A DNA stretch of 64,000 nucleotides from Eurosta solidaginis (taxonomy: Eukaryota > Arthropoda > Insecta > Diptera > Tephritidae). The stretch is taken from contig NC_090319.1 in the NCBI RefSeq assembly GCF_040869045.1, positions 53,106,779 to 53,170,778 of the forward strand. Direction: 5' to 3'. Shown piece after piece: positions 1 to 64,000 of the stretch (the stretch's first letter is position 1; each line of letters opens with the position of its first letter). Position numbers and translations under genes: made by a program. The notes under the pieces are model-generated. The model did no database searches and was not told where the DNA came from. It saw only the letters and a program-made list of their open reading frames with translations.

Positions 1-119
1 TCGATCAGCTGTTTTATCTGGTTATAGATAAGTCACCTTAAATTGGCCCTTTAACTATCAATTACTTTTTAATTTTGGCTGAACTTCAAAAAATCCACCA
101 GTGTATCGACTTGTCTGAA

Positions 120-540
120 AGATGCCTAATAGAAACAAGAACGTGTGGAGGAGTAGGATGTAAGGGGAGAATGTTGAATGTGGAGAGCAAGGAGAAGAAG
201 GGGGTTAAATAAAAAAAAACGAAGGAGTGTAGAAGGAATCGAAAAGTGAGAGAGGCCCCGGGAGCAGGAAGCCGAAAACGAGCGGAAGGGAAAGGAAAAG
301 AAAAGGCGGTGAGAAAAAGGACGGGAAAGGGCAAATAAAAGGAGAAGGAGCAGCATAGACGTGGAAAATGAAGAGGACCGCTAAAGGGAAAGAGAGGAAT
401 GAAAGCAAAGAAAGAAGGATAAAGAAAAGGAAATACCGAAATACACCGGAGACGAACTTGACAGAGGTCTAGGGAAGGAAAAAAAGAAGAAGAATGGAAG
501 CAGTGAGGGAAAAAGCAAGAAAGGGTGCAATGAAAACGTG
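120..540. repeat. Purine-rich low-complexity tract
   Basis: The + strand is almost entirely A and G for about 400 bases. The complementary strand is open in several frames and would encode strings of Phe, Ser, Leu and Pro, which is what any pyrimidine tract gives. I see no protein domain. It abuts the 5' end of a SINE. Confidence 0.75.
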
Positions 541-905
541 GCCACCGTGGTGTGATGGTAGCGTGCACCGCCTCCCACACCGTATGCCCTGGGTTCACAC
601 CCCGGGCAAAGCAACATCAAAATTTTAGAAATAAGGTTTTTCAATTAGAAGACAATTTTTCTAAGCGGGGTCGCCCCTCGGCAGTGTTTGGCAAGCGCTC
701 GGAGTGTATTTCTGCCATGAAAAGCTCTCAATGGAAACTCATCTGCCTTGCAAATGCCGTTCGGAGTCGGCATAAAACATGTAGGTCCCGTCCGGCCAAG
801 TTGTAGGGAAAATCAAGAGGAGCACGACGCAAATTGGAAGAGAAGATCGGCCTTAAATCTCTTCGGAGGTTATCGCACCTTACATTTATTAAATTTTTTT
901 TATTT
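541..905 (+). mobile_element. tRNA-derived SINE, full-length copy
   Basis: The first 65 bases look like a tRNA head, with an A-box-like block (GTGTGATGGTAGCGTG) and a B-box-like block (GGGTTCACACCC) about 40 bases apart, as expected for an internal RNA polymerase III promoter. A tRNA-unrelated body follows and the 3' end runs into TTTAT-type repeats. A nearly identical copy lies at 19130-19485, and reverse-strand copies lie at 15105-15428 and 54990-55313. The repetition and shared ends make it a mobile SINE; the tRNA of origin is not identified. Confidence 0.8.
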
Positions 906-1148
906 ATTTATTTTACACCACAGGGAAGCGAATCAGGGACTTGGTTATTCAGTGAATGCAGCAAACATTCGAGTTCATTAAAGAGTCAGAAAGGAGCTCT
1001 AAATTAGGCTTTACGATATCTAAGAGCTTTTTAAGGAGTCAAAAATTTCGCTGTGGTCGTCCGATATGACTGTTAATAATATTTCATATGAGCCTGAATA
1101 GAAGACATATGTGACAGAATTTTTTTCAATAAGTAAATAAGTGTTATA

Positions 1149-1300
1149 TTTGGGGTATTCACGTGACGCCTGGCTTACATACTTATATATGTATGTCCTC
1201 AAGTGATTATATTTTTAAACAATTAAAAAAAAAATACGCTGGAGACAAATAATTTTTAAGCATATAAGTTTATAATGAGGTGACGTGAATACCCCCATTT
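1149..1300. mobile_element. Short MITE with inverted ends
   Basis: GGGGTATTCACGTGAC at the left pairs with GTGACGTGAATACCCCC at the right, giving terminal inverted repeats about 17 bases long around a 150-base AT-rich core. TA dinucleotides lie next to both ends, compatible with a Tc1/mariner-type duplication but too short to prove it. Confidence 0.55.
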
Positions 1301-1313
1301 TATAATCGTTTAT

Positions 1314-1500
1314 GTCGAGGCGGCCGTCGTGGTGTCGAGGTAATGTGTTGGCCTCACAAACCAAAGTTCCCCGACTCAAGTCATGGGACAGTTAACGTCA
1401 AACAACTTTAGAAGTTTTTCTAAAACGGGGTTCGCTTTCGTAATTGGCAAGCACTTCGGCTGTATTTCAGTCGTGTGTTAAATATTCCTCATATTTTCTT
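1314..1500 (+). mobile_element. Diverged SINE, 5' portion
   Basis: It begins with a tRNA-like head (GGCCGTCGTGGTGTCGAGG) and keeps the block about TCTAAAACGGGGTTCGC and the run about GGCAAGC...CGG.TGTATTTC seen in the SINE at 541-905. It is strongly diverged and lacks the 3' part. A sister subfamily copy is at 63262-63545. Confidence 0.55.
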
Positions 1501-1534
1501 ATGAACGCATGTTTGTCCGCATAATCTTAATATA

Positions 1535-1740
1535 TATAAATTTCGTGTCGCGTTGTTTGTCCGCGATGGACTCCTAAGCTACTTCAACGATTTCAATCAA
1601 ATTTGCACACCGTATGCAGTTTGATCCAACTTAAGCCTATCTTTCAGCGTCCCTTTGAGCTTTCATTCCGGTAAGCGGACCAGGGACCGGTATATTGGAA
1701 CAATTTCTAACCACGGTTCGATTTGCATAAAATTTCTTGG
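1535..1740. repeat. Unclassified dispersed repeat
   Basis: This block, containing TTGTTTGTCCGCGATGGACT and a stretch about CAAATTTGCACACCG, resembles repeats I know to be common in insect genomes, but only one copy lies in the window and I see no ends. It could be the tail of a larger transposon. Confidence 0.35.
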
Positions 1741-1799
1741 TTCGATTTACCTGAAATTGGGCATGTAGGTAGCCCTTTGCCTAGGTTAGTATTTATGAC

Positions 1800-1925
1800 A
1801 TTTTTTTCGGGAAATGGAGCGGAAAAGAAGTGAGGGAAAGACGGAGAGGGAGAAGAGACGCAGAGGGAAGAGTGAATAAAAAGATAAAGAAAATGAGAGA
1901 GAGGGGAAGGGAGAGTAAGAGGTGA
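1800..1925. repeat. Second purine-rich tract
   Basis: About 120 bases are almost only A and G on the + strand, as at 120-540. The rest of 1741-2417 shows no recognisable gene, domain or repeat. Confidence 0.6.
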
Positions 1926-2417
1926 AAACTGCTTAAAAGTTATGCAGATAGCCCAAAGATAGGATAGAACAACGTCTGCCGGATCTGCTAGTGAGTTATA
2001 AAAATTGTGCACAAAATAGGAGGAAAAAGACAAAAAAGCAGAAGCATCCGCTATCATGCCACTTTAACACTTCATCCTTCGTTTATGTTAGCCATAGAAT
2101 ATATTGTTTAAGGGCTGTGGTTGGAGGGTTGCACCTGTAGTATCCAGACACTAATTACGGAAAATACCCGTGCGCGACTAATTGGTATCCTTGTGCGTAT
2201 CAAGTTTACCTAGCGAATACAGTAGTGACCACGTAAAAAATCGCAGCTGTGATGTTAAATTTACCAGGTGTTTCTATTTTGAACTCTTATCTGTATTTGG
2301 CGATTTCAAGACTAGTTGCAAAACGGGTATGACTATGCCAAATAACTTTGAGCAACATCAATCGCATCGTAAGCTCTGCTCTTTCCTGAAAAAGAGAAAG
2401 TCGAAGTTCTTGCTGTT

Positions 2418-2872
2418 ATAAAACAAAATAAAATAATTAAAAAAAAAATTTTAGTTAAACGGTTTTATTGAAAACAACACTTACATGAAGTAATAATAAT
2501 GCTAAAAGCTAGAAAATAGTTAGGTAGGTCCTAGGTACTAGTCATCCCACTCCTCATCAATCTAGGGCGTTGATCAGTTAATTAAATAAAAGCGTTGTGC
2601 GCGTGAAATTTGTAAAAATGTGAGGCGTAGCATAACCTGATTAAGGCTCAGTTGGTCTTACTTATGACTATCAATAGAAATTTTACGCGTCAAACGCTTT
2701 TATTTAATTGTCTGATCAACACCCTCGATCGATGAGGAGTGTGATGACTAGTACCTAGGACCTACCTAATTATTTTCTAGCTTATAGTATTATTATTACT
2801 TCAAGTAAGTATTGTTTTCAATTAAACCGTTTAACTTAATTTTGTTTTTTAATTATTTTATTTTAAAGTTTT
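2418..2872. mobile_element. Foldback element with long inverted arms
   Basis: The left arm (about 2418-2605) and right arm (about 2690-2872) are reverse complements at roughly 90% by eye. Paired landmarks are TAGGTAGGTCCTAGGTACTA (left) against TAGTACCTAGGACCTACCTA (right), and TTAAACGGTTTTATTGAAAA against TTTTCAATTAAACCGTTTAA. A loop of about 85 unpaired bases lies between. No coding potential is visible, so it is a non-autonomous foldback or MITE-like element of unknown superfamily. Confidence 0.75.
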
Positions 2873-2899
2873 TAGTCTTTATTTAATTGTCTATTATTT

Positions 2900-3430
2900 C
2901 TCATTCTATTTAGTTCATTTAGTGACTCATTATTACAAGGACTCTTTCCTGACAATTTGTTACAATCTAAGTTCTCAATACATAATCCTTCCAAATACTT
3001 TATTGGACTCTGCGCCACGCATGCTTGTCCCTCCTCGAACTCCAAAATATTTTGATGTCACTTCTACCGGACTGTATGTATTATTTGTTCCAAATATGAG
3101 TCAAATCGGACATCATAGGTCGCTTTCTATTCATGTATGTATTATATGTTGCAAATATAGACCAAATCGGACCACAAATACGATTTTTTTGAATATCTCC
3201 ATCCTTGCGTCACCTAGTGGCGACTTTTTTCATAGGTCGCCTTCTATTCTTGTATGTATTATGTGTTCCAAATATGAGCCAAATCGGACTACAAATACGA
3301 TTTTTTGGAATATCTCGATCCTTGCGCCACCTGGCGGCGATTTTTTCTTATTATTGCATTGTCATCGGGTTCTGAACTATATTCCAAGTTTCAAGCTTGT
3401 GGCTTATGGGGAAGTTACTTAAATTTCAAT
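2900..3430 (+). repeat. Internally repeated non-coding element
   Basis: A unit of about 120 bases recurs two to three times: the blocks AAATATGAGCCAAATCGGAC, ACGATTTTTTGGAATATCTC and CTTGCGCCACCTGGCGGCGA reappear in order. A 166-codon open frame spans it, but the protein is only a translation of the repeat with no known domain, so I do not call a gene. Confidence 0.6.
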
Positions 3431-4439
3431 TACAAAATTCGTGCCAGCCTGTCAAGTCAAGCTAAATAAAACCGTTTAAAAAAGCAGCACACCTCACACT
3501 CACCAATTCACTATTGAAAGTTGTCAACTTTAAACTGTGAACTAATTCGTCTATTGTTGAACCAGTGAAGTGAAGTCCCGAATCGACGAGATGATCTTTA
3601 AAGCATTTCCGAGAAAAAGCCTTCCCTAAGGCATAGGTACTTGTGTGCATTGGCGACGGCGAATATCGAAAGGGATTTGATAATGGTGGGGTGCATGAGC
3701 TTTACACAAACACTGAAGCATCTCAGGAAACAACAATCAAACGACCAAGCTGCCATTCCTGAAGCGAATCGAACTAGTTCCGAACTAGGGCAGAACTGTT
3801 GCATTAGGAGATGGTACTAGTTCTTATTCTGGCCCCCCGCAATGACACTTTTAACGAAACGAACGAGTAAAAATTGCGCCCCTCTTTCAGAACTTTTGGT
3901 CTTAGGTTTTTCTAAAAATGTCTCAGACTTTGTTTAATTAATTCTACAACACAAGTGTGGCTACCAACTGTCCCGCTCTGCATTCGATTAGCATTAATTT
4001 TTGCACATAATTAATACCTTTGCAAAATTTGTTTTTAAATTATTGGTAGACTATGATAATCCAAATATGTTAAATGTTTACTTTCATTTATAATTATATA
4101 CATTAGGGTGTCTGTAATTTACCAACTTTTTTCTTCGGGCGACAAAGACGATAAATTTTTTATATGAAAAAAATGGTATTTTGGCACTGTTTACAAAAAT
4201 AAATGTTTGCCTTGAAAATGTTAATATAAAGCAATGAGAAAAACATAATCCCACGAGCAATCGAATGCTCTACAAAAAAGATTATAGATAAGCTTTCAAT
4301 AAATTCACACGTCAAATTTATTCGAAGTCAAAATTTAAATTTTAATATAAGTCCCTAAAGCGCTTCATTCAGTATTGTCGAGCTACAAATCTCGCTCTAA
4401 AGCAGAGGTCTGTTTCCATAGCACAATAGTGCTCTCATT
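3431..4439. other. AT-rich DNA, nothing recognised
   Basis: Short open frames on the minus strand (3462-3804) show no domain. I see no inverted ends, RNA gene or exon matching the SLC19 pattern. The missing first two exons of SLC19 copy 1 were looked for here and not found. Confidence 0.5.
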
Positions 4440-5035
4440 GTACATGCGAATAGGTAGGTAGGTATAATGGCTGCGACCCTGATCGCGCAAGTAGCTAATG
4501 AAAAGCCGTTTTGATGCCATAAAACTCGTCTGAACCTACTGAGTACTACATGGACATGTTTTACAACCAGCCTGAGTTGTTTATAAAATCAAGAATGTTT
4601 GTCATCCCTATTTCCGCTAATCTTCCAAAAAAGAGCACCCGAATGATAAACGGGTTCTAGCTAGAGCCGGGCATTTACACAGAAAGTGCTCGACAGTCTC
4701 TTTTTCATCTATGTCCTTACAACTTCTGCAGTGGTCATTGTGCGGAATACCCATCTTGTCCGCATGCGTGCCTAAAGCCCAGTGACCAGTGCAGACCGCT
4801 ATAAAACTATGGGTGTCGGCCCTGGATCTCCCCAGCAGATACCTTGTTTTCCTTTCGTTGTAGTCCGGCCAAATGGCTTTTGAAATCGCACAACCCGCGG
4901 TACTCTTCCATTTTTGTTGGGCTTTGTTCACATAAAAATCTCGAATATCTCCCTTGGCCACCCCCAGGGGTATACCTACTTCGACACTGGTTATTTCCAC
5001 ACCACTGATAACTAAGAGTCGTCGCGAAAAAAATT
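4440..5035 (-). pseudogene. LOA-like LINE, ORF2 C-terminus, degenerate
   Basis: The minus strand encodes the C-terminal end of a non-LTR retrotransposon protein, including the zinc-binding-like stretch CRSCKDIDEKETVEHFLCKC, which is shared almost residue for residue with the + strand fragment at 51185-51642. The tail towards 4440 also matches that copy at DNA level (GGCATCAAAACGGCTTT and the GGTAGGTAGG end). Reverse transcriptase is absent. The call as LOA-type rests on similarity of this C-terminus to the LOA-like element at 16557-18950. It is a 5'-truncated dead copy. Confidence 0.75.
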
Positions 5036-5159
5036 TTTTTTGAAAATAATGAACACCCTGATATACATACATACACACATACTTAAGTTTACTTTATGTG
5101 TTTATCGACTAAAAGGAGATAAGGGTAGCTTGACCAGTTCTAATAGGGAGAGCTGGCAG

Positions 5160-5430
5160 TCGTTTCATTACAACCACTTTATAAAATATAAAAAAGAAGA
5201 AAAACAAAAGGGAAAGAAAATGGAAGAAAAGAAAATTAAAAAAAGGAGTGGAAGGGAGAAAAAAAGGTAGCAAGACACTGATTCCGGAACCGGAATCGAG
5301 CTTGACACGCAGCTGAAATCGGAATCGAAGCCGACATGGCCCGAAATCAGAACCAAAATCAGAAACAAAAGCAGGTCCGAAATAAAAACCAGAATCAAAC
5401 CCGAAACTAACAAGAAAACAGACTACACGG
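5160..5430. repeat. Purine-rich and GAAATC-type simple repeats
   Basis: 5185-5275 is a third purine-rich tract. It passes into a degenerate array of hexamer-like units (GGAATCG, GAAATCAGAACC, AAAATCAGAAAC). The apparent 118- and 81-codon minus-strand frames here are translations of simple repeat. Confidence 0.6.
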
Positions 5431-5880
5431 GAGTGCCTGAGCTTCAAATGAAATCTTGGGGCCACAATAAAGGTTGACGCAAAGGGGCGGAACTGGCAGA
5501 TGATACTATAACCGTGTATAAAGATGATTTCAAATTAATGGAAGCGGTCGCGTCTGTGCTACTGCGTCGACCCTACAGGCATCCAGATCACTGTAGTATC
5601 GCTCAGGCGGAAATTGTGGCGGTGGAAAAAGCAAAACGTTGGAGGAAGCGTGCTTAAGGTGCAGTTACTTGAATAGATATACATATATTAATATCCGGGC
5701 GGCTATTAGGGCAATAATCTCACAGAGTACTTCATCAAAAAGTGTCCTGGAATGCAAACAAGCATTGAAGATACATCGCTCAGACCCGACCATATATATA
5801 TAATGGGTTCCCGTTCATAAAGGAATGGAAGGTAACGAAAGAGCCGACAACGGATGGTAGATTGTTCTCGAATACAGTTT
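5430..5880 (+). pseudogene. LINE RNase H fragment, degenerate
   Basis: Broken + strand frames read as a retrotransposon RNase H domain: a stretch like IRAAIRAIISQSTSSKSVLE, then a remnant of the W-V-P-G-H segment and a GNERAD-like segment. Stops and frameshifts interrupt it. The start matches the segment at 51080-51170 (CTTGGG.CCACAATA), so it is the same LOA-like family as 4440-5035, but in opposite orientation: two separate remnants or one rearranged copy. Confidence 0.6.
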
Positions 5881-5921
5881 CACGAAATGACTAGACCTTC
5901 GGAGAAATGGATGAACGAGAA

Positions 5922-6124
5922 AATAGAGAGTATAACAACAGCGCAAGCTGAGGCATGAATAATCAGTTTTGATTTAAGCACGCTATTGGTTGTGAAGTTA
6001 AGTGTTATTGTGAAGTACTCTCAAAGTAGTCTTATAAAGACCATTTTGCATTTTGAATATTGGAGTTATTTATTCAACAGTTTAATGATTCGAACGTTAG
6101 CAGAAGGTTTGGAAAAGCGGAAAG
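5922..6124 (+). mobile_element. Truncated LTR fragment
   Basis: It matches the internal-to-3' part of the solo LTRs at 26991-27467 and 50453-50949: the landmarks CAGTTTTGATTTAA.CACGCTATTGGTTG, TTGTGAAGTACT and TTATTTATTCAACAGTTTA occur in order. Both LTR termini are missing. Confidence 0.75.
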
Positions 6125-6291
6125 TATGAAGTTGCAGTATAGTATGAAGTTGAATTTTCAACAACTTGGTAAACTGTAGTTAATTTAAAAACTTTAGTTT
6201 CCTAGTCGTACATACTCATACATTTGGCTGTAATCACAATTTATGTTCTATTTTTTCACAAATAAATATCAAGTTTAATTTTTATTTGCAG

Positions 6292-6593
6292 ATATAAGCC
6301 GTTAATAATTGTGATGGGTGCTTGTGGTACTTTAGTATCGGCTATGTTGATTTGGACGACTTCATTAACTGCACTACAAATACTTGAGTTTTTCTATGGC
6401 CTTTATATGGCATCTGAAGTGGCCTATTACACATATATATATGCAAAAGTAGACAAAAAGTACTATCCTAAGGTCACCGCACATACTCGTGCCGCCATGT
6501 TCTTGGGCAAACTCGTAGCCGGCGTCTCAGCACAAGCACTAGTTAATTTAGGATTAATGAATTATAAATCATTGAATTACTTAACGCTAAGCA
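6292..6593 (+). CDS. SLC19 copy 1, exon 3
   Basis: Acceptor TTTGCAG ends at 6291. The exon starts with the last base of a split Arg codon, as in copy 2, and reads YKPLIIVMGACGT.... It holds membrane segments three and four and the conserved KVTAHTRAAMFLG stretch. It ends in phase 1 at a strong donor, gtaagt. It matches copy 2 exon 3 (62813-63114) at about two-thirds of residues with the same length. Confidence 0.9.
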
Positions 6594-9500
6594 GTAAGTA
6601 TACAACAGTTAAGGCTCCATTACTGATACTTAGCTTGAGAACTGTCACTTACAGTTCTGTTAAATGAACAGTGCATGTTACTGATTACTCAAAACTTGGC
6701 AACACTTAACTTGAATTAGAAGCATGGTTCAACTATATACAGGTTGGCTCATCTGTAAAGCAACAAAATATGTCTGTTCAAATTGTCAAAATCTGTGTAT
6801 TGGTGTTGGTGCGAATGGTATGGAATGGAAACATAAAACTTAGCAGTTTTTGTATGTGTAAGTAAAATGTTGCCAATGTGTTGGTTTCATTTTGAGTTTG
6901 CCATCTCCTTTTGACAATCCCTTCCACCATGCAATGACATAAATAAAATCAGCTGATGAGATGAGCCAACCTGTACATAATTGAACCATGCTTAGAAGTC
7001 TGTTGAATTTTGATTTTCTATGTAAGTTCTAAGTGACGTTTACATTTTGAGATGCCATTTGTTTGTTTCCATGTCATTTTGACATTTTTTCATACTAATT
7101 GACATTTATTAAAAAGTAAATTTCAAACCTGATTTTGATGCCAGATTGTATGCGCTAAGTGGAGTATAATCGTGGCTAAGTTGCCAAGTTTACGTCAAGT
7201 CAAGTCAAGTCTATGCGAAGTATCAGTAATGGAGCCTTTATACTACATTGACATTGTTTTCAAATGCGTAATTCCAAATTATATGATTCGCATTTAGTCT
7301 AACTTTACTTACAAGTACAAATTACCCTGCTAGACAGCTATCAGTCATTTGACGCATTGTGAATGATAACAAAGTGTGATATCTTATCTGTCAACTGCCT
7401 GACAGGATGTTCAATATTGCTACTTTTTAGCGTTTTGACAGGGTGTTTAATATGGCGGCGCCTATCTTCAGCGGGTGATAGAAAGAGATACAGAATGAGA
7501 CAGCGATAGTCAATTACAAATCAGGTGATCCAATCACTTTGGAATTTTGACGTCTATGCAGAAGATATCACACTTAGTTATCATTCACAATGATTTGAGG
7601 CATCAATTTACAGATATGGCTGATGGAAATTTACATCACAGCGTAAAGCAAAGTTTCTATCAGGTTGTTAGAAGCGACATGACAAACCTGATGTAAACAT
7701 TTTGTATACGTATATGCATACACATCCATACCATGGTTTTCCATAGGAATAAAAGGAAAAATTTGTGCGAGTGTATTAGTGATGTCAAAAATCTTGTTAA
7801 TGTGTTGGAGTTTCCGTCAGCTCTGTCTAGCAGGGTAGTTTCTTGTAGTATTGTCAAGTTAGTTTTACAAACTCGTGCACACTTCTATTTATAACTCTAA
7901 TATACATAGTATTGGGATTGGTGGGGTGCCATAAGGTCAAAGACTCAAAAGGTCAATGGAAATAAGATCAATCGGCCTTATGACCACTTCAAATGGTCTA
8001 AAGTTAATGGACTTTATGAACTATCTTAGTTTGACGTTGTGTCCATTCAGGAAATTTCTGTTTCACCTTACGACCATTTCGGGAAAAAGACCATAACCAT
8101 ATACAGCAATTTAATAATAGCAAAAGAACTTTCGGCCCAGATTTTTATTAAATTTTTTAGGGAAAAATTTCACTTAACTTTTATATAGGTAAGTTATTCT
8201 TATATTCTGAGAACAAAACGAAGTACCTCCTGTTATCGTGCAAAGAGTCAGCGCATATGCGCCTTGGCAACCACGCTACTGTAGGTAGCCATAATTTCGA
8301 AATTGTACAAGACTTCGTTTATTTGGGAACCAGCATCAACACTAGCAACACCATCAGCTTTGAAATCCAGCGAAGAATCACTCTTGCCAATAAATGCTAC
8401 TTTGGGCTAGGTAGGCAATTGACAAGTAAAGTCTTCTCTCGGCAAACGAAAATCATACACTACAAGTCACTTATCGTACCCGTCCTTATATATGGTGTAG
8501 AAGCATGGACCATGGCAACACATCAGAAGAAGCGACTTTGGGAGTGTCGGAGAGAAAAGTTCTTCGAAAGATTTATGGACCTCTATGCGTTAGCGATGGC
8601 GAGTACCGAAGAAGATTTAACGATGAGCTGTACGAGCTCTACGCAGACATCAACATAGTGCAGCGAATTAAAACGCAGCGGCTTCGCTGGCTACGCCATG
8701 TTATGCGAATGAATGATGACGCTCCGCCCAAGCAAGTGTTTCTATCGGAACCCGCCTATGGAAGCAGAGGTAGAGGGCGGCCCCCACTCCGCTGGAAGGA
8801 GTACGATTTAAACTCCCTTGGTGTGATCAATTGGCGCGAGTTGGCAGATAGAAGAAGCGACTGGTGCGCATTGATGAACGGTTAAGCGCCAATTAAGTAA
8901 GTGAGTTATTCTTATCCACGTTCGACCAGTATTAAAGTCGTTTTTATTTTTCACTAAAATGAAACCCAGCCGCGCGATTTTTTATTCCAAATTCTCTCTA
9001 AACTTTTAGTTGAATAAGTTCCTCTTATTACAGAGAGGAACTCATTGGGCCGGTTTTTTATTCGATGTTTCACTAGAATGAGACCGAAATATAGGAAAAA
9101 GAGCACCGTGTCTGAGAATTTGAAATTTAAAAAAAAAGTGTCGTTTCTTAATTAAAATAATTGACCTTGTGGCCAATTGAGAAAAAAAGAAGTGCGATGG
9201 TCATAAGTCAATATCGTTGACATTATAACCATTTCGAGTTTGACGTTTTGACCGTTTCATATGGTCATAACTTCAATTGACTGTAGCCATTTTCATAAAG
9301 TGGTCATAAGGTCAATTGACGTCAGGGCCGTTGACCTTATGCCACCCCTACACTGCGGTTATATCAAAAGCTTTCACGAAAAAAATGAAAGTTCATGATT
9401 GGATCGCATGTGGTCGACAATAAGCCATTTGCGATTTTTATAGGAAAATGCATTTCATTTAGAATTTTTAAACCAAAATTACGCATTTGGTACAATCTAA

Positions 9501-12500
9501 AAGTGCGTGCACATTAAGCGACGCGACACGTAGCGACACGTTCCGACAAAATATTCGCGGCATTTTTGCCTAGTTGGTCAACTTGGTCTTGTCGTGTCGT
9601 ACGACTGTCGCTATGTGTGCATGGTTCCATAAGAATACATGCAAATAATATTTTGTCGCTACAAGTCGCGTCGTATAATGTGCATGAACCTTAAGTGCGT
9701 TTTCTAAATGTTCGATGAACACTGATCGATAACATAACATGCGATTATGGGCGATTAACTGGCGATCAGCGTCAACCGAAAATGGAGAAACCGCTACTTA
9801 ATGCCATACGGCTTTAAAACTGAATGTTCTTATAAAATGTTTGTTTTTTTTCTTTGCTTTAGCCCAAATTTTTGCCACAGCATGGGCATTCGCCTTACCG
9901 CAAGTAGACAGAAGTTTATATTTTCATCGTCAAAATTATTTTGAAAAAAATGAACAACCAACGCCAATTGTTGGGTCATCATCACCACATGTACAGGATT
10001 CCAAATCAATTGATAGTGGAATAAGTCAAAATAAAACAAAGTACGATCCATTCAAGCTACTCTGGTCACATTTTTATAATGCCTACAGTAATTTAAAAGT
10101 AGTGCAATGGAGTATTTGGTATGCGATTAGTTTGTGTGGTTATTTGCAAATAATTTCATATATACAAGTTTTATGGATTGAAATTGAACCGAATATAGAA
10201 ATTGCTTGGAATGGTGCTGTAGATGCTGTGTTGACTGCATTGGCGGCATTAATGGCTTTAGCAGCTGGTTATATACATGCTGGACGATTGAAACCTCTAC
10301 AAAGTTTATTGGTGTTGTCCGCTTTTGCTGCGCTAGAAGGTGGTGCAGTATTGCTTTGCTGCTGGACGTCGAACATTTATGTTTCATATGTTGGTTATAT
10401 ACTTTTTGCAGCGTTATATGCGTTTAGCATAACTGTGGCAAGGTTAGTAAATAGAGATTTACATAGGTATTGTAACGAATTTTCGGGAGTTCCTGATAAT
10501 TATGCACCTTTTGCTAACGTTCGAATCGCTGAACTATCGAATAAATTACTCCAATATTTTGTATTACAAAATGATCTTTGTTTAGACTACTTTGGGAGTA
10601 CACACAGAGAAAAAACAATTTTAAATCGAACAAAGTTGACTTAGTTAAAGAATTTTGTATGGGGCCCAAGAAATTTGTAAATCCTACCAAAGTACTTACA
10701 CAATTTATGCTCGACAACGGAAACAAAGCTTAGGCTATTTATTACCTAATTTAGTGATTATTTATTAGGATGATGAAAAAACTTAGTAGGTTAATTACTC
10801 TTAGTTGTGGTATACGCGATTTTAAGTTCATTTTACAATAGTTTTTCTCTGTGTGTAGTACTTGACAATCATAATTATAATTCACTAATAGCGTGTTTAC
10901 ATCAAACTGATTGACTATCGCTTGCATCGCGCTGCTTTTATGCTCTCAGTTAGACTCGGTCACCTATTTCTCCAAAGGTCTAGACTTTTCATTAACATGC
11001 CTTCTGGAACAGTTGTATCTCATACTTGGTTATTTAGATATATGTGTGTGTATGTGTGAGTAACAACTTCTGTTCTTAGCTGAGAACAATATATGCATAT
11101 GTGAGATAATCTCTTTGATTTAAGCTGCTGGTTATGTGTGTGAAATATTCTTCGTCGCCTTCTATGTATGTGTGTCAATGGCTAACTGTCATTGTGTTTA
11201 TTTATTAACAGCATAGTGATGTTAGAAATGCTAATTAATAATCACCACAGTATTTAACAAAGCTTCGATTCCGATACATCGGAATTTCCGATTGATTTAG
11301 ACCTCCCGTTCCGACTTTTTGGAATCGGATGTATAACGAAAGTCAATAGAAAAGTTGAATGAAAAAGTGTTGTTCGCACTTTCATAGCAAGTCATAATAA
11401 AATCTTTAACAGTTGATCACAGAAGTTTTCAATATTATTTATTGGCCTTATTTGTATTCCTAATCTTTCAATTTACTTCTCGGCCTTTTGGCTTAGATCA
11501 AGTGTAGTAAGTAGAGTAACCCCACATACAAGCCCACCGTTAGGGGCTACGGTACACCCCATACCCATGGTGGAAACCAACGTAGCATCACCAGTAGAGC
11601 CGTTAACTGCCCACCTCGGTACAAACGCAGATAAACGACGAATAATCGATGCTTTGAACTTATCAAATGACCAAGGGCAATTAGAAGAAGCCTCAGTCGA
11701 AGCTATGAGATACCTATCGAGGTTATCCGTCCGTACAGACCGACAGACTGTGAGAGGAACTCACCCAGGTCGTGGTGGAAGAAACCCCCCCACGCAGAGG
11801 AGGGCTTCAGATCGTATACGGGAGGCCGCCAGACTACAGCGTCTATATATGAACAACAGGAAGAAAGCGGTGCAAGAAATTCTGGCAGGTTCCAATAGGA
11901 CTTGCCAGATACCCTTAGCAACCCTCGAGCACCACTTTCGTACCCTAGCTGCGCCCAGAGACGTCGAGGAAGACTGGCCGAATATATTCCATCGTGAAGA
12001 CCCCTCCACCTCTAGCAACGAGGTATTGACTCGTCCATTCACCAGAGTGAGGTTATGGACAGGCTAAAAGGTCGGGCAAATTAATCTCCCGGTCCTGATG
12101 GCCTGACCTACTCCGACCTGCGGAAGGCCGACACAAAGGCTCAAGTGCTGACAGCGTGGTTCAACGTAGTGCTGAGAACGGAGTCGGTTCCAGTAAAGTG
12201 GAAAGAAAGTCACACAATTCTATTGTACAAAAAGGGCGACTCGAGTGAGGTGGCAAACTGGAGACCGATATCCCTAGGGGACACGGTGCCGAAGCTTTTT
12301 GCCGCGACACTAGCTGACCGGCTAATAAAGTGGGCCATGACCAATAGCCGTATAAGCCCCTCCCAAAAAGGGTTTTTAGAATTTGAAGGGTGTTTTGAGC
12401 ACAATTACGTTCTACAGGAAGTACTGCGTGACGCTAAGAAAAATAAAAAGGAAGCGGTAGTCGCGTGGCTAGATTTTTCCAACGCGTTCACATCCGTTCC

Positions 12501-15500
12501 GCACTCTATAATCTTTAAGTCTCTCGAAGGACATGGCCTACCGAGAAAAATAATTAATGCAATCAATCAGAATTACAACGGCATGACAACACGACTCAAG
12601 GTATCAGAGGGCACGTCCCCGCCCATTAACAAGCAGGCGGGAGTTCGCCAGGGATGCCCCTTGAGTCCTATAGTGTTTGATCCCATTCTGGAGGTCGTCG
12701 TTCGCACGGTGGCCCAAGAAGGGATCGGATACCAACTGGGCAACGCCCTCATTAATAACGTGGCATATGCCGACGACGTGGTGCTAATAGCGGATACCCC
12801 GGCCAATCTGCGAAAACTGCTTGAGGCCGCTGAAAAGGGGGCGAGGGATATTGGGCTTAAATATAATGCTGCGCAACGCTTCACATACCAGGGAGGGGCA
12901 ATGACGTAATGGTTACGAACTTCCAAGTCCAGGGCCAGCCTGTTCGAGCACTCGGGCCAGGGGGGTATTACGACCACCTCGGAGTACCCACTGGCTTCCA
13001 GATTAGACAGACACCGATGAGCACCATAGCTGGTATGCTGAGCGACGTGCGGGCACTGGATCACTCAGGGCTGGCCCCATGGCAGAAGATAGATGCTACG
13101 GCAACGTTTTTATTGCCACGCCTAGACTTTATTTTGCAAGGGGCAGACGTAGACAAAGAGTATTTGAGCGAGGCAGATAAGGTAATAAAGAGAACAGCCA
13201 AACGCTGGATGAACCTGCCCCAACGGGCTAGTCCAGAACTCGTCTTCATGCCGCCCCACAAAGGTGGTGGCGGGCTGCTACCACTGGCAGACCTGACGGA
13301 TCTCCTCACCGTGGCCCATGCATTTAAGATGTTAAGCTCAAAAGACCACGTCGTGAGTGATATAGCGGTTTCATCGCTGAGACAGGCTACGGCGGAAAGG
13401 CAAAGAAAACCAGCATGTCATATAGACATGGCAAGTTACCTGTCCAGCGAATCCAACGTCCCACGTTCAAGTAGTATCGCGAACTATTGGACGACGGTGC
13501 GGACGGCAACGGCCAGAATTAGCAGCAAGGTAAAGCTACGCTGGACATGGTCCTCACCGGAGTCCGAGTTTTGGATCCAGTTTGGTACTCCAACTGATCC
13601 GAACTTCACAGTTGTCGAACCGGGGGACGCCCATCGCATCATTTCGACATTGCGACGGTGTATAACACCACACTACGAAGCCATGCTAATAAACAAACCC
13701 GACCAAGGTAAGGTGTTCGAAGTGACGTGCAGGACACCACCAGCCAACCACTTTCTCCGCTCGGGAAAATTCACCCGCTTTTGCGACTGGCGTTTTATAC
13801 ACCGGGAACGTCTCAATGTCCTCCCATTGAACGCTGCAAAGAGGTGGCTTATAGACGCAGACAAGCGCTACCGCAAGTGCGGAAGAGACCTGGGGACATT
13901 ACCACATGTGCTTAACCACTGCACCCCCCACTCCGCGGCACGACAGCAACGCCACAACACCGTCCAAGACAGACTCGTAAGAGCCCCGAAGTGCCCCGGG
14001 AACGTGAGAGTAAATACAATAGTAGAAGGCTCCCACGGTACTGCTGGCAACCTAAGACCAGACATCGTCATACGGGACGAAGTAAGTCGACGAATCACTC
14101 TGATCGACGTGGCAATTCCGTTCGAAAATAGAGGCGAGACTTTTAAGGATGCTCGGCAGCAAAAGCTACAGAAATGCCAGCCGCTTGCGGACCAGCTATC
14201 GACACTTGGCTACGAAGTCAGAGTGGAGGCTTCTATAGTTGGAGCACTGGGCGGATGGCACCCGGCAAACGAACGAGTCATAAACCTTCTGAACATCACG
14301 CGCTATTATGCAAGCCTGATGAGGAGGCTCATGATAAGCGATACCATCCGCTGGTCGCGGGACATCTATGTGGAGCACGTAAGCGGTACCAGACAATACC
14401 GTGATACACCATCATGAAAATAACACAACCACCAAGTTACCGCCAATAAATGCTTTGTTGGAAATTACAAATTATTAATTGTTATTATCTGTTATATGTG
14501 ATGTTTAGTTATCATTTAAAGTCCTCGTGACTGAAATATATTTCTTGTCAGCAACATGTCAACCTTTACTAATTGTAAGGAGGTTTAAAAATTTTTAAAA
14601 ATATATGTTCTTATCAGCTTAACATCTGATAGATTCTCCATCGGGGAACAAGAAATGTTAAACTGATTTTTGGAAATAGACGGTGTCTAGGGCCTGATCC
14701 ACCTCTGTCATGGGTTGTTCCGACATTGCAGTACAGTCGGAATTTAAACCCGATTTTTATAATTTTTTATAATTACTAAATATGTGCCTGCAATCTAACA
14801 CTCTGACATTGTGTTGATTTCCTTTGCATTGCTTTTCTTTCTACTGGCTACTTCTGTAGATATCGCATGACCCTATTTTTTTTATGCCTTAAATCATGTC
14901 AACCGAAACATACCTTACCAGAAAAGGATTCGAACATTCCAACAATATGCCCTTAAATCGTGAACCTTAAAACGTTTAGATTTTGTCGCCATCCGAAAAA
15001 AAAGTACTACAAAAACTTGCATTCAACTTGCTTCTCATTTGTAGTGGGTTTTAGGTTGCGGCTTCCAAGTTAAGCGCACAACACACCAACGACTTCGGTT
15101 GAGATATCTAAAAAAATAAATACTTCGCACGACATACTTTCGAGGAGTTTCCAACTTGCGTCGTACTACTTTCTAATTTTTCCTACAAAATTGGCAGAAC
15201 AGAACCTACCTACATGTTTTATGCCGACTCTGAACAGAATCTGCCAGGCAGACGTATATTCACTGAGAAACTTTTCATGACATAAATACACTCGGAGTGT
15301 TTGCCAAACCTTTGTTCGCTTAGAAAAAACTTTTCTTAAGTACTTTAATGTTGTTCTTCAGGAACTTGAACCCACGACTTTGGGTGTGGTAGGCGGGCAC
15401 GCTGTCACCACACCACGGCGGCGGCGACCGTAATATTTACACATTTATATAGCTAGTCTGTTGCACCAAGGCAGACGCGTACTTGTAGCCGCACCACTTG

Positions 15501-16198
15501 GTCAACAGATGCTGCAAACCACAGTGAGCCCTAAGTCAAGTATGACGAAGTCTGGATAGTATGGCTGTTTAATTAAGACTGCTTGGCTAGCGATATTATA
15601 ACGCCCTACGACACACGTCTTCTTCTTGTAGTTATAAGGAGACTCCCCGAAGGTTTTGGGGAGTTTTATTGATGTTGATGATGGTCCTTAGCCGCATACA
15701 GATCCGCTTCTTATTAAAGTACAAGCCCGACCATCGCGGTAACGATTTGATATGACCACGTTGACCCTTCTAGGCCATCAAACCATTGGGAGGAATTGCG
15801 TTCGCCAAAGCCTCGCGTGCTGAATAAACAGGATTAACAATTGACTTGAAGAATTTGAAAATTGCTCTATCAACCCCTTGAGTAGGTTATGCCCCACGAC
15901 ACCTTTATTAATAATATCTTTATTAGAAACGAAATTACAATCTCTTTCTGTGTTTTTTTTTACTAATAGCGCTGAAGTGGCACGCTACTTGGAGGAGGAA
16001 AGTTACGGATTTGTGTTTGGTGTCAACACGTTTGTGGCACTAGTTTTTCAAACCTTGCTTACGATAATTGTGGTGTCAAACTCTGGATTCGCTTTGGATA
16101 CACGCGGACAGTATACTGTATATGCATGTTACTTTATCGCGGCTAGTGGCACGTACTTCTTGTCTGTGGCTGTGGAGTACTTAATGAATAGAAGTTAG
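6292..16198 (+). CDS. SLC19-family transporter, copy 1 (exons 3-5)
   Basis: Multi-exon gene for a membrane transporter of the SLC19 (thiamine/folate carrier) family, expected in the plasma membrane with about 12 membrane segments. The visible exons are 6292-6593, 9863-10442 and 15970-16198, giving about 370 residues when joined. All sites are GT-AG: donors at 6594 (gtaagt) and 10443 (gttagt), acceptors ending at 9862 and 15969. Phases fit, giving ...LNYLTLS-T-QIFATAWAF... and ...SITVA-S-AEVARYLEEE.... Family features are YKPL at the exon 3 start, KVTAHTRAAMFLG, and several hydrophobic spans in the last two exons. The exons for the N-terminus (about 73 residues, as in copy 2) are not visible and probably lie upstream of the window. 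Thiamine is the likeliest substrate for insect members, but the sequence does not prove it. Confidence 0.88.
6611..7238. mobile_element. MITE (outer), 17 bp inside the exon 3 donor
   Basis: AAGGCTCCATTACTGATACTT at the left has its reverse complement AAGTATCAGTAATGGAGCCTT at the right. The element sits in SLC19 copy 1 intron 3 and contains a second MITE (6723-6990). No coding capacity. A clear target duplication was not found. Confidence 0.7.
6723..6990. mobile_element. MITE (inner), 8-bp target duplication
   Basis: Ends are CATGGTTCAACTATATACAG and the matching CTGTACATAATTGAACCATG. The flanks ATTAGAAG (6715-6722) and CTTAGAAG (6991-6998) agree at 7 of 8 bases. An 8-bp duplication with CA...TG ends suggests the hAT or P superfamily. 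It lies within the MITE at 6611-7238, so it arrived later. Confidence 0.8.
7323..7837. mobile_element. MITE (outer) in SLC19 intron
   Basis: TACCCTGCTAGACAG (7323-7337) pairs exactly with CTGTCTAGCAGGGTA (7823-7837), with weaker pairing beyond. It contains another MITE at 7355-7592. No coding capacity. Confidence 0.65.
7355..7592. mobile_element. MITE (inner), 8-bp target duplication
   Basis: The inverted ends begin CATTGTGAATGATAAC and end GTTATCATTCACAATG-like, about 31 bases long with one or two mismatches. Flanks ATTTGACG (7347-7354) and ATTTGAGG (7593-7600) agree at 7 of 8. The mode is like that of 6723-6990: CA...TG ends and an 8-bp duplication. Confidence 0.8.
7923..9348. mobile_element. 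Foldback DNA element with internal GGTCATAAGGTCAA repeats
   Basis: The ends GGGGTGCCATAAGGTCAA (left) and TTGACCTTATGCCACCCC (right) are inverted repeats. Inside both ends the phrase 'ggtcataaggtcaattgac' recurs with variation in both orientations. The middle carries an RTE-like LINE insertion (8204-8903). The original element was therefore about 725 bp and non-coding. Its superfamily is unknown. Confidence 0.7.
8204..8903 (+). mobile_element. RTE-like LINE, 5'-truncated 3' end
   Basis: It encodes the C-terminal part of a LINE protein after the reverse transcriptase (GTSINTSN..., YGVEAWTM, RWLRHVMRMNDD, GRGRPPLRW). One frame change occurs near 8520. It is flanked by a perfect 12-bp duplication, AGTTATTCTTAT (8192-8203 and 8904-8915), and ends AATTAAGTAAGTG. 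Dead on arrival. Related copies: 20581-21192, 27981-33295, 46925-48640, 49262-49850 and 57345-57600. RTE-like is a best guess at the clade. Confidence 0.88.
9508..9692. mobile_element. 185-bp MITE
   Basis: TGCACATTAAGCGACGCGAC at the left pairs with GTCGCGTCGTATAATGTGCA at the right. Direct repeats AAGTGCG flank it (9501-9507 and 9693-9699; 7 of 8 when extended by one base). It lies in intron 3 of SLC19 copy 1. Confidence 0.7.
9863..10442 (+). CDS. SLC19 copy 1, exon 4
   Basis: A pyrimidine-rich acceptor (TTTTTTTTCTTTGCTTTAG) ends at 9862. The exon reads QIFATAWAFALPQVDRS..., a polar cytoplasmic loop of about 70 residues, then several membrane segments (VVQWSIWYAISLCGY; LTALAALMALAAGYI; LLVLSAFAALEGGAVLLCC; YVGYILFAALYAFSITV). 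The donor at 10443 is gttagt, phase 2. This corresponds to the central loop and membrane segments from about seven on in the SLC19 fold. Confidence 0.9.
10471..11236 (-). mobile_element. Solo LTR, interrupted by a MITE
   Basis: Read on the minus strand it matches the solo LTR at 50453-50949: the end TGTAACGAATTTT.GGGAGTTCC, then ATCGCT.AACT.T.GAATAAAT.ACTCCAATATT, and AATAGCGTGTTTA.ATC. The 5' edge near 11236 is degraded. A 253-bp MITE sits inside (10602-10854). It starts only 28 bp after the exon 4 donor of SLC19 copy 1. Confidence 0.8.
10602..10854. mobile_element. MITE with CACAGAGA ends, inside a solo LTR
   Basis: The ends ACACAGAGAAAAA and TTTTTCTCTGTGT are inverted repeats. The interrupted LTR reads TTTGGGAGTAC before and GTAGTACTTGACAATC after, while the uninterrupted LTR at 50 kb reads the equivalent of TTTGGGAGTAGTACTTCACAA. 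The element and a short duplication (GGAGTAC/GTAGTAC) are thus defined by an empty site. CAGAGA termini recall hobo-type hAT elements; that assignment is inference. Confidence 0.82.
11474..11507 (+). pseudogene. U2 snRNA, 5' segment (gene split by insertion)
   Basis: The 34 bases carry the U2 snRNA 5' region: CTTCTCGGCCTTTTGGCTTA, then GATCAAGTGTAGTA, which includes the branch-point recognition sequence GTAGTA. They match U2 positions of about 5-38 with one visible change. The sequence departs from U2 immediately after GTAGTA, where a retrotransposon starts. The rest of U2 resumes at about 14602. U2 base-pairs with the intron branch site in the spliceosome; this copy cannot give an intact RNA. 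Confidence 0.9.
11567..12088 (+). pseudogene. Utopia-like ORF, N-terminal segment
   Basis: An open frame from ATG 11567 runs to a stop at 12065-12067. A frame change just before that stop leads into the reverse-transcriptase part, which meets a second stop (TAA at about 12086-12088) directly before SPGPDGLTYSDL. The segment is rich in Arg and basic (GTHPGRGGRNPP..., AARLQRLYMNNRKKAV) and resembles the linker before RT in R2-type proteins. I see no C2H2 finger or Myb motif. Confidence 0.7.
12089..12909 (+). pseudogene. Utopia-like reverse transcriptase domain
   Basis: RT motifs appear in order: SPGPDGLTYSDL at the start, NWRPISLGDTVPKLFA (motif 2), AVVAWLDFSNAFTSVPHS (motif A with catalytic Asp), AGVRQGCPLSPIVFDPILE (motif B) and NVAYADDVVLIAD (motif C, catalytic AspAsp). 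After GLKYN the frame shifts by an indel near 12868, and the next frame continues with the expected KCATLHI-type block. The catalytic residues are intact although the frame is not. Confidence 0.88.
12870..14417 (+). pseudogene. Utopia-like C-terminal domain with REL endonuclease
   Basis: This frame opens at 12870, before its first ATG at 12909, and runs to TGA at 14415-14417. It holds the thumb/linker region, then a knuckle-like stretch YRKCGRDLGTLPHVLNHC, in which the first expected Cys is Tyr, and then the endonuclease core RPDIVIRDEVS..ITLIDVAIPFE, which fits the PD...D pattern of R2-type restriction-like endonucleases. In R2 elements this enzyme nicks the target and starts target-primed reverse transcription. 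The lost Cys may be a further inactivating change. Confidence 0.85.
14602..14757 (+). pseudogene. U2 snRNA, 3' segment (gene split by insertion)
   Basis: U2 resumes with TGTTCTTATCAGCTTAACAT (stem II), an Sm-type stretch and AATGTTAAACTGATTTTTGG, and ends in a stem-loop IV-like hairpin with TTCCGACATTGCAGTACA. Compared from memory with fly U2, about one base in six differs, yet stem IIb and stem IV remain pairable (see findings). Together with 11474-11507 it accounts for nearly the whole U2 RNA. Confidence 0.85.
15030..15625 (-). mobile_element. RTE-like LINE 5' UTR, split by a SINE
   Basis: The two pieces, about 15030-15104 and 15429-15625, match consecutive parts of the LINE leader at about 48260-48500. 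Landmarks are CCAAG..AAGCGCACAAC.C in the first, and ATTTATATAG, CAAG.CAGACGC, TTG.AGCCGCACC and CAGA.GCTGC in the second. A reverse-strand SINE lies between them. This is the 5' end only; no coding remains. Confidence 0.65.
15105..15428 (-). mobile_element. tRNA-derived SINE, diverged, inside a LINE leader
   Basis: On the minus strand it starts at the tRNA-like head (CCGCCGCCGTGGTGTGGTGA), keeps GGGTTCAAGTTCC in place of the B box, and shares CACTCCGAGTGTATTTATG and CATGTAGG with the other copies. More diverged than 541-905 and 19130-19485, so an older insertion. Confidence 0.75.
15626..15895 (+). mobile_element. Second SINE-like family, copy 1
   Basis: It shares ordered blocks with 56190-56525: GGAGACTCCCCGAAGG.TTGGGGAG, CCTTCTAGGCCA, AAACAGGATT and ATC..CCTTGAG..GGTT. 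Non-coding, diverged, ending 75 bp before exon 5 of SLC19 copy 1. Confidence 0.5.
15970..16198 (+). CDS. SLC19 copy 1, exon 5 (C-terminus)
   Basis: The acceptor TTTTTTTTACTAATAG ends at 15969. The first base completes a Ser codon and the exon reads AEVARYLEEESYGFVFGVNT..., with two membrane segments (FVALVFQTLLTIIVV and YFIAASGTYFLSVAVEYLM) and stop TAG at 16196-16198. The SYGFVFG and N-x-F-x-A-L pattern is typical of the last segments of SLC19 carriers. Confidence 0.9.
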
Positions 16199-16505
16199 AT
16201 TATTTGTATATATAAATAGTAGAAATGGCATAAATTTAGTTGTAGATTAGTTTTAATTATATTTAACTTAAATATTGTTACTAAACATTCGACCTTATCA
16301 CAAAAGTCGAGATTAGGCCTGATTACATTGAACTCGGCGGCTACGATCACAATCATAAAATAGCAAAGTTTGACGACAACCGCAGCCAAGCATTGCCAAG
16401 GTAATTAATTTGAACGCAGCAGTCACAAATATTATTTAAAACAAACGTTAGCGAATGATTTTTACTTATATTATCTGTTATTTACTTCTATTTTAATGTT
16501 GACAA

Positions 16506-16511
16506 AATAAA
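16506..16511 (+). promoter_or_regulatory. Candidate poly(A) signal of SLC19 copy 1
   Basis: AATAAA occurs about 310 bases after the stop, just before the LOA-like LINE insertion. It is the first clear AATAAA downstream of exon 5. Use is inferred from position only. Confidence 0.4.
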
Positions 16512-16556
16512 AACGACGCCACAAAAATAGAATTTGATTTAATGTAGCTAAAGCAG

Positions 16557-18833
16557 TCACCCGGTCCGGATGGCATCATTCCTGCGCAACTTCAGAGGTC
16601 TTTAGGGATTTCCTGCCGCTGGTTGGCCATCATCTACACTAACTGCCTCAGGCTTAACTATATCCCTAAGTCGTGGCACACGGTTACGGTCATCTTCATT
16701 CCGAAGGCCGGCAGGAGCTCTCATGTGTCACATAAGGATTTCAGGCCAATCAGTCTCTCGTCGTTTCTTCTTAAGACGTTTGAGCGGCTGATTGACCTGT
16801 ACCTACGAGAAAGGATACCTGGGGGGTTACTGTCGGCTTCACAGCATGCGTACTGCAAAGGCAGATCGACGGAAACGGCTCTCCATTCGATTGTAAAGCA
16901 AATAGAGGGGTCTCTAGAACATAAAGAGTATGCTCTGGGTGCCTTTCTAGACATCGAGGGGGCTTTTAACAATGTCTTACCGGGGGCAATCGAAAGAGCT
17001 CTGGTGGGTTTAGGAGTCGAAGCGGCTCTGGTTGAATTTATTAGCAAACTTCTATGCGGCAGAATTGTCGCAGCGGAGTGGGGAGGAGCCATAATAAGGA
17101 GGAAGGTGTGCAGGGGCACGCCGCAGGGGGGTGTCCTATCTCCTCTGCTCTGGGTTGTGGTAGTCAACGAGCTTCTTGTGGAGCTGGAAGCCAATGGTTG
17201 TCGGGTGGTTGCCTATGCAGATGACCTCGCTATCCTAGTCAGGGGCAAATTTCTGGGCACCCTGCGCGACGTTCTGCAGGGATACCTGGATACTGTGGCT
17301 AGGTGGGCTGAATCATGTGGATTGGCGGTCAACCCGGGAAAAACAGAATTGGTTCTTTTTACAAGGAGATATAAGATACCCGACTCCAGAACTCCTTCGA
17401 TTGGAGGGGTACCGTTGGTACTTACTGACAGGGTTAAATATTTGGGAATTGTTCTGGACAAGAAGCTGTCCTGGAGGCCCAATGTGGAAGATAGGGCCAG
17501 GAAGGCCGCGGTTGCCTTGTACTGCTGCAGGGGGGCTATCGGAAGGAGATGGGGGCTCTCGCCAGGAGTAGTACACTGGCTTTATGAGATGGTGGTCAAA
17601 CCGATTCTGCTATATGGGGTGCTGGTCTGGTGGAAAGCACTGGACACGGCGAGCACCTCCAAAATGCTAGTGTCAGTGCAACGGAAGGCGCTTATCGGTA
17701 TCAGTGGCGCTATGAGAACAACACCTACCTTGGCACTGAATGTCATGCTGAATATACATCCAGTAGATATTGCGGGAAAGGCAGCCGCGGCCCGGTCGTT
17801 GGTCAGGCTTCGTGATATGGGTTATATGCTTTCTGATTTCGGACACTCTAGCCTTCTTACTAGTTTCGACTTTATCCCGGACAGGACGGACTATTGCATG
17901 GCGGTGGCCGCTCCCAATACAACCTTCACCCCAGTCATTCCCCCGATGGAGGAGTGGAGAAGAGGAATTATCTGGGGCATGGGACCGATTAACTTGTTCA
18001 CGGATGGGTCGAAGTTGGCCGGAAAGGTTGGCGGGGGGGTCTTTTGTCAAGAGCTAAATGTAAGCCGCAAGTTTTAGTTGGCTGATCACTGCAGTGTATT
18101 CCAAGCGGAAGTTGCTGCGATTAAGGATGCGGTGGATGAAATGCTATCCAGCGCTACTACGGTTAGGGAATTTAACATCTACTCTGATAGCCAAGCGGCT
18201 ATAAAGGTCTTGAGCTCAACTACAGTGCGATCGAGGGTGGTCTGGAAGTGCCTGACCTCACGTGCGATTGCATCGAATTATTTTACAATTAAGATTATCT
18301 GGGTCCTGGGCCATAGTGATATTCCGGGTAACTGTCAAGCGGATCTCTTAGCCCGAATCGGTACAACTGAACCGGATGAAGATGGCTGTAGGGATTTCGG
18401 GATTCCGCTAGCCACCTGTGGATTGCTCTTCCATAGCTGGGCCTCGAGTCAGCTCAGCAAACGTTGGGCGGACACTACGTCTTGTAGGATATCAAGATCT
18501 TTCTGGCCGAAAGTAGATGGCAGGAGGTCTGCTGAAATAATTGGGTTCACTAAGGCTCACCTATCAATGGTCATTGGGGTTTTGACAGGGCACTGTCCCA
18601 TGGGTATCCATGCGGTACGTCTCAATATATTGGAAACTCCATCCTGCTGCAGCTGTATGGAGGATGATGAGGTGGAATCACCAAATCACTTTATGCTTGA
18701 CTGCCCAGCTTTTGCCAGAACTAGGCGAAAGTATTTCGGTGGTGACTCACTTGGATCTCCCGAGGAGCTATCCAAGGTTGAGATCGGGATCATTCGGAAC
18801 TTTATCGTTGCTACCCAACGATTCTCTAAGTAG
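16557..18833 (+). pseudogene. LOA-like ORF2: reverse transcriptase and RNase H
   Basis: One frame runs from the truncation point to TAG 18831-18833 with a single in-frame stop, TAG at 18075-18077. RT motifs: KDFRPISLSSFLLKTFERL, GAFLDIEGAFNNV (A), CRGTPQGGVLSPLLW (B) and VVAYADDLAILV (C). RNase H follows with its acidic residues in LFTDGSK, FQAEVAAI, YSDSQAAIK and GNCQADLLAR. The end has a Cys/His cluster (CCSCMEDDEVESPNHFMLDC). The FIPK.GR...FRPISLSSF signature plus RNase H fits the LOA clade; the I or R1 groups are alternatives. The one stop falls inside RNase H, between TDGSK and QAEV. Confidence 0.85.
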
Positions 18834-18950
18834 TTATATCTACGTCACCGTTAGTTTAGTTTATTATATGTGGTATCACAACGGACCGTCATGTTGTCCA
18901 AGTGAGCTTCCTCTATCAGGGAAGCTACCACCCAACCTAACCTAAAAACC
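16557..18950 (+). mobile_element. LOA-like LINE, 5'-truncated, 13-bp duplication
   Basis: The perfect target duplication TAGCTAAAGCAGT (16545-16557 and 18951-18963) brackets the element; the boundary base T at 16557 is shared. The insertion starts in the reverse transcriptase at SPGPDG and ends CCCAACCTAACCTAAAAACC rather than in a poly(A) tail. The duplication shows it arrived as a truncated copy. Confidence 0.9.
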
Positions 18951-19129
18951 TAGCTAAAGCAGTATTCGTGATTGATTGTCGTGCTGCTTTGTCGCTCCGA
19001 AAATAACGATGACGTGTAAAAATAATTTGGCAGAAGTCGCTTTCTAGCCGCCGTCGTTTATGTAATCAGTCATGTTTGAACAAAGTGAGATGCGACCACT
19101 CTGTTTTTGTACTCAGCTTACTTAGCGGC

Positions 19130-19489
19130 CACCGTGGTGTGATGGTAGCGTGCTCCGCCTACCACACCGTATGCCCTGGGTTCACACCCCGGGCAAAGCA
19201 ACATCAAAATTTTAGAAATAAGGTTTTTCAATTAGAAGAAAATTTTTCTAAGCAGGGTCGCCCCTCGGCAGTGTTTGGCAAGCGCTCCGGGTATATTTCT
19301 GCCATGAAAAGCTCTCAGTGAAAACTCATCTGCCTTGCAGATGCCGGAGTCGGCATAAAACATGTAGGTCCCGTCCGGCCAATTTGTAGGGAAAAGCAAG
19401 AGGAGCACGACGCAAATTGGAAGAGAAGCCCGGCCTTAGATCTCTTCGGAGGTTATCGCGCCTTACATATATTTATTTATTTACTTTGC
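19130..19489 (+). mobile_element. tRNA-derived SINE, second near-full copy
   Basis: Almost identical to 541-905 through the tRNA-like head, the body (TCGCCCCTCGGCAGTGTTTG) and the 3' end (CTCTTCGGAGGTTATCGCGC), with a short deletion near 19340 and a TATTTATTTATTTA tail. It directly abuts the R-family repeat at 19490. Confidence 0.85.
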
Positions 19490-20532
19490 ACACAGAGTAT
19501 ATTAACATGATTGGATAACGGTTGGTTGTACAGGTATACAGGAATCGAGATAGATATAGACTTCCATATATCAAAATCATCAGTATCGAATTTGATTGAG
19601 CCATGTCCGTCCGTCCGTCTGTCCGTTAACACGATAACTTGAGTAAATATTGAGATATCTTGACCAAATTTGGTACGTGAGCTTACCTGGACCCAGAATA
19701 TATTTATATTGAAAATGAGCGAAATCGGATGATAACCACGCCCACTTTTTATATATATAACATTTTGGAAAACACAAAAAACCTGATTATTTAGTAAATA
19801 ATACACCTAGAATGTTGAAATTTGACGTGTGGATTGATATTGGGACTCTTGGATAAAAATTTTTTTAAATGTGCGTGTCACCGCCCACTTGCGAGAAAAT
19901 CAATTTTACAAATATTATTAATCAAAAATCGTTAAACCTATCGTAACAAAATTCGGCAGAGATGTTGCCTTTACTATAAGGACTGCTTTGAAGAAAAATT
20001 CACGAAATCGGTTAAGGACCACGCCCACTTTTATACAAAAGATTTTTAAAAGGGTCGTGGACGAATAAAATAAGCTATATCTTTGCAAAAAAAGGGCTTT
20101 ATATCAATGGTATTTCAGTTCCCAAGTGCATTTATAATAATAAATAAATTTAAAAAAATGGGCGTGGCATCGCCTCTTTTATGACTAAGCATTTTCTATG
20201 TTTCGGGAGCCATAACTCGAAGAAAAATTAACATATCGTAATGAAATTGTGTACACATATTTTCCTTATAGCAGAAAATGTTTCTAGTAAAACAAATTAA
20301 AAGGGCTCGTAGACTAGAATAATAAGCTATAACTTAGCCAAAAATAGTTTTGAATCAATGATATTTCACTTATCAAGTTTTATTGTAAGAGGAAATGGGG
20401 AGACATTTTTGCTTTTAAGGGGGGTGCCACGTGTTGCGTAGAAAAGTAATTTATCTGAAATGAAATGTACAATTGAAGCTCACGTTGAGTATATAATGTT
20501 CGGTTACACCCGAACTTAGACACCTTTACTTG
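19490..20532 (-). mobile_element. R-family repeat, short copy without tandem array
   Basis: It keeps both characteristic zones of the R family: the hairpin end GTTCGGTTACACCCGAACTT near 20500, and the opposite end with GGATAACGGTTGGTTGTACA and CCGTCCGTCCGTCTGTCCGT. The 130-bp tandem monomers of the long copies are missing. The central part repeats phrases like 'ACCACGCCCACTTTT', found in all copies. Confidence 0.75.
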
Positions 20533-20580
20533 TTATACAGTCATTTTGTTGCACTTTTGTTGTTAGTGATACAGGCCCTG

Positions 20581-21192
20581 CTGGTTCCCAATTGGGAACC
20601 AGCATCAACACTAGCAACAACATCAGCACTGAAATCCAGCGAAGAATCAATCTTGCCAATAAATGCTACTTTGGACTAGGTAGGCAATTGAGAAGTAAAG
20701 TCCTCTCTCGGCGAACGAAAATCAAACTCTACAAGTCACTTATCGTACCCGTCCTGCTATATTGGGCAGAAGCATGGACCATGACAACAGCAGACGAAGC
20801 GGCTTTGGGAGTGTTCGAGAGAAAAGTTTAGATTTATGGACCTCTACGCGTTGGCGATGGCGAGTACCGAAGAAGATTTAATGATGAGCTGTACGAGCTA
20901 TACGCAGACATCAACATAGTCCAGCGAATTAAAACGCAGCGGCTGCGCTGGCTAGGCCATGTTATGCGAATGAAAGATGATGCTCCGGCCAAGAAAGTGT
21001 TTCTATCGGAACCCGCCTATGGAAGCAGAGGTAGAGGGCGGCCCCCACTCCGTTGGAAGGACCAGGTGGAAAACGATTTAAACTCCCTTGGTGTGACCAA
21101 TTGGCGCCGGTTGGCGGAGCGAAGGAGCGACTGGCGCGCCTTGTTGGACGGCCATAACCGTTTAGACGGTTAAGCACCAATTAAGTAAGTAA
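20581..21192 (+). mobile_element. RTE-like LINE tail with 13-bp duplication
   Basis: It is flanked by perfect GATACAGGCCCTG (20568-20580 and 21193-21205). It carries about 600 bp of the LINE 3' end: GTSINTSNNISTEIQRRI..., YWAEAWTM, then after a frame break RLRWLGHVMRMKDD and GRGRPPLRWKDQV, ending AATTAAGTAAGTAA. The first 22 bases form a perfect palindrome, pointing to a small 5' inversion made during insertion. Confidence 0.9.
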
Positions 21193-21205
21193 GATACAGG
21201 CCCTG

Positions 21206-21784
21206 TAACGTTACTTTCAAATTGTACCTCACGTTCTCGCAGATTGTTGTTTGAAAATAAAAATAAAAATTGGATCAGCAAAATAGATATCACACGATAG
21301 CTCTTTGCTATCGTTCGGCTCAGGTCCGCACATTAAATTAAGCGATAAGATTATTGTAATAAATTACTTGTCCTGCTGGTAGTAGGCAAAATTACTGTGT
21401 AAAAAATACTCCAAACACTTTGGTTGATACTAGCCAATCGTGTTGGAGTGATCAAAGATGCTAAAAAGTTGATAATTTTAGCTCTAAAAGAAACACAAAT
21501 ATATTAAAATAATTAATACAAGGTATTTTTATGCCTATTTTCAAATTAAGTTGTTTTACTTTTCAACGGCGGCATAAAACTAACCGAAAGTGACTAATTC
21601 TGGAAAGTACCCAGCATATGCCTTCAGCTTTTGTGTCGTTCCTCATCACAACGAAATAAAATGAATTCCTATATTAAAATTACAAACCAGTCCCAAAACA
21701 AAACAGCCCTAATGGCAGACATTTCGCATGTCGTTATGGGTCGGTTATAAAATCGATAGTTTAGGTTACTGTCTAATTTGTTTT
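21206..21784. other. Intergenic, nothing recognised
   Basis: AT-rich sequence without open frames of note, inverted ends or RNA genes. It may include the unmarked left edge of the R1-clade LINE. Confidence 0.5.
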
Positions 21785-22501
21785 GGCTGAGCTCAGGCCA
21801 AGGGGGTCACTGCTGGCGGACAGTGAACGGCCTATTAAATAGGTTAGCTGCGAATATCAAATAAGCAGCCCTCGACCAAGAGCGGCTGGTGAGGAGGGTT
21901 TGGCTTAAAAGGCCTAAAGCACCCTGAGAACCTCCAGTGACAGGGCGAGTAGTTGCCGCCCTGAATTAAGCATCCACAGCCTAGTGCGGGGTTGCTTCGA
22001 GGGAATACCTACCCAAGATAGGGAGGCAACTATACGACGTGGGATACACACTCAGGAAGGTAAAGAGGTAAATTATTTGTAAATTTAAGGTGATTGTCAC
22101 ATTAAGACTGAGCCCAGTAAGGTCTTAATTAAGGTATACTGGAATCAACGACTCGGATATGTTTGTTAAGGGCTGGCGAATGTGGCATTCGGAAATCTCA
22201 GTACACGGCTTGACACACCGTCGAAATGACTTTCCGGTTAATGTCCCATTCGTCTCCGTCCCGTTAAAACCTTGGCAGGCCTTGGGGTACGTTCAAAGTC
22301 CGTCATCATTAAGTTGGTGGTGCAGGTTCGGTTGAGATCCTCCCGATTAATACTGATCTGGCTCTGAACGCAGTCTTCATGAGGGACTGCGTCAACCTTC
22401 ACGTGGCCTCCCTGCCTTCGCATAGACAACCACGGGATCTATATAGGTAACTGCACACTCGGACCAAGATAGCGGCCTCAAGTGGGGACCCAATTAAATA
22501 A

Positions 22502-23935
22502 ATGATGAGCAACAACAATACTAAAATAAAAAACCAAACACAGGAGAATGAAATGGCGTTCAATCCATTTGTAGGAAGGAAGCTAGCTCGCTCTCCAGAA
22601 GGGCGTGGCCCATCGGCTGGGGGCCTTAACATTTCGTCGCAAGTGGTAACGAAACCCAAAGGAGCGGAGGCCGAAAGCAAGCAAGGAGCGTTGTCGCCGG
22701 GTGCTACACCGAAGCTTTGCAAAAAGAACTCCGACAGCAAGGCTCAAACGGGCACACCATTATTAAGTGAGCTAATTAAGCAGGCGTCAGCTGCGTTAAA
22801 TCAGCAAAACCCCCCTGGAGAGAAAAAGATGACCAAGCTAGGCAAGGCGATTGAGGACTTGATGCAGTTCTTCATAGGGCGTAATAATATACACGCGGAA
22901 ATCAAGCGCTTGGCCTCCGTAATAAAAGTGCTGTACATCGAGTCGGCCCTAGAGGTAAAGAATTTAGAACATAAATTGCGTGCAAGCGAATGCGCCAAGG
23001 ATAGAAGTCCATCACCCCCAGGAAAGCGACCGAGGAATAATTCGTACTCGACCAAGGAGAACAACGTGGTAAAACCCACTACTACTCTAAAAGATGTCTT
23101 ACCAGGGCACGTGGGTGGACACAAACGACGGCAAGAAACGCAAGAGAAGACGGAGCGGAAAGAGGAAACTGCAGCCCAAAAGACGGGAGAGTGGCAGTTA
23201 GCCAAAAAGAAGAGCAAGAAAAAATCACTTAAGGCTAGGCCGGATGCAATCATCATTTCCAAGGCGGGGGATGCGACGTACGCCGACATATTGCGTAAAG
23301 TGAGAAGATGCGACGAATTAAAATCCCTGGGTGATGACGTCAAAACGATTAGAAGAACGGCGAAAGGAGAGCTGTTACTAGAGCTGAAAAAATCGCAAGA
23401 TGGGAAAACAAGCGCGTACCAAGCAGAAATTGAAGCGGTACTAAAGGACTCGGCTAAAGTTATAACAAAGTCCCAAATGGTCACGCTACAGTGCAGAGAT
23501 CTCGATGAGATTACTACGCCCGAGGAGATTTGCAACGCCCTCCACCAGCAATGCAACATCAAACTTCCAGATGTGGCTGCCATAAAAAGCATACGCACAG
23601 GGTACAGTGGCACGAAGTCGGCACTTATAAGCCTTAGAGCGGATGATGCCAAGGCGGTTCTTAATACGCAAAGAATCCGGGTAGGATGGGTTTCCTGCCG
23701 AATTAGAGAGCTCAAGCAAGAAAAACGCTGTTATAGGTGCTGGGGCTACGGGCATATAGCTCAGAAATGTAAGGAGACTGTAGATAGGTCTAGCCTATGC
23801 AGGAAATGCGGCCAGGAAGGTCATAAGGCTGCAAGTTGCGAAAATGCACCGAAATGCGCGCTATGTGGGGGACAACATTCAGCAGGCAGTTTTAAATGCC
23901 CACAACGAGAGGGCAGCAAAATGACTGTCTCATGA
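22502..23935 (+). CDS. R1-like LINE ORF1 (Gag-like nucleic-acid binding protein)
   Basis: An intact frame of 477 residues. The first 250 residues are polar and basic with Lys-rich stretches (KKKSKKKSLKAR), then comes an RRM-like region (about 250-400), then three zinc knuckles: CYRCWGYGHIAQKC, CRKCGQEGHKAASC and CALCGGQHSAGSFKC. In R1-type elements ORF1 binds the element RNA and helps bring it to chromatin. The stop TGA overlaps the ORF2 start in ATGA (23932-23935), an arrangement known to allow termination-reinitiation in relatives. The 304-codon antisense frame at 22801-23715 is a shadow. Confidence 0.88.
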   Translation: MMSNNNTKIKNQTQENEMAFNPFVGRKLARSPEGRGPSAGGLNISSQVVTKPKGAEAESKQGALSPGATPKLCKKNSDSKAQTGTPLLSELIKQASAALNQQNPPGEKKMTKLGKAIEDLMQFFIGRNNIHAEIKRLASVIKVLYIESALEVKNLEHKLRASECAKDRSPSPPGKRPRNNSYSTKENNVVKPTTTLKDVLPGHVGGHKRRQETQEKTERKEETAAQKTGEWQLAKKKSKKKSLKARPDAIIISKAGDATYADILRKVRRCDELKSLGDDVKTIRRTAKGELLLELKKSQDGKTSAYQAEIEAVLKDSAKVITKSQMVTLQCRDLDEITTPEEICNALHQQCNIKLPDVAAIKSIRTGYSGTKSALISLRADDAKAVLNTQRIRVGWVSCRIRELKQEKRCYRCWGYGHIAQKCKETVDRSSLCRKCGQEGHKAASCENAPKCALCGGQHSAGSFKCPQREGSKMTVS

Positions 23936-26904
23936 GGGTATTGCAGCTCAATTTAAACCATTGCGAGGCAGCCCAAGAGATATTATCCCAAACAGTCTAT
24001 GAAGGAGGATATGACATAGTGGTACTCTCTGAACAATACAAAAATCGCCAGGAGCAGGGTTGGCTCTCAGATTCAGCAGGCAAAGCCTCAATTTGGGCAC
24101 CAGGGAAATTTCTCCCACAGGAAATTATGACGCCAACGGTAGCAGGATTCACGTGGGCAAAAATCAACGGTATATACGTCTTCAGTTGCTATGCCCCTCC
24201 GAGCATGACCATCGCCGAGTTCGAAGACATGATATACGGGATCACCATTGAAGCACGAGGTAAACACCCGCTTTTAGTGTGTGGAGACTTCAATGCATGG
24301 TCATCTGTGTGGGGAAGTAGACGAACCAACGAAAGAGGGAGAGTTCTCCTCGAAAGTCTTACTTCTTTGAGGCTAGAACTCCTAAATGAACCAGGGATAT
24401 ATACCTTCGATACAGGTACCAGACGATCCATTATAGATCTCACCTTCGCTAGCAGCGAAATAGCAAGACGAGCAAAATGGTCCATAAGCAACGTCTACAC
24501 ACACAGCGACCATAAAGCTATTAGCGTAGAGCTGCTCGAAACTCCACGAACGGTAGCAGCAAGACATCGACAAAGTAGGAAATGGAAACAGCACCTTTTC
24601 GACCCACAAATATTTGACATTATCTGGAAGGACGCCATAGTACGAGAATCGCATGCGGAAGACCAGTCGGTTCAAATCACTAAGTTGCTATGTATGGCAT
24701 GTGATGCTGCCATGCCCAGAAGTCGCGGAAAAGCACAGCGCACTCCGGTATATTGGTGGAATGACGAAATTGCGGAAGAGCGTAGAAAATGCCACAAAGC
24801 ACGAAGAATAGCGCAGAGGGCACGCTCATCACCACGATATGCAGAGCTACACAGCACCTATGTCGCACAAAGAAAGGCACTTAAAAATGCCATAAAAAAG
24901 AGCAAGAAGTTATGCTTTAGGGAACTGCTGGATAATGTCGACCTAGATCCTTGGGGATCAGCCTACAGAACTGTGATGGCCAAAGTTAAAGGACCGATAT
25001 CACAGCAACCTACGTGCCCGATACTGATGAATATTATTGTTGAAACACTTTTCCCGGCGCAAGATCGCTGGACTTATCCAAGCGAGGATCTAGAAAGTAC
25101 GGAAATTCCGCAAATTACAGAGCAAGAGGTGCTGGACGCTGCAAAAAGAGTTGCTGATAACAAATCCCCAGGACCCGACGATGTACCAAACATAGCCCTT
25201 AAAGCCGCGATTATAACTAGGGCTACATTATTTACTGATCTTTTTAATGCCTGTATGCAAGAAGGCGTGTTCCCTCGCCCGTGGAAACGACAAAGACTAG
25301 TCCTATTGCTGAAACGTGGTAAACAGCCGGACCAACCATCCTCATATAGGCCACTTTGTATGCTGGATTCCCTAGGGAAGATTTTCGAGCGTATAATTAG
25401 TGAGCGCCTACAGCTGACTCTAGAAAGACCAGGTGGCTTATCGAATAGTCAATATGGATTTCGCAAATCAAGATCCACCGTAGATGCAATACAAACAGTC
25501 GTCAATATAGCTAGAGAAGCTATCTCTGGAGGCCAAAATAAAAGGAAGTTCTGTGCACTGATTATGTTGGACATCAAGAATGCTTTTAACACTGCGAACT
25601 GGATGCAGATAATGGCAGCGCTGCAAAGCTTCGGCACTCCAGCTTACTTACGCAGAATTATAGGTAGCTATCTTAAAGACAGAGTACTTCTTTTTGACAC
25701 GGATCAAGGAGCTAAAGAGTACAAAAACACAGGAGGCGTCCCACAGGGATCTGTTCTCGGTCCAACGCTTTGGAATGTAATGTATGACGGGGTGCTAAAG
25801 ATTGATCTACCAGAAAACACGCAAATTGTGGGATATGCTGATGATATTGCAGTGGTAGTAGTGGCCAAGAAACTGGACCTGCTTCAAGCATTATGTAATG
25901 ACGCCGTAGCAAGAATAAAGGAATGGCTGACCAATACAGGACTGGAGTTGGCTAGCCAAAAGACGGAAGTGGTATTAGTAAGCTCCAAACGGTCGGCGAA
26001 CGAATTAGTCTTAACTGTCGGGGATCATCAAATCACCTCAAAGGATTCCTTAAAATACTTAGGAGTGCACATTGACTCTAAGTTAACTTTCAAAGAGCAC
26101 TTCAGAGCGGTGGGGGAGAAAATTACCAAAGTTAATGGATCACTTATGCGAATAATGCCTAACATTGGTGGTCCGAGCGAAGCTATACGTCAGCTATTGT
26201 CCACAGTAACCAGCTCAATAATACTATACGCAGCACCAGTGTGGTATGGATCTAAACAGACCCATCAAAAATATATATTAGCAGCGTACCGACTTGCTTC
26301 TTTAAGAATAGCAAGTGCTTATCGGACGGTGTCCGACGACGCGATCCTGGTTCTAACCCGGAAAATCCCAGTGGACTTACTGGCAAGCGAAATGGCCGAT
26401 CTGTATAACACTAATATCGAGTGACCATCTGAAGAAGACAAGAAAAGAGCAAGGACACAAACAATAGCTAAGTGGCAAGAACGGTGGGAGGCCTCGAGTA
26501 AAGGGCGTTGGACTTTCACACTAGTTTGGAACGTAGCTCAATGGAATGAGCGGAAGCACGGCGAACTGAACTACCATCTCACGCAAATAATGAGTGGACA
26601 TGGCGGTTTCAAAGAGTATTTATGGAAGCGTAGGATAGAGGAAGATCCTCATTGCCCAATGTGTACCACAGAGTTAGAAAACGCAGAACACGTCATGTTC
26701 TACTGCCCCCGTTTCCACGAAGAAAGACTCACCTTGCATGGAGTCTTTGGGGAGGAACCTACCACAAGAAATTTAGTTTCACATATGTGCAGCAGGAAAG
26801 AATGCTGGACTGCAGTGAGCAAAATGGCATTTATAGTAATGACACGCCTGATGGATGCTGAGAGGGAGCGCAGAGAAATGCGCATGCGAAGCAGTGGTGA
26901 TTAA
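23932..26904 (+). pseudogene. R1-like LINE ORF2 (endonuclease and RT), one stop
   Basis: The frame starts at ATG 23932 and reaches 26904 with a single in-frame TGA at 26422-26424, so about 990 residues with one nonsense codon. Endonuclease of the AP type: LNLNHCEAAQ, SEQY, CGDFNAWSSVWGS and YTHSDHKAISVEL (catalytic Asp-His). RT: SSYRPLCMLDSLGKIFERI, ALIMLDIKNAFNTANW (A), GGVPQGSVLGPTLWN (B) and IVGYADDIAVVV (C). Past the stop comes a C-terminal Cys/His cluster CPMCTTELENAEHVMFYC. The stop is probably a CGA-to-TGA change. Confidence 0.88.
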
Positions 26905-26990
26905 ATGGACACTCAGAGCAAATAGCATTTATTTTTGTCTTTAATCGGCCTAAAAGCTCCCAACCTAAAAAATTATAATTTTTAAAATAT

Positions 26991-27467
26991 TGTGACGAAT
27001 ATTAGTAACACTAAGTGATACTCACATCACTAATCTGATACTTAGTACATAAAGCCACAACAACAATAAAGCAAGCTGCTACGCTTGTATGTACGTAAAC
27101 AAATTAAACATCATGTACACACATACATACAAGCAGCAGAGAGATACTCAAAAACGCATGTCATCATCAGCAACTACTTCGCTCACATATACACACACAT
27201 AAGGTTACACACTACAAATGTAGAGGATTCTAGAAGAAGAAACGTCTAGACATTTGGGCAGAGAGTATAAAAGCAGCAGAAGCTGAGTAGTCCGTACTCA
27301 GTTTGATTTAAGCAAGCGATTAGTTGTGAAGTATCAGTGTTATTTTGAAGTACTTTAATAAAGGCCACTTTGCATTATTGAATATAAGAGTTATTTATTC
27401 AACAGTTTAGCGATACGAACATTAGTAGAAGGTGTAAAATAAGCGGAGTTTCACTAAATTCGTTACA
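26991..27467 (+). mobile_element. Solo LTR (477 bp)
   Basis: It starts TGTGACGAATATTAG and ends AAATTCGTTACA, so the ends are short inverted repeats as in the full Gypsy element. It holds a putative TATA region (GAGAGTATAAAAGCAGC) and AATAAAGG before TTATTTATTCAACAG. The left flank ATAT and right flank ATGT differ at one base. It belongs with 50453-50949, 10471-11236 and 5922-6124. Confidence 0.85.
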
Positions 27468-27980
27468 ATGTGTATGTTCGTCAAAGCGAGTTGGGACAAA
27501 TATTGAAACTTTGTTACGACAATTTTTCATTTTAATACAAAATGAATTACATTTGTACATCATTGTTACCCTTGCTATTCTTTTTTGTATAAGCATGGAC
27601 GTTTTTCCGCTCATGGACGCTTCTCGACATTTTTAATGTGACCGCAAAGCTGCCACGCTGACGATGCCTAATAAATAGGCCATGTAGGTGTCAGATAATC
27701 AGATTTTATTAGAGTTAAAAATGACGACGGAGAGGTTCAGCAGAGTATAATATAAGCTGTTTAAAAGCCTTTTAAGACTTATGTCGGACTCTTATTTAGT
27801 TTCGAATGATATACGTTAATAGGCTCATAGAGGACGACCATTGCAAGAAGAGAATACACAGGTTTCGTCCTCCCAAATGAGTGCATACCGACTGTAAACG
27901 CTCCAATTTATATATTTTTTTCTACTCTTTTTTGACTTAAAATGTTTACTGGGTAAACTTAAATTTTTGCAACGGCATGC
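27468..27980. other. Intergenic, nothing recognised
   Basis: AT-rich, with only short minus-strand frames and no domain. It lies between the solo LTR and the 3' end of the RTE-like LINE. Confidence 0.5.
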
Positions 27981-28004
27981 ATTACTTACTTACTTAATTG
28001 GCGC

Positions 28005-29491
28005 TTAACCGTCTAAACGGTTATGGCCGTCCAACAAGCCGCGCCAGTCGCTCCTTCGCTCCGCCAACCGGCGCCAATTGGTCACACCAAGGGAGTTTAA
28101 ATCGTTTTCCACCTGGTCCTTCCAACGGAGTGGGGGCCGCCCTCTACCTCTGCTTCCATAGGCGGGTTCCGATAGAAACACTTTCTTGGCCGGAGCATCA
28201 TCTTTCATTCGCATAACATGGCCTAGCCAGCGCAGCCGCTGCGTTTAATTCGCTGGACTATGTTGATGTCTGCGTATAGCTCGTACAGCTCATCATTAAA
28301 TCTTCTTCGGTACTCGCCATCGCCAACGCGTAGAGGTCCATAAATCTTTCGAAGAACTTTTCTCTCGAACACTCCTAAAGCCGCTTCACCTGCTGTTGTC
28401 ATGGTCCATGCTTCTGCCCCATATAGCAGGACGGGTACGATAAGTGACTTGTAGAGTATGATTTTCGTTCGCCGAGAGAGGACTTTACTTTTCAATTGCC
28501 TACCTAGTCCAAAGTAGCATTTATTGGCAAGATTGATTCTTCGCTGGATTTCAGTGCTGATGTTGTTGCTAGTGTTGATGCTGGTTCCCAAATAAACGAA
28601 ATCTTTTACTATTTCGAAATTATGGCTGCCAACAGTAGCGTGGTTGCCAAGGCGCGTATGCGCTGACTCTTTGCTGGATGACAGCAGGTACTTCGTTTTG
28701 TCCTCATTCATCATCAAACCCATCTTTACCGCTTCTTTTTCCAGTTTGGAGTAAGCAGAACTAACAGCGCGGGTGTTTAGGCTGATGATATCAATGTCAT
28801 CAGCATATGCCAGTAATTGCACGCTTTTATAGTATATTGTTCCAGTGCGGTTAAGTTCTGCAGCTAGTATAATTTTCTCCAGCATCAAATTAAAGAAATC
28901 GCACAATAGGGGGTCACCCTGTCTGAAACCTCGTTTAGTTTCGAACGGCTCGGAGAGGTCCTTCCCAATTCTGACTGAGCTGATAGTGTTGCTCAACGTC
29001 ATTTTGCACAGCCATATAAGTTTTGCGGGGAAACCAAATTCATACATAGCGGCATATAGGCAGCTCCTTTTCGTGCTGTCGAAGGCGACTTTAAAGTCGA
29101 CGAAGAGGTGATGTGTGTCGATTCTCTTTTCACGGGTTTTTCCAAGATTTGGCGCATTGTGAAAATCTGGTCGATGGTAGATTTACCAGGTCTGAAGCCG
29201 CACTGATAAGGTCCAATCAGCCGGTTCACGGTGGGCTTCAATCTTTTGCACAATACACTTGAAAGGACCTTATATGCGATATTAAGAAGGCTGATTCCAC
29301 GATAGTTGGTGCATTTTGCAGTATCCCCCTTCTTGTGGACTGGGCAAAGAACACTTAGATTCCAACCGTGGGGCATGCACTCGTCCGCCCATATTTTGCT
29401 AAGAAGCTGCTGCATGTCCCTTACCAACTCCTCGCCGCCGTACTTGAATAGCTCCGCAGGCAATCCATCAGCGCCCACGGCCTTGTTGTTT
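28005..29491 (-). pseudogene. RTE-like LINE reverse transcriptase, frameshifted
   Basis: Frame 1 (from 29491 to about 29050) covers RT motifs 1-3. Frame 2 (28223-29047) covers motif B, the catalytic YADDID and the long C-terminal part (TSINTSNNISTEIQRRINL). Frame 3 (28005-28214) ends the protein with GRGRPPLRWKDQVENDL and a final GHNRLDG. Motif A is disrupted around the first frameshift. The catalytic Asp pair is intact. No stop codons lie within each piece, so decay is recent and by indels. Confidence 0.85.
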
Positions 29492-32400
29492 TTATACTCA
29501 GTTGAGCAGAGCTCACAGAGTATATTAACTTTGATTGGATAACGGTTGGTTGTACAGGTATAAAGGAATCGAGATAGATATAGACTTCCATATATCAAAA
29601 TCATCAGTATCGAAAAAAAATTTGATTGAGCCATGTCCGTCCGTCCGTCCGTCTGTCCGTTAACACGATAACTTGAGTAAATATTGAGGTATCTTGATGA
29701 AATTTGGTATGTAGATTCCTGGGCACTCATCTCAGATCGCTATTTAAAATGAACGATATCGGACTATAACCACGCCCACTTTTTCGATATCGAAAATTTC
29801 GAAAAACCGAAAAAATTCGATAATTCATTGTGAAAGGCGGTTAAAGCGATGAAACTTGGTAGATGGGTTGACGTTATGACGCAGAATAGAAAATTAGTAA
29901 GATTTTGGACAATGGGCGTGGCACCGCCCACTTTTACAAGAAGGTAATTTAAAAGTTTGGAAGCTGTAATTTGGCAGTCGTTGAAGATATCATGATGAAA
30001 TTTGGCAGGAACGTTACTACTATTACTATATATGTGCTAAATAAAAATAGCAAAATTGGATGAAGAACACGGCCACTTTTTAAAAAAAAAATTTTTTTAA
30101 ATTCAAATTTTAACAAAAAATTTAATATCTTTACTGTATATAAGTAAATTAAGTCAAAATTCAACTCCAGCAATGATATGATGCAACAAAATACAAAAAT
30201 AAAAGAAAATTTCAAAATGGGCCTGGCTCCGCCCATTTTCATTTAGTTTGTCTAGAATACTTTTAATGCCATAAGTCGAACCAAAATTTACCAATCCTTC
30301 TCAAATTTGGTAGGGGCATAGATTCTATGACGGTAACTGTTCTCTGTGAAAATGGGCGAAATCGGTGGAAGCCACGCCCAGTTTTTATACACAGTCCACC
30401 GTCTGTCCTTCCGCTCGGCCGTTAACACAATAACTTGAGCAAAAACCGATATATCTTTACTAAACTTAGCCCACGTACTTATCTGAACTCTCTTTATCTT
30501 AGTATAAAAAATGGCCGAAATCCGACTATAGCCACGCCCACTTTATCGATATCGAAAATTACGAAAAATGAAAAAAATGCCATAATTCTATACCAAATAC
30601 GAAAAAAGGGATGAAACATGGTAACTGGATTGGTTTATTGACGCAAAATATAACTTTGGAAAAAACTTTGTAAAATGGGTGTGACACCTACCATATTAAG
30701 TAGAAGAAAATGAAAAAGTTCTACAAGGCAAAATCAACAGCCCTTGGAATCTTGGCAGGAATACTGTTAGTGGTATTGCATATATAAATAAATTAGCAGT
30801 ACCCGACAGATGATTTTCTGGATCACCTGGTCCACATTTTGGTCGATATTGCGAGAACGCCTTCACATATACATCTAGGGGCCACTCGCTTTTAAAACCC
30901 TCATTAATACCTTTAATTTGATATCCATATCGTACAAACACATTCTAGAGTCACCCCTGGCCCACCGTAATGGCGATATCTCGAAAAGGCGTCCACCTAT
31001 AGACCTAATGCCCACTCCCTCTTAAAATGCTCAGTAACACCTTTCGTTTGATACCCATATCGTACAAACATTCTAGAGTCACCCCGGCCCAACCTAATGG
31101 CGATATCTCGAAAAGGCGTCCATCTATAGACCTAATGCCCACTCCCTCTTAAAATGCTCAGTAACACCTTTCGTTTGATACCCATATCGTACAAACATTC
31201 TAGAGTCACCCTTGGTCCACTTTTATGGCGATATCTCGAAAAGGCGTCCATCTATAGACCTAATGCCCACTCCCTCTTAAAATGCTCAGTAACACCTTTC
31301 GTTTGATACCCATATCGTACAAACATTCTAGAGTCACCCTTGGTCCACTTTTATGGCGATATCTCGAAAAGGCGTCCACCTATAAAACCAAGGATTACTC
31401 CCTTTTAAAATACTCATTACCACCTTTCATTTGATACCCATAACGTACAAACACATTCTAGAGTCACCCTGGCCCACCCTAATGGCGATATCTCGAAAAG
31501 GCGTCCACCTATAGACCTAATGCCCACTCCCTCTTAAAATGCTCAGTAACACCTTTCGTTTGATACCCATATCGTACAAACATTCTAGAGTCACCCTTGG
31601 TCCACCTTTATGGCGATATCTCGAAAAGGCGTCCACCTATAGAACTAAGGATTACTCCCTTTTAAAATACTCATTACCACCTTTCATTTGATACCCATAT
31701 CGTACAAACACATTCTAGAGTCACCCCTGGCCCACCCTAATGGCGATATCTCGAAAAGGCGTCCACCTATAGACCTAATGCCCACTCCCTCTTAAAATGC
31801 TCAGTAACACCTTTCGTTTGATACCCATATCGTACAAACATTATAGAGTCACCCCTGGCCCATCCTAATGGCGATATCTCGAAAAGGCGTCCACCTATAG
31901 ACCTAATGCCCACTCCCTCTTAAAATGCTCAGTAACACCTTTCGTTTGATACCCATATCGTACAAACATATTCTAGAGTCACCCCTGGCCCACCCTAATG
32001 ACGATATCTCGAAAAGGCGTCCACCTATAGACCTCATGCCCACTCCCTCTTAAAATGTAACACCTTTCGTTTGATACCCATATCGTACAAACATTCTAGA
32101 GTCACCCTTGGTCCAACTTTATGGCGATATCTCGAAAAGGCGTCCACCTATAGAACTAAGGATTATTCCTTTTAAAATACTCATTACCATCTTTCATTTG
32201 ATACCCATATCATACAAACACATTCTAGAGTCACCCCTGGCCCACCCTAATGGCGACATTTCGAAAAGGCGTCCACCTATATACCTAATGCCCACTCCCT
32301 CTTAAAATGCTCAGTAACACTTTTCGTTTGATACCCATATCGTACAAACATTCTAGAGTCACCCCTGGCCCACCCTAGTGGCGATATCTCGAAAAGTCGT

Positions 32401-33117
32401 CCACCTATAGACCTAATGCCCACTCCCTCTTAAAATGCTCAGTAACACCTTTCATTTGATTCCCATATCGTACAAACACATTCTAGAGACACCCCTGGTC
32501 CACCTTTATGGCGATATCTCGAAACGGCGTCCACCTATGGAACTAAGGATCACTCCTTTTCAAAATACTCATTAACAGCTTTCATTTGATACCCATATCG
32601 TACAAACATATTCTAGAGTCACCCCTGGTCCACCTTTATGGCGATTTCTCGAAAAGGCGCTCACCTATAGAACTAAAGCCCATTCCTTTTTAAAATACTC
32701 ATTACCACCTTTCATTTGATACCCATATCGTACAAACACATTCTAGAGTCACCCCTGGTCCACCTTAATGGCGATATCTCGAAAAGGCGTCCACCGATAG
32801 ACCTAAGGCCCACTCCCTCTTAAAATGCTCAGTAACACCTTTCATTTGATACCCATATCGTACAAACAAATTCTAGAGTCAGCCCTGGTCCACCTTTATG
32901 GCGATATCCCTAAATGGCGTCCATCCATAGAACTATGGCCTACTCTCTCTTAAAATACTCTTTAAAACCTTCCATTTGATACACATGTCATACAACCACA
33001 TTCCAGGGTTACCTTAGGTTCATTTTCCTACATGGTGATTTTCCTTATTTTGTCTCCATAGCTCTCAACTGAGTATGTAATGTTCGGTTACACCCGAACT
33101 TAGCCTTCCTTACTTGT
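29492..33117 (-). mobile_element. R element, long copy, inserted in a LINE
   Basis: On the minus strand it begins ACAAGTAAGGAAGGCTAAGT, then a hairpin GTTCGG-gtgtaa-CCGAAC, then about 17 tandem monomers (33050 down to 30800), then a non-tandem region rich in 'CCACGCCCACTTTT', and ends CAACTGAGTATAA. It carries no convincing coding region. LINE sequence on both sides is contiguous in the protein, so this is a discrete insertion. The superfamily is unknown. Confidence 0.85.
30800..33050 (-). repeat. Tandem array of ~130-bp monomers
   Basis: Each monomer contains GGCGATATCTCGAAAAGGCG, a run about ACCTATAGACCTAATGCCC or ACTAAGGATTACTCC, TTTCRTTTGATACCCATATC and ATTCTAGAGTCACCC (written here as the + strand). 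Two alternating variants differ in the AATGCCC/GGATTACTCC segment. Monomers near both edges are most diverged. Confidence 0.9.
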
Positions 33118-33299
33118 TCAATCTGGTTATTGCTATTTTAACTTCGTCATAATCGGGCGGGGGACATATATTCCATCATCATCGATTGCGGGATCGGGTT
33201 CTTCATCTCTGCGCGGTGAATTGCTGCCTCCATTTAGGAGAGTGTTATGGCTGTCAGCTATCTTAACTAATTTTTTTGCATTCTCCTAGAATTGTGGGT

Positions 33300-34377
33300 A
33301 GGGATTTGTTTAGGGTAGAATCAGTCATTATATCAACCCACCTGATGTGATCTAAGTAGTAAATTGAATATACCTTATTCTTTTGCGTTACCCAACACTA
33401 CCACGGTGTGTCAAAAAAGGAAACAGCTGAGAAATAGAGAATAGAGGTGGGATCGAAAAAAAATTCGTTTGGCTCGGCCATTTTTTTTACCGGCGAATCG
33501 AGACGAAACACAATCTTTTTATTTGAGAGGACACCAATAATTTGGGTAAACCATTAAAGTTTGTATTTTTTTTATAATCCGGTGTTCTGTGCGCCATCAT
33601 CAAAAATTGTGCAAAAAGCTCACCGCAATTGGACTTCTAAAAGTCGCAGCAGCGTTACTGCGCATATATTTGAAGGAAAATTCCATTCCTTTTTATCAAA
33701 GAAAAGGGGCGTACATCGCACCTGTATCAATTCGCTTGTAATATCAAGCAGAGTGCCGCCGCTTGCGTAAGATTCCTTGGCATGAATCTGCCAAACAATT
33801 CGTCATAAAAGCGAAAGTGATTGATAAAGGCGACAAGGGTGAGTGGAAAGACGTTTCACGCAATTTGATAGAAGTTTCATAGTGCACGCTCGCGTCTAGC
33901 ACAAAACAGCAATGATCATGACGGGGTACACGTGCACGTATACTTACAGAGGATTAAGGATGGCCAACCATAATTGGCGGGTTCCGACAAGAAGTGGACG
34001 ATTTTAGAAGCTGATCGCCTACTGCATAGTCTTATATCACCGCCAACACCCTCTCTTTCTCAGATAAAAAAGAAAAGAAAAAGGCGATATATAATGGAAA
34101 CTAACTAAATAATATTTTTTTTTTCATATTCAATTTGAGGCGAAGTTAAGAAAACTGCAAACAACTTTGATTACAACACCAAGTCTAAGCAATTTATATT
34201 CGCCAAATATACTACAAAATTTTATTTAAAAACTGTAAAAGCTATTTTCATAAGTAAATACGAAGAAAGATCTTTAATAAGAGAAGCATACATTTGGATA
34301 TAGGGGTACTCATTTAAGCCAGTAAACAAAATAACAATATTGTAACAATATGGAACTTCACAACATGTTTGCGCAAA
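33300..34377. other. Intergenic, nothing recognised
   Basis: Mixed AT-rich sequence with one 69-codon + strand frame (33561-33770) that shows no domain. It contains TA-rich blocks but no inverted ends that I could pair. Confidence 0.45.
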
Positions 34378-34385
34378 CAACGTTG

Positions 34386-34976
34386 CAGGCATGCTTAACC
34401 AACGAAACGATATCATTTCGTTACGATAATCAACGTTAATAAACGAAACGAAGTCATTTCGTTTCGTTTATTAACGTTAAGATCATCAAATTAACGAAAT
34501 GATTTCGTTTCGTTTTCTGCCATATCAAAACGAAATCAAATCGTTTATGTTGATTATTAATTTCAAACTATGCTGGCAAAGCTGATTGATGGCGGAGTCA
34601 TTAAAGGTGAAAGCATTATCCAAGCTGATTGCAACTTTTCTCATGAATTTTGACAGTACGAACATTTCTCAGAGTATTTTTGACATTACCACCAACGTAT
34701 TACACAAACAAATTACATAGAGTTTGTGTGTGTATGTGCGCTCGTTGTTGCCACCTTACGGCTTCACCATGGCTATAGCATTGCCAGCATAATTCAAACA
34801 TAAAGTATCACGTTTTCGTTAACGTTTTTAACGTTAACGAAAGCTTTTCGTTTCGGTTAAAAACGAGATACAATTTATCTTGATACTTTCTTTATCGATA
34901 ATATTTCGAAGTGTTTCAACGGAAACGGTGGAAATTTTTTGATAAACGATTAGCTTAACGTTAAGGTGCATCCCTG
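34386..34976. mobile_element. 591-bp hAT-type MITE with perfect 8-bp duplication
   Basis: It starts CAGGCATGCTTAACC and ends GGTGCATCCCTG (terminal inverted repeat about CAGG.ATGC). Both sides carry CAACGTTG (34378-34385 and 34977-34984). CAGGGATG-type ends with an 8-bp duplication are typical of hAT elements. Inside, both ends are full of AACGTTAA/AACGAAACGA motifs in both orientations, and 34432-34478 forms a near-perfect 47-base palindrome. No transposase. Confidence 0.9.
34432..34478. repeat. 47-base near-perfect palindrome
   Basis: The arms AACGTTAATAAACGAAACGA... and its reverse complement flank a five-base centre. Part of the subterminal repeats of the hAT-type MITE; such motifs are often transposase-binding sites, which is inference here. 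Confidence 0.85.
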
Positions 34977-35256
34977 CAACGTTGTATAATGTAAGTCCTA
35001 CCCTAACTTAAATTTAGCTATGTATATGCATATGTATATATTTGTAATTGTATATTTTTTTTTCAACAAAAATACTAGAGTACGCAAACTACCGTATTTT
35101 TTTCTGCTTAAATCATTCAAAGCGTGAGTGAACAGTAATCATAGTTTGAAGGATTTTCATTCGTGTTTAACTAAATTTCATTTCCACACCTCGCTTTGGG
35201 GGTGATACACATCAGTGGGGTTTTCTACTTGTAAACAAACGTATGTATATACATAT

Positions 35257-35849
35257 TGTAACGAATTTACTTGCAAATCCTCTTATTTGCAATCCTCTGC
35301 TAAGTTCGAATCACTAAACTGTTGAATAAATAACTCCAATATTGAATGATGGAAAAATGCCCTTTATTAAGTACTTCACAATAACACTCAAACTGTGCAA
35401 CGAATAGCTTAATAACCAAACTGATATCTTAAAGGAAACTGACTTTCAAAATAATAGTGCTATTGCTCGCTAGATATCGTCTTACTCGTAACTGCTTGAC
35501 AATTCAAATTAAACTGAATTACTTCTTACTCGCTGGCGCCGCTTTTATAGTTTACGCTGCATACTTCTAGGCTCTTCGATTTCCAGAAGTTACTAGTTGT
35601 TTCGGCTACAAAATCGCCAGCCACAACTACGTGCACAAATTATTGCTCTCTCTTGTGACAACTCAGATAAGATATATGCATGTATTTGTGCATTGCCGCT
35701 CAGATGTTCGTATACGTACATATGTGTAGACGCAATTATTTATTCGTTTATGTAGATACATAATGATGAATTATTGATGTGCATTCACGTCACTGGTTAG
35801 CATCGCTTAGAGACGATAGCATCGCTCTGTGCTGCTAACATTCGTTACA
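35257..35849 (-). repeat. 3' LTR of Gypsy-type element
   Basis: Read on the minus strand: begins TGTAACGAATG and ends GTAAATTCGTTACA. It contains the R/poly(A)-like AATAAAGGGCAT and is 593 bp, equal to its partner. Seen differences are in the blocks GAAACTGACTTTC (here) against GAAACTTACTTTC, and AATTAAACT against AATCAAACT (+ strand). Confidence 0.92.
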
Positions 35850-35860
35850 CTGCCCTCCAC

Positions 35861-38317
35861 CTAAGTCTGATCGTCCCGATCAGACAAATCTCTCGATCTA
35901 AACGCCGCTAGCATCTCCAAATGAACCACCTTTCTATTTCGTGGTTTCCCAATGGTTTGTATGCGGTAGATGGAATTACTGATCTTCTTCACAACCTTGT
36001 ACGGGCCTTCCCAAATGCACCGAATTTTGGCTGGAACACCTTTCCGCCGGAGAGGGTTGTTTAACAGTACCAAATCTCCCTCCAAGAACCCTTCCGAATT
36101 ATTGATCTCATGGTACCTGTGTTTCATCGTACCACTCAATACCCTGGTTCGTTCCTTTACACTCTGTTGTTTGGCCGATGAACTACTTCGTAGAGCTTGC
36201 GCTGGACGGATTTGCTTTGCATAATCAGTATCGTTCCCACGTTTCCCCACAGTAGTGCGCTCTGGATTGAAACTACCCTCGCATTCCTTCTCGAAAATTC
36301 GTTGTTTCATTTTCCTGCGTCTTTTAGGTTTTGTCAATGCTAGTGTTTCTCTCGCAGGTACTTTTGATTTTGATTTATTTGGCCCATTCGATCTATCAAC
36401 CTTTGCCTTCGACTTTCGTGGTCTTTGTCGAGTCTTTTCCACCAGTACCCGATTACTGCTGAACCCTTTTTCCAAACTAAAGTTAAGTGGCACATCTTGG
36501 TTCTCATAACGCATCACCCTTCTCTGCATATCGATCTTGATGTCATGGTCAACCAAGAAATCTACTCCCAATATAACTTCATCAACAATCTTCGCCACAA
36601 CAAATTTGTGTAGGACCATGACCTTCCCAATCAATACTTCACATATCACTTCTCCCTGAACTTGGTTATACTCGCCAGTGACCGTACGCAACTTTGCTCC
36701 AGGTAACGGTTTTACTCTCCTGTTGACCAAGTCAGATCGGATCAAGGAATGAGATGCGCCCGTATCTACAGTCAGTATTCGTTCTTTGCCATCCACATTC
36801 CCTCTGACGGTAAGACTGCTTGATTTCCTTCCAATTTGCGACACAGATATCACAGGGCATTCAATAGCTGGATCTAGCTCTCTACCTCTTACTCGCTCTT
36901 GCTCATCTCCTCCAGCTTTGCGTTTACGGCCACCCACATTGTTGGAACTATTAGGACCAAGATCGCAATGACGTGCAATGTGACCTGGGTTGCCGCACTT
37001 GAGACATTTAATAACTCCGGCATTCTTCTGTTGAGATCCCTTCAGTGCTTCCAAAATTGTTTCTACCCACTCTGGCCTTTCTACTTCTACACGATGAGCC
37101 TTATATGCTGGTTTACTCAATAGGGCGGCAGTTTCCTGAGTCAATGCATGTGATACCGTTTCAGCAAATGTCAGTTTTGGGTTCGCGTATGTAGCTCGCT
37201 TCGTTTCCACGTCTCGTATGCCATTTATAAAACTCTGGATTTTTACCCTCTCGGTGTATTCCACGGGTGCGTCCGCATTTGCGAGATGAGCCAACCTTTC
37301 AACATCTGAAGCAAACTCCTGCAATGTCTCATTTGCTTTTTGGTAGCGGTTTTGCAACTCAATTTGGAATATCTGTTTTCTATGCTCGCTTCCGTAACGT
37401 CGTTCTACAGCAGCCATCAATGCTTCATAGTTGTTCCGCTCTCCTTCGGGAATCGTCTGTAGGATTTCGGCTGCTGGCCCTTTCAATGCCACGAACAGAG
37501 CTGCAACTTTATCTTCCACATTCCAGTTGTTCACTGCTGCGGTCTTCTCAAACTGTAGCTTAAAGACCTGGAAAGGAACAGAACCGTCAAAGGATGGTGT
37601 TTTTACCTTTGGATTACTCGCTGAAACTGCTGGACGATTTAGTTGTAACTGCTCGATACGTCCTCTCAAAGCATCCACCTCGGCCTCGATTTTATCCTGT
37701 CGACCACTGAAGCCTTCATGAAACTGGGTTAGTTTTTCTTCCATATGCGCTTCCAGTTTAGATGATATACGGGCTTCCTGCTCTTCTAGTTGTGTGGAGA
37801 TCTGAGATGATATCTGTGCTGAAATTTGTGCTGACATTTCCGAAATACGCGTTTCTTGTGCTTCAATCTTTGATGTTATACGTGTCTCTTGGGATTCCAT
37901 CTGTGATGACATATACGTTTTCTGTTCTTCTAGTTGAGATGACATATACGTTTTCTGTTCTTCTAGTTGAGATGACATATACGTTTTCTGTTCTTCCATC
38001 TTGGATGTTAAACGTGTCTCCTGCGATTCCAGCTGAGATGCCACTGTCGATGTTTGAGCAGTTATTGCAGCCAATATCATGTTCAAGTCTGTGCTCGTAA
38101 CTGTCTGCGATGTTTCGTTTTTCTCTTCCATTTTTGTTGTTGTTTCGTCCCCATCAGGATAAAAGACAAACTCGTCGACATCAATTCCTTGCGACTCCAT
38201 TACCTCTCGTAGCCGTGCTTGAAGTTCGATCTTATTGCCAGTTGTATTTAATCCACGGTTTTCCAACTCCTTTTTCAGTTGCTGGATCTTCAATTCACTG
38301 AACTTTGCCATGTCCAA
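35861..38317 (-). CDS. Gag-protease joined to integrase C-terminal tail
   Basis: One intact 818-residue frame. Residues 5-45 look like a SAP-type DNA-binding domain (LKIQQLKKELENRGLNTTGN). Residues of about 75-230 are coiled coil with 11-residue repeats (EEQKTYMSSQL three times). Residues of about 240-410 are a retrotransposon capsid region (LQEFASDVERLAHLANADAP). Then come a zinc knuckle (CLKCGNPGHIARHC), an aspartic protease (VDTGASHSLIRSDLV, and later the GVDFLVDHDI region), a basic linker, and finally a GPY/F module (GDLVLLNNPLRRKG and WEGPYKVVKKISNSIYRIQ), which normally ends the integrase. RT, RNase H and the integrase catalytic core are missing, yet the frame is preserved. It should make virus-like-particle protein but cannot copy or integrate itself. 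Confidence 0.92.
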   Translation of the reverse strand: MDMAKFSELKIQQLKKELENRGLNTTGNKIELQARLREVMESQGIDVDEFVFYPDGDETTTKMEEKNETSQTVTSTDLNMILAAITAQTSTVASQLESQETRLTSKMEEQKTYMSSQLEEQKTYMSSQLEEQKTYMSSQMESQETRITSKIEAQETRISEMSAQISAQISSQISTQLEEQEARISSKLEAHMEEKLTQFHEGFSGRQDKIEAEVDALRGRIEQLQLNRPAVSASNPKVKTPSFDGSVPFQVFKLQFEKTAAVNNWNVEDKVAALFVALKGPAAEILQTIPEGERNNYEALMAAVERRYGSEHRKQIFQIELQNRYQKANETLQEFASDVERLAHLANADAPVEYTERVKIQSFINGIRDVETKRATYANPKLTFAETVSHALTQETAALLSKPAYKAHRVEVERPEWVETILEALKGSQQKNAGVIKCLKCGNPGHIARHCDLGPNSSNNVGGRKRKAGGDEQERVRGRELDPAIECPVISVSQIGRKSSSLTVRGNVDGKERILTVDTGASHSLIRSDLVNRRVKPLPGAKLRTVTGEYNQVQGEVICEVLIGKVMVLHKFVVAKIVDEVILGVDFLVDHDIKIDMQRRVMRYENQDVPLNFSLEKGFSSNRVLVEKTRQRPRKSKAKVDRSNGPNKSKSKVPARETLALTKPKRRRKMKQRIFEKECEGSFNPERTTVGKRGNDTDYAKQIRPAQALRSSSSAKQQSVKERTRVLSGTMKHRYHEINNSEGFLEGDLVLLNNPLRRKGVPAKIRCIWEGPYKVVKKISNSIYRIQTIGKPRNRKVVHLEMLAAFRSRDLSDRDDQT

Positions 38318-38352
38318 GTTGTATTCCCAATCTTCGGAATTTATTCAACAAT

Positions 38353-38370
38353 TCCTCTTCTGACACCAAT
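38353..38370 (-). promoter_or_regulatory. Primer-binding site, probably tRNA-Leu type
   Basis: On the minus strand, just after the 5' LTR, TGGTGTCAGAAGAGGA follows the dinucleotide AT. TGG starts are diagnostic of primer sites complementary to tRNA 3' CCA ends, and TGGTGTCAGAAG fits the 3' end of insect tRNA-Leu as used by some Gypsy clades. The tRNA identity is from memory. Confidence 0.65.
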
Positions 38371-38963
38371 TGTAACGAATTTACTTGCAAATCCTCTTAT
38401 TTGCAATCCTCTGCTAAGTTCGAATCACTAAACTGTTGAATAAATAACTCCAATATTGAATGATGGAAAAATGCCCTTTATTAAGTACTTCACAATAACA
38501 CTCAAACTGTGCAACGAATAGCTTAATAACCAAACTGATATCTTAAAGGAAACTTACTTTCAAAATAATAGTGCTATTGCTCGCTAGATATCGTCTTACT
38601 CGTAACTGCTTGACAATTCAAATCAAACTGAATTACTTCTTACTCGCTGGCGCCGCTTTTATAGTTTACGCTGCATACTTCTAGGCTCTTCGATTTCCAG
38701 AAGTTACTAGTTGTTTCGGCTACAAAATCGCCAGCCACAACTACGTGCACAAATTATTGCTCTCTCTTGTGACAACTCAGATAAGATATATGCATGTATT
38801 TGTGCATTGCCGCTCAGATGTTCGTATACGTACATATGTGTAGACGCAATTATTTATTCGTTTATGTAGATACATAATGATGAATTATTGATGTGCATTC
38901 ACGTCACTGGTTAGCATCGCTTAGAGACGATAGCATCGCTCTGTGCTGCTAACATTCGTTACA
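38371..38963 (-). repeat. 5' LTR of Gypsy-type element
   Basis: The 593-bp partner of 35257-35849, with the same termini. Promoter elements for the element RNA should lie here, but I cannot place the start site. Confidence 0.92.
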
Positions 38964-38967
38964 ATAT

Positions 38968-40180
38968 ATACGTGCAAATGGTCTGCATGAATTCACGATG
39001 AATTATTGTTCGGAATTCATTACAGGTGTGGAAATCGTAATTTAACGGATTTTTTTTGGGTATTTAACCAAACTAACATTGTAAAAGGATACAGATTCTT
39101 TTGAAAAGTTCTTGCGATAAACACTAAGCAAACGTTGATTTTTTTATAAGCTTGAAATAGTCGAAACGGCGTTGCCGAAACGCTTAATTGATATAAACCT
39201 ATAAACCAATTTAAGGAAAGTTTTTTTTTTGCTACTTAGTTTTTATTGAACGACAAGTTTCATTTAGATATCTACAAAATTTCAATAGGAATAGATACAT
39301 AAAATGAAAATAATATATGTATGTAGATCCACACATGAATTTCGGATCTCATACATTCATTGAGAGGAGTGTAGCTGCAATGCTAACGAATCTTAGCAAT
39401 GCTAAGAGATGTTCAATGCAGCTATTCTCTTACATGTGCAACGTTTTTTTTGAAAGATAACTGGAAGAAAAGTTCAATTAAATAGACAAACTGTTTTCTT
39501 GAGTTTTGTTGTTACCATTTACAAAGGGATTCAGAATCCAATTAATTATAATCGTTGCCTCCAACACTTATATACGTTATTTTTTTTTTGAAAGAGTTAA
39601 AGAAATTATTTAATACTGGAAACGCTTTATGTCGCTTCACAAAGCAAGTTGCTTTGAGCCACTTGTAAAAATCTTTATAGTAATGCCTGTACAGAAATAT
39701 AAACGACACAGTAGTTTACATACATAAGGTTATTAAATCATAGTTTTCAAAATAATGAATACAGTGTAGATTATTGTTATGGTCTTGTAAGCCAAATATG
39801 CAGTCGTGAGTTTATTTATTTTGGTTGGGTATGGAAGAGTGCCAGTAACTCTCAATACAAGGTAGGGCAGGGAATTGAGAAGACACTCAGAGGAGTAACG
39901 ACGCCTATCTCCTCCACACGCTGGTGTATATATTTTCCCTTGCTAATGCACACTTTACTTTTGCATCGTTCTCTTTTTTTTTGGATGTGTGTTACGACCT
40001 TCACCTTGAGGTTTTTCATTCCAGTGCTGTAAGAAGTCCGTCCGTTCCTACTATGCCAGTCAATAGAGTAAATAACGGATACCGGCTGTGTGCTTTGTTT
40101 TTTTCGCTTTTGTGCTTTTATCTTGACTCTTTGTCTTTAGGCGGTTTAGTCCGCATAGTGCATGATATATTGTAGTAATA
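38968..40180. other. Intergenic, nothing recognised
   Basis: AT-rich sequence with homopolymer T runs. One 83-codon + strand frame (39924-40175) shows hydrophobic stretches only and no domain. No exons or inverted ends were found. Confidence 0.45.
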
Positions 40181-41057
40181 TACATACGCTCACACTAGGG
40201 TGGATCGCAGCAAGAACCCCGACCTCCCGAGTAACTAAGCCCGGTTAAATCAAGCATGCACGCCCGCTCCGAGCTCCCTAGGTCAGTTGCAGTAGAAAAC
40301 TGATTTGGCGTTTGGTGGGGTATATAACAAGAGCAGAGAAGTATTCCCTCCATAATCTTTTTTTTTTTTTGAAATTTGGTTTAATGGAGGGGACTATAAT
40401 AAAAGTCCCATATTCCAGGTTATTATCAATATTATATGTTTTTTAATTAATGGATTAAATTTCCAGTGTTGTATAGATGTACGTTGAGCTCCACCAGTAC
40501 ACAATGGTAATACCAATTCGGCCAGAACCATGTGTAGCAGCTTGCTATTAGTATTAGACTATCCGTGATTTGTAAAATGGTATTTAAATGGCACCACGCC
40601 AGGTTATATTCAATTTGTCTTCGTATTTAGTGTTATATTTTAAAGAATTTATATTCACTCTAGTTCATTCAATTGTTGGTTTTGTCCAATTGGGGTAATT
40701 ATTTTTCGTTTATTTTATTTTTGTAAAAGTATTTTCGTCGTATCAGGTGTTATATTTTAAAGAATTTATATTTATTCTGGTTATGTGTACATGACTGTAC
40801 ATTAGTATATAATAAGAGTATTTTCAATCCCGTTATTTGTTCTTTTTGCAATAAAATTTGCAGTTAGATGTATGCAATGACACTGCATAGTATGTTAATT
40901 GATCATGCTTTTTCAGCATCAATTATATACACTCCGTTAAATTGTCCCGTTTATTTTCGAGAATTTTATTTTCATTAGTATGTATGTATATGAACATTAA
41001 TTTTCAGTGGCCAGTTGCCAAGTGTCTTTCACGACCCGTTACGATCAATTATGTATG
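40181..41057. other. Probable old repeat, interrupted by the Tc1-like element
   Basis: A phrase of about 30 bases, GTGTTATATTTTAAAGAATT followed by TATATT.A, occurs twice (near 40630 and 40748). The phrase GGC.CCACGCCAG occurs here and again at about 46687, on the other side of the Tc1-like insertion, so the host sequence may be one older unclassified repeat spanning both flanks. Confidence 0.35.
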
Positions 41058-41111
41058 TACACACCTGCTCAAAATAATAGGTACACAGCAGCCCTTCAAT
41101 TTCAAAACAAA

Positions 41112-44100
41112 ACAAGTAAGGAAGGTTAAGTTCGGGTGTAACCGAACATTACATACTCAGTTGAGAGCTATGATGACAACGTAAGGGAAAATAACCATGT
41201 AGGAAAATGAACCGTGGGAAACCCTGGAATGTGTTTGTATGACATGTGTATCAAACGAAAGGCATTAAAGAGTATTTTATGAGGGAGTGGGCCATAGTTC
41301 TATAGGTGGACGCCATTTAGGGATATAGCCATAAAGGCGGATCAGGGTTGACTCTAGAATGCGTTTGTACGATATGGGTATGAAATTAAAGGTGTTAATG
41401 AGTATTTTAAAAGGGAGTAATCCTTAGTTCCATAGGTGGACGCCGTTTCGAGATATCGCCACAAAGGTGGAACAGGGGTGACCCTAGAATTTGTTTGTAC
41501 AATATAGGCATCAAACGAATGGTGTTAATGAGTATTTTAAAAGGGAGTGGGCCTTAGTTCTATAGGTGGATGCCGTTTCGAAATATCGCCATAAAGGTGG
41601 ACCAGGGTTGACTCTAGAATGTGTTTGTACGATAGGGGTATCAAATTAAAGGTATTAATGAGGGCTTTAAAAGAGAGTGGTGGTTGTTGTATAGGTGGTC
41701 GCCTTTTCGAGATATCGCCATAAAGGTGGACCAGGGGTGACTCTAGAATGCGGTTGTACGATATGGGTATCAAATGAAAGGTGTTAATGAGTATTTTAAA
41801 AGGGAGTAATCCTTAGTTCCATAGGTGGACGCCGTTTCGAGATATCGCCATAAAGGTGGACCAGGGGTGACCCTAGAATTTGTTTGTTCAATATGGGTAT
41901 CAAAAGAAAGGTGTTAATAAGTATTTTAAAAGGGAGTAATCCTTAGTCCCATAGGTGGACGCCGTTTCGAGATATCGCCATAAAGGTGGACCAGGGGTGA
42001 CCCTAGAATTTGTTTTTACAATATGAGCATCAAACGAAAGGTGTTAATGAGTATTTTAAAAGGGAGTGGGCCTTAGTTCTATAGGTGGACGCCGTTTCGA
42101 AATATCGCCATAAAGGTGGACCAGGGGCGAATCTAGAATGTCTTTGTACGATATGGGTATCAAATTAAAGGTATTAATGAGGGTTTTAAAAGAGAGTGGT
42201 GGTTGTTGTATAGGTGGTCGCATTTTCGAAATATCGCCATAAAGGTGGACCAGGTGTGACTCTAGAATTTGTTTGTACAATATGGGTATCAAAAGAAAGG
42301 TGTTAATGAGTATTTTAAAAGGGAGTAATCCTTAGTTCCATAGGTGGACGCCGTTTCGAGATATCGCCATAAAGGTGGGCCAGGGGTGACTCTAGAATTC
42401 GTTTGTGCAATATGGGTATCAAACGAAAGGAGTTAATGAGTATTTTAAAAGGGAGTGGGCCTTAGTTCTATAGGTGGACGCCTTTTCGAGGTATCGCAAT
42501 AAAGGTGGACCAGGGGTGACTCTAGACTTTGTTAGTACGATATGGGTATCAAATGAAAGGTGTTAATGAGTATTTTTAAAAGGGAGTGGGCCTTCGTTCT
42601 ATAGGTGTTCGCCTTTTCGAGATATCGCCATAAAGGTGGACCAGGGGTGACTTTAGAATATGTTTGTACGATATGGGTATCAAATGAAAGGTGTTAATGA
42701 GTATTTTAAAAGGGAGTGGGCCTTAGTTCTATAGGTGGACGCCGTTTCGAAATATCGCCATAAAGGTGGACCAGGGGTGACTCTAGAATGTGTTTGTACG
42801 ATATGGGTATCAAATTAAAGGTATTAATGAGGGTTTTAAAAGAGAGTGGTGGTTGTTGTATAGGTGGTCGCATTTTCGAAATATCTCCATAAAGGTGGAC
42901 CAGGGGTGACTCTAGAATTTGTTTGTACAATATGGGTATCAAAAGAAAGGTGTTATTGAGTATTTTAAAAGGGAGTAATCCTTAGTTCCATAGGTGGACG
43001 CCGTTTCGAGATATCGCCATAAAGGTGGGCCAGGGGTGACTCTAGAATTCGTTTGTGCAATATGGGTATCAAACGAAAGGAGTTAATGAGTATTTTAAAA
43101 GGGAGTGGGCCTTAGTTCTATAGGTGGACGCCTTTTCGAGATATCGCCATAAAGGTGGACCAGGGGTGACTCTAGAATTTGTTTGTACAATATGGGTATC
43201 AAAAGAAAGGTGTTATTGAGTATTTTAAAAGGGAGTAATCCTTAGTTACATAGGTGGACGCCGTTTCGAGATATCGCCATAAAGGTGGGCCAGGGGTGAC
43301 TCTAAAATTCATTTGTGCAATATGGGTATCAAACGAAAGGAGTTAATGAGTATTTTAAAAGGGAGTGGGCCTTAGTTCTATAGGTGGACGCCTTTTCGAG
43401 GTATCGCAATAAAGGTGGACCAGGGTTGACTCTAGAATGTGTTTGTACGATATGGGTATCAAATTAAAGGTATTAATGAGGGTTTGAAAAGGGAGTGGTG
43501 GTTGTTGTATAGGTGGTCGCATTTTCGAAATATCTCCATAAAGGTGGACCAGGGGTGACTCTAGAATTTGTTTGTACAATATGGGTATCAAAAGAAAGGT
43601 GTTATTGAGTATTTTAAAAGGGAGTAATCCTTAGTTCCATAGGTGGACGCCGTTTCGAGATATCGCCATAAAGGTGGGCCAGGGGTGACTCTAGAATTCG
43701 TTTGTGCAATATGGGTATCAAACGAAAGGAGTTAATGAGTATTTTAAAAGGGAGTGGGCCTTAGTTCTATAGGTGGACGCCTTTTCGAGATATCGCCATA
43801 AAGGTGGACCAGGGGTGACTCTAGAATAAGTTTGTACGATATGGGTATCAAATTAAAGGTATTAATAAGAGTTTTAAAAGGGAGTGGTGGTAGTTGTATA
43901 TGTGAAGGCGTTTTCCAGATATCGACCAAAATGTCTACCAGGGTGACCCAGAACATTATCTGTTGGATACCGCTAATTTATTTATATATGTAATACCTGC
44001 AAAGATTTTAAGGGTTTTTTATTTCGCCCTGCAGAACTTTTTCATTTTCTTCTACTTAATATGGTAGGTGTCACAACCATTTTATAAAGTTTTTTCTAAA

Positions 44101-45084
44101 GTTATATTTCGCTTCAATAAAACAATCCAATTGCCTTACCATGTTTCATCCCTTTTTTCGTATTTGGTATAGAATTATGGCATTTTTTTTTCATTTTTCG
44201 TAATTTTCGATATCGAAAAAGTGGGCGTGGTCATAGTCGGATTTCGTTAATTTTTCATACCAAGATAAAGTGAGTTCAAGTAAGCACGTGAACTAAGTTC
44301 ATTAAAGATATCTCGATTTTTGCTCAAGTTATCGTGTTAACGGCCATGCGGAAGGACAGACGGACGACTGTGTATAAAAACTGGGCGTGGCATCAACCGA
44401 TTTCGCACATTTTCACAGAAAAGAGTTAACGTCATAAAATCTATGCCCCTACCAAATTTCAAAAGGATTGGTTAATTTTTGTTCGACTTATGGCGTTAAA
44501 AGTATCCTAGACAAATTAAATGAAAAAGGGCAGAGCCACGCCCATTTTGAAATTTTCTTTTATATTTGTATTTTGTTGCACTATATCATTACTAGAGTTG
44601 AATGTTGACATAATTTACTTATATACTGTAAAGATATTAAATTTTTTGTTAAAATTTTACTTTAAAAAAATTTTTTTTTAAAGTGGGCGTGGTCCTTCTC
44701 CGATTTTGCTAATTTTTATTAAGCGTACATATAGTAATAGGAGTAACGTTCCTGCCAAATTTCATCATGATATCTTCAACGACTGCCAAATTACAGTTTG
44801 CAAAAGTTTTAAATTACCTTCTTTTAAAAGTGGGCGGTGCCACACCCATTGCCCAAAATTTTACTAATTTGCTATTCTGCTTCATAAGTTCAACTCATCT
44901 ACCAAGTTTCGTCGCTTTATCTCTCTTTTGTAATGAATTATCGCAATTTTTCGGTTTTTCGAAATTTTCGATATCGAAAAAGTGGGCGTGGTTATAGTCC
45001 GATATCGTTCATTTTAAATAGCGATCTGAGATGGGTGCTCAGGAACCTACATACAACCTGTGAGCTCTGCTCAACTGAGTATAA
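41112..45084 (+). mobile_element. R element, longest copy, inserted in Tc1-like transposon
   Basis: It begins ACAAGTAAGGAAGGTTAAGT and ends CTGCTCAACTGAGTATAA. About 21 tandem monomers (41220-43950) come first, then the non-tandem region to 45084. The other arm of the Tc1-like element shows the empty site (reverse complement CAATTTCATAACAAAAAAAT), while here the A-run is split, so the insertion boundaries are fixed to within a few A residues. Confidence 0.85.
41220..43950 (+). repeat. Tandem array, 130-bp monomers, 650-bp higher-order unit
   Basis: Monomers carry GAGATATCGCCATAAAGGTG, ACCAGGGGTGACTCTAGAAT, ATGGGTATCAAA, TTAATGAGTATTTTAAAAGG and ATAGGTGGACGCC. The block GATATCGCC starts at 41711, 41841 and 41971, i.e. 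every 130 bases. The AGTGGTGGTTGTTGTATAGG variant recurs about every 650 bases (42195, 42845, 43495), so blocks of five monomers have been amplified together. Confidence 0.9.
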
Positions 45085-45325
45085 AAAATCCATTTTATTA
45101 AATCAATATTATGAAAATAAAACACACTTTTATCCTTGTCCTATTTATTAATGAAAATAAGCAAACTTCACATTAAAGTAACGAAAAACATATTAGTTAT
45201 TATTTAAAAACATTATTTGGCCGAAATTAACCTGCTCATAAAAATAGGTACAATTTTGATCAGATAGTAATTATAAAAAAATATATGAAACAAAACTTTT
45301 CTTTTACACATTTAACATTGCTTAG

Positions 45326-46094
45326 TTAATAACCAGTATATCCACCTTCATTCTGAACTACTTTGCCCTTTCTTTTGAGCATATTATTGATTAAAGTCTG
45401 GCAGGTTTCTACGGGTATCTCAAACCAAGTTTTTTGAACATATTCCCATAATTGGTCTTTGTTGGAGAAAGTTTGGCCTGCCAATTTCTTTCTTAAATCT
45501 CCCCACAGGTTTTCAATTGGATTTATGTCAGGGGATTGACTAGGAAACTTCAAAACATTAACATCATGGTCCTAAAAGGATTTCTTGACCAGCTTAGATG
45601 TATGTTTTGGGTCGTTGTCTTCCTCATACACCCAACATAATGGCATGTTTTCCTCAGCATAGGGCAGCATGATATTTTCTAGTATGTCCTTGTAATCCAC
45701 AGCTGTCGTTTTATTGGTTGTTCTGCATATAGGACCTACCCCATATCAAGAAAAATACCCCCATACCATAACATTTCCACCTCTATGATTCACAGTTTTT
45801 TTTTGTAAAACGTAAGTGGAACTCGTTACCTTTTGGGCGACTTACATTTCTTTCCGCATAATTTCCAAACAAGTTTATTTTTGTTTCGTCGTTCCAGAGT
45901 ATATTTCTCCACTTTTTCGATCCTCCAGATCCTGACCAATCCAAATGCTCGTTTGCAAATGTTAACCTTGTTTTTAAATTTTTCCCTCGCATTAGTGGAA
46001 CTTTTCTGGCTATTCTTCCTGGTATATTAGCATTGTGTAAGCAGCTGCTAACCGTTTGTGCACTAACTACGTTGCCTATTTCTGCTGCTATCAC
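45326..46094 (-). pseudogene. Tc1-like transposase, N-terminus missing
   Basis: The minus strand encodes the part from the second DNA-binding helix region (AQTVSSCLHNANIPGRIARK) through the DDE core. The first catalytic Asp is in ILWNDETKINLFG, the second in EEDNDPKHTS (about 45610), and the Glu in SPDINPIENLWGDLRKKLAG, followed by the C-terminus NEGGYTGY. A frame break occurs near 45780 and a stop lies before DHDVNVLKF. The first helix-turn-helix is absent because that side of the element has been replaced by an inverted copy of the 3' end. Confidence 0.88.
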
Positions 46095-46117
46095 CTTTGA
46101 TGTCTTAAAAGAAAACC

Positions 46118-46369
46118 TTTGAGGACCATGATGTTAGTGTTTTGAAGTGGCTTAGTCAATCCCCGGACTTAAATCCAATTGAAAACCTGTTGGGAGATTT
46201 AAGAAAGAAATTGGCAGGCCAAACTTTCTCCAACAAAGACCAATTATGGGAATGTGTTCAAAAAACTTGGTTTGAGATACCCGTAGAAACCTGCCAGACT
46301 TTAATCAATAATATGCTCAAAAGAATGGGCAAAGTAGTTCAGAATGAAGGTGGATATACTGGTTATTAA
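46118..46369 (+). pseudogene. Tc1-like transposase C-terminus, inverted duplicate
   Basis: A second, opposite-strand copy of the transposase end (FEDHDVSVLKW, SPDLNPIENLLGDLRKKLAG, NEGGYTGY) matches 45326-45565 closely. It keeps an open codon where the other copy has a stop. It belongs to the inverted right arm. Confidence 0.88.
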
Positions 46370-46664
46370 CTAAGCAATGTTAAATGTGTAAAAGAAAAGT
46401 TTTGTTTCATATATTTTTTTATAATTACTATCTGATCAAAATTGTACCTATTTTTATGAGCAGGTTAATTTCGGCCAAATAATGTTTTTAAATAATAACT
46501 AATATGTTTTTCGTTACTTTAATGTGAAGTTTGCTTATTTTCATTAATAAATAGGACAAGGATAAAAGTGTGTTTTATTTTCATAATATTGATTTAATAA
46601 AATGGATTTTTTTGTTATGAAATTGAAGGGCTGCTGTGTACCTATTATTTTGAGCAGGTGTGTA

Positions 46665-46924
46665 TTTAAAGCGAATTGGCTTTTATGGCGCCACGCCAGT
46701 TATTAAATATGCACTTATTTTTGATTCCTGTTAGGAGCGCAATAAACCACCCTAACTCCAGGTCAGGGAGGCAAGCGCATCTCCTAACTCCGCCAAAACG
46801 CCCGAGGGAAGCACAGAAGCCAACCTTGTGGCCTATTTTAATTTTTCACTCAACGCAAAAAGCCCGAAAATTGACGGTGAGTAGAGGATGACCCGTACTA
46901 CCGCTCGAGCGAAAAGACAAGACC
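46665..46924. other. Unclassified sequence right of the Tc1-like element
   Basis: Contains CCTAACTCCAGGTCAGGGAG and a GC-richer stretch, but no domain or paired ends. Possibly the continuation of the repeat at 40181-41057. Confidence 0.35.
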
Positions 46925-48248
46925 GGAATGCCTCCATAATCTAAGCACTCTCTGGACATCAGTAACAAGGTCGCCGTTTTCATTCCTACAGGAGTTTGCC
47001 CCGGTCTTAAAACCTTCCGTTTGTCGCCGTATTTTTTGGTAGAATTTTCGGGCGTTATTCTTGGTGGCTAGCAGCTCAAGCTCCTCGCACTCACGCCTTT
47101 CTGCTTCTGCTTTTTTCTTCCTTCTTCACACACTCCTCTTGTCGCGCTCGCTTTTAGGCAGCGTCTTTTCTTTCGGTTGCAGCGCGGCATTCTTCATCGT
47201 ACCAGTCGTTTTTTCGTGGCCGCCGGTAACCAATTTTTTCCTCGGCGGCAGTACGAAGTGCTTTGGAGATATGCTCCCACTGCTCCTGTACTCCTTCAGG
47301 ATGAGTTGTGCTCTCAGAGAGCAGGTGTGAGAGCCGAGTTGCGAAATCATTGGCAGTATGTTGTGATTGAAGCTTTTCGACGTCTAGCTTTCCTTGTGTT
47401 TTTTGTTCCTTGGTTTTAGCCGCGTTGAGGCGGGTGCGTATTTTGGCTGCAATGAGATAATGGTCCGAGTCGATGTTAGGTCCTCGGATCGTGCGCACAT
47501 CTAAAACACTGGAGGCATGCCGTCCGTCTATCACAACGTGATCGATGTGATTACGAGTATTTCGATCAGGAGACAGCCATGTAGCTTGATGTATCTTTTT
47601 ATGCATGAACCTCGTGCTGGATATGACAATGTTTCGAGCACCGACAAAGTCAATCAGCCTCAGTCCGTTAGGAGAAGTTTCATTGTGTAGGCTGAACTTT
47701 CCGACTGTAGGGCCGAAAACACCTTCTTTGCCCACCCTGGCGTTAAAGTCGCCAAGCACGACTTTTATATCATGACGGGGGCAGCGCTCGTATGTGCGTT
47801 CTAATTGTTCATAAAAAGTGTCTTTCACCTCATCGTGTTTTTCTTCTGTCGGCACATGGGCGCAGATGAATGATATATTAAATAATTTTGCTTTTATTCG
47901 GATAGCGGCGAGACGCTCGTCCACAGGCGTGAACGCCAGCACTTGGCGACAAAGTCTCTCTCCTACCACGAATCCGACGCCGAAACTGCGCTTATTCGTA
48001 TGGCCACTCCACTAGATGTCACAATTTTTGATCTTCTTTCTTCCTTGCTTCGTCCAACGCATTTCTTGGATGGCGGTGATGTCAGATTTTGCTTTGACGA
48101 GGACATCAACCAGCCGGGCATCTTCACCAATCCCATTCAGGGAGCGGACGTTCCAGGTGCATGCCCTCAATTCATTGTCCTTCAAACGTTTGCCATGGTC
48201 GTCATCAATAGAGAGTGTATTTATCCGAGGCTTGTTGTTATATTTCAT
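46925..48248 (-). pseudogene. RTE-like LINE AP endonuclease, frameshifted
   Basis: Frame 1 (48012-48248) starts MKYNNKPRINTLSID and contains LRACTWNVRSLNG and SDITAIQEMRW, the first two catalytic blocks of an exonuclease-endonuclease-phosphatase fold. After a frameshift near 48000, frame 2 (47154-47969) gives FICAHVPTEEKHDEVKDTFY, VLGDFNARVGK, NHIDHVVIDGR and GPNIDSDHYLIAAKIR, i.e. the remaining catalytic Asn, Asp and His blocks. A third frame to about 46925 covers the linker. This nuclease nicks DNA to prime reverse transcription in the intact LINE. It is not a host developmental gene. Confidence 0.88.
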
Positions 48249-48640
48249 TGGAGTATGGTTTTATGTGGCGGGTCCCAAGCCAAGCGCACAACCCGCTAAG
48301 CGGGGGTGAAAATATTACTTGCACGTTTATATAGTGAGCCGCTTGCTCCAAGACAGACGCCCGCTTGCAGCCGCACCTAGATGTGTACAGACGCTGCCGA
48401 TGAGATCTCCCCCGGCTAGCCCTTAAACCGATTATGTCAGAGTGGCCTAGCCAGATTGTCGCCTTCTCACATTGCTACCCAGAGGATACTTGGCCGCAAG
48501 CGACCGGCAGTAGTGAGCTGCTTGAACCGCATCCAAAAGAATCGCTCTGGCTATTCCCAGGTGAATGGCGGTCAGAAGCTTTCCCCACTTTCGTGGACTT
48601 CTACACACGGCTCCACCCTCCACGGGCATGCATTACTGGC
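46925..48640 (-). mobile_element. RTE-like LINE, leader and endonuclease part
   Basis: The minus strand carries the 5' leader (about 48640-48250), the AP-type endonuclease and the linker towards RT, and breaks off before RT at about 46925. It is the complementary half of the family seen at 27981-33295. The endonuclease of this family is often misannotated in insect genomes as craniofacial development protein 2-like. Confidence 0.8.
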
Positions 48641-49261
48641 TAAATATTTTGGAAAAACGCTGGATTACAGATTAAAAGTAATTCAACCGATAGCGTAATG
48701 GATAACCCACCAATATAGGACAAATTGGGTACACTTTTGATTGAATTTGTATGTTTCTTTCCCATATTATCCAAACGATTATTTTTACCCTTCTTTTGGC
48801 TAAATATTTGGGTATTTACCCATTTTTACCATATTTTCCAATTTACCGGGTATTTACCATTTGGGTATTACCCCTTTCCCATCTCAAAACATCTTAAAAA
48901 GTCAGGGAGTAACTGCCCGTTCAGGCGATATCGACCTTGAAATCATAAGTATCTACATACCTCCTATAATCTGTTGATCGAGTCTAGCATAGCGTTATAT
49001 AGTTACACGCAAACCTACCTTTCACTCCAATTTGTCAGATGATATGATAAATGTCACCGCTACTAAAGCTTGGGAAACCGGTTAACTTAATAGAGCCGAA
49101 GCGCGTAATATCTCTCCTTGAGAGACTTCTACTCGCTAATTAAACAACCGCAATAAACCTCCAGATAAATAAGAGACTCAATCAAGAAACCCCCCCCCCC
49201 CCCCCCTCCACCCCACAGAGCAGTTCCTCTTGAGGAGGAATTACAATTCCACAAACATCAT
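48641..49261. other. Intergenic with GGGTATTTACC-type repeats and a C17 run
   Basis: At 48790-48890 short units like TTTGGGTATTTACCCA and GGGTATTTACCATTTGGGTA are repeated. At 49190-49206 there is a run of 17 C followed by TCCACCCC. No gene is seen. Confidence 0.6.
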
Positions 49262-49850
49262 CATTTTTAATTCGGGCTTAACCGCCTAAGCGACATGCCT
49301 ATCCCACCTCAGTGGAGGCCTCCCCCTTCCTCTGCTTCCAAAATACTGTGTCCACTGAAATACTTCCTTGACCGGACCGTCTTCGTCCATTCGTATAACA
49401 AGACTTGGCCCATGAAGCCTTTGGGTTTTATTTGATCCACTTTCGCACATCTTCATAAAGCTCATACAGCTCATCGTTATACTTCCTCCGATACTTGCCG
49501 TCGGAATCTTGGTCTGAACCATAAATATTCCACTCCAAGAGCCATCTCATCATCACTCGACACCGTTCATGATTCTATGAGCTATGAGCCATACATCAAG
49601 ACAGGTATTATGAGCGACTTGTAGTGCGTGATTTTTGTTCGTAGAGACAGGACTTTAAGTACTTTTCAATTGCCTACTCAGTCCAAAGTACCGCTTGTTG
49701 GTAAGACCTCTTCTCCGTTCAATTTCTATGCTGACATTGTTTTCGCTGTTAATGCTGGTTCCCAAACAGACGAAATCCTGCTTATATCCGTCAACAGTGA
49801 CGTGGCTGCAAAAGCCCGAAAGCGCCGACTCTTTTTGGATGACAGCAAGT
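49262..49850 (-). mobile_element. Old RTE-like LINE 3' fragment
   Basis: A degenerate minus-strand copy of the family tail: the first bases (GGCTTAACCGCCTAAGCG) match the 3' end, GRGRPPLRW survives, and further up TTTCAATTGCCTACTCAGTC and TGCTGGTTCCCAAACAGACG match the region before it. Many stops and frameshifts; older than the other copies. Confidence 0.75.
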
Positions 49851-50448
49851 TAGCAATTCTAAAATTTTTGTGCTATGGTGCTATTGCTCTTTGAGGAGTT
49901 GGCCTCGGTAGTGAAACGTTTCGTCATTCGCCGTATTTTCCTCCCATTATTTTTATGATTTGTAACCTTCCTCAATTTCGCCCTGCACGGTCACCATTCC
50001 GTGCAGTAATTTTTATCAATACACGATAACAGATCATTCAAAACTGCGTATATTTTGAGTTATAGCCAGTGAAGTGGATACTCACAGATAGCATGTCCAA
50101 AATAGTGTAAAAGTTTATGTTGTTGTTTCCTCCGGTATCCCGAAGTGTATATGTATATCAGACTGACGATTTCTTTTTCCAAAATCGTCCTAGGTTTGGA
50201 TTACCATTGACGATTCGTGATTTCATTAATACCATCTTTTTCAATAATTTTCAAAGACTTTTTTTCTACATTGAGTTTTTTAAGAAACGCTGAAAAAATC
50301 TTTCACGGATTCCGTGATCTTCGTATACCACAAAAACTTGAGGGAGATGCAGATTATTTATTTAATTATTTATTATTAAGACTCTTAGAGCATAACAACA
50401 GCATTGCATGCCATTCTGCACAACCCAACTCATATCTAATGACCCAAA
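49851..50448. other. Intergenic, nothing recognised
   Basis: AT-rich sequence. A 117-codon + strand frame (50217-50570) runs into the solo LTR and shows no domain. Confidence 0.45.
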
Positions 50449-50452
50449 ATAT

Positions 50453-50949
50453 TGTGACGAATATTAGCATCACTAAGTTGCTACTAAATAAATGCACACC
50501 AACAATAAAGCAGCCACTCTTATGTAGAAGGCGACGAAGAGATACATATCTCACACACACAAATATGTAATAATCAGTCGAAGTAGTTACTCACACGTAC
50601 ACATGCATATAATTATGAGAAACGTATAAACTACAAATATACATGTATATAGCTGGTAACCAAGCAGGGGATACAACAGTTCTAGAAAGTGAAACTTCTA
50701 GATATTTGTAGAAATATGCAGACGAAGCAACAGAGAGTATTAAAGCAGCGCAATCTGAGGAATGACGAATCAGTTTTGATTTAAACACGCTATTGGTTGC
50801 GAAGTATAATTGTGAAGTACTACTCCCAAAGTAATCTAAATAAAGACCAGTTTGCAATACTGAATATTGGAGTGATTTATTCAACAGTTTAGCGATTCCA
50901 ACGTTAGAAGAAGGTTTCAAATAAGCGGAATTCCCCAAAATTCGTTACA
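50453..50949 (+). mobile_element. Solo LTR with perfect ATAT duplication
   Basis: 497 bp from TGTGACGAATATTAGC to AAAATTCGTTACA, flanked by ATAT on both sides (50449-50452 and 50950-50953). This is the product of recombination between two LTRs of a Gypsy-type element. A TATA-like GAGAGTATTAAAGCAGC and AATAAAGACC lie where promoter and poly(A) signal are expected. It lies directly against a LOA-like LINE fragment. Confidence 0.9.
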
Positions 50950-50953
50950 ATAT

Positions 50954-51645
50954 ATAGCGCTAGCAACTGCATCAAGGCTTAAGGATTCGGGGGAGCTTGA
51001 GTACAGGCCGTTTGGCAATAGAAGTATAGCGCCACTAAATACAGAGCTATCGGACTACATGGTACCGAGCCTAAGCTTCAAAATAGATCTTGGGACCACA
51101 ATAGAGTCGGAGGGTTGGCGCGAGGGTGCAGAAATTACAGAACATAAGGTACTGATTGGAATAACATCACCACCTGTGCAATATCAAAATCCATTTGGTT
51201 AAACTATGATGGAAAGAGGACGAGAAGTCTTCTGAACAAGTCCAGGGCTAACACACGCAAACTGATAGCAGTCTGCACCGGTCATTTTGCAGTAGGTACG
51301 CATGCGGAAAAGATGGGCATTCCGTATAACGAATACTGCAGAAGTTGTAAAGATCCAAATGCCAGGGAGACAGTAGAACACTTTATGTGTAAATGCCCGG
51401 CTCTAGCTAGAGCCCGGCTAAGGTTCCTTGGAACCCCGTTTCTAGAAGACCTCAGAGGGTTATCTGTGATAGCAATACCGAATATTCTTAATTTTATCAA
51501 CAACTCTGGTTGTAATACATTGACCGTAACATTCCGTAGGTTTTTAGACGAGTTACATGGCATCAAAACGGCTTTAAATAGCTACTTGGGCGACCAGGGT
51601 CGCAGCCATTTCACCTACCTACCTAAGGTACTGATTTATTGATAT
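50954..51645 (+). pseudogene. LOA-like LINE fragment, pre-RNase H and C-terminus
   Basis: It begins in a region just before RNase H (LKDSGELEYRPFGNRSIAPL), then skips most of RNase H and resumes at about 51185 with the C-terminal domain: LIAVCTGHFAVGTHAEKMGI, CRSCKDPNARETVEHFMCKC and FRRFLDELHGIKTALN. An internal deletion joins the two parts. Same family as 4440-5035. Confidence 0.75.
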
Positions 51646-51735
51646 TTAATTGATATTTGACCTTGTGAAAACAAAAGACATTCGTGACAGATATTTGACA
51701 TAATTTTCCATGAGCTTTCTGTTAAAAAACCTGAT

Positions 51736-52757
51736 GTTAATGCTTGGTTTTCATTTGGTCAAATTAGCTGGTATCAAAAACTACCTCAAACTGACCCGCT
51801 GGTGAGTTGGGATCATGGCGTTTCTAGTATGTCCCATTACTGACTCGAAGTCGATAAAACAGTGCGTGGCCAAAACTGAAGCTAATACTGTTTTCACACA
51901 GAAACTTAATGATCTCATTTCACCTTCTAATGAAATCGTAAATTTTTTGCTTTCACACAGAAGTAACTGCTCGATTAGTATGAAGGATGAAATGTCAAGC
52001 GAATAAAATGACAATGCTATATGACAGACAATCATGGCGGAACGATACAAGGTGGCAGCATGGTGACATACCTACATACATAAATAAGAATTCCATGTAC
52101 TTTGTTTTTGTAAATTCGATGGACAAATGTCAAAATCGTACTGCGCCGGAAGTTGATGTATCAAATCAAATAAAAAAAGGTTATAATCAGCTGTTCGATG
52201 CGGCCACCTTGTATCGTTCCGCCATGCAGACAATGGCATTTATATTGACAAATGACATTTTTAAGCACTGAACACACCAAAAACTAAGAAACTGAACGCT
52301 CCCAACAGAGTTGCATTGTGCTTTTGACTTCATTAGGCATTCGATTAGCTACTAATGAAGTAATTATAGATTCGAATTTTGTAGGGAAGGTTGAGCTCAA
52401 TAAGCGTCTTAATGTAGAAAACTGCCTTTATTATTCAATAAGCCGTCTGTATGAAAACAGTATAAGATTTTGCGTTCATTAATTTCACAACCTCATTCAT
52501 TACTTCTTGTTGTTTCATACGCTGTGGCATTATTTGCTGATGGAACGCCTGTTGGCAAACGAAAATTAATTGCCAACATGTTAGCTAATGAAATTTGAAT
52601 GTCAAATTTTCATACCTTGCTGTTTTCACTTATTGGTCAATTTCGTTTTCATTTCGTAATCAAATCAGACGTCATAAGCATTTGGTGTTGTATGACAAAC
52701 CGTTTTCAGTGATATGGCCAAGTTTTCGGTCAAATATGATCTAGTGAAAACCAAGCA
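51736..52757. mobile_element. DNA element with ATGCTTGGTTTTCA ends, MITE inside
   Basis: ATGCTTGGTTTTCA...GGTCAAATTAG at the left pairs with ...GGTCAAATATGATCTAGTGAAAACCAAGCAT at the right (core of 14 bases exact). Non-coding. It hosts the MITE at 52033-52226. The target duplication is unclear. Confidence 0.5.
52033..52226. mobile_element. 194-bp MITE with perfect 8-bp duplication
   Basis: The ends start CATGGCGGAACGATACAAGG and are perfect inverted repeats for 24 bases. Both sides carry CAGACAAT (52025-52032 and 52227-52234). CA...TG ends with an 8-bp duplication suggest hAT or P-type transposase. No coding capacity. Confidence 0.92.
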
Positions 52758-52788
52758 TATACATATATGACTAAAAATGTTAAACAGG

Positions 52789-53815
52789 AAGTTTATATGA
52801 TGAATTTCCTATAAACAAAGACACATTTTGAACCCAACCCCCTCAGATTTTTATGAAATTTTGCATACAGGTACACTTTAACGTTCTTAGAAATTACATT
52901 TTTGAAAAATTGTGGGCGTGGCAACGTGTCAAAGTTGTGAAAAATGCGTGAAAAATTACGGTAATAGGTACTTTTGAGCTGTGATAACTACGGAATATCT
53001 CAACTGATTTCAAAGACCTTGGTATCATTGGAAAGGTATTCAGATCGGCTTTCGAAAACATACACTAAAAATTTTTTAATCCACTGAAAAAGGTTTTTTT
53101 CTAAAATAAAATTTTCAACTTGAAAAAAACTTCAAAGGCCGATCGTTTTAAAATAAAATATATTTTTTTTAGAAACGTCAATTTAATATATATAACATAT
53201 CCAAAAACTAAAATGGCGTATTTTTTCTTTTTTTTTTAATTTTAAGTAAATGCATCTCTTTACTTTTGATAGTATGGTACTTTTGAGCTGTGATAACTAT
53301 GGAATGGCTCAACCGATTTCAAAAATCTTGGTACCATTGGAAAGGTAATAAAAATAAAATATACACTGTAAAAAAACTGTATTACACTGAAAAATTTTTT
53401 GTTTCAAAAATAAAATTTTAACCTTGGAAAAAAATTCAAAGGCCAAGTGTTTTAAAATAAAATATATTTTTATCAGAAAGGTCTTTTTAATATATATAAC
53501 ATATCCAAAAACTAAAATGGCGTTTTCTTTCCTTTTTTAATTTTAATTTTAAGTGTAATAAAATTTATTTATATTTTCGAAAGCCGATACGAATACCTTT
53601 CCGATGGTACAAGGATCTTTGAAATTGGTTGAGCCATTCCGTAGTTATCACAGCTCAATTTCACAATTTTTCAAAAATGCAATTTCAAAAAATAGGGTTG
53701 TATTTGTATAGGTAAAGTGTATGCAAAATTTCATCAAAATATGAGGGAGTCGGGTTCAATGCATAGCGGGTTTTGATATGAAATTTATCATCTGTGTACA
53801 AGTACATCTGGGTAT
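52789..53815. mobile_element. Foldback element with internal repeats
   Basis: The left arm (52789-53075: ATGATGAATTTC, GAAATTTTGCATAC, GAGCTGTGATAACTACGGAA, GAAAGGTATTCAGATCGGCT) is mirrored by the right arm (53575-53815: AGCCGATACGAATACCTTTC, TTCCGTAGTTATCACAGCTC, GTATGCAAAATTTCATC, GAAATTTATCATC). A third, direct copy of the middle block lies at 53275-53540. Non-coding; it ends about 400 bp before the SLC19 copy 2 start codon. Confidence 0.75.
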
Positions 53816-54215
53816 ACAAATGTAGTTATAAGATAAAAAATAATTGAAATAACGGCTTGTTTAATTGTAGTAGTAGCACCGCGGTAGGTAGCAGTACTCT
53901 CAGAGAACTCATAATTTTAGTGAAGATCAAATAAATCACTAGAAACACTTAATAATTGCTTGTAAACTTTTCCACGCGTTGTTAGCTAGCACAATAAATA
54001 TATTTACGATGGCAAAATATAGTTCATTCACAAATTGCTAATATTGAAAAATGGTTGTAAGCGTTGTATTAAATGACGATTGTTAAGTTCTCTCAGAAAA
54101 CGTGATTTAATAATTATGACTAAATAATTTGGTTATACGATTGCTTCAGTTATCGGTTGTGATTTGACGGTTTAAGTACAAATTTGAATTGCGTACGGTT
54201 ATCGTATAACCAAAG
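53816..54215 (+). promoter_or_regulatory. Presumed promoter and 5' UTR of SLC19 copy 2
   Basis: The 400 bases before the start codon are unique-looking AT-rich DNA. A TTCAGTT at 54145-54151 fits the insect initiator consensus (TCAGT), about 70 bases upstream of the ATG; no clear TATA box precedes it at the proper distance. The assignment is by position. Confidence 0.4.
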
Positions 54216-54353
54216 ATGTTCTTTAATAAACAAGAATGGCTGAAAATATCATTTCTTCTGTGCGTATGTGGATTCGCACGCGAAATTCGTCCTAACGAGC
54301 CTTACATAAACGAATATCTGCGGGGCTATGGACACAACTTTACGCAGGATGAG
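54216..54353 (+). CDS. SLC19 copy 2, exon 1
   Basis: ATG 54216 is the first ATG of the frame and lies after AACCAAAG, a favourable fly start context. 46 codons ending NFTQDE, phase 0, donor gtataa at 54354. Confidence 0.85.
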
Positions 54354-57300
54354 GTATAAAACTGAGCCTTATTGAAATGTTAAAATACGCTCGCATCGAT
54401 CGTAGAAGTAAAGGGAGAATCCTTTCGTTTATTTCAGATCAGTCAAAAAATTCTTCCAGCAACAACTTACACCTACTTGGCAGTACTTGTGATAATCTTT
54501 CTCATAACAGATTTGCTGAGGTGAGTTAAAGAAGTAAAGTTTTGCCCACGAAATGAAGTTGGCTAGTTGCTTATTCGCAATGTTTGGAAAACTGCCAGCA
54601 TAGCAGCAACAGTACCTGTGTTACTTTACTGTGAGAATAATTTAAAATTTTTTTTAATATGTTGCGAAAATGTTTAAAGCGAAATCACCTCACAGCTGTT
54701 TTTTTTTTGCTTATCTATACCAAGAATAAGCTATGCGGAAAAATATGTATGATTATCTTTGTCTATAACGGGTCAACCGCAATGATTGAGAGCTCTCAAG
54801 TCCAGGTTGGAATATGATAGTCATTCTATTCGAAATATGTATGTCCAACGGTGGTATCTCGTCTGGTAAAGACATTTTAGAGATGGACCAGGGAATTATA
54901 TGGCCGTCGTCGGTCGTTTCTTTGATTTTCCAACTGGGCACGAGTTCGCGTGAAGTATGCAAGGCGCGAAAAACTCTGAAGAGATTTTAGGACGAGCTTT
55001 TCTTCCAATTTGCGTCGTGCTCCTTTTAATTCCTCAAATTGGCGGGACGGTGCCTACATGTTTTATGCCGCCTCCGAAAGGCATCTGCAAGGCAGATGAA
55101 TTTTCACGGAGAAGCTTTACATGGCAGAAATACACTCGGAGTGTTCGCCAAATGACTGTCGAGGGGCGACCCCGCTTAGAAAAACTTGTTTCTAATTGAA
55201 AAAAAAAAACGTTTTTATAAATTTCCGATGTTACTTTGCCCGTGGTTTGAAGCCAGGATCTTCGGTGTGGTAGGCGGAGCACGCTACCACCACACCACGG
55301 CAGCCGCCATGATTTTTTTTTTTTGAAATTTATCTTTAATTTGAAGTCATTTTCAGAGTGGATAATTTATGTTCAATATTATCATTGCAGAAGGGCGACC
55401 TTGAAAAACTTTTTTCTAATTTAAAAAACTTCTTTATAAATCTTCGATGTTGTTTTGGCCGGCAGTTGAACCTAGGGCCTTTGGTAGACGCAGCACAAAA
55501 ATCTAAAAAGTTTAAAACATCTACAAATAGATACTTGTAGGCACTTATCGTTTTAAAACAAAACCAAACAGTTTAAATTACTGCTGAAAATCTAGAAATA
55601 TAAATTTTCATTTGATAGAAATGCTACAAGGCATATGCCAATTTCACATAGAGGCTTAATGAAATAATTAGTAAAGTTTTAAACTCAATCTTCTATACAA
55701 AATACAAATTCTTAATTATCTCATTATTGCTTTATTGAATGCCTAATCGAGTGAAAAATTCAATTCGATTTGCTTGGCGCTTCGAATTTTATTGTCAATG
55801 TAACAAATGACAATCAAAAATAAATTATTTTTAACAATTTACGAAAAATAGAAAAACACCAAAAATTAAAGATTTTATTTTCGCTGCATTTGCTGCAAAA
55901 GATAATATGGCTTTTTCGAAAATAGGCACATATTTGGTTAGGTGCAACATCTATGGATAGTTCCGCATGCATTTTATTTTGATTGTATTTATAGTTAAGA
56001 AGGAAACGGCTGCTTCACATTTTAACTATTTTTTGTAAAACCGAAATTTTTTTTGCGGCTGCTGACAGATGTTCGCTTAATGAACCAAAGGCCCTGTATG
56101 AAAAGGAAAACTTAATTGTTTCATTAAATAGAATTGTGATTCCATTAAGTTTCTGTGCGAAAACGGTAATAGATTCCTTTTCACATCATTTTCTTTCTTT
56201 TGCTTTTGTTGTTGTTGCCATAAGGATACTCGCCGAAGGCCTTGGGGAGTGTCATCCATCTCGGGAACGATTTGTTCTGACCACTTGCGACCTTCTAGGC
56301 CACACCGACCTCCCAGCCCCTAGATCCATGAGGAATTCGGGGTCGCCAGAGCTTCGGCTGTTAATGAAACAGGATTCGCTACGTATACGTGAAGTTGACA
56401 ATTAGGTTGGAGAAGCTATATATTGCGCTGGCATCCCCTTGAGAGGGTTGCGCTACACAACTCCTTGAATCTATTTGGTATTTTAGTCGCCTCTTACAAC
56501 AGGCATACCTACCGCGGGTTTAGTGATAAACCAAATATTTTATTTATTTTATTAATTAAATTTTTATTTATTCAGAGTTTCAATATTTTACAAACTAATT
56601 AGAATTTTCTTTTATTTGAAGTATCCAAAAATTTTCAAGTTTAAACGAAAACTTAATTAAAAATTATTTTTTAAAATTAAAGTACCTACAAAGTAAAAAG
56701 TAGTTAACACCATGGTATAAATATTACCAGGTGAAACCATTTACTCTTCTTTGCGGCCATAATGGTTTTTTGATTTTTAAAAAAACTAACTAAGGCCTAT
56801 CAGCTCATTAAATTTTTTACAATAATAAGTACTTGCAAGGCTATCAAAAATCAGCAATATTTTTAAAAAAATTTTAAAATCACTCTCTTAAACTTTGTGG
56901 AAATGGCAAACCAAAGTAAACACAAAAAAAAATTGTTGGTTTGACATTTTCATTTTTTTAATACCAAAAAAATAAAATGCTTATGAAATAAGTGAAAAAA
57001 TATTTCGAAAAGTTTTGAAATCGGTTCTTATGTATATGGCAAAAAATCAATTACCAATATAATGCATGCCTCAACACGTGCTATTTTTGTAAATGGACAA
57101 AAGAAAGGCCTTACATCTTAACCTCTTCTAATTAAGAAGCGAATGTTGGAGACCACCCCTATTGATTTTTCATTCCTCCTTCTTCACTTGGTTGATACGT
57201 TTTTAACTCTTAAATATGCTGAAACTTCACTTTATAAGAGATCACCAGTCTCAAGTGTCTTCCCTACTGCGGACAGAAATGATCTTGGAGATATTCTTTG

Positions 57301-60300
57301 GTTTGTTTTGGTCCTTTTCGTCGCGGTTGGAAGATACATTTTTACATTGGCGCTTAACCATTTAGGAGATGCTGGTCGTTGCGTAACAAGTCACTCCAGC
57401 TAACCCTGTTTCGCGATAACTGACGCCAACAGGGGGCACCAAGAAAGATTAAGGTCTTCCCCCACCTGCTTCTCCGAACCCAGTGGATATCTTCTCATAA
57501 CTTGCCCACGTAGGCAAAAACGCTGTAGCTCTTCGCAGCTTAGCTAAACATAATCGTCCAGTTAGAGTATGATAGTTCGTGGAGGCTGCATTTACCGGCT
57601 GAACGGTCAAAGTCAACCGCCGTGGTGTAGAGCTAGTGTGTTGGCCTATCTAATCAAAAATATTTAAGAAAATTTGTATAAATGGTATTGATTGTCCCTC
57701 GGCATTACCTTGGCACCAAAAGTTCGTCCGAATAAGCAGATAAATTTTTGGGTAGGCACACAACATGTATTTAGGTGAGCCAGTTCGTAGAAAAACGAAT
57801 ACACGATAAGTAGCATTCGAATTGGATGGCAAGCTAGACCTTAATCTCCTCAGATATATACGACAAATTGTTATTATTAGTAGATATGTATCTCTTCCGT
57901 ACACCTTGGCGGTAAGTCGGGTTTTTCTGCTCGTCGCGCAGACGCTGATACATTTCTAAACAATTTGTTGAAGAAAATTCCTCAGAAGAGGATCGTGGCC
58001 TGATTCTTCCTTTTGCGGAAAACCACAATACAATTCTTGAATTGAAAATTCTGGAATGCAATAATATAATTGCTAGAACGCAAAAAATATATGGTAATTC
58101 TATACGACAGCATGACACCTGTAATACGGCTCCAAAAATACTGAGAGAGGTGTCAAAAGACTCGTATTGACCTCAACAACAATAATCCGAAGGCGGAAAA
58201 TAAAAATTTTAGATTGTTCAAAAGATATTAACGAAACCCCGAAAAATGACACCGGAGTGCTCCGAAACCGAGGGTGGGATCCATAGTATTTTTGTTCAGA
58301 ACATCTTTCTGCATTGCTTATAAAAAATTACATTGGGTGGGTTCAACACCGGTTTGGAGCCCAAAACTATATCCGCGAAAATCACTTATGTTCACAATTT
58401 TTTTTGTGGGTACCAAAAAATCATCAAAATTACAACAACCACATGAAAATTTTCTTTTGAAAATATCTCTTGACATACCCAAGATTTTTTACCTCTGCTT
58501 TCGGATTCGCTATCCTGGATCCAAAACGCGTCTTTTGATACCCATCTTGATATTTTTGGACGTGTATTAAGAGTGTCATGCTGTCGTATAGAATTACAGT
58601 TTGTTATATTTTTGTTATGAAAACAACACCAAAATAAAAAAAAATGTGAGAGCAATGAGAATTTTAAAATTTTTTTAAACGTCATTTCTGCTCTCACCGG
58701 TTTTACCCATAAACAAATCATGGTTCATGGGTTTTACCTTGTAATATTTAGCCCCTATTAGCCCCCTATTCTAGCCCCCTAAGCCGCTGGGAGTATTTTC
58801 TTTCTTTGATATGTTTCGATGTTGTGATAGCTCAGTGGGTAATACCTAGTTTACATAATATACCTAGTTTATATATAATTTTTTAGAACCATCTCTAGTC
58901 CATTATCTCTAAACGAAAGCCCGAAATAAAAGAGAAATTGGACAGCTAACAATCTAGTTCCTAGGGTGTGGGACATATGTGAACCTAGATTAACCTTTAG
59001 TGAATTAAGTGTAGATTAGGGCAAGTTTAAAAGTCGTCTAAAGCCCATAAATCTGATCTAGAGCCAATAGAGACTAAATTTTAAACCAAATTACGTTTGA
59101 TCATAAAATTTCAGATATAGGACCAAACTGCAGTTTTGTTATGTAAAAACAAGTAAGGAAGGTTAAGTTCGGGTGTAACCGAACATTACATACTCAGTTG
59201 ACAGCTATGGTGACAACATAAGGGAAAATAACCATGTAGGAAAATGAACCGAGGGAAACCCTGGAATGTGTTTGTATGACATGTGTATCAAATGAAAGGC
59301 ATTAAAGAGTATTTTATGAGGGAGTGGGCCATAGTTCTATAGGTGGACGCCATTTAGGGATATAGCCATAAAGGTGGATCAGGGTTGACTCTAGAATGCG
59401 TTTGTACGATATGGGTATCAAATGAAAGGTGTTAATGAGTATTTTAAAAGGGAGTAATCCTTAGTTCCATAGGTGGACGCCGTTTCGAGATATCGCCATA
59501 AAGGTGGACCAGGGGTGACCCTAGAATTTGTTTGTACAATATGGGCATCAAACGAATGGTGTTAATGAGTATTTTAAAAGGGAGTGGGCCTTAGTTCTAT
59601 AGGTGGATGCCGTTTCGAAATATCGCCATAAAAGTGGACCAGGGGTGACTCTAGAATGTGTTTATACGATATGGGTATCAAATTAAAGGTATTAATGAGG
59701 GTTTTAAAAGGGAGTGGTGGTTGTTGTATAGGTGGTCGCCTTTTCGAGATATCGCCATAAAGGTGGACCAGGGATGACTCTAGAATGCGTTTGTACGATA
59801 TGGGTATCAAATGAAAGGTGTTAATGAGTATTTTAAAAGGGAGTAATCCTTAGTTCCATAGGTGGACGCCGTTTCGAGATATCGCCATAAAGGTGGACCA
59901 GGGGTGATCCTAGAATTTGTTTGTACAATATGGGTATCAAAAGAAAGGTGTTAATGAGTATTTTAAAAGGGAGTAATCCTTAGTTCCATAGGTGGACGCC
60001 GTTTCGAGATATCGCCATAAAGGTGGACCAGGGGTGACCCTAGAATATGTTTTTGTACAATATGGGCATCAAACGAAAGGTGTTAATGAGTATTTTAAAA
60101 GGGAGTGGGCATAAGTTCTATAGGTGGACGCCGTTTCGAAATATCGCCACAAAGGTGGACCAGGGGTGACTCTAGAATGTGTTTGTACGATATGGGTATC
60201 AAATTAAAGGTATTAATGAGGGTTTTAAAAGGGAGTGGTTGTTGTTGTATAGGTGGTCGCATTTTCGAGATATCGCCATAAAGGTGGACCAGGGGTGACC

Positions 60301-63114
60301 CTAGAATTTGTTTGTACAATATGGGTATCAAAAGAAAGGTGGTAATGACTATTTTAAAAGGGAGTAATCCTTAGTTCCATAGGTGGACGCCGTTTCGAGA
60401 TATCGCCATAAAGGTGGAGCAGGGTGACCCTAGAATTTGTTTGTACAGTATGGGTATCAAAAGAAAGGTGTTAATGAGTTTTTTAAAAGGGAGTAATCCT
60501 TAATTCCATAGGTGGACGCCGTTTCGAGATATCGCCATAAAGGTGGGCCAGGGGTGACTCTAGAATTCGTTTGTGCAATATGGGTATCAAACGAAAGGAG
60601 TTAATGAGTATTTTAAAAGGGAGTGGGCCTTAGTTCTATAGGTGGACGCCTTTTCGAGGTATCGCAATAAAGGTGGACCAGGGGTTACTCTGGACTTTGT
60701 TTGTGCGATATGGGTATCAAATGAAAGGTGTTAATGAGTATATTTAAAAGGGAGTGGGCCTTCGTTCTATAGGTGTTCGCCTTTTCGAGATATCGCCATA
60801 AAGGTTGACCAGGGGTGACTTTAGAATATGTTTGTACGATATGGGTATCAAATGAAAGGTGTTAATGAGTATTTTAAAAGGGCGTGGGGCTTAGTTCTAT
60901 AGGTGGACGCCTTTTCGAGATATCGCCATAAAGGTGGACTAGGGGTGACTCTAGAATGGGTTTGTACGATATGGGTATCAAATTAAAGGCATTAATGAGG
61001 GTTTTAAAAGTGAGTGGTGGTAGTTGTATATGTGAAGGCGTTTTCCAGATATCGACCAAAATGTGGACCAGAGTGACCCAGAACAGTATCTGTTGGATAC
61101 CGCTAATTTATTTATATATGTAATACCTGCCAAGATTTTAAGGGTTTTTTATTTCGCCCTGCAGAACCTTTTCATTTTCTTCTACATAATATGGTAGGTG
61201 TCAGAACCATTTTATAAAGTTTTTTCTAAAGTTATATTTCGCGTCAATAAAACAATCCAATTACCTTACCATGTTTCATCCCTTTTTTCGTATTTGGTAT
61301 AGAATTATGGCATTTTTTTCATTTTTCGTAATTTTCGATATCGAAAAAGTGGGCGTGGTCATAGTCGGGTTTCGTTCATTTTTCATACCAAGATAAAGTG
61401 AGTTCAAGTAAGCACGTGAACTAAGTTCATTAAAGATATGTCGATTTTTGCTCAAGTTATCGTGTTAACGGCCATGTGGAAGGACAGACGGACGACTGTG
61501 TATAAAAACTGGGCGTGGCATCAACCGATTCCGCCCATTGTCACAGAAAACAGTTAACGTCATAAAATCTATGCGCATACCAAATTTCAAAAGGATTGGT
61601 TAATTTTTGTTCGACTTATGGCGTTAAAAGTATCCTAGACAAATTAAATGAAAAAGGGTGGAGCATTTTGAAATTTTCTTTTATTTTTGTATTTTGTTGC
61701 ACCACATCATTACTGGAGTTGAATGTTGACATAATTTACTTATATACTGTAAAGATATTAAATTTTTTGTTAAAATTTTACTTAAAAAATTTTTTTTTAA
61801 ACGTGGGCGTGGTCCTTCTCCGATTTTGTTAATTTTTATTAAGCGTACATATAGTAATAGGAGTAACGTTCCTGCCAAATTTCATCATGATATCTTCAAC
61901 GACTGCTAAATTACAGCTTGCAAAAGTTTTAAATTACCTTCTTTTAAAAGTGGGCGGTGCCACGCCCATTGTCCAAAATTTTACTAACTTTCTATTCTGC
62001 GTCATAAGTTCAACTCATCTACCAAGTTTCGTCGCTTTATCTGTCTTTTGTAATGAATTATCGCACTTTTTCGGTTTTTCGAAATTTTCGATATCGAAAA
62101 AGTGGGCGTGGTTATAGTCCGATATCGTTCATTTTAAATAGCGATCTGAGATGAGCGCTCAGGAACCTACATACCAAATTTCATCAAGATACCTCAAAAT
62201 TTACTCAAGTTATCGTGTTAACGGCATGGCTCAAATTTTTTTTCGATCTTGATTATTTTGATATATGGAAGTCTATATCTATCTCGATTCCTTTATATAT
62301 GTACAACCAACCGTTATCCAATCAAACTTAATATACTCTGTGAGCTCTGCTCAACTGAGTATAATTAGAAGAAAGAACAACACTCTGTTAACTCTTCTGA
62401 GTACCTCAGCGGTGAATATGGCCTTCTATTGTTGACCACTAATATAGTTCATGGAACAGCTTTTAAGCTGTAATGGTAGGTTAGGACACTCAGTTTTTCC
62501 TAGAAGCGTGACTTTCCATGCCGAAGTCTTTTAGTAGGCAAAGGACGACTAATATGGTCCGTCGGAAGGATTTTTATTGATAAAAATGAACCTATGTCGA
62601 CTCTACACTATTTTATTTCGGAGCATGTGCCAGCTAAATTGGGCAATATTAATCTCAAATTGAGGGTTTAGTTTGCGTTTAAACATGCTCGCCGTCCTGA
62701 TTATTTTGGTAAACTTAATTCTCTTCGTTGGTTAAAAACAAATTTCGACATATTTGTAAAATCTATTAAATAAAATTTAAATGTTTACATATTTTTTTGT
62801 TTCTTTCTACAGGTACAAGCCATTACTAATTATAATGGGCCTTTTTGGCACAATAATGTCATCTATGCTGATTTGGACAACGTCTCTAATTTGTGCACAA
62901 ATTGCGATGGCTTTCTACGGCATGTTTTTGGCCTGTGAAGTGGCTTATTTCGCATATATTTATACCAAAGTGGATAAACCATATTATTCCAAAGTCACTG
63001 CTCATACACGCGCTGCCATGTTTCTAGGGCAACTAGTCGCTGGGATGTTATCACAAATCCTTCTTTATTTTGATATAGCTGATTATAAATCATTGAATTA
63101 CATGACTTTGTGCG
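54216..63114 (+). CDS. SLC19-family transporter, copy 2 (exons 1-3, incomplete)
   Basis: The first three exons of a second SLC19-type (thiamine/folate carrier family) transporter: 54216-54353, 54438-54520 and 62813-63114, with the rest beyond the right edge. Joined they give about 174 residues. The start reads MFFNKQEWLKISFLLCVCGF, the first membrane segment, followed by the family-typical REIRPNEPYINEYL. Exon 2 holds TYTYLAVLVIIFLITDLLR (second membrane segment) and exon 3 starts YKPLLIIMGLFGT and contains KVTAHTRAAMFLG. Intron 1 is 84 bp, intron 2 is 8.3 kb and full of repeats. It lies downstream of copy 1 on the same strand, so a tandem duplication. Substrate unproven. Confidence 0.9.
54438..54520 (+). 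CDS. SLC19 copy 2, exon 2
   Basis: Acceptor TTTATTTCAG ends at 54437. 83 bases reading ISQKILPATTYTYLAVLVII..., ending in a split Arg codon (AG) before the donor gtgagt at 54521. Confidence 0.88.
54990..55313 (-). mobile_element. tRNA-derived SINE, reverse strand
   Basis: On the minus strand: head GGCTGCCGTGGTGTGGTGGT, body CTAAGCGGGGTCGCCCCTCG, then CATGTAGGCACCGTCCCGCC and GGAGCACGACGCAAATTGGA. In intron 2 of SLC19 copy 2. Confidence 0.82.
55383..55500 (-). mobile_element. SINE remnant
   Basis: GGGCGACCTTGAAAAACTTT, TTTCTAATTTAAAAAACTT and the run TTCGATGTTGTTTTGGCCGG repeat, in diverged form, the tRNA-proximal part of the neighbouring SINE at 54990-55313. No 3' part. Confidence 0.45.
55501..56189. 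other. Intronic AT-rich DNA, nothing recognised
   Basis: In intron 2 of SLC19 copy 2. The phrase TTAAGTTTCTGTG.GAAAAC near 56145 is the reverse complement of one at 51892-51911 in the element at 51736-52757, hinting at a related old DNA element, but ends cannot be defined. Confidence 0.4.
56190..56525 (+). mobile_element. Second SINE-like family, copy 2
   Basis: Shares ordered blocks with 15626-15895 (CTCGCCGAAGGCCTTGGGGA, CTTCTAGGCCA, AAACAGGATTCGC, CATCCCCTTGAGAGGGTTG) and continues to TAGTCGCCTCTTACAACAGG and CATACCTACCGCGGGT, a 3' end I recognise as common in tephritid repeats. Non-coding. Confidence 0.6.
56526..57344. other. Intronic AT-rich DNA, nothing recognised
   Basis: Very AT-rich; short hydrophobic frame at 57143-57403 without a domain. 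Confidence 0.4.
57345..57600 (-). mobile_element. Very old RTE-like LINE tail
   Basis: GGCGCTTAACCATTTAGGAG, the run about CAGTCGCTC/AGTCACTCC, ACTGACGCCAACAGGGGGCACC and TCTTCCCCCACCTG follow the order of the last 250 bases of the family (compare 28005-28140). Heavily diverged; recognised mainly by order. A SINE head fragment (CCGCCGTGGTGTAGAGC) follows at 57618. Confidence 0.55.
58094..58597. mobile_element. Element bounded by perfect 25-bp inverted repeats
   Basis: 58094-58118 (begins GTAATTCTATACGACAGC) and 58573-58597 (ends GCTGTCGTATAGAATTAC) are exact reverse complements. The 450 bases between are non-coding. No target duplication was found, so the true ends may lie further out. Confidence 0.6.
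58600..59148. other. Intronic DNA, nothing recognised
   Basis: AT-rich, with the repeated phrase TACCTAGTTTA.ATA at 58847-58875. No gene or paired ends. Confidence 0.4.
59149..62364 (+). mobile_element. R element, third long copy
   Basis: Begins ACAAGTAAGGAAGGTTAAGT and ends CTGCTCAACTGAGTATAA like the copy at 41112-45084, to which it is very similar throughout. About 14 monomers (59260-61075), then the non-tandem region. Its terminal region keeps more of the AACCAACCGTTATCCAATCA block than the copy at 45 kb. In intron 2 of SLC19 copy 2. Confidence 0.87.
59260..61075 (+). repeat. Tandem array of 130-bp monomers
   Basis: The monomer and variants are the same as at 41220-43950. The AGTGGTGGTTGTTGTATAGG-type variant falls at 59715 and 60235, 520 bases (four monomers) apart, so the higher-order unit differs in size between copies. 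Confidence 0.88.
62365..62812. other. Intronic DNA before exon 3, nothing recognised
   Basis: No repeat ends or frames of note; the last 30 bases are a pyrimidine-rich acceptor (ATATTTTTTTGTTTCTTTCTACAG). Confidence 0.5.
62813..63114 (+). CDS. SLC19 copy 2, exon 3
   Basis: Acceptor TTTCTACAG ends at 62812. The exon has 302 bases, exactly the length of exon 3 in copy 1, with the same split Arg codon at the start and phase 1 end (donor gtgggt at 63115). Reads YKPLLIIMGLFGTIMSSMLI and later VDKPYYSKVTAHTRAAMFLG. Confidence 0.9.
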
Positions 63115-63261
63115 GTGGGTTTATATGTATAAAACTACTAGCGTCGGTTTCTCAGTGTTTGTCTAACGCATTATTGATCTTAATTTGAGAGAAATTTCGC
63201 TGATCCGATATTACAGATAAAACCTGCTGAAAATATCAGTGGTGATATTTTCTAACTTATT

Positions 63262-63545
63262 TAACGCCCGATAGCGGCCAGGTAGTGCGTTGGCCTAATT
63301 AACAGAATTTCCCCCACTCAAGTGAAGCGATAACTAACATTAAAACACTTTCGAAAATGTGTCTAAAACGATGTCGCCTGCGGAAGTGATTTTGGAATCC
63401 CCTCTGAACGTATTTGTGCTATTTGTAATAGCTTCTCAGCAAAAACATCAACCGCCAGTTTGTGGGAAGAATGAAAAAGTACAAATTGGGTGAGAAGCTC
63501 GGCATAAATCTATTCGAAGGTATAACGCACCAAGCTTTATTATGT
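63262..63545 (+). mobile_element. SINE of the diverged subfamily
   Basis: tRNA-like head (CCCGATAGCGGCCAGGTAGT, GTTGGCCTAATTAAC), CCCCCACTCAAGT in place of the B box as at 1370, then TCTAAAACGATGTCGCCTGC and the 3' phrase AAGCTCGGCATAAATCTATTCGAAGG related to the main family end. In the intron after exon 3 of SLC19 copy 2. Confidence 0.65.
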
Positions 63546-63899
63546 TCCATAAATCTTGCTAAAAAATGTTATCATTACATCGAATATCTTAAGATGGGTT
63601 TTGAGTAGACCAATTCCTTAGAGTGAAAGCCTTGGGTTTCGCTCTATGAGGTAAATATTTATCAATAAACCTTTGTTGACTTAGAGTTTTGGTCTATAAA
63701 AGTTGCATAGCAAAGAAGGGTTATATACTCACTCCTCCCTTATTTATCTTTAATTGAATATCGGATTCCATGTTTTTAAACAGACCTAAAATTTACCAGT
63801 TTTTTTGATAAAAGAGTTTTCAGACATTTTCAACGCTTTTGTATTTTCTAGATATAAGCTATAGCTGCTTTCAAATCAAATGCAGTTTTTTCTTTTTTA
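63546..63899. other. Intronic DNA, nothing recognised
   Basis: AT-rich. Exon 4 of SLC19 copy 2 is not found before the window ends. Confidence 0.5.
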
Positions 63900-64000
63900 C
63901 AATTTAAAGAAACTTTTTCAGATGAAGTGAAACTTTTTTAAAATGAAATGAAATTTTTTAAAATCAAACGAAACTTTTTTCAAATTAAATGAAGCTTCTT
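63900..64000. repeat. Degenerate ~21-bp tandem repeat at the right edge
   Basis: Four to five units of the type AAACTTTTTTAAAATGAAATG follow one another and continue to the end of the window. Confidence 0.7.

Follow-up and report, generated by a model that had tools for sequence, protein, structure and literature searches.

Utopia elements belong to the NeSL clade, carry a restriction-like endonuclease (RLE) and insert between nucleotides 38 and 39 of U2 snRNA (Kojima and Jurka 2015, PMC4640811). In arthropod Utopia, U2 resumes at nucleotide 39 and target duplication is absent; across the group, 11 families were counted with U2 as their 5′ flank and 10 with U2 flanking both sides, and some families are weakly specific and use U2-like target sites (PMC4640811). 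The same work discusses the persistence of Utopia and not its transcription, the word "promoter" being absent from its main text. For R2, upstream 28S sequence stays on the element RNA, and propagation of junction variants together with annealing to the target has been proposed (PMC3774820). Keno, a U2-targeting element of Tx1 type, shares its 3′ U2 junction with the element described here, but its endonuclease is apurinic-like and not RLE. A different kind of association is represented by SINEU, crocodilian SINEs with heads derived from U1 or U2 that were reportedly described by Kojima in 2015.

Here, a 64,000-nucleotide stretch of the genome of Eurosta solidaginis (Tephritidae), hereafter the window, was analysed together with related loci elsewhere in the same genome.

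A Utopia-type element in a divergent U2 copy

The presence of an RLE-type LINE at the published Utopia site, between U2 nucleotides 38 and 39, was confirmed at positions 11513-14603 of the window (Table 1). Rfam matches to both halves of U2, the junction sequence and the published site (PMC4640811) thus uphold the original prediction of such an element directly 3′ of GTAGTA, with a break at about U2 position 38-40. The prediction that it lies inside an intron of another gene also held, as exons of a thiamine transporter 1-like gene (P0082) flank the element and the U2 copy on the same strand.

Table 1. Features at the insertion locus, in window coordinates
Feature	Position	Strand	Basis
Thiamine transporter 1-like exon (SLC19 / Folate_carrier), upstream of insertion	9835..10485	+	tblastn P0082; Pfam PF01770
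Class-B U2 snRNA gene copy, 5′ part, U2 nt 1-38	11472..11509	+	Rfam; alignment with same-genome U2 loci
Three extra bases (AGT), 5′ junction	11510..11512	+	Absent from U2 and from other copies' 5′ sequences
5′-truncated Utopia-type retrotransposon copy	11513..14603	+	At least 56 genome matches, earliest start 11513
Broken ORF remnants: RT, CCHC motif, PD...D endonuclease region	11567..14417	+	ORF scan; comparison with L003 and R2 chains
Class-B U2 snRNA gene copy, 3′ part, U2 nt 39 to end	14604..14758	+	Rfam 80.6 bits; 94% identity to L049
Thiamine transporter 1-like last exon, downstream of insertion	15968..16195	+	tblastn, 100% to P0082

The 3′ half of U2 was matched by the Rfam model RF00004 at 14581-14758 (80.6 bits, E 2.6e-14) and is 94% identical to the U2 gene L049 over 153 columns. 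The 5′ half (11472-11562, 40.8 bits, E 9.3e-5) scored under the gathering score of 46, which is what a piece of 38 bases would be expected to do; its first four bases have diverged, CTTCTCGG begins at 11476, and 11509 is the last base of GTGTAGTA. With the element removed, the two flanks line up with uninterrupted U2 genes elsewhere in this genome, and this alignment places the window U2 as a divergent class-B copy, not class A. The original prediction of an element in a U2 gene therefore stands as regards U2 itself, with the qualification that the U2 is this divergent copy and that the element is truncated and frame-broken, its ORF remnants (11567-12067, 12145-12909 and 12909-14417) being separated by frame changes. 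The element ends in ...AAAAATA at 14603, and U2 restarts with the T of nucleotide 39 at 14604, followed by an A in place of C40; a two-base target loss would have the same appearance. Target site duplication is absent from the window copy, as described for arthropod Utopia; elsewhere, insertions in a satellite show small deletions (by eye) and L004/L011 an apparent 10-base duplication.

Full-length copies extend approximately 1.3 kb further in the 5′ direction than the window copy, as seen from the longer upstream similarity among L002-L008. In the homologous ORF of L003 the reverse transcriptase was the sole Pfam match (PF00078, RVT_1), and when the RLE region was aligned with R2 chains as a second domain, the CCHC, PD and D residues lined up by eye. 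Upstream of this ORF, N-terminal zinc fingers (C-x2-C...H-x4-H and C-x2-C) were recognised by eye; a stop interrupts the ORF at these stretches, and the truncated window copy lacks them.

In an RT tree built from three R2 chains and from proteins bearing at most the name of an organism, the window family grouped with proteins from Nasonia, Trichogramma and ants (support 100/99 to 99/96) apart from the R2 chains, the name Utopia resting on the hosts listed in PMC4640811. The element is not an R2 element, since its RT lies outside the group holding the R2 chains and its site is in U2, not 28S. With Utopia as described (PMC4640811) it shares the site, the RLE and CCHC motif and an arthropod host. 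A fly host is already known for Utopia, Drosophila yakuba being included in Table 1 of PMC4640811, and the occurrence of such an element in fly-type DNA, singled out in the original prediction, is not new.

Targets of dispersed copies

The 28 other resolved 3′ junctions all lie outside U2. The expectation that all insertions would share the U2 junction was accordingly not borne out, and the element first described as aimed at U2 genes occupies the exact Utopia site in the window while its family is not limited to U2. At the 28 non-U2 targets a U2-like signature was nonetheless evident, with 67 of 140 matches at nucleotides 40-44 against 36.4 ± 5.2 expected; once the set had been cleaned and collapsed, the figures were 48 of 100 against 26.3 ± 4.4; no preference was seen at nucleotide 45 in these 28 junctions. 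Junctions were placed by hand, which biases nucleotide 39, so that nucleotides 40-44 constitute the test that counts. The test covers 28 of 39 loci, omitting three with non-standard 3′ ends (L019, L025 and L044), four with the 3′ end unreached (L029, L034, L035 and L045) and the duplicates L032, L040, L046 and L047. Repeat counts are lower bounds, the best 40 of 190 candidates in one search and the best 80 of 47955 in another having been scored. A satellite of approximately 130 bp with a U2-like place was struck repeatedly at that place. The Eurosta family is thus best read as a Utopia with relaxed targeting, which prefers U2-like TCTGTT sites and mostly inserts outside U2, in line with the relaxed families using U2-like target sites in PMC4640811.

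U2 heads on full-length copies

Of the young copies, 19 were found to extend to the 5′ end of the element, and every one of them opens with host U2 sequence, as does the older copy L088. This head is present in 18 of the 22 copies having upstream sequence, the other four being truncated inside the element; in the 5′ census, 19 of 21 element rows have it. L089, placed where the C33 copy was guessed to have its 3′ end, did not contain that end. None of the 17 copies whose truncation falls in the portion of the element represented in the window carries a head. In the young copies the head starts at nucleotide 1-5 (16 copies) or 8-10 (three) and never upstream of +1; it ends at nucleotide 31-38 of U2-A, in which the Utopia site is 39/40. 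Such an inherited 5′ head of U2 nucleotides 1-38 on dispersed copies distinguishes the Eurosta family from Utopia as described (PMC4640811).

The junction between head and element is inherited. Two junction types (the variant junctions of L002, L004 and L073 being assigned by the author to I, and those of L006, L007 and L071 to II) are separated by one change on a body tree that left out L087 (280 bases), with support of 99/96, and type I is old, being common to L088. Within the heads, six of nine substitutions fall in nucleotides 15-17, the U2 loop, and outside the loop only three of 456 sites differ from U2-A (counts omitting the duplicate L071, with one extra base in L077 set aside). The variant A16T occurs in four heads of both junction types and equals the U2 gene L057; this match could reflect a hot spot in the loop.

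U2 5′ pieces also enter the genome by another route, as shown by nine 5′ fragments of U2-A that stand alone, unattached to the element, and end at nucleotides 30-37. A U2-headed SINE was considered for L078-L086 and rejected, these loci having neither a Utopia protein match below E 0.4 nor the element 3′ end. In L078 and L084 approximately 16 bases past the head align with L006.

A single DNA query gave 12 candidate U2 loci, all of which were scored, in an inventory that may be incomplete; among these 12 loci no resident full-length copy was found, and only the window locus holds the element, truncated and in class B rather than A. The target site is uninterrupted in L049, L050, L053, L054, L056 and L057, and tblastn with the L003 protein at eight loci around U2 copies gave no Utopia near other U2 genes. 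The possibility that L088 resides in a U2 gene was rejected, the 110 bases before it being unlike U2 promoters: in comparison with L050, shuffled sequences did as well in 8 of 300 cases, and in comparison with the five others in 137 to 288 of 300. A U2 promoter before the 19 headed and nine stand-alone loci was likewise rejected, with one 13-base match (E 0.23).

Origin of the U2 heads

We consider it moderately probable that the element RNA is initiated in U2-resident sources, at the start site of U2, and retains the 5′ half of U2, and that the dispersed copies fossilise this 5′ end. A source copy would occupy the Utopia site in a U2 gene of class A and would be transcribed from the U2 promoter beginning at U2 +1, with U2 nucleotides 1 to approximately 38 staying on the RNA as an untrimmed 5′ leader. 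At a U2 target, the U2-derived portion of the cDNA may anneal to the half of U2 that lies upstream, whereas off target it would persist; heads would therefore be expected at dispersed copies and no trace in U2. By extension the U2 gene may be used in three ways, as insertion site, as promoter for RNA from +1, and as a homology arm guiding precise integration and refreshing the head from host U2 genes, a reading that we hold to be evenly balanced.

The main rival, which appears unlikely, is that a U2 5′ piece was fused once, long ago, and now constitutes the first 31-38 bases of the element; dispersed copies would use their own internal or neighbouring promoters and start at the head, making a U2-resident source unneeded. 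The assembly as searched (12 U2 loci) holds no resident full-length copy, the inherited type I junction is common to the older L088, and the stand-alone fragments are U2 5′ pieces on hand that arrived by another route; all three count against a start at the U2 gene and for such a fusion. Against it, the head runs from U2 +1 to the Utopia site or stops slightly short of it, as a resident copy predicts, and the near identity to U2-A outside the loop together with a variant of another U2 gene in both junction types appears as if the heads were still touching U2 genes. Promoters of snRNA genes sit upstream of the transcribed part, and the head alone would for this reason carry none. Template jumping, in which the RT leaves the element RNA for U2 snRNA, whole or fragmentary, and makes a new head at each insertion, has a precedent in U6-LINE chimeras, and U2 5′ fragments with similar ends do occur without the element; it is nevertheless very improbable, as the junction types track the body tree with one change, type I reaches back to an older copy and the truncated copies lack heads. 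A new head per insertion was consequently rejected, junctions being inherited.

That a dispersed element without target preference landed by chance in a U2 copy agrees with the location of every other resolved junction outside U2, but is hardly credible given the exact published site, the U2-like signature of the targets, the RT grouping and the heads, and was rejected. The original prediction held that copies lying elsewhere would make the U2 location coincidental. Copies do lie elsewhere, yet the location of the window copy is not coincidental, because the other sites resemble the U2 site and full-length copies begin with U2.

The proposal that the Eurosta RNA keeps the part of its host gene lying upstream of the insertion has a counterpart in R2 with its upstream 28S leader (PMC3774820). 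The R2 element differs by RT clade, and its 5′ end is made by an HDV-like ribozyme, whereas the Eurosta 5′ end lies at the start of the host gene and no ribozyme family was found at E≤1 with Rfam in six copies (L002-L006 and L008), a search that divergent ribozymes can escape. SINEU is similar in having an snRNA-derived 5′ head on a retroelement, but comprises short non-autonomous SINEs in another host group, while the Eurosta element is an autonomous-type LINE itself targeting U2. The U2 heads are thus a parallel to the R2 upstream 28S leader without a detected ribozyme. Dispersed U2-headed copies bear on the expression and persistence of elements confined to a small number of snRNA genes, since they would record in the genome where the RNA begins, and they point to the U2 start site.

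The interrupted U2 gene and the relatives of its element

The U2 model of Rfam yields two separate matches in the window, and direct sequence reading follows the 5′ part of the gene as far as GTGTAGTA, at 11509, after which come three extra bases and then the element. The element holds ORF remnants with frame changes between them and ends in AAAAATA at 14603, directly followed by U2 from nucleotide 39. The original prediction that a LINE interrupts a U2 gene is thereby upheld. The insertion had also been placed within an intron of another gene, which is borne out by the exons on either side; the best protein match of the flanking exon is a thiamine transporter 1-like protein of Eurosta solidaginis (Tephritidae).

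Features of the window with their coordinates
Feature	Position	Remark
Thiamine transporter 1-like exons	9835-10485 and 15968-16195	Enclosing the element insertion; match to protein P0082
Rfam U2 matches	11472-11562 and 14581-14758	
Two adjoining long ORFs	22502-26424	477 and 842 aa; by eye resembling an APE-type LINE protein pair
Empty units of the ~130-bp satellite	~31.6-32.9 kb (minus strand), 41.4-43.8 kb, 59.5-60.1 kb	
Long inverted repeat	52037-52223 (minus strand)	Plant miRNA model, 43.1 bits against a gathering score of 60; probably a transposon hairpin
Exons of a second thiamine-transporter paralogue	54216-54521 and 62811-63116	Downstream; protein P0090

A genome search with the element, in which 40 of 190 candidates were scored, gave at least 56 matches, and 39 further loci were retrieved besides the window copy. 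A 40-row tree of the element body is ladder-shaped; the window copy, with an end branch of 0.019, lies inside the ladder and so forms one evolving lineage with the dispersed copies. The reverse transcriptase of copy L003 clusters with proteins of Nasonia, Trichogramma and the ant Ooceraea, and three R2 chains stand separate. Older relatives at ~54-78% protein identity were among the matches listed in a protein search of the same genome. These older Utopia relatives have many stops and lie in the genome (G000) at C1:338290531, C5:68165047, C2:204800175, C6:123294533 and elsewhere, and copy L020 is inserted in the decayed reverse transcriptase of an older Utopia-like relative (L020 1-665, minus strand).

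A genome search with the 3′ part of the window U2 as query (12 of 12 candidates scored) and alignment of the U2 loci gave class A (L053, L054, L056, L057 and, without its 5′ part, L058), class B (L049 and L050 intact; L051, L052, L055 and the window copy diverged) and one fragment, L059. The four intact genes scanned (L049, L050, L054, L057) score 164-178 Rfam bits. No Utopia was found in the other U2 loci of this 12-locus inventory. Intact-looking U2 genes of both classes (L049, L050; L053, L054, L056, L057) are present together in this fly, and what distinguishes the classes is stem-loop I, the bases of stem IIa and the 3′ stems; a U5 snRNA match (83.4 bits, L050 2251-2369) lies near a class-B gene.

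Target sites outside U2

The check proposed was whether all insertions share the U2 junction; none of the 28 other resolved 3′ junctions lies in U2 (1/29 counting the window copy). The original prediction took random sites elsewhere as a sign of coincidence; the copies do lie outside U2, but not at random, as their flanks resemble U2 nucleotides 40-44 (67/140 matches, where randomly drawn positions in these flanks give 36.4 ± 5.2; p = 5e-5, the minimum attainable with 20000 draws). The likeness is also seen among copies ending in TA (n = 23; 56/115 versus 30.1 ± 4.7) and with repeat targets counted once each (n = 20; 48/100 versus 26.3 ± 4.4). Four copies (L014, L016, L017, L030) lie in a satellite of ~130 bp, in which the sequence of empty units is CTAGAATCTGTTTGTACG or a near variant; they enter at GAA|TCTGTT where the U2 cut is GTA|TCTGTT. 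L087, judged from its 5′ flank, lies in this satellite likewise. In another repeat, L023, L038 and L039 are inserted at one identical place. PMC4640811 describes comparable target relaxation in crocodilian Utopia, and from it Utopia, its U2 site, weak specificity in some hosts and presence in fly are already known.

U2 heads and their junctions

The 5′ end of U2 opens all seven full-length copies first examined and 18 of the 22 copies with upstream sequence, the other four being truncated within the element. A census of 5′ ends (34/34 candidates scored) comprised 21 element rows, four class-A U2 genes and nine stand-alone U2 fragments. The head was reached in 19 element rows, 18 known already plus L087; the remaining two were the truncated L075 and L088, the one older relative examined for a head, which on reading carries a diverged one. 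Among the copies shown to extend to the 5′ end, 20/20 therefore carry a head (19 if the duplicates L007 and L071 count as one). The 19 young heads start at U2-A nucleotide 1 (three), 2 (six), 3 (three), 4 (three), 5, 8, 9 or 10 (one each), never upstream of +1, and match U2-A, few substitutions aside, up to nucleotides 31-38. The heads are of class A, whereas the U2 copy holding the window element belongs to class B. A search upstream of headed copies detected no U2 promoter.

Small junction variants were allotted by hand to type I, GTGTAGTTAATCAATAAAC..., or type II, GTGTTCAAAAGTTTGATC. A single change separates the types in the 5′ body tree (22 rows, 18 typed; support 99/96), and the type I signature TTAATCAATAAA recurs in L088, which is identical to L008 in 251/297 aligned columns; the head/element junction is therefore inherited. 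The head has remained host-U2-like, with 9 substitutions in 510 sites across 18 heads. Six of the nine fall in loop nucleotides 15-17, and A16T occurs in four heads of both junction types and in the U2 gene L057. This is compatible with heads being exchanged with U2 genes or copied afresh from them; a mutational hot spot is a possible explanation of A16T and the loop substitutions.

Origin of the heads

The simplest reading is that resident source copies in U2 make RNA from U2 +1. Such copies would occupy the Utopia site in U2 genes of class A and be transcribed from +1, and element RNA would retain U2 nucleotides 1 to ~38. The main rival is a captured head, a U2 5′ piece fused once into the element. 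In its favour, the searches made of the assembly revealed no full-length source copy resident in U2, and nine class-A U2 5′ fragments stand without element (L078-L086; L078 and L084 duplicates). They start at nucleotides 1-3 (L084 is diverged) and end at nucleotides 30-37 in eight and 60 in one; L079 is apparently flanked by a target duplication of 10 bases, with none seen by eye in the others. There is therefore some separate route by which U2 5′ pieces reach the genome, and for this reason the captured head is retained. Persistence of Utopia in an unfixed state, proposed in PMC4640811, would account for the absent source copy of the resident-source reading, yet is not evidence for it.

At the 5′ end of L003 the predicted RNA fold pairs U2 GAUCAAA with element UUUGAUC (z -2.7; 3/200 shuffles as good); this predicted stem, at L003 202-300, sets U2 GATCAAA inverted-complementary to the element's first bases, TTTGATC. 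The RNA of many R2 elements is cut by a ribozyme, whereas an Rfam scan of six full-length copies here found no ribozyme family. The SINEU study is reportedly the nearest precedent. In the open-licence literature searched, including the available portions of PMC4640811, PMC3774820 and PMC7650587, we found no report of U2-headed LINE copies or of U2-promoter transcription of Utopia. For R2, retained upstream 28S sequence has been proposed to anneal to the target, junction variants then being propagated (PMC3774820), and the inherited junctions of this Utopia family fit that scheme.
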